Source: a virus
Direction: 5' to 3' (one strand)
Length of the DNA stretch: 28,567 bases
IMG/VR virus record: IMGVR_UViG_3300020401_000069
Coordinates: 1-28,567 of that record
Shown here one piece after another: positions 1-28,567 of this stretch. The notes under the pieces were generated by a model. The model saw only the letters and a program-made list of their open reading frames with translations. It ran no database searches and was not told where the DNA came from. Position 1 is the stretch's first letter, and every line of letters starts with the position of its first letter. Both the position numbers and the translations under genes were made by a program.

Positions 1-2609
1 ACCAAGGAGATGCAGGACGTGGTGCATTTTTAGATGGTTCAGTTGTAAACAGTTCAAGTAGAGAAGCAGGTTGTTTGTTTCATGCTGTAACTTTTATTAC
101 TCCGGCCGCAAACGCACTGCATATTAAAAACGGAACTAGAGTAGAATGGTTAAATTCATTTACATATTTTGCAGACAAAGGTATTTTAGCAGAAAATGGT
201 ACAACAGGATTATATGGTGCTGGTAAAACAAAAGTTAAATTAAGAGAAGTATCAGGAACATTTACAGCAGGACAAAGTTTTTCATACTTTGAAGGCGGAA
301 CATTAAGAGCATCAGGTACTATTGCAAGTAATGATGGTGCTTATGTTTTCCTAACAGGAAATATTGCTAACCTAATTGAAGCAGGCGCAAGAGTAGGTAA
401 GTCAGTTACTGCTAACGGAAATGCACAAATAGATACAGCCATTAAAAAGTTTGGTCAAGGATCTGCTTTATTAGACGGCACTGATGATTATCTTTCTATA
501 GCATCAAACGATGACTTTGGATTTGGCACAGGTGACTTTGCAGTTGAAGGTTGGATCTATTGTACAAACATTTCTGGTAACAGAACTTTATTTGACTTTA
601 GAGGAGGTGCAGATGGAGACACAGCACCAACAGTAGAAATAAACGGATCGGGTGCAGTAAGATATCTAGTTGGAGGCGTACAACAAATTACAGGCGGAAC
701 TGTGGTAGTGAATACATGGCACCATGTTGCAGTTTCTAGATTAAGTGGTGTAACAAGATTATTTTTAGATGGTTCTAAGATAGGAAGTGATTACACTGAT
801 ACAAATAATTATGGAACAACTAAACCTTTAACAATAGGTGCAAGTCATGATGGTACAGAAGATTTTATAGGACACTTTGATGATATTAGAGTGTCAACAA
901 TTAGTAGGTACAGCGGAAACTTTACACCACCAACATCAGAAGTTGCTAATGATGAATATGTAAAATTAGTTTTACGTTTCAATGATCAAACAGACGGTTC
1001 AACTACTTTTACAGATGATGGAATATATGAGCAAGATATTAGATGTGGTAATGGTGCAACTGCAAAATTTATGGATTTGGTCGACTACACAGACTTTGGT
1101 GGAGAGATTAGATCAATAGCAAGTGCTTGTATCTACGGAAACTATGGAGCATATGGTAACGGTAATGGTGTTACCATGTACTTGATTGGTACAAACTTTG
1201 CATACATTGGTTTAGGAAAAGAAGTAGACAATGATCCAACACAGGTTATACAAGCACAAGAGACTACAGAACTTAATGGAGCAAGAGTTTACTTCAACAG
1301 TGTTGACCATAAAGGTGATTTCAGAGTAGGTGACTTATTCCATGTTGATCAACAAACTGGTACAGTTAACTTTACAAATGCAAACTTTAATATTGATACT
1401 ACAACTGGTGTTACTTTTACAGATGGTTCAAGCACAACAAACATTGATGGTTCAAAAATACAAACAGGAAACGTAAAGTTAAGTTCAAACATTGTAGAAT
1501 CTTTATCCGGCGACTTGATAATTGATGCATCAGGCAAAGTAAACTTCAATGATGATGTAAACATTACTGGAAACTTAGATGTATCCGGTGATTTGACAAT
1601 TGGTGGTAACATTACTATTGGTGACGCGGCATCTGATACAATACAAATTACAGCAGGAATAGAAAGTGACCTTGTACCTAGTGTAGATGGAATTTATAAT
1701 TTAGGATCTGCGACAAAACAATGGTCAAATTTATACACTGGTAGATTAAACGTTGATAGCATTGCAATAGATGACAACTATATTACAACAACAGATTCAA
1801 ATGCAGATTTACAATTAAGAGCAAACGGTACTGGTGATGTTGTTATTGATGATTTAAGATTTAACACAAACACTATTAGAAATATTAGTGGTGACATGAT
1901 TTTAAATCCTGCGTCTGAAACAGTACATTTTGATAGCACAGGAAGTTTAAGATTACCAGCAGGTACAACTGCTGAAAGACCAGGAACACCTGTCGTTGGT
2001 ATGGTAAGATACAATACTGACACAAACGTTTTTGAAGGATATGATGGTAACTGGATTGCTCTAAATGGATTATATGACCTCGATCAAGACACATATATTT
2101 CTCCAGAAGCAACACCGGGCACAGATGATGATACACTTAAATTTTATGCAGGTGGTACTCTTGTAGCATCTGCAACAAAAGATAGATTTGATATACCAAA
2201 ATTAAGTGTAGATGACATTGAAATTACTGGAGATACTATTACAACTACCGTAACTAATGGTGATTTGAACCTAGTTGCTAATGGAACAGGTGGTGTAAAT
2301 GTAGAAAACTTTAGTTTTAATGCAAATACGATAACTAATAATGTAAGCGGTGGTGTAACAACATTGGCGCAAACAGGCACAGGATATTTTAAAATTGAAG
2401 GCGCAGGCGGTTTCGTAATACCTACAGGGGATAACTTTAACAGACATCCAACTCCAGTTTTAGGAATGATGAGATTTAATACTGCTGATGATAGAGTAGA
2501 AATATACGATGCAAGTAACAACTGGGTTTCAGTTGCAGGTAGTTCAGGTGCTGTATCGGCCTTGGACGCAGAAAATATTGCAATCCAGACTGCGATTATA
2601 ATGGGATAA
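1..2609 (+). CDS. Large tail-fibre/virion protein with LamG domain, 5' truncated
   Basis: The frame is open from the first bases of the window, so the gene starts upstream; the TTG at 75 is internal. The visible part starts with what looks like the end of a beta-helix: 'NSFTYFADKGILAENG' aligns with 'VSVFSYYGHIGYLAENG' of the protein at 11973. Next comes a concanavalin-like/LamG domain (about nt 420-990; 'FAVEGWIY', 'TWHHVAVSR', 'LFLDGSKIG'), usually a carbohydrate- or protein-binding fold. Then follows the shared fibre module ('RVYFNSVDHKGDFRVGDLF', near nt 1290). The C-terminal third holds two copies each of an 'ITTT..NxDLxLxANGTG' unit and a 'PVxGMxRxNT...YD..NW' unit, typical of fibre shafts. 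It ends in 'IIMG', like the 1807-aa paralog ('FLMG'). Likely an adhesin or fibre; the receptor is unknown. Four nt separate it from the next gene. Confidence 0.85.
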   Translation, partial: QGDAGRGAFLDGSVVNSSSREAGCLFHAVTFITPAANALHIKNGTRVEWLNSFTYFADKGILAENGTTGLYGAGKTKVKLREVSGTFTAGQSFSYFEGGTLRASGTIASNDGAYVFLTGNIANLIEAGARVGKSVTANGNAQIDTAIKKFGQGSALLDGTDDYLSIASNDDFGFGTGDFAVEGWIYCTNISGNRTLFDFRGGADGDTAPTVEINGSGAVRYLVGGVQQITGGTVVVNTWHHVAVSRLSGVTRLFLDGSKIGSDYTDTNNYGTTKPLTIGASHDGTEDFIGHFDDIRVSTISRYSGNFTPPTSEVANDEYVKLVLRFNDQTDGSTTFTDDGIYEQDIRCGNGATAKFMDLVDYTDFGGEIRSIASACIYGNYGAYGNGNGVTMYLIGTNFAYIGLGKEVDNDPTQVIQAQETTELNGARVYFNSVDHKGDFRVGDLFHVDQQTGTVNFTNANFNIDTTTGVTFTDGSSTTNIDGSKIQTGNVKLSSNIVESLSGDLIIDASGKVNFNDDVNITGNLDVSGDLTIGGNITIGDAASDTIQITAGIESDLVPSVDGIYNLGSATKQWSNLYTGRLNVDSIAIDDNYITTTDSNADLQLRANGTGDVVIDDLRFNTNTIRNISGDMILNPASETVHFDSTGSLRLPAGTTAERPGTPVVGMVRYNTDTNVFEGYDGNWIALNGLYDLDQDTYISPEATPGTDDDTLKFYAGGTLVASATKDRFDIPKLSVDDIEITGDTITTTVTNGDLNLVANGTGGVNVENFSFNANTITNNVSGGVTTLAQTGTGYFKIEGAGGFVIPTGDNFNRHPTPVLGMMRFNTADDRVEIYDASNNWVSVAGSSGAVSALDAENIAIQTAIIMG

Positions 2610-2613
2610 ATGA

Positions 2614-2943
2614 ATGGCAACGTTTTTTAAAAATAAAGTAATTAAAGATGTAGGAAAACAAGCAGTAGAAGTTTATACTACTGGTGTATCTACAAAGACA
2701 ACTGTTATTGGACTTGCACTTTGTAATTTAACTGCAAGTGTAATTTCAGTCAGCATTTTAATAAGCGATGACACATCAGTTACAGGGTATTATCTCAAAG
2801 ATGTACTTGTACCACCTAACTCTACTTTGAAAGCATTGAACGGTGGTGAAAAATTAGTATTGCCTGCAACAAATGTGATATACGCACAAAGTAACATTGA
2901 TGCCAGTTTAGATGTCATCATGAGTTACGTGGAGATTGTATAA
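2614..2943 (+). CDS. Small virion structural protein (beta-sandwich type)
   Basis: A 109-aa protein with no signal peptide or catalytic motif, rich in beta-forming residues and with alternating hydrophobics. It has the layout of small T4-like marine phage structural proteins: an N-terminal 'VYTTGVSTKTTVIGLALCN' strand pair, then 'YYLKDVLVPPNSTLKALN' and a C-terminal strand. The protein at 17410 has a comparable plan ('VYTVPASTYGVVTCSVCNR', then a 'VLERSG' loop), so the two are probably distant relatives. The ATG is 4 nt after the previous stop, with only a weak ribosome site, so coupled translation is likely. Its stop overlaps the next start by one base (TAATG at 2941-2945). Probably a fibre-attached or baseplate-associated protein; the exact role is not recognised. 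Confidence 0.75.
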   Translation: MATFFKNKVIKDVGKQAVEVYTTGVSTKTTVIGLALCNLTASVISVSILISDDTSVTGYYLKDVLVPPNSTLKALNGGEKLVLPATNVIYAQSNIDASLDVIMSYVEIV

Positions 2944-3404
2944 TGGCTGGGTCATTTTATGTTGGTCCTAATCCAAGCGACTTAATCTTTGACGGATTAG
3001 GAGAAAGATTCTTTTATGGTTTGAGACGAACCGATGATGGAGAATTATTTCTTGCTAAGATAGATCAATTAGGAAGTGACTCATTAATTATTAATAAGTC
3101 TGGGGATCCTGTAAAAAACTATCCAGACTTTGAAGAAGGACATGAATTCTTTGATGGAAGAGATATAAACCATAATTTAGTTTATGAAAATTTAAACTAC
3201 GAACAGTTTAGATGGGACGATGCTAATTTAGTTTATTACATCAATGATGAAGGTGAATTAGTTGTACGTGTCAACCAAGATGCAGACGCTGGTACTATCA
3301 GTTATGCAGATACATCAGAGCAACAACAAGCAGGTGAATCAACAGGTTGGGACGAAACAGGACTTACATTTGATAACAACAGTTTGACATACGATAAAAC
3401 ATAG
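2943..3404 (+). CDS. Virion protein of the 'FYGLRRTDDG' family, long form
   Basis: A 153-aa acidic protein, strongly similar to the 122-aa product at 4888. Shared blocks are 'FYGLRRTDDG', 'NKxGDPxxNxPDF', 'FFxGRDxxHNxxYENLNYEQ' and 'DEGxLVVRVN'. The similarity ends near residue 120. This copy then adds about 35 polar residues (Asp, Ser, Gln and Thr rich) that the paralog lacks. Small proteins with this signature recur in tail-fibre clusters of marine T4-like phages, but I know of no assigned function. Translation is coupled to the gene before through a one-base stop/start overlap. With its paralog it brackets the fibre gene at 3417, which suggests that each copy serves a neighbouring fibre. 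Confidence 0.78.
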   Translation: MAGSFYVGPNPSDLIFDGLGERFFYGLRRTDDGELFLAKIDQLGSDSLIINKSGDPVKNYPDFEEGHEFFDGRDINHNLVYENLNYEQFRWDDANLVYYINDEGELVVRVNQDADAGTISYADTSEQQQAGESTGWDETGLTFDNNSLTYDKT

Positions 3405-3416
3405 GAGCAGAGACAG

Positions 3417-4877
3417 ATGGCAAAACAAGCAGTTAACACAGGTGTACTTCCAAATGATGGACAAGGTGATAACCTACGTTCAGGTGCTGTAAAAATTAAT
3501 AATAACTTTACAGAAGTTTACACAGCATTAGGAGATGGAACGAACCTAACAACGGTAACAAATGGTGTATTTAATAGTGCACCTGACTTATCGACAGGAA
3601 GTAATAAAATAACATTTAAGTATGCCGCATTTAGCGACTTACCTTCAGCAACAACATACGATGGTATGTTAGCAAAAGTAACGGCCGACAGTGCTGTTTA
3701 CTATGCTCATAACAATGCATGGGTAAAACTTTTAGATGTAAACAAGAATCTCGGTGATTTGTCAAATGTCTCAAATACTGCTCCGACAAATGGCGATAGT
3801 CTTGTATGGGATCAAAGTTTAGGAACATGGAAACCAGATGCTGTATCAGGTGGCAGTGGCTCTGCAAACTTCACTGGACTATCAGATACACCAGCAAGTT
3901 TTTCAACACACGGTGGCAAACTTATAAGAGTTAATTCTGGTGCAACAGCATTAGAATATTCAACAGCAATCACGGCATCAGAAGTTGCAAGTATATCAAT
4001 AGATGCATTAAGTGATGTTGACACAACTACTCAAGCACCAAGCACTGGACAGGTATTGAAATGGGACGGAAGTAAATGGGCCCCTGGTGCTGATATAACA
4101 TCAGGTGGTGGCGGTACAGATGCTGATACACTTGACGGTCAAGATGGTTCATATTACTTAAACTACAATAACTTTACAAACACTCCAACATTGTTTGGCG
4201 GTGCGTTCTTAAATTTATCTGACACACCAGGTGCATTTACAGGAGCGGCAAATAGATTTGTAAAAGTAAAAGCAGACGGAACAGGTTTAGAATTTGTTGC
4301 GGATCAATCAACAGACCAAAACTTATTTGCAACAGTGGCTGGTGATTCAGGATCAACTACTGCAAATTCTTTGACAGACACATTAACTATTGCAGGTGGA
4401 GCCAACATTGCAACATCAGTAACTGGTGACACACTTACAGTGGCTTTCAACGGAACACTAGGTGCAACTACTTTAGGTGCATTGACTGATGTAGATACAG
4501 CAGGCTCTATTGCAGGAAGTATGATTGCATACAATGGTTCAAGTTGGGAAAAAGTAAATGGTCCAAGAATAGCATGGAGCATTGGAGCCAATGCCGCAAG
4601 TGATTATACATTTAGTGGTCCTGGTTTTCCAACTACGCAAAATGATCCGGTGCTATACTTACAAAGAGGATTTACTTATGTGTTTATTAACACAACAGGA
4701 GCAAATCACCCATTTGAAATAAGAACAACAAATGGCGGATCAGCATATACAGATGGTGTATCAGGTTCTAAAAACGGAACACAGTACTTTACAGTACCAA
4801 TGGGTGCACCTAATACACTTTATTACCAATGTACTGCACACCCAAACATGGGTAACACAATTAATATAGTAACGTAA
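3417..4877 (+). CDS. Tail-fibre protein with C-terminal cupredoxin-like domain
   Basis: A 486-aa protein. The N-terminus ('NDGQGDNLRSGAVKINNNF') is the usual start of a family of marine T4-like fibre proteins and probably mediates attachment or trimerisation. The middle is low-complexity fibre sequence with repeated 'LSDVDT' / 'LSDTP' and 'WDxSxGTWKP' / 'WDGSKWAP' units. Residues of about 400-486 form a cupredoxin-like beta-domain: 'LYLQRGFTYVF', 'NHPFEI', 'YYQCTAHPNMG'. His431, Cys472, His475 and Met478 match the His...Cys-x2-His-x(n)-Met ligand pattern of type 1 copper sites, with x2 before Met where plastocyanin has x4. Copper binding is inferred, and the domain could be purely structural. 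AGGAG lies 10 nt before the ATG. The next gene follows after 10 nt. Confidence 0.82.
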   Translation: MAKQAVNTGVLPNDGQGDNLRSGAVKINNNFTEVYTALGDGTNLTTVTNGVFNSAPDLSTGSNKITFKYAAFSDLPSATTYDGMLAKVTADSAVYYAHNNAWVKLLDVNKNLGDLSNVSNTAPTNGDSLVWDQSLGTWKPDAVSGGSGSANFTGLSDTPASFSTHGGKLIRVNSGATALEYSTAITASEVASISIDALSDVDTTTQAPSTGQVLKWDGSKWAPGADITSGGGGTDADTLDGQDGSYYLNYNNFTNTPTLFGGAFLNLSDTPGAFTGAANRFVKVKADGTGLEFVADQSTDQNLFATVAGDSGSTTANSLTDTLTIAGGANIATSVTGDTLTVAFNGTLGATTLGALTDVDTAGSIAGSMIAYNGSSWEKVNGPRIAWSIGANAASDYTFSGPGFPTTQNDPVLYLQRGFTYVFINTTGANHPFEIRTTNGGSAYTDGVSGSKNGTQYFTVPMGAPNTLYYQCTAHPNMGNTINIVT

Positions 4878-4881
4878 GGAG
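4876..4881 (+). promoter_or_regulatory. Ribosome binding site deciding a GTG start
   Basis: AAGGAG overlaps the previous stop codon (TAA, 4875-4877) and lies 6 nt before GTG at 4888. No ATG exists in frame nearby, so this fixes GTG as the start of the next gene. Confidence 0.7.
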
Positions 4882-4887
4882 AGTTAG

Positions 4888-5256
4888 GTGAGTGCTTTTA
4901 GTGTAGGAAATAACATACAAACTGTAAATGCAACCGTAAAAGGTGCAAGATATTTTTATGGTTTGAGAAGAACTGACGATGGTGACTTGTATCTTATTAA
5001 AGCAGATGCTTTAAAAACCACAGATGGTGTACAAGTTAACAAGCCAGGAGATCCTACTCAGAACTTACCAGACTTCCAAAGAGGTATAGAGTTCTTTTCA
5101 GGTAGAGATGAAGAGCATAATAAGACTTATGAGAACCTGAACTATGAACAATATAGATGGGATGACAGAAGTTTGTTTTATTACGTGGACGATGAAGGAC
5201 AATTAGTTGTTAGAGTAAATGAACAATACAACTATCCTGATGGAGTAAGTCCATAA
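4888..5256 (+). CDS. Virion protein of the 'FYGLRRTDDG' family, short form
   Basis: A 122-aa paralog of the product at 2943, similar over nearly its whole length ('FYGLRRTDDG', 'NKPGDPTQNLPDF', 'YENLNYEQYRWDD', 'DEGQLVVRVNEQ'). It lacks the 35-residue polar extension of the longer copy. The start is GTG, supported by AAGGAG six bases upstream. No catalytic motif, signal peptide or membrane segment is visible. It closes the transcript before the late promoter at 5265, directly ahead of the 2206-aa fibre gene. Likely a small virion component associated with fibres; the precise job is unknown. Confidence 0.77.
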   Translation: MSAFSVGNNIQTVNATVKGARYFYGLRRTDDGDLYLIKADALKTTDGVQVNKPGDPTQNLPDFQRGIEFFSGRDEEHNKTYENLNYEQYRWDDRSLFYYVDDEGQLVVRVNEQYNYPDGVSP

Positions 5257-5264
5257 TGTACAAC

Positions 5265-5272
5265 GATAAATA
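5265..5272 (+). promoter_or_regulatory. T4-type late promoter (GATAAATA)
   Basis: GATAAATA lies 30 nt before the ATG at 5303. T4 late promoters are a single TATAAATA element read by the phage late sigma factor and clamp. The same octamer recurs in the same place before other genes here (11938, 26574, 27031). Confidence 0.72.
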
Positions 5273-5302
5273 CAATAAATTAAGTGAAAGAGTTCAAAAC
5301 TA

Positions 5303-8300
5303 ATGGCCGAATTTAAACTAGATAGAATACGTTTTAGATGGAAAGGTGCTTGGTCCTCAGGCACAGCATACATCAAAGATGACATTGTAAGTTATGGTGG
5401 TAAAGTTTATGTTTGTATATTTGGCCACACATCAGTAGATGATTCTGTACAAGGCACAGATTTCTACACAGACGCATTTGATTCAACAAATCCTAAATGG
5501 ACACAAATGCTTGATGGTGTGTCTTGGAAAGATACTTGGCAACCAGGAACATATTATAAAGTAAATGACATTGTCAAGTACGGAGGTAACTTATACCAAT
5601 GTATCATCGGCCATGATGCACAAAGTTACAGTGCTCCAACGTCTGCCACAACTTACAATGTTATAACTGGATTTGATACAGTCAATTCTCCTGTAGATAA
5701 AGATTATGTTGTTGAAGTTGAAGCAGGAAGTCCTTCACAAACAGACGGTTATTTCTTTTTAGATGATGTACAAGCACCATCAATAAGTTTTGTAAAAGGT
5801 AAAACTTATACCTTTGATCAAACACCAGGAAGTAACGCAACATTTAATAGCAAAATTCATCCGTTATACTTTAGTATTACAAGTGACGGAACAAACACAA
5901 CAGGAACGTATTACGAAACTGGTGTAACATACGAAATAGATGGTCAAGCAGTCAACAGAGCAAACTACGAATCTAACTTTGCAACTGCAACAACTAGAAA
6001 AGTTATAATACAAGTTGGTGCAACTGCTCCGGCTACACTTTATTATTTTACAAACACTAGTGCTAACAGAGGCGGAACAATTAATGTAGCGGAAGCGGCA
6101 GGTAATTTTTATCTAGCAGGAACTGAGAATAGAACATTAAGTTTAGTTGAAGGTCATCAATACATTTTTGATCAAACAGATAATTCAAATATTACTTTTG
6201 GTGGACAAACACACCCAATGGTATTAAGTACATATTGGGACGGTCATCACAACGGTGGAACAGTATATGAAAATGGAGTAACCTATTTGTTAGACGGAGG
6301 TGTGGTTACACTTGCAAATTACCTAAGTGGATTTGCTACTGCATCAGATAGAAAAATAAAATTAATTGTTCCTAATAATCCACCAGACAAAATTTATTAC
6401 TATGATTACAACCAGGCTGACACAGGAAATAAACATAAGAACCAAGGTCAGTACTTACACTTATATGATAATGGAGAGATAGGTGATACTGATATTGGTA
6501 ATTGGAAAATTTTATCTGCATCAGACAACTGGAGATTTGAATGGCAACCACTTACAATTTACAGAGTAGGTGATACAATTAGTTATGGTGGCATTTTATA
6601 CAGATGTGTAACTGCTCATACAAGTTCTAACACTGTAACTGGATTAGAATTAGATATTGCTAAATGGAACACAGTAATTGAGACAGACAGTTGGAAAGGT
6701 GATTGGACACCTGCTACAAGATATTTCAATCATGATATTGTAAGATATGGTGGAGTAACAAAAAGATGTATTACAGGACACGTTTCACAGGCAGATGACA
6801 ACTTGGGTATTGAGCCTGATGATGCAAAATGGGAAACACTGATTGATGGTATTGAATACATTGGTAACTGGCAACCAAGAGAAGATTTAAATGTAACTGC
6901 ATTTACAGGAACAAGTGCAACCTGTGTACACAATTACACATCAGATGACAATGGTAAAATATTTAGATACACAACTGCTGGAACTGTTGACACAGCCTTA
7001 ACAGCAGACAAATATTATTATCTAAGATATGTTGATGCAACTAATATTAGTTTCCATCTTAATAAAACAGATGCACTGTTTGGAAGAAATGCAGTAACGT
7101 TCAATGGTGATTCTTCAGGATCACAAACTTTAGAAGTTAGCAAAAAAATAAAAGTAGGCGACATTGTGCGTTATGGTCCTACAATTTTCAGATGTACAAC
7201 TGGACACGTACCAGGAACAACTTTTTCAACTTCTTTCCATACTACATGGTTACCAGGATTAGGATTTGAAAATCAATGGCAAGACACTATAACATATCAG
7301 CCAGGTGATATTGTTACGTATGGTGGATATAGTTACACAGCATTAACAGTCAGCACTGCTTCTGTACCTAGTGCAAATTTAAAAGCACAGGACACAGGTG
7401 ATTGGGAATTATTAACACAAGGTTATAGACTTGGTGCTCAGTACAATCAAGATCAAGAAACACAGGACACTGCAAGTGACTGGGCAAGTACAACAGCATA
7501 TAAAACAGGTGACGTTGTTAGATTAAACGGTCACGTGTTTATTGCTCTTAGAGATAGCACAGGTAGTGAGCCAGATGATGCATTAACAACTACAACTTAT
7601 GCAGTTACAGTAGGTAATCCAGGATCTGGAAACAAATATTATATTGACGGAGTTTTAACTGCAACATTATCATTAGTTGAAGGAAACACATACATCTTTA
7701 ACCAGTCTGATAGTACAAACAGTGGACATCCAATTTACATTAGTACATTGAAAAATGGACATCACAATGACAGCACATATCACTATTACCAAGCAGGTGT
7801 TACATATCATTTAGATGGAACAGATTATTTAAATCCACAAGATTACAGCAGTGGATTCAATAGTGCAACTGTAAGATATGTAAAAATTACAGTCCCAAGA
7901 GATGCGTACAGTCAATTATATCCTGTATGTGATAATCATTCAGGAATGTATGACAACGGTGTATGGAACACAATACAATCAGGTAATAACTGGCAAACTT
8001 TAATTACAGGTGATCATTGGAGAGACTTCTGGATAGAGTCTGATCCTATATCATTGTCACCAACTGATTATTATCTGGGCGACGTTGTTACATATGAAGG
8101 TACATTATACAGATGTGTCAAACGTCATACAGCAACAGCATCAGGTTCAAGACCAGATGTTGATATGGATTATACACAAGACGCTTTTTGGACAAAAGTA
8201 ATTCAAGGTGGACTTACAAACGTTTTACAATATAGAGGTGATATTAGAACACACGATGGTACTGAAACTGTAAGACAAGGTATTGGAAATCCAGGTGACG

Positions 8301-11300
8301 TACTAAAAGTTATTAACACTATTCCTGCTTATGAGGACTTAGGTGCAGTAGCAAACGTATATTATGTTGCAACCAACGGAATAGATAATACTGACACAGG
8401 TAGAGGATTATCTGATTCAGCACCTTTCAAAACAGTAAAATATGCTTGTGATTACATCTTCCAAGATGAAGCAACTAGATCACCTGCAACAATTTTTGTT
8501 AAAACAGGAACTTACAAAGAACAACTTCCTATTAAAGTTCCGGCAGACGTTGCCATTGTTGGTGATGAACTGCGTTCAACTAGAATCGAACCATTAAGTA
8601 GTGCATTCGAAGATCAAGATATGTTTAGAGTGCGTAATGGTTGTGGTATTAGAAACATGACACTTGCCGGATTAAAAGGAAGTTTAGGAAGTCCAGACGG
8701 ATTACAAACAAAACGTGTAACAGGCGGTGCCTTTGTTGCACTTGATCCAGGCGATGGTCCAGGAGATACAAGTGTATGGATTACAAATAAATCAACCTAT
8801 GTACAAAATGTTTCAACGTTTGGTGAAGAATGTATAGGTTTAAGAATTGACGGTGACTTACATAATGGTGGTAACAAATCTGTTGTTGCTAATGACTTCA
8901 CACAAATTTTACAACAAGGTATTGGCTTCTGGTGTAGCGGTGAAGGTAAAGCAGAATTAGTATCAGTCTTTACATATTATTGTCATATAGGTTATCTATG
9001 TACTGACGGTGGTAAAGTTAGAGCAACAAATGGTAATAACTCATATGGTGACTTTGGATCAGTTGCGATAGGATTTGATCAAACTGAAAGTCCTATAACA
9101 GGTAAAGTAGACAACTATTCAAAAGAAGCAACAATTAGTCAAGTTTACAATGATGAAAACCAATTGTTTACAGTTGGATATAATAATGCAGGTAACCACT
9201 ATACTAATGGTACAGTAACAATTACTGGTTCAGGACAAAATGCCGCGGCTAAGATTACAGAATTTAGAGACAACGGTATTATGGAAGTACGTGTACTTGA
9301 TCCAGGTGATTCAAGTATAGCAGGTGGTGCCGGATATACTTTTGTCAACAACAGAGCACAACTTGGAGATAGTCTAAGTATAAACATAGCAAACTCTGAT
9401 ACACAAAATGAAACTTATTATCTAAACAAACTTTTAACTATTGTTGAAGGTGAAGGTAGAGGACAGTATGGTTACATTACAAGTTATGATTGGAACACAG
9501 GTGGAGTTATTTCAGGAACAGTAACAAGTGCCACTGACGCAGTTAGAGTTGAAGGTACTTACACAGGAAAAACAGGTACAAGTAGTAATGGACTTGCTAC
9601 TCCTCCAACAGTAACACTTACAGTTGATGCAACAGGTGACGTTACAGTTACAGTGACAGACGTAGGTAAAGATAACCTAGCAGATGATATTATAACTTAT
9701 ACAAACGTAGACTTTGGCGGACAAGGTGCTAACGTTACTTACAAAATTACATCTGTAAGTTTAGGTAACAAGAGAATGACCATAGCAAGACAGGCAGACG
9801 GCCTTGCTGGTTGGGAACACTTATTACCTGGACAACCTATTAAAACAGTTTTAGATGAAACAACAAGATATCAAATTACACCAAGAATTGACGTTTCAGA
9901 ACCGCCATACAATACTACTAACAACAACGCACCATCAGGTACTGATATCAAACAAATGGCATATCAAAAACTTGGTTCAAATAGATTGACAGTAGGAGTT
10001 GGTAACAATAGTATTATATGGACAACAGATGGTACAACTTGGAATAATGCAAACAGTTACACTAACTTACCATACGTTGCGGTTGCTCCAGGTAACAACT
10101 TCTTTGTAGCAATTGACAGTGCAGGTAACGTAAGAAAATCAGGTGATGGTACAAACTGGTCAAGTGCAGGAACACTACCAGCAGGTACATACAACAGTTT
10201 AGAGTATGGTGACGGATACCACGTTGCACTTGCAAACAGTGATTCAAATGCTTATGTTAGTACAAACAATGGAGACACATGGGCAACTGTGTCAGCAGGA
10301 TTTAGTAACGTCAAGTTCCTTGCTTACGGTAACGGAAAATGGATAGCAATGAACGAAGCAGGAGATACTTGGGAAAGTACTGATAATGCACAGACTTGGA
10401 CACAAGGTCCAGACTTAGGTAACGTACAATATGACGTTGCAAGTTTATGTTTTGGTAATGGTAGATTTGTAGCGGCGGCTTATGACTCACCAAATGATAT
10501 ATCAACTGTTAACAATAAATTCTTTTACAGTTTAACAAACAAAAGTACTGCGGCAGGTAACACAGTTTGGCTAATGGGTGAAGACACACCAGCGGCAGAT
10601 AATTTTTATGTTTCTTATGCACAAGGTGTATTTGTGGCTGTAAGTGCAAATGGTCAAGTATGTGTTTCTCCAGATGGTAATTTATGGGATAACAAATCTT
10701 CATTAGGCGGAGCATACAACGGAATATTTGCAGGAAGTTCAAGAACAGGTGGACCACAATTCTTTCCAACACAGAACGGAACAGTTTCACAAATAACAAC
10801 AATTGAATATGGTGCAAGAGCAAGAATTATTCCTCAGATTGTAAGTAACAGAATTAGTGAATTTACAATAGTTGAAGCAGGTTCTGGTTACACAGGATCA
10901 GCACCAACATTAAGCATTGTTGATCCAGACAAAACAGGCTCAGTGACTTATGAAGTTAGATTAGGCACAGGAGTTTTAGGTCCGGTAGAATTTACAAACA
11001 GAGGTACAGGATATCTTAACATTGGTGTTACAGTAACTGGTGATGGATACAAAGATGAATATCAACTAGGTGAAAAATTAATTGTTAAAGAATTATCAAG
11101 AGAACCAGGACCTGGTGATAACTTATACATTAATGAAATTAATGATGTAGTGTACAGCATTCAGTCAGTGGCAAACCTGCAAGGTTCAGAGCCAAACTTA
11201 ACTGCGGAATTGACTATAAGTCCAACACTAGACAGAGCAGAATCACCAAACCACGAAGAAACGTTTATCATTAGACAGAAATATTCGCAGGTTAGATTAA

Positions 11301-11923
11301 CAGGACATGACTTCCTAGAAATAGGTAGAGGTGACTTGTATCAATCAAATTATCCACTGTTAATACCAGATGAAAACTATGAGGATAAACCATTCAATGA
11401 GACCGCTCAAGCAAATGGTGGTAGAGTATTCTATACAAGTACAGACCAAGATGGTAACTTTAGAGTTGGTGAATTGTTTGAGGTTGAGCAAAGTACTGGT
11501 ATTGTTACACTTAACGCAAGTTACTTCCAATTAGAAGGTTTGACAGAATTAAGATTAGGTGGTGTAACACTTGGTGGTACAAATGCACTAATTAAAGAGT
11601 TTTCAAAAGACGGTACTTTTGCCGCAAATAGTAACGAAATTGTTCCAACACAAAGAGCAGTAGCGGCTTATATTGCTTCAAGAATATCAGGTGGTGGAGT
11701 AAATGTTAATGTTAACGCATTGATATCAGGTGAAGTCAAAGTAATTGGTAATCAGATCACTACAACTAGTGGAAATACTATACAAGTTCCTGTCAAAATG
11801 AATTTCCAGAAGGGAATTGACGGAAGTATGGCGGCTATGACGTACTTTACAGCAGGTGGAGTATTTTCTAATATTGATGAAGGAGATCCTACAACACCGC
11901 AAGAACAAGGGTATGGTTTATAG
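5303..11923 (+). CDS. Giant multidomain tail-fibre/adhesin (2206 aa)
   Basis: Residues 1-950 hold eight repeats of the W-x4-W...Y-x2-ND(I/V)V-x-YGG-x-Y type, similar to chitin-binding CBM5/12. Six carry Cys-x3-His (C38/H42, C100/H104, C435/H439, C489/H493, C631/H635, C938/H942). Three cupredoxin-like domains are inserted (about 149-265, 268-373, 776-891). Only the third keeps His809, Cys876, His879 and Met882. A right-handed beta-helix follows (about 1020-1256; 'GDELRSTRIEP', 'GIRNMTLAGL'), then beta-sandwich sequence, an Asp-box beta-propeller (about 1553-1820; 'TTDGTTW', 'KSGDGTNW', 'STNNGDTW'), and the C-terminal fibre module ('GHDFLEIG', 'TSTDQDGNFRVGELF', 'VPTQRAVAAYI'). It is a paralog of the protein at 11973. 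Probably a trimeric receptor-binding fibre; a glycan ligand is inferred. The Shine-Dalgarno is weak (GAAAGAG). Confidence 0.85.
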   Translation: MAEFKLDRIRFRWKGAWSSGTAYIKDDIVSYGGKVYVCIFGHTSVDDSVQGTDFYTDAFDSTNPKWTQMLDGVSWKDTWQPGTYYKVNDIVKYGGNLYQCIIGHDAQSYSAPTSATTYNVITGFDTVNSPVDKDYVVEVEAGSPSQTDGYFFLDDVQAPSISFVKGKTYTFDQTPGSNATFNSKIHPLYFSITSDGTNTTGTYYETGVTYEIDGQAVNRANYESNFATATTRKVIIQVGATAPATLYYFTNTSANRGGTINVAEAAGNFYLAGTENRTLSLVEGHQYIFDQTDNSNITFGGQTHPMVLSTYWDGHHNGGTVYENGVTYLLDGGVVTLANYLSGFATASDRKIKLIVPNNPPDKIYYYDYNQADTGNKHKNQGQYLHLYDNGEIGDTDIGNWKILSASDNWRFEWQPLTIYRVGDTISYGGILYRCVTAHTSSNTVTGLELDIAKWNTVIETDSWKGDWTPATRYFNHDIVRYGGVTKRCITGHVSQADDNLGIEPDDAKWETLIDGIEYIGNWQPREDLNVTAFTGTSATCVHNYTSDDNGKIFRYTTAGTVDTALTADKYYYLRYVDATNISFHLNKTDALFGRNAVTFNGDSSGSQTLEVSKKIKVGDIVRYGPTIFRCTTGHVPGTTFSTSFHTTWLPGLGFENQWQDTITYQPGDIVTYGGYSYTALTVSTASVPSANLKAQDTGDWELLTQGYRLGAQYNQDQETQDTASDWASTTAYKTGDVVRLNGHVFIALRDSTGSEPDDALTTTTYAVTVGNPGSGNKYYIDGVLTATLSLVEGNTYIFNQSDSTNSGHPIYISTLKNGHHNDSTYHYYQAGVTYHLDGTDYLNPQDYSSGFNSATVRYVKITVPRDAYSQLYPVCDNHSGMYDNGVWNTIQSGNNWQTLITGDHWRDFWIESDPISLSPTDYYLGDVVTYEGTLYRCVKRHTATASGSRPDVDMDYTQDAFWTKVIQGGLTNVLQYRGDIRTHDGTETVRQGIGNPGDVLKVINTIPAYEDLGAVANVYYVATNGIDNTDTGRGLSDSAPFKTVKYACDYIFQDEATRSPATIFVKTGTYKEQLPIKVPADVAIVGDELRSTRIEPLSSAFEDQDMFRVRNGCGIRNMTLAGLKGSLGSPDGLQTKRVTGGAFVALDPGDGPGDTSVWITNKSTYVQNVSTFGEECIGLRIDGDLHNGGNKSVVANDFTQILQQGIGFWCSGEGKAELVSVFTYYCHIGYLCTDGGKVRATNGNNSYGDFGSVAIGFDQTESPITGKVDNYSKEATISQVYNDENQLFTVGYNNAGNHYTNGTVTITGSGQNAAAKITEFRDNGIMEVRVLDPGDSSIAGGAGYTFVNNRAQLGDSLSINIANSDTQNETYYLNKLLTIVEGEGRGQYGYITSYDWNTGGVISGTVTSATDAVRVEGTYTGKTGTSSNGLATPPTVTLTVDATGDVTVTVTDVGKDNLADDIITYTNVDFGGQGANVTYKITSVSLGNKRMTIARQADGLAGWEHLLPGQPIKTVLDETTRYQITPRIDVSEPPYNTTNNNAPSGTDIKQMAYQKLGSNRLTVGVGNNSIIWTTDGTTWNNANSYTNLPYVAVAPGNNFFVAIDSAGNVRKSGDGTNWSSAGTLPAGTYNSLEYGDGYHVALANSDSNAYVSTNNGDTWATVSAGFSNVKFLAYGNGKWIAMNEAGDTWESTDNAQTWTQGPDLGNVQYDVASLCFGNGRFVAAAYDSPNDISTVNNKFFYSLTNKSTAAGNTVWLMGEDTPAADNFYVSYAQGVFVAVSANGQVCVSPDGNLWDNKSSLGGAYNGIFAGSSRTGGPQFFPTQNGTVSQITTIEYGARARIIPQIVSNRISEFTIVEAGSGYTGSAPTLSIVDPDKTGSVTYEVRLGTGVLGPVEFTNRGTGYLNIGVTVTGDGYKDEYQLGEKLIVKELSREPGPGDNLYINEINDVVYSIQSVANLQGSEPNLTAELTISPTLDRAESPNHEETFIIRQKYSQVRLTGHDFLEIGRGDLYQSNYPLLIPDENYEDKPFNETAQANGGRVFYTSTDQDGNFRVGELFEVEQSTGIVTLNASYFQLEGLTELRLGGVTLGGTNALIKEFSKDGTFAANSNEIVPTQRAVAAYIASRISGGGVNVNVNALISGEVKVIGNQITTTSGNTIQVPVKMNFQKGIDGSMAAMTYFTAGGVFSNIDEGDPTTPQEQGYGL
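5327..8140 (+). repeat. Eight CBM5/12-like repeats, interrupted by inserted domains
   Basis: Eight units of a W...Y-x2-ND(I/V)V-x-YGG-x-Y module occur in the 5' part of the giant fibre gene. Units 1-5 and 8 carry Cys-x3-His; units 6 and 7 do not. Two cupredoxin-like domains sit inside unit 2 and one inside unit 7, both times in the loop after the Cys-x3-His position and before the unit's closing Trp. A different insert of about 95 residues splits unit 5 after 'NWQPRED'. Confidence 0.75.
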
Positions 11924-11937
11924 GAATTTACGATAAT

Positions 11938-11945
11938 GATAAATA
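11938..11945 (+). promoter_or_regulatory. T4-type late promoter (GATAAATA)
   Basis: GATAAATA lies 27 nt before the ATG at 11973. The leader between them resembles the leader of the paralogous gene at 5303: both end in TTCAAAA just before the start and both lack a strong Shine-Dalgarno, as if promoter, leader and gene were duplicated together. Confidence 0.72.
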
Positions 11946-11972
11946 TATTAAAGAAAGCGATAGGTTTCAAAA

Positions 11973-14900
11973 ATGGCAGAGTTTAAACTAGGTAGAATCA
12001 GATTTATATGGAAAGGTGCATGGGGAACCGGCACTCAATACTTTAAAGATGATGTTATTAGATATGGTGGACGTACATATATTTGTATTGTGGGCCACAC
12101 AGCCTCTGGCACATTTGAAGCAGATCAATCTACTAAATGGAACAACCTAGCAGACGGTCAAGAATGGAAAAGTGACTGGGCATTATCAACTGTTTACAAA
12201 CCAAATGACATTGTAAAATATGGAAGTTTACTTTATGTTTGTAATACAGGACATACTTCAGCATCATCAACAAGCGATGGATTAGAATTAGACCAATCAA
12301 AATGGGATCTATGGACAGAAGGTTTTGATTGGAAAGGTGTTTGGGGTGTTTCAACAAGATATAAAGTAAATGACATTGTTGCCTATGGTGGTGATTTATA
12401 TCTTTGTACTGAAAAACACACTTCGGCGGCTTCTACTTCAGATGGTTTAGAATTAGACAATGCGAAATGGGATACTTTTGCAAGAGGTCTTGAATGGAGA
12501 GGCAACTGGACAGCAACAACAAGATACAGAATTAATGATGTAATCAAGTACGGTGGACAAGTTTATGTTTGTAACGCAGGTCATACTGCCGCGGCTACAA
12601 ATGCTTTAGGTTTAGAAGCAAATCAATCAAACTGGGATTCATTACACAAAGGAATTGATTACAAAGGCAACTGGGCAACAACTACTAGATATAAAATTAA
12701 TGATTTAGTTAAGTATGGTGGAGACATTTGGATTTGTACAACTTTCCATACTTCTACAACAACACTTGCCGCAGATGAAAGTAACTGGGCAATATTTGTT
12801 CCAGGATTAGAATTTGAAGATAGTTGGCAAAATAATGTAAACTATCAACCAGGTGACGTTGTTACTTATGGTGGATATAGTTATATTTCTAAAACTAATA
12901 ACTATGCGGCGACTCCGTTTAACAATACTTCAAACTGGGATTTATTTACAACAGGATTTAGTTTAAAAGGTGATTACAATAACACTACAAATTATAAAGT
13001 AGGTGATGTTGTAAGAGTTGGTGGTTGGACTTACTTGGCAATCGCTGATGGTGTTGGTAACAGACCACCAGACAATACAAAATGGGATAAACTTAACCAA
13101 GGCTTCTATTGGAAGAACACTTGGACAAATGGTGCATACTATGACAAAGGTGATACTGTTAGAGGTATCAATAATATTAACTCTTATGTTTGTGTACTTG
13201 AACATACAGCGGATCAAGTTACTGCACAGAATAGACCAGACCAAGACTTATCAGGAACTTATTGGAACTTATTAAGTGGCGGTGTTGAATCAGGAAACTT
13301 AACAACACGTGGTGACCTTGTTTACTACGGTGGTGCTGGTCCAACAAGACTTGCTATTGGTTCACCAGGACAAGTATTAAAAGTTAACGATGCTGGAACA
13401 GATCCAGTTTGGGCATATTTTGGACAGATAGAAGCAGTTTATTATGTAGCACCTACAGGAGTAGATGAAGAAGTTCCTGCTTATGGTGTAACAATTGATA
13501 AACCATTTAAGACAGTACAGTTTGGTTTACAACAGATTGAAAAGGGTGCTAGAAAACCTTATGCAACACAACTTCTTAGAAGAAACAAAGCATTTATTGT
13601 TGCAGAAACTTTAGCATGGGTTGATAGACAGATTTCAACTAACGCAAGTCCATTTAGTGCGGCATTCACTTATACTGCTAGTGATTGGTCAAGAGATTTA
13701 AGACATCTATTAGATGGTGTAGAATTTGATTTAAGTCATGGCGGTAACAGAAAATCAAGACAAGTTGCATTAAACTTCTTTAGATCAAATTCATTTAGTT
13801 ATTATGTAACAAACAGTTCACTTACAACAGAGTGGGCGGCAATGTTAGCATACATGAAAACATTGATTGATGATGTGTTGACACAAAATACGCCAAGCAC
13901 AAATTATCAAACATTAATGAGTGTTTCTCCTGCAACGTTACAAATTAAAAACGCGGCAATTACTGAAGAGGTAGGCGGACAAGCAGTAGTAGAAAGCCTT
14001 ATAGATATTTCAAGAAATGCTATTGTATCAAACAGTGCAACAAGCACAACTTATAATGTTACAGCGGCAACTTATGACGGTGCTACTGGAGATATGGATT
14101 TAACTATTGGTTCTCATAGTTTAGCAGTTAACACAAAAATTGTTATAAAAACAGGCAGTTTAACATTTACTTGTGATAAAGATAATAACGTATCACAAAA
14201 ATCATACCCAAGAACAACTGACCCAGCATACGTTACTCCGATTTCAATTACAAGCACAACAGGCACAACAATTAGAGTAAACGTTGGTAAAAATCCAGAC
14301 GGAAATTATGCTCACACATTTGTAAGTGCAACAGCAGGTGCAGTTTCATTAGCAAGTGGCGGCGGTATTCCAGCAGAGATTGTAGCAAATGATACACTAT
14401 TTGTTAAAACAGGAACTTTCCCAGAAGTACTTCCAATGGTAATTCCAGAAAGTTGTGCAGTAGTAGGTGACGAACTACGTTCTACTAAAATTACACCAGC
14501 AGGTCAATTAACAAGTTCAGACGATACTGCATTTAGTTTGTATGGTATTCTTCATATGAAATCAATCATTGATAATATCATTCTTAATACAAGTATTACA
14601 AAACAAACAAACAATCCTTTGACACAGGATACTGCACACCCGGCAGGTGATGCCGCGGCTGTTACAAAAGCAGAAGCAGTTGTTGATGCAATACATGATT
14701 ACATCAACTACAATGTTATTAGTGATTCAACAGCAGTAAACCCAACTATGTCAGGACAAATGAGTCCAAACCAAGAGTTAGGTGTTAAAAATGCTATTTT
14801 AAGATTAGAAGAAAACAAAGATTTTATTGCAGAAGATGTAACAAATTACATTTTAAATACATTCCCAGGATACACTTCATTTGATGCAACTGCTCAAGCG

Positions 14901-17396
14901 GCTTGTAAGAGAGACGTAAGAAGATATGTAGAAGCAGTACAGCATGATATTCTTTACGATGGAACATACATGGCAATCAGAGCAGGTAGACTTTATGCAA
15001 ATAGTGTAAGTGGTTCTACACAAGAAAATATGTTCTTTGTAAGAAACGGTACAGGTATTAGAAACATGACTGTAAGTGGATTAAGTGGATCACTTGGAGT
15101 TGCAAACTCATTTGGTACTAAACGTCCAAGTGCAGGTGCTTATGTATCGTTGGATCCAGGTTGGGGACCAGCACACGAAGATGTGTGGGTCAAAAACAAA
15201 TCTTGTTATGTACAAAACGTAACAACATTTGGTACAGGATGTATTGGATTAAAAATTGACGGTGACCTACACGCAGGTGGTAATGACTCGGTTGTTGCTA
15301 ACGACTTTACACAGGTACTATCAGATGGTATAGGTGTATGGGTAACAAACTTAGGTAGATCAGAACTTGTTTCCGTGTTCTCATATTATGGTCACATAGG
15401 TTATCTTGCAGAAAACGGCGGTAAAATTAGAGCAACAAACGGTAACTCATCATATGGTGATTTTGGTTGTGTTGCGGAAGGTGTTGATGCAACAGAAACA
15501 CCTATCACAGGATTTGTAGATAACAAAGCAGGTCAGGCAACAGTTGCAAACGTAACTACTGACGGTGAAAGAGTGTTAACATTAGAATACCTAAATGCTG
15601 GACGAGATTATGATCTTGGAGGTGGAACTGCAAACATAGCCATTACAGGTGAAGGTTACAACTTGGGTACTGTGGCTCCTGTTTATAGAACAGGTGGTGT
15701 GATGGAAGTTAGAATGCTTGAAACACAAACAAGTCCAAGTAACTTAGGTGGTGCTGATTATAAATTTGTAAGTAACAACGCACAGATTGGTAACGCAACA
15801 CAGATAACAATTTCAAACACGGATACTAACCCATCAGGTGCATTAGTAGGATTAGGAATCTTTATTAAAGCGGGTCTTGGTGCAGGTCAGTATGCTTACA
15901 TTGACACATATAACTCAGGAACAAAAGTTGCGACAGTCAGAAAATATTCAGACGGTCAACCAGGTTGGGATCACTTACTTGGTGAAAGTATTTTGAATTT
16001 ACTTGACAGTACAACTGCATATGAAATTGAACCAAGAATTACTTTTGCGGCACCAGTTGGTGATGGTTCAAGTTCAAGCATTACTGCATTAGGAAGAGCA
16101 ACAGTTGTTGATGGAAAAATTACACAGATTAGAATTTGGGAACCTGGACAAGGATATTTAACTCCTCCAGCAATTACAATTACTGATCCGAATAATACAG
16201 TAGACGCACCAACGCAAGTTAGAATTGGTGATGGTGTACTTGCACAGCCTACTTACACAGGTGGAACAAATGCAGGTAGAGGACAAGCATTTGAAACTGC
16301 AAGTGCTACGGTTACAACAACATTAACTGAAACAAACATCACAGGCATTACTTTAAACAATCCAATTAGAGTAACAGCAAGTGGTGGACATACAGTTCAA
16401 CAAGGTGCAAAAGTTAAAATTTCAGAAGTTGTAGGTACAATACAAGTAAATGATAATACTTACTTTGCAAAAGTTATTGATGCAAATAATATAGATTTAT
16501 TTAGAGATCCTGATTTGAACGATGGTATTGATGGCACATTAAGTGGTGCATACGGAAGTTATCTATCAGGTGGTAAATTAAAATACGGTGGTGGATTTAG
16601 AGATCAATTCCAATCAGGACAATATGTAGATGTCGTTGGAATGGCTAATAAACCAGTAGCAGGTTCAAACGTACAGTTCTCAAACATTAGTGGTACTGTG
16701 TTTAAACTTGTAAGTGTTACAAACTTAATTGGTCAAGGACCATACAGTGCAACACTTCAAGTATCGCCGAACGTTGCTGTAAGTGATGCTCCTGCACACT
16801 TCCAAGATACAACAATTAGAATTAGATATTCACAAGTTAGATTAACAGGACATGACTTCTTAGATATTGGTACTGGTAACTTTGCAAGTACTAACTATCC
16901 AAACATTCCATTACAGAATCCTATTCCAGCAAATGAGACTAGAGAGCGTGATGGAGGAAGAGTGTTCTTTACTTCAACTGACCAAGATGGTAACTTTAGA
17001 GTTGGCGGGTTATTTACAGTTGAGCAGAGTACTGGAGTTGCGACCCTAAATGCAGATGCATTTAATATTAGCGGTCTACAAGAATTATCACTAGGATCTG
17101 TAGCATTAGGATCAACAGGTGCAACTATTAATGAGTTCAGCACTGACGGATCATTTGCGGCTAACAGTGATAGTATAGTGCCAACACAAAAAGCAATTAA
17201 AACATATATCACATCACAAATTGGTGGTGGTGCTTCCACATTGAACGTTAACCAGATAACTGCTGGTTTAGTACAAATTTCCGGTCAGGAAATTACTACA
17301 ACAACAGTTGTTCCGATCAATGTAAACGCAACTATGAACTTCAAGGGTGGAGTTGATGGTACGCCGGTTGCACTAAATATGTTTTTAATGGGATAA
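11973..17396 (+). CDS. Giant tail-fibre/adhesin (1807 aa), paralog of the 2206-aa protein
   Basis: The N-terminus ('MAEFKLGRIRF') is nearly identical to that of the protein at 5303. Eight CBM5/12-like repeats follow (about residues 10-415). Cys-x3-His is present in units 1-5 and 8 (C38/H42, C90/H94, C145/H149, C200/H204, C255/H259, C407/H411) and absent from units 6 and 7, exactly as in the paralog. The beta-helix (from about 489 to 1165; 'GDELRSTKITP', 'GIRNMTVSGL') is interrupted twice. Each insert holds a helical unit of the form 'NKxFIxxE...RDxRxxxxxxxxDxxxxG' (about 530-610 and 943-1010). The first insert also holds a beta-module (694-783) shared with the gene at 28107. The end carries 'GHDFLDIG', 'TSTDQDGNFRVGGLF', 'VPTQKAIKTYI' and 'FLMG'. 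Cupredoxin and propeller domains are absent. Likely a trimeric host-recognition fibre. Confidence 0.85.
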   Translation: MAEFKLGRIRFIWKGAWGTGTQYFKDDVIRYGGRTYICIVGHTASGTFEADQSTKWNNLADGQEWKSDWALSTVYKPNDIVKYGSLLYVCNTGHTSASSTSDGLELDQSKWDLWTEGFDWKGVWGVSTRYKVNDIVAYGGDLYLCTEKHTSAASTSDGLELDNAKWDTFARGLEWRGNWTATTRYRINDVIKYGGQVYVCNAGHTAAATNALGLEANQSNWDSLHKGIDYKGNWATTTRYKINDLVKYGGDIWICTTFHTSTTTLAADESNWAIFVPGLEFEDSWQNNVNYQPGDVVTYGGYSYISKTNNYAATPFNNTSNWDLFTTGFSLKGDYNNTTNYKVGDVVRVGGWTYLAIADGVGNRPPDNTKWDKLNQGFYWKNTWTNGAYYDKGDTVRGINNINSYVCVLEHTADQVTAQNRPDQDLSGTYWNLLSGGVESGNLTTRGDLVYYGGAGPTRLAIGSPGQVLKVNDAGTDPVWAYFGQIEAVYYVAPTGVDEEVPAYGVTIDKPFKTVQFGLQQIEKGARKPYATQLLRRNKAFIVAETLAWVDRQISTNASPFSAAFTYTASDWSRDLRHLLDGVEFDLSHGGNRKSRQVALNFFRSNSFSYYVTNSSLTTEWAAMLAYMKTLIDDVLTQNTPSTNYQTLMSVSPATLQIKNAAITEEVGGQAVVESLIDISRNAIVSNSATSTTYNVTAATYDGATGDMDLTIGSHSLAVNTKIVIKTGSLTFTCDKDNNVSQKSYPRTTDPAYVTPISITSTTGTTIRVNVGKNPDGNYAHTFVSATAGAVSLASGGGIPAEIVANDTLFVKTGTFPEVLPMVIPESCAVVGDELRSTKITPAGQLTSSDDTAFSLYGILHMKSIIDNIILNTSITKQTNNPLTQDTAHPAGDAAAVTKAEAVVDAIHDYINYNVISDSTAVNPTMSGQMSPNQELGVKNAILRLEENKDFIAEDVTNYILNTFPGYTSFDATAQAACKRDVRRYVEAVQHDILYDGTYMAIRAGRLYANSVSGSTQENMFFVRNGTGIRNMTVSGLSGSLGVANSFGTKRPSAGAYVSLDPGWGPAHEDVWVKNKSCYVQNVTTFGTGCIGLKIDGDLHAGGNDSVVANDFTQVLSDGIGVWVTNLGRSELVSVFSYYGHIGYLAENGGKIRATNGNSSYGDFGCVAEGVDATETPITGFVDNKAGQATVANVTTDGERVLTLEYLNAGRDYDLGGGTANIAITGEGYNLGTVAPVYRTGGVMEVRMLETQTSPSNLGGADYKFVSNNAQIGNATQITISNTDTNPSGALVGLGIFIKAGLGAGQYAYIDTYNSGTKVATVRKYSDGQPGWDHLLGESILNLLDSTTAYEIEPRITFAAPVGDGSSSSITALGRATVVDGKITQIRIWEPGQGYLTPPAITITDPNNTVDAPTQVRIGDGVLAQPTYTGGTNAGRGQAFETASATVTTTLTETNITGITLNNPIRVTASGGHTVQQGAKVKISEVVGTIQVNDNTYFAKVIDANNIDLFRDPDLNDGIDGTLSGAYGSYLSGGKLKYGGGFRDQFQSGQYVDVVGMANKPVAGSNVQFSNISGTVFKLVSVTNLIGQGPYSATLQVSPNVAVSDAPAHFQDTTIRIRYSQVRLTGHDFLDIGTGNFASTNYPNIPLQNPIPANETRERDGGRVFFTSTDQDGNFRVGGLFTVEQSTGVATLNADAFNISGLQELSLGSVALGSTGATINEFSTDGSFAANSDSIVPTQKAIKTYITSQIGGGASTLNVNQITAGLVQISGQEITTTTVVPINVNATMNFKGGVDGTPVALNMFLMG
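12162..12656 (+). repeat. Three tandem 165-nt coding repeats
   Basis: Units start at 12162, 12327 and 12492, each exactly 55 codons, with Cys at unit residue 27 and His at residue 31 every time. A fourth unit (from 12657) is four codons shorter. Flanking units are more diverged, so the exact-length core is probably the most recently amplified part of the eight-unit array. Confidence 0.8.
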
Positions 17397-17409
17397 AGGA
17401 GATAGAACT

Positions 17410-17727
17410 ATGGCAACAGGAAGACTAGGCGCCGCAGATTTAGCCGCAGGCACGAATACCACTGTATATACAGTTCCCGCATCAACTTACGGAGTTGTTA
17501 CGTGTTCGGTGTGTAATAGAGGTAACAGTGCTATTTCGGTCAGAATGGCGGTTGCAGTGAATGATACACCTACAAATGGCGAATACATTGAGTACGATGT
17601 AGAAGTTTTAGCCAAGGGTGTGTTAGAGAGATCTGGTATCGTTATGGATGCTGGTAAGAAATTGGTAGTGTACTCATCTGCCGTTAACGTAAGTGCCGTT
17701 GTTTTCGGAATTGAAACAACAGCATAA
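17410..17727 (+). CDS. Small virion structural protein
   Basis: A 105-aa beta-rich protein. The start 'MATGRLGAADLAAGTNTTVY' and the blocks 'TYGVVTCSVCNRGN', 'EYIEYDVEVLAKGVLERSG' and 'KKLVVYSSA' are a recurrent signature of small structural proteins in marine T4-like phages. I know of no experimentally assigned role. Fourteen nt separate it from the giant fibre gene, with AAGGAG 8 nt before the ATG, so it is probably co-transcribed with that gene and made alongside it. It may be a distant relative of the product at 2614. Confidence 0.8.
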   Translation: MATGRLGAADLAAGTNTTVYTVPASTYGVVTCSVCNRGNSAISVRMAVAVNDTPTNGEYIEYDVEVLAKGVLERSGIVMDAGKKLVVYSSAVNVSAVVFGIETTA

Positions 17728-17729
17728 TG

Positions 17730-17737
17730 TATAAATA
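17730..17737 (+). promoter_or_regulatory. T4-type late promoter (TATAAATA)
   Basis: TATAAATACTA directly follows the stop at 17725-17727 and lies 25 nt before the ATG at 17763. The octamer is a perfect match to the T4 late consensus. It would drive the Cys-rich adhesin/chaperone operon that ends at the terminator at 22015. Confidence 0.78.
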
Positions 17738-17762
17738 CTAATAAGGATAAAGGGATAAAACA

Positions 17763-18089
17763 ATGGGAAGATATATAACAACCACAGGAACAGCAAGTAC
17801 AGTTGTTAAAGAAGTCAACTCTACGTATCAATCAGTAGTAAATGACAGAATTCTTTGTACAACTGGCGGGTTCACTATTACACTTCCTCTTTCTACGTCT
17901 TTGTTAGTTAACGACACCGTACAAATCATTGATGTAACTGGTGTTGCTAACTCACAGAACATCACGATAGCGAGAAACGGTGCAAAAATACAGAACCTTG
18001 CAGAAAATTTAGTACTTGACGTCAACAACGTTGCAATTACACTGATTTACACAGGTGCAACTTACGGTTGGGTCATAAGTGGAACGTAA
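17763..18089 (+). CDS. Small fibre-tip-like beta protein
   Basis: A 108-aa protein. Its layout ('DRILCTTGGFTITLPLS', 'VNDTVQIIDVTG', 'NITIARNGAKIQ', 'LIYTGATYGWVI') is that of a small beta-domain often found at the ends of phage fibres or as a stand-alone fibre-associated protein in marine phages. It pairs a 'GxFTITLP' strand with an 'NITIxxNGxxI' strand and ends in an aromatic 'W-x-I'. The first gene after the TATAAATA at 17730, it has an AAGGG Shine-Dalgarno and leads the operon of Cys-rich proteins. A role at the distal fibre is inferred. Confidence 0.75.
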   Translation: MGRYITTTGTASTVVKEVNSTYQSVVNDRILCTTGGFTITLPLSTSLLVNDTVQIIDVTGVANSQNITIARNGAKIQNLAENLVLDVNNVAITLIYTGATYGWVISGT

Positions 18090-18110
18090 GAATTAGGAGA
18101 AGGAAGTACG

Positions 18111-18842
18111 ATGTCATCATTAAGAGCATTTTTAAATGACGTAGCGCCAATCAAGGGTGGTGTCACTCAACAGGTTTGGATCTACAGAAAAGATGATAAC
18201 ATAGGTAACGGCGGTAGATGTTGCTTATGGACCGTACCTACCGGAAAAATAAACGTCACATTTGAACTATGGGGCGGCGGCGGAGGCGGCGGTGGCGGAT
18301 GCTGTTGTCAGTTTCCAAATAGACCAGCCTCTGGTGGAGCATACGCGATAAGAACAGTCCAAACAACAGCAGGAAATCAATATACGGTTTGTGCTGGTGG
18401 TTCTACTCCTTGTTGTTGTCACGGATGTTTAGGTGGTGACGGTTATCCAAGTTTTGTTACAGGCTCAAGTATTCCAACAACGTGTGCACCGGGTGGTTGC
18501 GGTGGCAAACAATGTTGCTTTACTGATGCTTACACTTGTCATCCAAGTTTCGTATATAGTTGCGGAACAGGTGATTGGGGACTTCCAAGAGTAACTGGAA
18601 GTGCAAAAAGATCTCAGTACTGTCACAATCAAATGTGGACATGGACTGGTGGTACACCAATATTTGGTGGACAAAGAAAAAGTAAAGACTGGTGTGCAGG
18701 TAACTTTACAAACACGGGATCGTGTTTTAGTTGTCTAGCAGAATTCCCAGGCGGTGGTGGAGGCTCAGGTGCGGCCTGTGGTAATCCATGCTGTTGGGGA
18801 GGCTGGGGACAAGCCGGCGCAGTCAAAATATCGTATAGTTAG
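18111..18842 (+). CDS. Gly-rich, Cys-rich tail adhesin-like protein, copy 1
   Basis: A 243-aa protein with 23 cysteines (9.5% of residues), many in clusters: 'GGRCCLW' (about 36), 'GGGCCCQF' (about 64), 'PCCCHGC' (about 100) and 'NPCCWGG' near the end. The framework 'WTVPTGKINVTFELWGGGGG' matches the glycine-rich domain seen in phage receptor-binding proteins, and a second Gly run ('FPGGGGGSG') sits near the C-terminus. This recalls the polyglycine II adhesin fold of T4-like gp38 proteins, but Cys-richness at this level is not part of the gp38 description I know. No signal peptide. It is a paralog of 19560 and 20310. The neighbouring assembly chaperones suggest a fibre-tip adhesin. Disulfide or metal binding by the cysteines is inferred. 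AGGAG lies upstream of the ATG. Confidence 0.8.
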   Translation: MSSLRAFLNDVAPIKGGVTQQVWIYRKDDNIGNGGRCCLWTVPTGKINVTFELWGGGGGGGGGCCCQFPNRPASGGAYAIRTVQTTAGNQYTVCAGGSTPCCCHGCLGGDGYPSFVTGSSIPTTCAPGGCGGKQCCFTDAYTCHPSFVYSCGTGDWGLPRVTGSAKRSQYCHNQMWTWTGGTPIFGGQRKSKDWCAGNFTNTGSCFSCLAEFPGGGGGSGAACGNPCCWGGWGQAGAVKISYS

Positions 18843-18865
18843 AAAGGGAATAGGAGACTTAAATT

Positions 18866-19558
18866 ATGCCAAATACTATAATTGAAAAAGACTTTACCTA
18901 TAATATCCCTGATGATTATCTGGCGCAGACTAACAACGACAATAAAACTGCTGAGGCGACTTTTAAAGGCCCGGATAAGATTTGGATATTTGTAGATAAA
19001 GATACAGGCAAGTCTACTAGAAGTAGATTATTGCTTACAGAAGAGGAGAACGGAGCAGACTTTCCAACTCCTGAAGATCAGTTTAAAATCGAAGTTGATT
19101 GTGCAACTGATCCTACAATATGTTCTTTATGGGATACAACTGAATGGGAAACTGTTAAAAATCAAACTCAACTAGTAGTGGATTTGCCAGATGGAACTAC
19201 TTATGAGAGACCAGAACCAACAGATGTTGATCATACATATGAATTAGATGATTGTGTTTATAACATGGACGGAACATTGTCAGCAGATGGTACAACTTAC
19301 ACAGGTGGTACTTGGACAATGGCTTGGAAACAACCTTGGAGTTCATGGGATGAACTAATCCTAGTAAGAAACAATTTGCTTACTGGATCTGATGCCAAAA
19401 TTGCAGAAGATATGCCAGAAGCAACAAAAACAGTATGGAAAGAATACAGACAAAAGTTGAGAGACTTACCTGCTACTTTTAAAAGAGGTACAGCAGAAGA
19501 GTTTCCAGCACACATGGTAAACTTTCCAGTAGAACCAGGCGCGGATTTAGGAGAATAA
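18866..19558 (+). CDS. Tail-fibre assembly chaperone-like protein, copy 1
   Basis: A 230-aa acidic protein. Residues of about 157-205 match the phage tail assembly chaperone pattern: Trp-rich lead-in, 'RNNLLTGSDAKIAEDMP', then 'WKEYRQKLRDLPA' (known form: RN-x-LL-x-x-(S/T)D...DxP...W-x-x-YRQ-x-LRDLP). The N-terminal domain has 'GPDKIWIFVDKDTGK' and 'VDCATDPTICSLW', both shared with the protein at 21048, including two conserved cysteines. Such chaperones help fibres or adhesins fold and are normally encoded just after their client. Here it lies between Cys-rich adhesins 1 and 2. Clients are inferred from position. AGGAG precedes the ATG. Confidence 0.82.
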   Translation: MPNTIIEKDFTYNIPDDYLAQTNNDNKTAEATFKGPDKIWIFVDKDTGKSTRSRLLLTEEENGADFPTPEDQFKIEVDCATDPTICSLWDTTEWETVKNQTQLVVDLPDGTTYERPEPTDVDHTYELDDCVYNMDGTLSADGTTYTGGTWTMAWKQPWSSWDELILVRNNLLTGSDAKIAEDMPEATKTVWKEYRQKLRDLPATFKRGTAEEFPAHMVNFPVEPGADLGE

Positions 19559-19559
19559 G

Positions 19560-20300
19560 ATGGCCTCATTAAGGACATTATTACAGTACGGTACTAGTTC
19601 AGCAGGGTCTGATCCATTAAGAAGTTTGCGAGTTTATAATACAAGTATTACAAGTGCAAACAATGGCGGACAATGTTGTCAGTGGACTGCACCTACAGGA
19701 GTTACTTGGGTCGCTTTCGAAATTTGGGGAGGCGGTGGACCAGGTGCTGGTGTATGTTGTTGCCAACAAGGTTGGGCCGGCGGTAGTGGTTCTTATGCAA
19801 GACGTATTATTACAGCGTCAGCAGGTGATCAATTTACTTTATGTGCGGCAGGTAGTACTTGCTGTCACTCAAGATGTTATCCATGCAGAGGATTTCCTAG
19901 TTACGTATGTGGACCAGGCGGATTCTGTATGTGTGTATCCGGTGGAGCGGAAACGGCTTCTAAATGTTTTTGGAGTCAAGGATGTTCTTACTCAGGATGT
20001 CAACAATTTAATTGCGGTTGTGTAAATGGTGGTACATTATCATTCTGTGGTACAACAGGTGGCGGACATGGTTCTTCACACTGTGCCTCTGATATGCACC
20101 AGTTTATACCAAGTGCACCTTTAACAGCACCAACTAGAATGTCTAGAAACGGTTGCTACAAAACACACGGACAAGATCATGGAGATCATGGTGTGTTCCC
20201 AGGAGGTGGTGGTGCATCAGGTGTAACACACAACGAAACTTGTTATTGCGGAGCGAAAGGAATGGGCGGTTTAGTAACACTTTACTTTGCACACCCATAA
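19560..20300 (+). CDS. Gly-rich, Cys-rich tail adhesin-like protein, copy 2
   Basis: A 246-aa paralog of 18111 and 20310, again with 23 cysteines. The N-half keeps the common frame: 'NNGGQCCQW', 'FEIWGGGGPGAGVCCCQQG', 'FTLCAAGSTCC'. The C-half (about residues 105-200) has its own Cys spacing ('GGFCMC', 'CSYSGC', 'FNCGC'), then a His-rich stretch ('HGQDHGDHG') and the closing 'FPGGGGASG'. The divergent middle with conserved ends is what one expects of an adhesin whose tip determines specificity. The ATG follows the chaperone stop after one base, with AGGAG inside the end of the chaperone gene, so the two are tightly coupled. Confidence 0.8.
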   Translation: MASLRTLLQYGTSSAGSDPLRSLRVYNTSITSANNGGQCCQWTAPTGVTWVAFEIWGGGGPGAGVCCCQQGWAGGSGSYARRIITASAGDQFTLCAAGSTCCHSRCYPCRGFPSYVCGPGGFCMCVSGGAETASKCFWSQGCSYSGCQQFNCGCVNGGTLSFCGTTGGGHGSSHCASDMHQFIPSAPLTAPTRMSRNGCYKTHGQDHGDHGVFPGGGGASGVTHNETCYCGAKGMGGLVTLYFAHP

Positions 20301-20309
20301 GGAGAAGTT

Positions 20310-21032
20310 ATGAGTACATTAAGACAATTTTTATTTGGATATGCAGAAGAAAAATCTGTTCCTCAAGAACTTGCAGTATATAACACTTCAACAACTTCTG
20401 TAAACAACGGAGGTAGATGTTGTCTATGGACTGTTCCTGCAGGAACTAGTTACGCAATATTTGAATTATGGGGCGGTGGTGCTTCAGGAGATGGTGCTTG
20501 TTGTTGTCAAATGGGATATCCATCAACATCAGGATCATACGGACAAAAAGCATTAACAGTAGAGGCTGGACAACAAATGACAATTTGTGCGGCTGGAACT
20601 ACTTGTTGTAGACAAAAAGGAAACTGTCAACAAGGTTATGACACTTATGTATGTAGATCAGGTAACTGGTGTGCAAGAGCCTGTGGCGGTAGAGTTATGC
20701 GTACAGAATGTTTCATGTATAGAACGTGTTATTCATGTTGTAGAATGGAATATTGTGTACACGGATATTCAGGTATGGACTTTGGTTTAGGTGCTACGCA
20801 GGCATCTTCACAGTTAAGTCAATACTGTCATGATAGAGGTAATATGTATGTAACACAAAACGTTGCACAAGGATCACCAAGAAACGGACCTAACGGTTGT
20901 TGTGCTTGGGGTGGATCACAAGGCTTTGGACTATTTCCAGGTGGTGGCGGAATGTCAGCACAGGTATTTGGCGAGCCATGTTGTTGTGGATCACCAGGCG
21001 GTGGTGGACTAGTGTACGTGGTGTACTATTAA
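20310..21032 (+). CDS. Gly-rich, Cys-rich tail adhesin-like protein, copy 3
   Basis: A 240-aa protein and third paralog, with 23 cysteines. Its frame is 'NNGGRCCLWTVPAG', 'FELWGGGASGDGACCCQMG', 'MTICAAGTTCC', a divergent Cys-rich middle ('YVCRSGNWCARACGG', 'YSCCRMEYC'), then 'FPGGGGMS' and 'EPCCCGSPGGGG'. It is closer to copy 1 in the WTVP/ELWGGG region, but its start 'MSTLRQFLFG' and its length are its own. AAGGAG lies before the ATG and there are nine nt to the previous stop. It is followed by chaperone 2, which probably assists it. No catalytic motif. Confidence 0.8.
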   Translation: MSTLRQFLFGYAEEKSVPQELAVYNTSTTSVNNGGRCCLWTVPAGTSYAIFELWGGGASGDGACCCQMGYPSTSGSYGQKALTVEAGQQMTICAAGTTCCRQKGNCQQGYDTYVCRSGNWCARACGGRVMRTECFMYRTCYSCCRMEYCVHGYSGMDFGLGATQASSQLSQYCHDRGNMYVTQNVAQGSPRNGPNGCCAWGGSQGFGLFPGGGGMSAQVFGEPCCCGSPGGGGLVYVVYY

Positions 21033-21047
21033 GGATAGGTAAGAGAT

Positions 21048-21995
21048 ATGGCATTTAAACAAATTACATTTAACTACCCTAAACCAGATGAGTATCTAGG
21101 TCAGTTTGATAACGAACAACTTCAAGGAACACATACTTATGATGGTCCAGAAGATATGTGGATTTTCGTTGACAAAGAAACTAAAAAATTGGCTCCTAGT
21201 GCTTACATGGAATACGATGAAGGGTTAGATTTTCAACCAGCACCGCATTTAGAAAAAGTGTATGTTGATTGTGATGAACATCCTATTATTTGTGCTTTAC
21301 AAGAATGTGATTTTGAAGATGAACAATTAGAACAAATTACAGAAACATTACCAAATGGATCACAATACTTAACTTACAAAGATCCACCACCAGAACACAC
21401 TTACGAAAAGTTTGACATTGAATATGACTTTGATGCTAAAACATTTAAGAAAGTAGCAAGTTCTATAGAAGGTGGACGTGAACATTATCCTTGGAAACAA
21501 CCTCATGTGAAATGGCCACACGTAAGAAAACACAGAAATTCATTACTAGCAGGTACTGATCACAAAGTTAAAAGTGATATGCCAACTGATTTATCAACTG
21601 CATGGTCAACTTTTAGACAAGAATTAAGAGATCTTCCTGTAAAATATGGAGACAGTTTTGATGCTGAAATAACAGCGGCTGGATCAGGTTATTCAGTAGA
21701 TGACGAATTAAGTTTTGCAAAAGCAGATTTAGGAGACTATATAACTGCTGATGCTATGAAAGTTACTGTTACAACTGTTGACGGTAGTGGTGCTATTACA
21801 GGCATTAAACTATCAAACAACCAAGCGATTAATGACGGTAACGATATTGTTATAGGTAGAGAAGCAAAAGAATATGCTGATGCTACATATACAACTTCAA
21901 GTGCAGGTACTGGTGCTAAATTTAAAATACATAAGTGCCAAAGATATGCGGCTTGGAAAGTCCTTTATCCTAGTTCCCCTTGCGGAACAATTTAA
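21048..21995 (+). CDS. Tail-fibre assembly chaperone-like protein, copy 2, with extra domain
   Basis: A 315-aa paralog of the protein at 18866. Shared features are 'GPEDMWIFVDKETKK', 'VDCDEHPIICAL' and the chaperone core at about 155-202 ('RNSLLAGTDHKVKSDMP', 'WSTFRQELRDLP'). After 'RDLPVKYG' it departs: about 90 residues of beta-rich sequence ('ITAAGSGYSVDDELSF', 'GSGAITGIKLSNN', 'GTGAKFKI') resemble the 'GSGYxxxxxxxx' beta-modules of fibre proteins, followed by a short tail ('WKVLYPSSP') that looks like the resumed chaperone C-terminus. This suggests that a fibre module was inserted into the chaperone. It ends the operon, 19 nt before the terminator hairpin. Confidence 0.8.
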   Translation: MAFKQITFNYPKPDEYLGQFDNEQLQGTHTYDGPEDMWIFVDKETKKLAPSAYMEYDEGLDFQPAPHLEKVYVDCDEHPIICALQECDFEDEQLEQITETLPNGSQYLTYKDPPPEHTYEKFDIEYDFDAKTFKKVASSIEGGREHYPWKQPHVKWPHVRKHRNSLLAGTDHKVKSDMPTDLSTAWSTFRQELRDLPVKYGDSFDAEITAAGSGYSVDDELSFAKADLGDYITADAMKVTVTTVDGSGAITGIKLSNNQAINDGNDIVIGREAKEYADATYTTSSAGTGAKFKIHKCQRYAAWKVLYPSSPCGTI

Positions 21996-22014
21996 TTAAA
22001 AAAACTTAAGATTC

Positions 22015-22038
22015 AAAAGGCGCTACGGCGCCTTTTTT
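22015..22038 (+). terminator. Rho-independent terminator with UACG tetraloop
   Basis: Perfect 9-bp stem AAAAGGCGC / GCGCCTTTT closed by a C(UACG)G loop, a member of the very stable UNCG tetraloop class, followed by extra Ts. It ends the transcript that starts at the promoter at 17730 and lies 19 nt after the last stop codon. Confidence 0.9.
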
Positions 22039-22042
22039 ATTC

Positions 22043-22050
22043 TGTAAATA
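22043..22050 (+). promoter_or_regulatory. Possible late promoter (TGTAAATA), very close to the start codon
   Basis: TGTAAATA differs from TATAAATA at one base and lies just after the terminator. Only 5 nt separate it from the ATG at 22056, so a transcript starting about 6 nt downstream would be almost leaderless. Confidence 0.4.
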
Positions 22051-22055
22051 TCTGT

Positions 22056-22868
22056 ATGCAAACACAAGAACGTCCACCAGTAAGATTCGCAGGCTTACAG
22101 ATGCCTGTAACACAGGAATTACATAAAAATAAAGAAGTAATTTCTGATTGTTTAGATTGGTGTAAAGAAAATAAAGTAAATTGGTTAATTACTCCTGAAG
22201 GATCTCTTACAGGATATTTTCCTAATTTTGATTTAGTTGCAGAAGGTGGCGTTACAGGAATACAATCAGCGGCAACAGAACTTGTTGGAAAAGCACAAGG
22301 TCTTGGAATTGGATTAGCATTAGGCACACTTTGGGTAGACGTAGAACATAGAGGCGCTATAAGAAAAAATCAAATAAGGTATTATGATCCAGAAGGATTA
22401 TTTTTAGGTGCAACAAATAAGCAATACATTGTAGGAGGTCAAGATAGTCCTAGTAGTAGTTGGGATCAAGTATTAGCAGACCCACCAGGAACTATAAAAA
22501 CACATTATTGTAATGGTATTAGAACAACCGGAATGATTTGTAATGATTTTTGGGGAAATGGATTTAGGTTCAATGCTCCATCTTTACCAATGTTAGCAAG
22601 TATGCATAATGTAGAACTAATTTTACACAGCACAAACGGAGATAGAGGTAACGATCAAGATGAGATTTGGATGGAATGGCATGACATACATCTAAGAATG
22701 ATGAGTTTACAATACGGCATACCTATTATCACTGTTGATAGTTGTTGCGACAAGTACGGTAATAGACATGATTTACCTACAAGTAGTCCAAGCGGAGTAG
22801 TTATTAACGGCAAATGGGAAGTACAAATGCCAAGAACCGGAACTCAGATGTTCTACTGGGATTTCTAA
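22056..22868 (+). CDS. Nitrilase-superfamily amidohydrolase
   Basis: A 270-aa carbon-nitrogen hydrolase. The Glu-Lys-Cys triad is readable: E48 in 'LITPEGSLTGY', K122 in 'ATNKQYIVGG' and C162 in 'GMICNDFWG'. The N-terminal strand 'VRFAGLQMPVTQ' and the final 'SSPSGVVINGKW' strand fit the family, and 270 aa is its usual length. These enzymes hydrolyse amides, nitriles or carbamoyl-amides in the cytosol; the substrate cannot be read here. A phage copy is unusual. It begins a cassette with a glycosyltransferase, an SGNH-like protein and a carbamoyltransferase, so a nitrogen-bearing sugar or metabolite is a reasonable guess. No Shine-Dalgarno is visible at ATG 22056. The next in-frame ATG (22101) would cut off the first beta-strand. 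Confidence 0.85.
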   Translation: MQTQERPPVRFAGLQMPVTQELHKNKEVISDCLDWCKENKVNWLITPEGSLTGYFPNFDLVAEGGVTGIQSAATELVGKAQGLGIGLALGTLWVDVEHRGAIRKNQIRYYDPEGLFLGATNKQYIVGGQDSPSSSWDQVLADPPGTIKTHYCNGIRTTGMICNDFWGNGFRFNAPSLPMLASMHNVELILHSTNGDRGNDQDEIWMEWHDIHLRMMSLQYGIPIITVDSCCDKYGNRHDLPTSSPSGVVINGKWEVQMPRTGTQMFYWDF

Positions 22869-22871
22869 ATA
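22864..22871 (+). promoter_or_regulatory. Weak late-promoter-like site (TCTAAATA)
   Basis: TCTAAATA overlaps the stop codon of the amidohydrolase gene and lies 29 nt before the ATG at 22901. It keeps the TAAATA core but not the first bases, so it is only tentative. Confidence 0.3.
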
Positions 22872-22900
22872 AGTATCTATATCAAAGGAAATATTAACAA

Positions 22901-23866
22901 ATGACAGATAAAAGAAGTACAGCAATTTTTATTAATGGTGGAGCAGGAAGGACAATATCAAGCATTCCAGCATTAGAAAAATTTAGAGAAGAAAATCCAG
23001 ACGATGATTTTGTAATTGTTTGCGAAGGCGGAACGGATTTTTATAAAGGACATCCTGATCTTTTTAACAGGACATATGATGTTTGGCATAAAAATTTATT
23101 CCAAGATAAATTAAAAGATAGAAATTTATTAACACCTGAACCATATAGAGTCTGGGAATATTACAATCAAAAGTGTAACCTACATGAAGCATATGATATT
23201 GCTATTAATAATAAAGGTGTAAGAGAACTTCCTAAACCTACTATTAAATTATCCATGCAAGAAAAAATGACAGGTAAGAAACTTATTGATGAAGTAAAAC
23301 AAAAAACAGGTAAAGATAAAATTATTGTATTCCAATCCTTTGGTAGAGGTACTATAAACGACAATGGCATCATCGGAGATCCATCAGGAAGAAGTTTTGA
23401 AGCAGAGAACACTGTCAATCTCGTAAACAAACTTTCTAAACACTTTGGTGTAATCTTCATGAGTGAAATCGCTATTGAATTTCAAAAGCACGGAGTAAAA
23501 GAACCAATTGCAATACCACAAAACATTGAATTACGTTTCTGGTTAGGTATTATAAATGAAGCAGATTATTTCTTAGGTTGCGATAGTGTAGGACAACATA
23601 TGGCTTATGCATTAGAAAAACCTGCAACAGTAGTAGTTGGAAGTACATTTAAAGAAAATATTTCTTACCCAGATACAAAAAACTTTGATGTATTAGATAT
23701 GGGTGAAGGTGCTAGAGTCTACAGTCCAATAAGAATAACAATGGACGAATTATCAGACAGAACTAATGAAGGTATTATGTGGATGAATGATAAGATAGAA
23801 GAAGTAATTGTTGAAAGTTGCTTGAAAGGTGCTGGACTCAAGAAGGATGACAAAAAGAAAAAGTAG
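22901..23866 (+). CDS. GT9-like (heptosyltransferase-type) glycosyltransferase
   Basis: A 321-aa GT-B-type protein. The N-terminal domain opens with 'AIFINGGAGRTISSIPALEKF', which corresponds to the 'GDxxxSxPxLxxL' start of ADP-heptose:LPS heptosyltransferases (GT9). 'YFLGCDSVGQHMAYAL' followed by 'PATVVVGST' matches the C-terminal donor-site block (DSGxxHxAxAxxxPxVxxxG). The length fits the family. It would transfer a sugar from a nucleotide donor to a glycan or protein; donor and acceptor are unknown. The C-terminus is very Lys-rich ('KKDDKKKK'), which may help association with membrane or acidic partners. AAAGGAA precedes the ATG. The end overlaps the next gene. With the carbamoyltransferase it suggests a glycan-decorating pathway. 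Confidence 0.75.
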   Translation: MTDKRSTAIFINGGAGRTISSIPALEKFREENPDDDFVIVCEGGTDFYKGHPDLFNRTYDVWHKNLFQDKLKDRNLLTPEPYRVWEYYNQKCNLHEAYDIAINNKGVRELPKPTIKLSMQEKMTGKKLIDEVKQKTGKDKIIVFQSFGRGTINDNGIIGDPSGRSFEAENTVNLVNKLSKHFGVIFMSEIAIEFQKHGVKEPIAIPQNIELRFWLGIINEADYFLGCDSVGQHMAYALEKPATVVVGSTFKENISYPDTKNFDVLDMGEGARVYSPIRITMDELSDRTNEGIMWMNDKIEEVIVESCLKGAGLKKDDKKKK

Positions 23867-24746
23867 ACTTTTCGTTTTTGGTTGTAGTTTTACAATGTAT
23901 GCGTGGCCAACGTATGCAGATTTCTTAGGATACGAATTCGATCATTATGAGAACTGGGGATTTCCTGGTTTAGGTAACCGTGCGATAGCAGAAAGAGTTG
24001 CCGAGTGTCACATAAAAAATAACTTTACAGAAGATGATACAGTAATTGTGCAGTGGAGTACGCACATAAGAAATGACTGGCACACGTTTAAAAGAAGTAA
24101 CCTACAACGCGGAGATGCAATTAGAAATACAGAAGATATCGGTTGGAAAACAAAAGGTAGTATTTTTAATTACATGAATAGAGAAAATTGTTATGATGAT
24201 AAATGGATAGAAACTTTTTGGGACGAACATAGTTATTTCATGCATGGACAAAATGCAATAATACTTACGCAAGGATTATTAGAAAGTACACATTGCACTT
24301 ATAGAATGTTAAGCATAGGTGATATGGAAAAGTTAGGAACAGATATGCCTGACTTTCCTGGCTTTGGAGAAACAACACAAAAAGAAGTTGATGTGTACAA
24401 AGACAAAACAGAATTACAAGTATATAAAAACATAGATAAATCTAAATGGTTAGAACCTTTAGGTTTGTTTGCGTGGAAAAATAAAGAACAACAATACACT
24501 TTTTATGACCCTAACACTAAAAAAGATTGGGTAGAAATGCACCCAAGTCATTGGCAACATTACAAATATTTAAATGAAGTGGTGCGTCCAAGTTTGGGTC
24601 TTAAAGACAAAAATAACGATAAACAAGTTAGTACACTTAATACTTTAGATAAACTTAAAGATGAAAATAAGGACCTTTTAAGTTTTGAAAAAGGTATATT
24701 AGATAACATTGTAGAATATAAGCATATAGGATATTTAGGATTTTAA
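23847..24746 (+). CDS. SGNH-hydrolase-like protein
   Basis: About 299 aa from ATG 23847 (overlap of 20 nt with the previous gene). A GTG six codons upstream (23829) is possible, but homologous sequence starts only after the ATG. 'LFVFGCSFTMY' gives the Ser of block I (G-x-S). 'NWGFPGLGN' fits the Gly of block II. 'VQWSTHIRND' takes the place of block III. 'MHPSHWQHYKYL' resembles the block V His region, with His rather than the usual Asp before HP. The family includes esterases, lipases and carbohydrate O-acetyl-modifying enzymes. With the Asp/Asn positions altered, activity is uncertain. Context suggests glycan O-acyl editing. One nt separates it from the carbamoyltransferase. Confidence 0.62.
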   Translation: MTKRKSRLFVFGCSFTMYAWPTYADFLGYEFDHYENWGFPGLGNRAIAERVAECHIKNNFTEDDTVIVQWSTHIRNDWHTFKRSNLQRGDAIRNTEDIGWKTKGSIFNYMNRENCYDDKWIETFWDEHSYFMHGQNAIILTQGLLESTHCTYRMLSIGDMEKLGTDMPDFPGFGETTQKEVDVYKDKTELQVYKNIDKSKWLEPLGLFAWKNKEQQYTFYDPNTKKDWVEMHPSHWQHYKYLNEVVRPSLGLKDKNNDKQVSTLNTLDKLKDENKDLLSFEKGILDNIVEYKHIGYLGF

Positions 24747-24747
24747 T

Positions 24748-26562
24748 ATGAAAAAACCAAGTCAGTGGATAGCCGCAATAGCCAGAGGACATAACGCAGG
24801 AGTGTGTTTACTTAAAGATGGTAAGGTTGTGTTTTCTATAGAAGAAGAAAGATTAAGCAGACACAAATATGATGGTGGTCCATATGCTTCTATGATGAAG
24901 ATTTTAGATTACACAGATAAACTAGACTATCTTGTAATTGCACATACACAAAGTTTAGATGCAACAGCAGGCAGAGTAGACTTTACCGGAGATGATGTGT
25001 ACACTGGATTAGCACGTAAGATGGGATTAATAGATCGTAATCCTAAATTACTTCCTAAACATCCACAGGTTGTTGACCTAAGTTACTTCCATCACAAGTT
25101 ACACGCCGCTTTAAGTTTTTACAACAGTGGATTTGAAGATGCAGTAGCGGTTATTGTTGATGGAGCAGGAACCTTCTTTAGTGCAAACATGGGAGGTGAT
25201 CCAAACAATAACACTACACTATGGGAAACAGAAACTATTTTTGACTGCGAATATCCTGTAGACTTTAAAACTTTATATAAACATTTAGGAACCACAGGTC
25301 CTTTACTTGGCGCAGAATATCAAAACTTTAGTGGAGACTTTTTTGCAGAAAAAGATAATGTTCCTGAAATTGTAATCAGTGAAACAGCAGGGATAGTAAA
25401 AACTTATGAAGCAGTTACAGACTATTGTGGATTTAGTTTCATCGAAGCAGGAAAAACTATGGGATTATTTCCTTATGGTGAACATCCAAAAGAAGTTCCA
25501 GCATTGTTTACAAAAGGACAAACACATCCTTTAAGTGATAGAAATGTTATCATTCCAACTTATCCAAATGGAGCACTTGTAAATAGAAATTATTTTGAAT
25601 TTTTAAGAGATAGACAAGATCAAGAAGAAGATGTTACAAAATTAAAGAATAGAAGAGATATGGCTTATGCTGTACAAACACAAACACAAGAACAAGTTAC
25701 AAATTTAATTAGAAAAGCAGTAGCAATGACAGGTAAAAAGAATGTTGTGTTAAGCGGAGGATATGGACTTAACTGTGTTGCAAATTATCATTACCTAGAA
25801 GCATTAAGAAATGAAGGTATTAATTTATATGTTGAACCTGTAAGCAATGATGCAGGAACGGCCATGGGTGCGGCATTACTACAATATAGAACAATCACAA
25901 GAGATAGAACAATAAATGATCAAGTTGATACACTTTACAACGGTCCTACATACGAATATAATGAAAATCAGTTTAAAGAATTAGCAGAGAAGTATGAAGC
26001 AAAAATAGATGACGAAATAGACAACGATTCTATTGTAGAATTGTTAAGAAATAAAAACATTGTTGCTATTTTCCAAGGCGGAAGTGAAAATGGGCCTAGA
26101 GCATTAGGAAATAGAAGTTTATTATTTGATCCTAGTTACAAAGACGGCAAAGATTATGTTAACAAAGTAAAACGTAGAGAATATTTTAGACCTTTTGCAG
26201 GAACTATATTAGAAGAAGATGTGCATGAATGGTTTGATTTGCGAGGTATGAAAAGTTCACCTACAATGATGTATGCTGTAAACTGTCAACCCGGTATTGC
26301 TGAAAAGATTCCAAGCATTATTCACGTTGATGGAACTTGCAGAATACAAACTGTTAATGAAAAACAGAACAAAAATTACTATGATTTAATCAAAGCATTC
26401 AAGGAAAAAACAGGACTTCCAATAGTATTCAACACTTCCTTTAATTTAGGTGGAGATCCACTGGTAGAAACACTGGAAGATGCACTACATACCCTAGCAA
26501 AAAGCGACATAGAATACCTATATTTGCCTGAATACAAGACATTGTTTACAATTTCTAACTAG
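24748..26562 (+). CDS. Carbamoyltransferase, NodU/CmcH family
   Basis: A full-length 604-aa protein. The N-terminal Kae1-like ASKHA domain shows 'GHNAGVCLLKDGKVVFSIEE' (about 14-33), metal-ligand type His115/His116/His119 in 'FHHKLHAAL', 'VDGAGT' (138-142), 'LSGGYGLNCVAN' (about 335) and 'SNDAGTAMGAAL' (about 366). The C-terminal YrdC-like part has 'GSENGPRALGNRSLLFDP' (about 445), 'KRREYFRPFAG' and 'FNTSFNLGGDPLVETLEDAL' (about 561). These are the family's diagnostic blocks, so it is probably active. The family moves a carbamoyl group from carbamoyl phosphate, via carbamoyl-AMP, onto a hydroxyl, often of a sugar. Co-directional and nearly overlapping with the SGNH-like and GT9-like genes, it may carbamoylate a sugar on the virion or host envelope. 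Its acceptor is unknown. Confidence 0.92.
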   Translation: MKKPSQWIAAIARGHNAGVCLLKDGKVVFSIEEERLSRHKYDGGPYASMMKILDYTDKLDYLVIAHTQSLDATAGRVDFTGDDVYTGLARKMGLIDRNPKLLPKHPQVVDLSYFHHKLHAALSFYNSGFEDAVAVIVDGAGTFFSANMGGDPNNNTTLWETETIFDCEYPVDFKTLYKHLGTTGPLLGAEYQNFSGDFFAEKDNVPEIVISETAGIVKTYEAVTDYCGFSFIEAGKTMGLFPYGEHPKEVPALFTKGQTHPLSDRNVIIPTYPNGALVNRNYFEFLRDRQDQEEDVTKLKNRRDMAYAVQTQTQEQVTNLIRKAVAMTGKKNVVLSGGYGLNCVANYHYLEALRNEGINLYVEPVSNDAGTAMGAALLQYRTITRDRTINDQVDTLYNGPTYEYNENQFKELAEKYEAKIDDEIDNDSIVELLRNKNIVAIFQGGSENGPRALGNRSLLFDPSYKDGKDYVNKVKRREYFRPFAGTILEEDVHEWFDLRGMKSSPTMMYAVNCQPGIAEKIPSIIHVDGTCRIQTVNEKQNKNYYDLIKAFKEKTGLPIVFNTSFNLGGDPLVETLEDALHTLAKSDIEYLYLPEYKTLFTISN

Positions 26563-26573
26563 ACTGCTTTTCC

Positions 26574-26581
26574 GATAAATA
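26574..26581 (+). promoter_or_regulatory. T4-type late promoter (GATAAATA)
   Basis: GATAAATA in the 38-nt gap after the carbamoyltransferase, 19 nt before the ATG at 26601. It restarts late structural transcription after the enzyme cassette. Confidence 0.72.
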
Positions 26582-26600
26582 CATACATAAAGGGGTATAA

Positions 26601-27020
26601 ATGTTTAGTTTAGATAAGTTTTTCGGCAAGGGTACTAAAGGTACTGTTTTACTTAAAAATGGTACAAATTTTAGTTATCACGGTCCCTGGAAAAAAGTTA
26701 CACAAAACACTGAAGTAGATAGATTCTTAGTTAATGATTTTTGTGCCGCAGAGTACACAATAGTCGTTGATTTATCATCTAGTGCAAAAGAAATAATTAA
26801 AGCATTGGTAGTAGCAGGACCAAACGAAGCAAATGTTACTATATATGGTAGATCAAACCTTAATCAAGACCTACTTACGTTGACTGCAACTGTAAGTGAC
26901 TCAACAGTAACACTCATTGCTAATGCACATACATCATCTGATAGTGCAGAGTTGCGTGGATCTAAAATTATATTTTCAGCAAATTACTATCAAAACCAAA
27001 ATATACCAGTAGCAGGGTGA
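26601..27020 (+). CDS. Small virion structural protein
   Basis: A 139-aa beta-rich protein with 'FLVNDFCAAEYTIVVDLSS', 'IIKALVVAGPNEANVTIYGR' and 'GSKIIFSANYY' blocks. This pattern recurs in structural genes of marine T4-like phages near fibres. No enzyme motif is present. AAGGGG is well placed before the ATG. Own late promoters lie before it and before the next gene, so it is a single-gene unit. Likely a virion component of unknown location. Confidence 0.75.
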   Translation: MFSLDKFFGKGTKGTVLLKNGTNFSYHGPWKKVTQNTEVDRFLVNDFCAAEYTIVVDLSSSAKEIIKALVVAGPNEANVTIYGRSNLNQDLLTLTATVSDSTVTLIANAHTSSDSAELRGSKIIFSANYYQNQNIPVAG

Positions 27021-27030
27021 AACAGATTCA

Positions 27031-27038
27031 GATAAATA
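27031..27038 (+). promoter_or_regulatory. T4-type late promoter (GATAAATA)
   Basis: GATAAATA lies 21 nt before the ATG at 27060 in the 39-nt gap between structural genes. Confidence 0.72.
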
Positions 27039-27059
27039 TGAATAGTTGGAGAGAAACAC

Positions 27060-28100
27060 ATGGCAATTAATTATAATCCTTTTGAATCAGATTACGGTTT
27101 TAAGAGTCCGGGTTTCTCTGTAGACATTGATGGTAACGTTACCCTTAGAAGTGTAACTTATACACTTGAACAAGAAGAAGCGGCAGTTGATAATCAGTAC
27201 ATTGTAAGACAATTAGGTGCAATCCCTTCAGCAGAATTTACCATGGACGAGCAATACGTTGATGGAACGCAAGTATTAGCAAACAATCCAACACTTACTT
27301 TAACAAGAGGAACAACTTATTCATTTAAGTTAATGACTTTACCCCAACTAACATTCAGTTTATTCTTTAAAACTGATGACAATCCTGTTGTTAATTTAAG
27401 TGGTATTGGAAATTGTGCATATTACAACGATGGTGTAAGCCACACAACAAGTGGTACACCACCAGTTACAACCACAGGCGAACAAGCACAAACAAAAGCA
27501 AATGATGTTGTAACTATAAATTTAAGTCCAACTGCACCTGCACAGATTTATTATGGCAATGCAGACGGTAGTGTGTTTGGAACTATTAATACAGTTGACC
27601 CTACTATTACTGGTGTAGGTAGTTTTAGCAGTTTATTAGTTACAGGTGACGTGACTATGCAAGGACAAGATGCAGATTTAGTGTTTGCACCACAAGGTGC
27701 TTATGGTACAGTAACCATAAATCCAGCAGGTGAAGGAAATATGAGCAACATGAATGTTAATGCACTTACTATGACAGCAAGTGAAAATGTAACATTTAAT
27801 GGTGCAAATGCAAATTTAATACTAGCACCAACAGGAACGGGTGCAATTACCTTAACAAGTGCGGCGGCAGGTTCTATAAACAACATGGCAATAGGACAAA
27901 CTACACCTAAAGACGGATCATTTGTAAACTTAAATGCCAGTTCTGGGTTAAATAACACTGTAATCGGAGATGTAACACCAAAGAATGCAACGTTTACATC
28001 TGCGGTTTCACAAGCGACTCCAAGCACGGAGTTACAGGTAACAAACAAAAAGTATGTAGACAGTAAGGCAACTGCACTTGCGATTGCGTTAGGAGTATAA
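27060..28100 (+). CDS. Tail-fibre protein with degenerate cupredoxin-like domain
   Basis: A 346-aa protein. Residues of about 57-180 resemble the cupredoxin-like domain of the protein at 3417: 'PTLTLTRGTTYSF', 'YNDGVS', 'PAQIYYGNADGSVFGTIN' align with 'LYLQRGFTYVF', 'YTDGVS', 'NTLYYQCTAHPNMGNTIN'. All candidate copper ligands are lost. The second half is fibre-shaft sequence with repeated 'NxNLILAPTGTGAITL' / 'ADLVFAPQGAYGTVTI' and 'TPKDGSFVNLNAS' / 'TPKNATFTSAVS' units. It ends in 'TNKKYVDSKATALAIALGV', a common fibre C-terminus. GGAGAG precedes the ATG. Probably a fibre or baseplate-linked protein. Confidence 0.8.
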   Translation: MAINYNPFESDYGFKSPGFSVDIDGNVTLRSVTYTLEQEEAAVDNQYIVRQLGAIPSAEFTMDEQYVDGTQVLANNPTLTLTRGTTYSFKLMTLPQLTFSLFFKTDDNPVVNLSGIGNCAYYNDGVSHTTSGTPPVTTTGEQAQTKANDVVTINLSPTAPAQIYYGNADGSVFGTINTVDPTITGVGSFSSLLVTGDVTMQGQDADLVFAPQGAYGTVTINPAGEGNMSNMNVNALTMTASENVTFNGANANLILAPTGTGAITLTSAAAGSINNMAIGQTTPKDGSFVNLNASSGLNNTVIGDVTPKNATFTSAVSQATPSTELQVTNKKYVDSKATALAIALGV

Positions 28101-28106
28101 AAGTAA

Positions 28107-28567
28107 ATGGCTAAAAGAAAACTAAACGAATACGTATTCCAAACAGGTATTCCATTTTCTGATAATAGACGTCCTAATGCGTACTGGTTGATTCAAAACA
28201 ATGTTGAATTTATTAAAGACGAAGTTCGTGCTTACATAAATGATAACATAACTAGATCATCTGCTACACATACATTTTCACCTACTGATGCTACATATGA
28301 TCCAACAACAGGATTTATGGTTGTTACTATTGGATCACATAATTTATTACCAGGTGACCAAGTAAATTTTGCTACAGGTTCTATCACGTTTACCACTGCA
28401 CAAGATGGTGGTGCTACTCAATATGCTTATCCAAGAGCAACAGGCGCCGGTACAACAACAGGTTGGGATCCGTGGTATAATAGACCTGTTGTGATCACAG
28501 CGACAACACCTACACAAATTACTTGTAAAGTTGGAAAGACAGTAAACCAAACTGCACACACTTTTGT
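28107..28567 (+). CDS. Virion/fibre protein, 3' truncated by window end
   Basis: Starts at ATG 28107, after a good AGGAG and 6 nt past the previous stop. The frame is open to the window end (153 codons visible). Residues of about 27-47 ('YWLIQNNVEFIKDEVRAYI') match the helical 'NKxFIxxExxxxI' unit found twice in the 1807-aa fibre. Residues of about 62-153 ('TIGSHNLLPGD', 'TGSITFTTAQDG', 'YPRATG', 'TAHTF') match the beta-module at residues 694-783 of that protein. The same two modules occur in the same order there, so this is a related large virion protein, probably another fibre. The rest is outside the window. Confidence 0.8.
   Translation, partial: MAKRKLNEYVFQTGIPFSDNRRPNAYWLIQNNVEFIKDEVRAYINDNITRSSATHTFSPTDATYDPTTGFMVVTIGSHNLLPGDQVNFATGSITFTTAQDGGATQYAYPRATGAGTTTGWDPWYNRPVVITATTPTQITCKVGKTVNQTAHTF

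What the first reader, a model, noticed from the sequence alone, without database searches (positions are those of the whole stretch)
18111..21032. Three paralogous Gly-rich adhesins, each with exactly 23 cysteines
The products at 18111, 19560 and 20310 are 243, 246 and 240 aa and I count 23 Cys in each (about 9.5%). The first eight or so align (CC, CCC, C, CC). In the C-half the positions differ, yet the total is the same. Phage structural proteins assemble in a reducing cytosol and are usually Cys-poor. A conserved Cys budget despite rearranged positions suggests selection for a disulfide- or metal-stabilised core, perhaps one that locks after release into oxidising seawater. The gp38-like Gly-rich framework combined with Cys clusters does not match any adhesin class I know.
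Basis: partly seen in the sequence, partly recalled or inferred. Interest (0 to 1): 0.82.

Follow-up and report, generated by a model that had tools for sequence, protein, structure and literature searches.

The report
Triplet of cysteine-rich phage fibre-tip proteins
Three neighbouring genes of an uncultured aquatic virus encode related, unusually cysteine-rich and glycine-rich proteins that most likely cap a tail fibre and grip the host; the shared count of 23 cysteines is a coincidence of this one lineage, but the cysteines themselves, and the fact that relatives always carry exactly three such genes in the same layout, are strongly conserved.

Summary
Proteins A (18111), B (19560) and C (20310) each have exactly 23 Cys (9.3-9.6%, against 0.8% in the window's other genes). 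The "fixed Cys budget" reading fails: across 149 distinct full-length relatives the count runs from 17 to 32, and only 3 of 72 triads have equal counts. What holds is stronger. Cys is the most conserved residue in the family. Within the window's own clade 69 of 71 Cys columns are invariant despite TGT/TGC switching. Every complete locus has the order A - chaperone - B - C - chaperone. All 16 whole contigs (up to 268 kb) have exactly three copies, and A, B and C are three separate clades. Cyanophages S-SSM7, Sf-FS3 and S-CAM1 carry more distant Cys-rich triads; the S-SSM7/Sf-FS3 one looks like a separate triplication. The AlphaFold2 model of A matches the TNF-like/glycine-rich fibre of cyanophage Pam3 and, weakly, the ALK/LTK glycine-rich domain. 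Best reading: chaperone-matured fibre-tip adhesins of the glycine-rich-domain kind, in a Cys-rich variant, probably disulfide-stabilised after release (inferred). One heterotrimeric A/B/C tip is plausible but untested. Tests for paired Cys gain or loss and for even counts were negative.

The parts
18111..18842 (+). A: Cys/Gly-rich fibre-tip adhesin (243 aa, 23 Cys)
   Evidence: phrog_4205 E 1.2e-30; PF21722 Gly_rich_2 30.2 bits against cut-off 24.3; AF2 pLDDT 79, pTM 0.78; Foldseek to Pam3 fibre 7ypx E 8.5e-7
18866..19558 (+). t1: tail-fibre assembly chaperone (230 aa) between A and B
   Evidence: PF16778 Phage_tail_APC 37.6 bits against 26.6; phrog_9740, phrog_4912; AF2 pLDDT 94.5, no PDB fold match
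19560..20300 (+). B: Cys/Gly-rich fibre-tip adhesin (246 aa, 23 Cys)
   Evidence: phrog_4205 E 1.2e-29; clade B
20310..21032 (+). C: Cys/Gly-rich fibre-tip adhesin (240 aa, 23 Cys)
   Evidence: phrog_4205 E 1.4e-25; clade C
21048..21995 (+). t2: second tail-fibre assembly chaperone (315 aa) with an extra domain at about residues 205-294
   Evidence: PF16778 33.3 bits against 26.6; phrog_9740 E 2.6e-22
11973..17396 (+). Long tail fibre (1807 aa) upstream, the presumed carrier of the tip
   Evidence: phrog_9851 tail fiber E 3.6e-213; CBM_5_12 repeats; a long fibre gene lies at the same position relative to the tip genes in S-SSM7, P-SSM2 and Sf-FS3
17410..17727 (+). Small fibre-associated protein (105 aa)
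   Evidence: phrog_11338 tail fiber E 1e-9; similar protein at the same place in P-SSM2 and S-CAM1, by eye
17763..18089 (+). Small fibre-associated protein (108 aa)
   Evidence: phrog_31104 and several tail-protein families; similar protein at the same place in S-CAM1, by eye

Best explanation
A, B and C are receptor-binding tip proteins of a long tail fibre, built on the TNF-like plus glycine-rich-domain (polyglycine-helix lattice) fold of the Pam3 fibre and folded with the help of Tfa/gp25-like chaperones t1 and t2. The many Cys are individually fixed positions of a Cys-rich sublineage of this fold. Their most likely role is to cross-link the glycine-rich core and its loops by disulfides, formed late or after release from the reducing cytosol. 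Shown: sequence, selection on Cys, layout, strict three-copy rule, fold similarity of A, chaperone homology. Inferred: tip position, receptor binding, disulfides and their timing.
For: Fold: the model of A hits the Pam3 fibre (7ypx E 8.5e-7, 7yfw 1.4e-5), the Bxb1 tail tip and, more weakly, ALK/LTK glycine-rich domains, plus many viral glycine-rich proteins including P-SSM2 and S-CAM3. [quoted passage not shown] Neighbours: long fibre upstream, two PF16778 chaperones, order G-t-G-G-t in 71 of 71 complete loci. Cys: 80% conserved between orthologs of 40-60% identity, against Gly 68% and Trp 53%; 69 of 71 Cys columns invariant in the window clade against about 65-70% of all columns, with 41 of those switching TGT/TGC.
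Against: Foldseek TM-scores are moderate (0.53; rmsd 5.6 A), and B and C were not modelled. The Pam3 N-terminal helical shaft is absent. No coordinates were available, so Cys-Cys distances could not be measured. There is no excess of paired Cys changes and no even-number preference. No proteomic evidence places these proteins in virions. S16 gp38 was not among the 50 listed PDB matches. The chaperone model has no PDB match.
Confidence: 0.6

Rival explanations
1. A, B and C together make one heterotrimeric tip (one chain each), as C1q uses A, B and C chains, with the shared N-terminal motif (M-x-x-L-R-x-x-L) docking each chain on the end of the trimeric fibre. (A refinement of the best explanation rather than its opposite.)
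For: Exactly three copies in 16 of 16 whole contigs; fixed order in 71 of 71 complete loci; three clean clades A, B, C; S-SSM7/Sf-FS3 carry their own, phylogenetically separate triad and S-CAM1 also has three; the fold class trimerises in Pam3; precedent: three consecutive virophage DSLV2 tail proteins form a 1:1:1 heterotrimer (PMC12724248).
Confidence: 0.35
2. A, B and C are three separate adhesins (each homotrimeric or monomeric, on the same or different fibres) that widen or layer receptor recognition.
For: Low identity between slots (35-39%) allows different targets; the window has two long fibres (5303 and 11973) that could carry different tips; P-SSM2 manages with two.
Against: A free repertoire should show copy-number change, swapping between slots or loss; none is seen in 72 triads. 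No marked hypervariable loop segments in the window clade.
Confidence: 0.35
3. The Cys clusters bind metal or Fe-S clusters rather than forming disulfides.
For: CC, CCC and CxC clusters; assembly in a reducing cytosol.
Against: His is the least conserved residue (15%); no known metal-binding family hit; clusters differ between slots and isolates.
Confidence: 0.1
4. The number 23 itself is selected (a fixed Cys budget).
For: Exactly 23 in A, B and C of the window.
Against: Range 17-32 in relatives; 3 of 72 triads equal; near relatives are 24/23/23 and 24/23/24 through single substitutions (residue 89 in A, residue 110 in C).
Confidence: 0.01

Closest known systems
Cyanophage Pam3 tail fibre gp24 and chaperone gp25 (PDB 7YPX; PMC9608196)
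   Same: Predicted TNF-like plus glycine-rich fold; chaperone gene next door; fibre protein of a myovirus
   Different: Pam3 gp24 has a long N-terminal helical shaft, is one gene and a homotrimer; the window has three paralogs, two larger chaperones and 9.5% Cys; no sequence match to any PDB chain
gp38 adhesin of T2/S16-like phages (polyglycine type II sandwich)
   Same: Gly-rich distal protein encoded downstream of a long fibre; short N-terminal part
   Different: Described as a gp38 at the tip of a gp37 trimer (PMC12892980); S16 gp38 not in the listed fold matches; Gly-rich proteins of this general kind can be Cys-poor, such as Syn9 gp38 with 2 Cys
P-SSM2 PSSM2_304/306, S-SSM7 SSSM7_114-116, Sf-FS3 and S-CAM1 hypothetical proteins; phrog_4205
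   Same: Distant relatives: Gly-rich, 25-36 Cys, same place after the long fibre, chaperone-like gene alongside
   Different: Only about 36-46% identity over about half the length; two or three copies with different chaperone placement; no named function
Virophage DSLV2 heterotrimeric tail proteins (PMC12724248)
   Same: Three consecutive related tail proteins, conserved as a trio
   Different: gp37-like fold; homology to the window proteins not tested
ALK/LTK glycine-rich (TG) domains
   Same: Weak fold match (E 2e-3 to 1e-1)
   Different: Animal receptor kinases; structural analogy only

Membership tests
phrog_4205 (unknown function) | Profile match over most of the protein | tested here: met
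   A 1.2e-30, B 1.2e-29, C 1.4e-25, over profile positions 37-285 of 287
PF21722 Gly_rich_2 | Score above the gathering cut-off | tested here: inconclusive
   A 30.2 bits against 24.3; B and C give no match
Pam3 gp24-type fibre | TNF-like plus glycine-rich fold | tested here: met
   Foldseek E 8.5e-7, probability 1.00, TM 0.53 for A; B and C not modelled
Pam3 gp24-type fibre | Long N-terminal helical bundle that docks on the baseplate | tested here: not met
   Model of A has only helix 4-7 and strands from residue 20
Pam3 gp24-type fibre | Homotrimer with chaperone at 3:3 | not testable with these tools
   No complex prediction or biochemistry available
S16/T2 gp38 adhesin | Polyglycine type II sandwich tip | tested here: inconclusive
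   Gly-rich motifs present; S16 gp38 not among the 50 listed PDB matches, though Pam3 gp24 itself resembles it (PMC9608196)
S16/T2 gp38 adhesin | Encoded downstream of the distal long fibre | tested here: met
   Fibre 11973-17396, then two small genes, then A
PF16778 Phage_tail_APC chaperone (t1, t2) | Score above the gathering cut-off | tested here: met
   37.6 and 33.3 bits against 26.6

The most novel reading that the evidence does not exclude
A, B and C form an obligate three-chain (C1q-like) receptor-binding tip, covalently locked by inter- and intra-chain disulfides that form only after the virion leaves the reducing cell, a design reached more than once in aquatic T4-superfamily phages.
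Probability: 0.2. Interest if true: 0.75.

Novelty: new variant of a known kind. Interest (0 to 1): 0.5.

Why it matters
Fibre tips decide which host a phage can infect. In the relatives found here, tips with about 10% Cys are kept in threes, with two chaperones, without exception. That offers a testable case of redox-dependent maturation of a phage adhesin and of a hetero-oligomeric fibre tip. It also suggests a function for hypothetical proteins of P-SSM2, S-SSM7 and S-CAM1.

Tried and rejected
Fixed budget of 23 Cys: rejected. Paired Cys gain/loss as a disulfide signature: 3 column pairs against 2.7 +/- 1.8 expected, net change even on 40 branches and odd on 49, so no signal. Simple Cys co-occurrence (C65-C136 phi 0.80) was not counted because the tree-aware test was negative. 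Sequence search of the PDB with A and with the family profile: nothing. Chaperone fold in the PDB: nothing at E <= 0.001. Cellular genomes: one weak locus in a MAG contig labelled Euryarchaeota, not followed up. Overlapping 123-aa ORF in the +1 frame of B (19654-20025): shortened in several near relatives (L002, L009, L012, L017, L019, L020), so a composition artefact. Host as a cyanobacterium: not supported; no psbA in 16 contigs and no chlorophyll-binding (Chloroa_b-bind) match in the three longest. Literature: no paper on Cys-rich cyanophage fibre tips in the held library. The PNAS paper on the Pam3 virion, which I recall as reporting disulfide-attached fibres, is not held, so it is not used as evidence.

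Full report
Observation. ORFs at 18111-18842, 19560-20300 and 20310-21032 encode proteins of 243, 246 and 240 aa with exactly 23 Cys each. The window's other genes average 0.78% Cys, so such a content is not chance (P about 6e-18 per protein). Identity of B and C to A is 35% and 38%.

The number. A profile of the three found 75 loci in IMG/VR, with 149 distinct full-length relatives of 17 to 32 Cys. Of 72 complete triads only three have equal counts, all in the window's own clade; independent draws predict about 2%. Near relatives are 24/23/23 and 24/23/24, through single substitutions (residue 89 in A, residue 110 in C). The shared 23 is therefore a coincidence.

The cysteines. They are nevertheless the most conserved residue: 80% retained between orthologs of 40-60% identity, against Gly 68% and Trp 53%. 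In the window's clade 69 of 71 Cys columns are invariant, while 156/243, 171/246 and 167/240 of all columns are, and 41 of those 69 use both TGT and TGC. Each slot has 14-15 Cys columns kept in at least 80% of diverse members. A tree-based test found no excess of paired Cys changes and no parity preference, so a fixed all-paired monomer network is not demonstrated. Variable Cys come and go singly.

Layout. Every complete locus has the order G-t-G-G-t, where t is a PF16778/phrog_9740-type tail-fibre chaperone (71 of 71; one more locus is cut off). Sixteen whole contigs of up to 268 kb contain exactly three copies. A, B and C are each one clade (bootstrap/SH-aLRT 94/92, 97/93, 85/93), so the triplication predates these phages. 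The Synechococcus phages S-SSM7 and Sf-FS3 have a triad of 25-30 Cys per protein followed by a chaperone; these six form their own clade (100/100), separate from A, B and C, which suggests an independent triplication, although gene conversion is an alternative. S-CAM1 has three (36, 31, 25 Cys). P-SSM2 has two (36, 36 Cys) with a smaller gene between them in the chaperone position. Syn9 has Gly-rich proteins of similar kind with few Cys (8 and 2), so Cys-richness is a property of a subset.

Fold. The AlphaFold2 model of A (pLDDT 79, pTM 0.78) matches the Pam3 fibre (7ypx), the Bxb1 tail tip, and less strongly the ALK/LTK glycine-rich domains. In Pam3 the fibre protein gp24 consists of a helical shaft, a TNF-like domain and a glycine-rich domain, forms a trimer, and needs chaperone gp25 at 3:3; the authors compare it with S16 gp38 and with ALK (PMC9608196). 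The window proteins lack the helical shaft and instead begin with a short motif M-x-x-L-R-x-x-L, which could dock them to the 1807-aa fibre encoded upstream (inference). The chaperone model is confident (94.5) but has no PDB match.

Mechanism. Most likely these are chaperone-matured tip adhesins whose glycine-rich core and loops are cross-linked by Cys, with oxidation after assembly or release (inferred). Whether the three chains form one heterotrimer or three separate tips is open. The invariant count of three and the apparently independent triads favour the first; P-SSM2's two copies and the homotrimer of Pam3 are against it. A biochemical precedent for a trio of consecutive tail proteins forming a 1:1:1 trimer is virophage DSLV2 (PMC12724248).

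Host. The relatives belong to the T4 superfamily, but the terminase of the 268-kb contig is nearest to PA5oct-like Pseudomonas phages (about 53%), while the baseplate protein of the window is nearest to Prochlorococcus phages (43%), and psbA was not found in 16 contigs. The host of the window phage is therefore unknown. The habitat 'seawater' is not established from the window itself; marine origin is suggested only by the related cyanophages (inference).

Noticed in passing
21048-21995: The second chaperone carries an extra domain (about residues 205-294, sub-threshold similarity to Gp18_dom_I and a match to phrog_6005) before its conserved C-terminal end; in relatives this slot mostly runs from about 200 to 496 aa, while slot 1 stays at 212-260 aa.
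   Followed up: partly
19654-20025: A 123-aa ORF overlaps gene B in the +1 frame, but is shortened in several near relatives, so it is likely a by-product of Gly/Cys codons.
   Followed up: yes
5303-11923 and 11973-17396: Two very long tail fibres (2206 and 1807 aa) with similar N-termini; CBM_5_12-type repeats were found in the second, the first was not scanned.
   Followed up: no
22056-26562: Accessory genes: a possible nitrilase-like protein (by eye; phrog_36475), a conserved unknown (phrog_8954) and a Nol-like carbamoyltransferase (phrog_1601). A carbamoyltransferase follows the tip genes in S-SSM7, P-SSM2, Sf-FS3 and S-CAM1 too.
   Followed up: no
L082: One weak relative lies in a MAG contig labelled Euryarchaeota, possibly a viral contig binned with it.
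   Followed up: no
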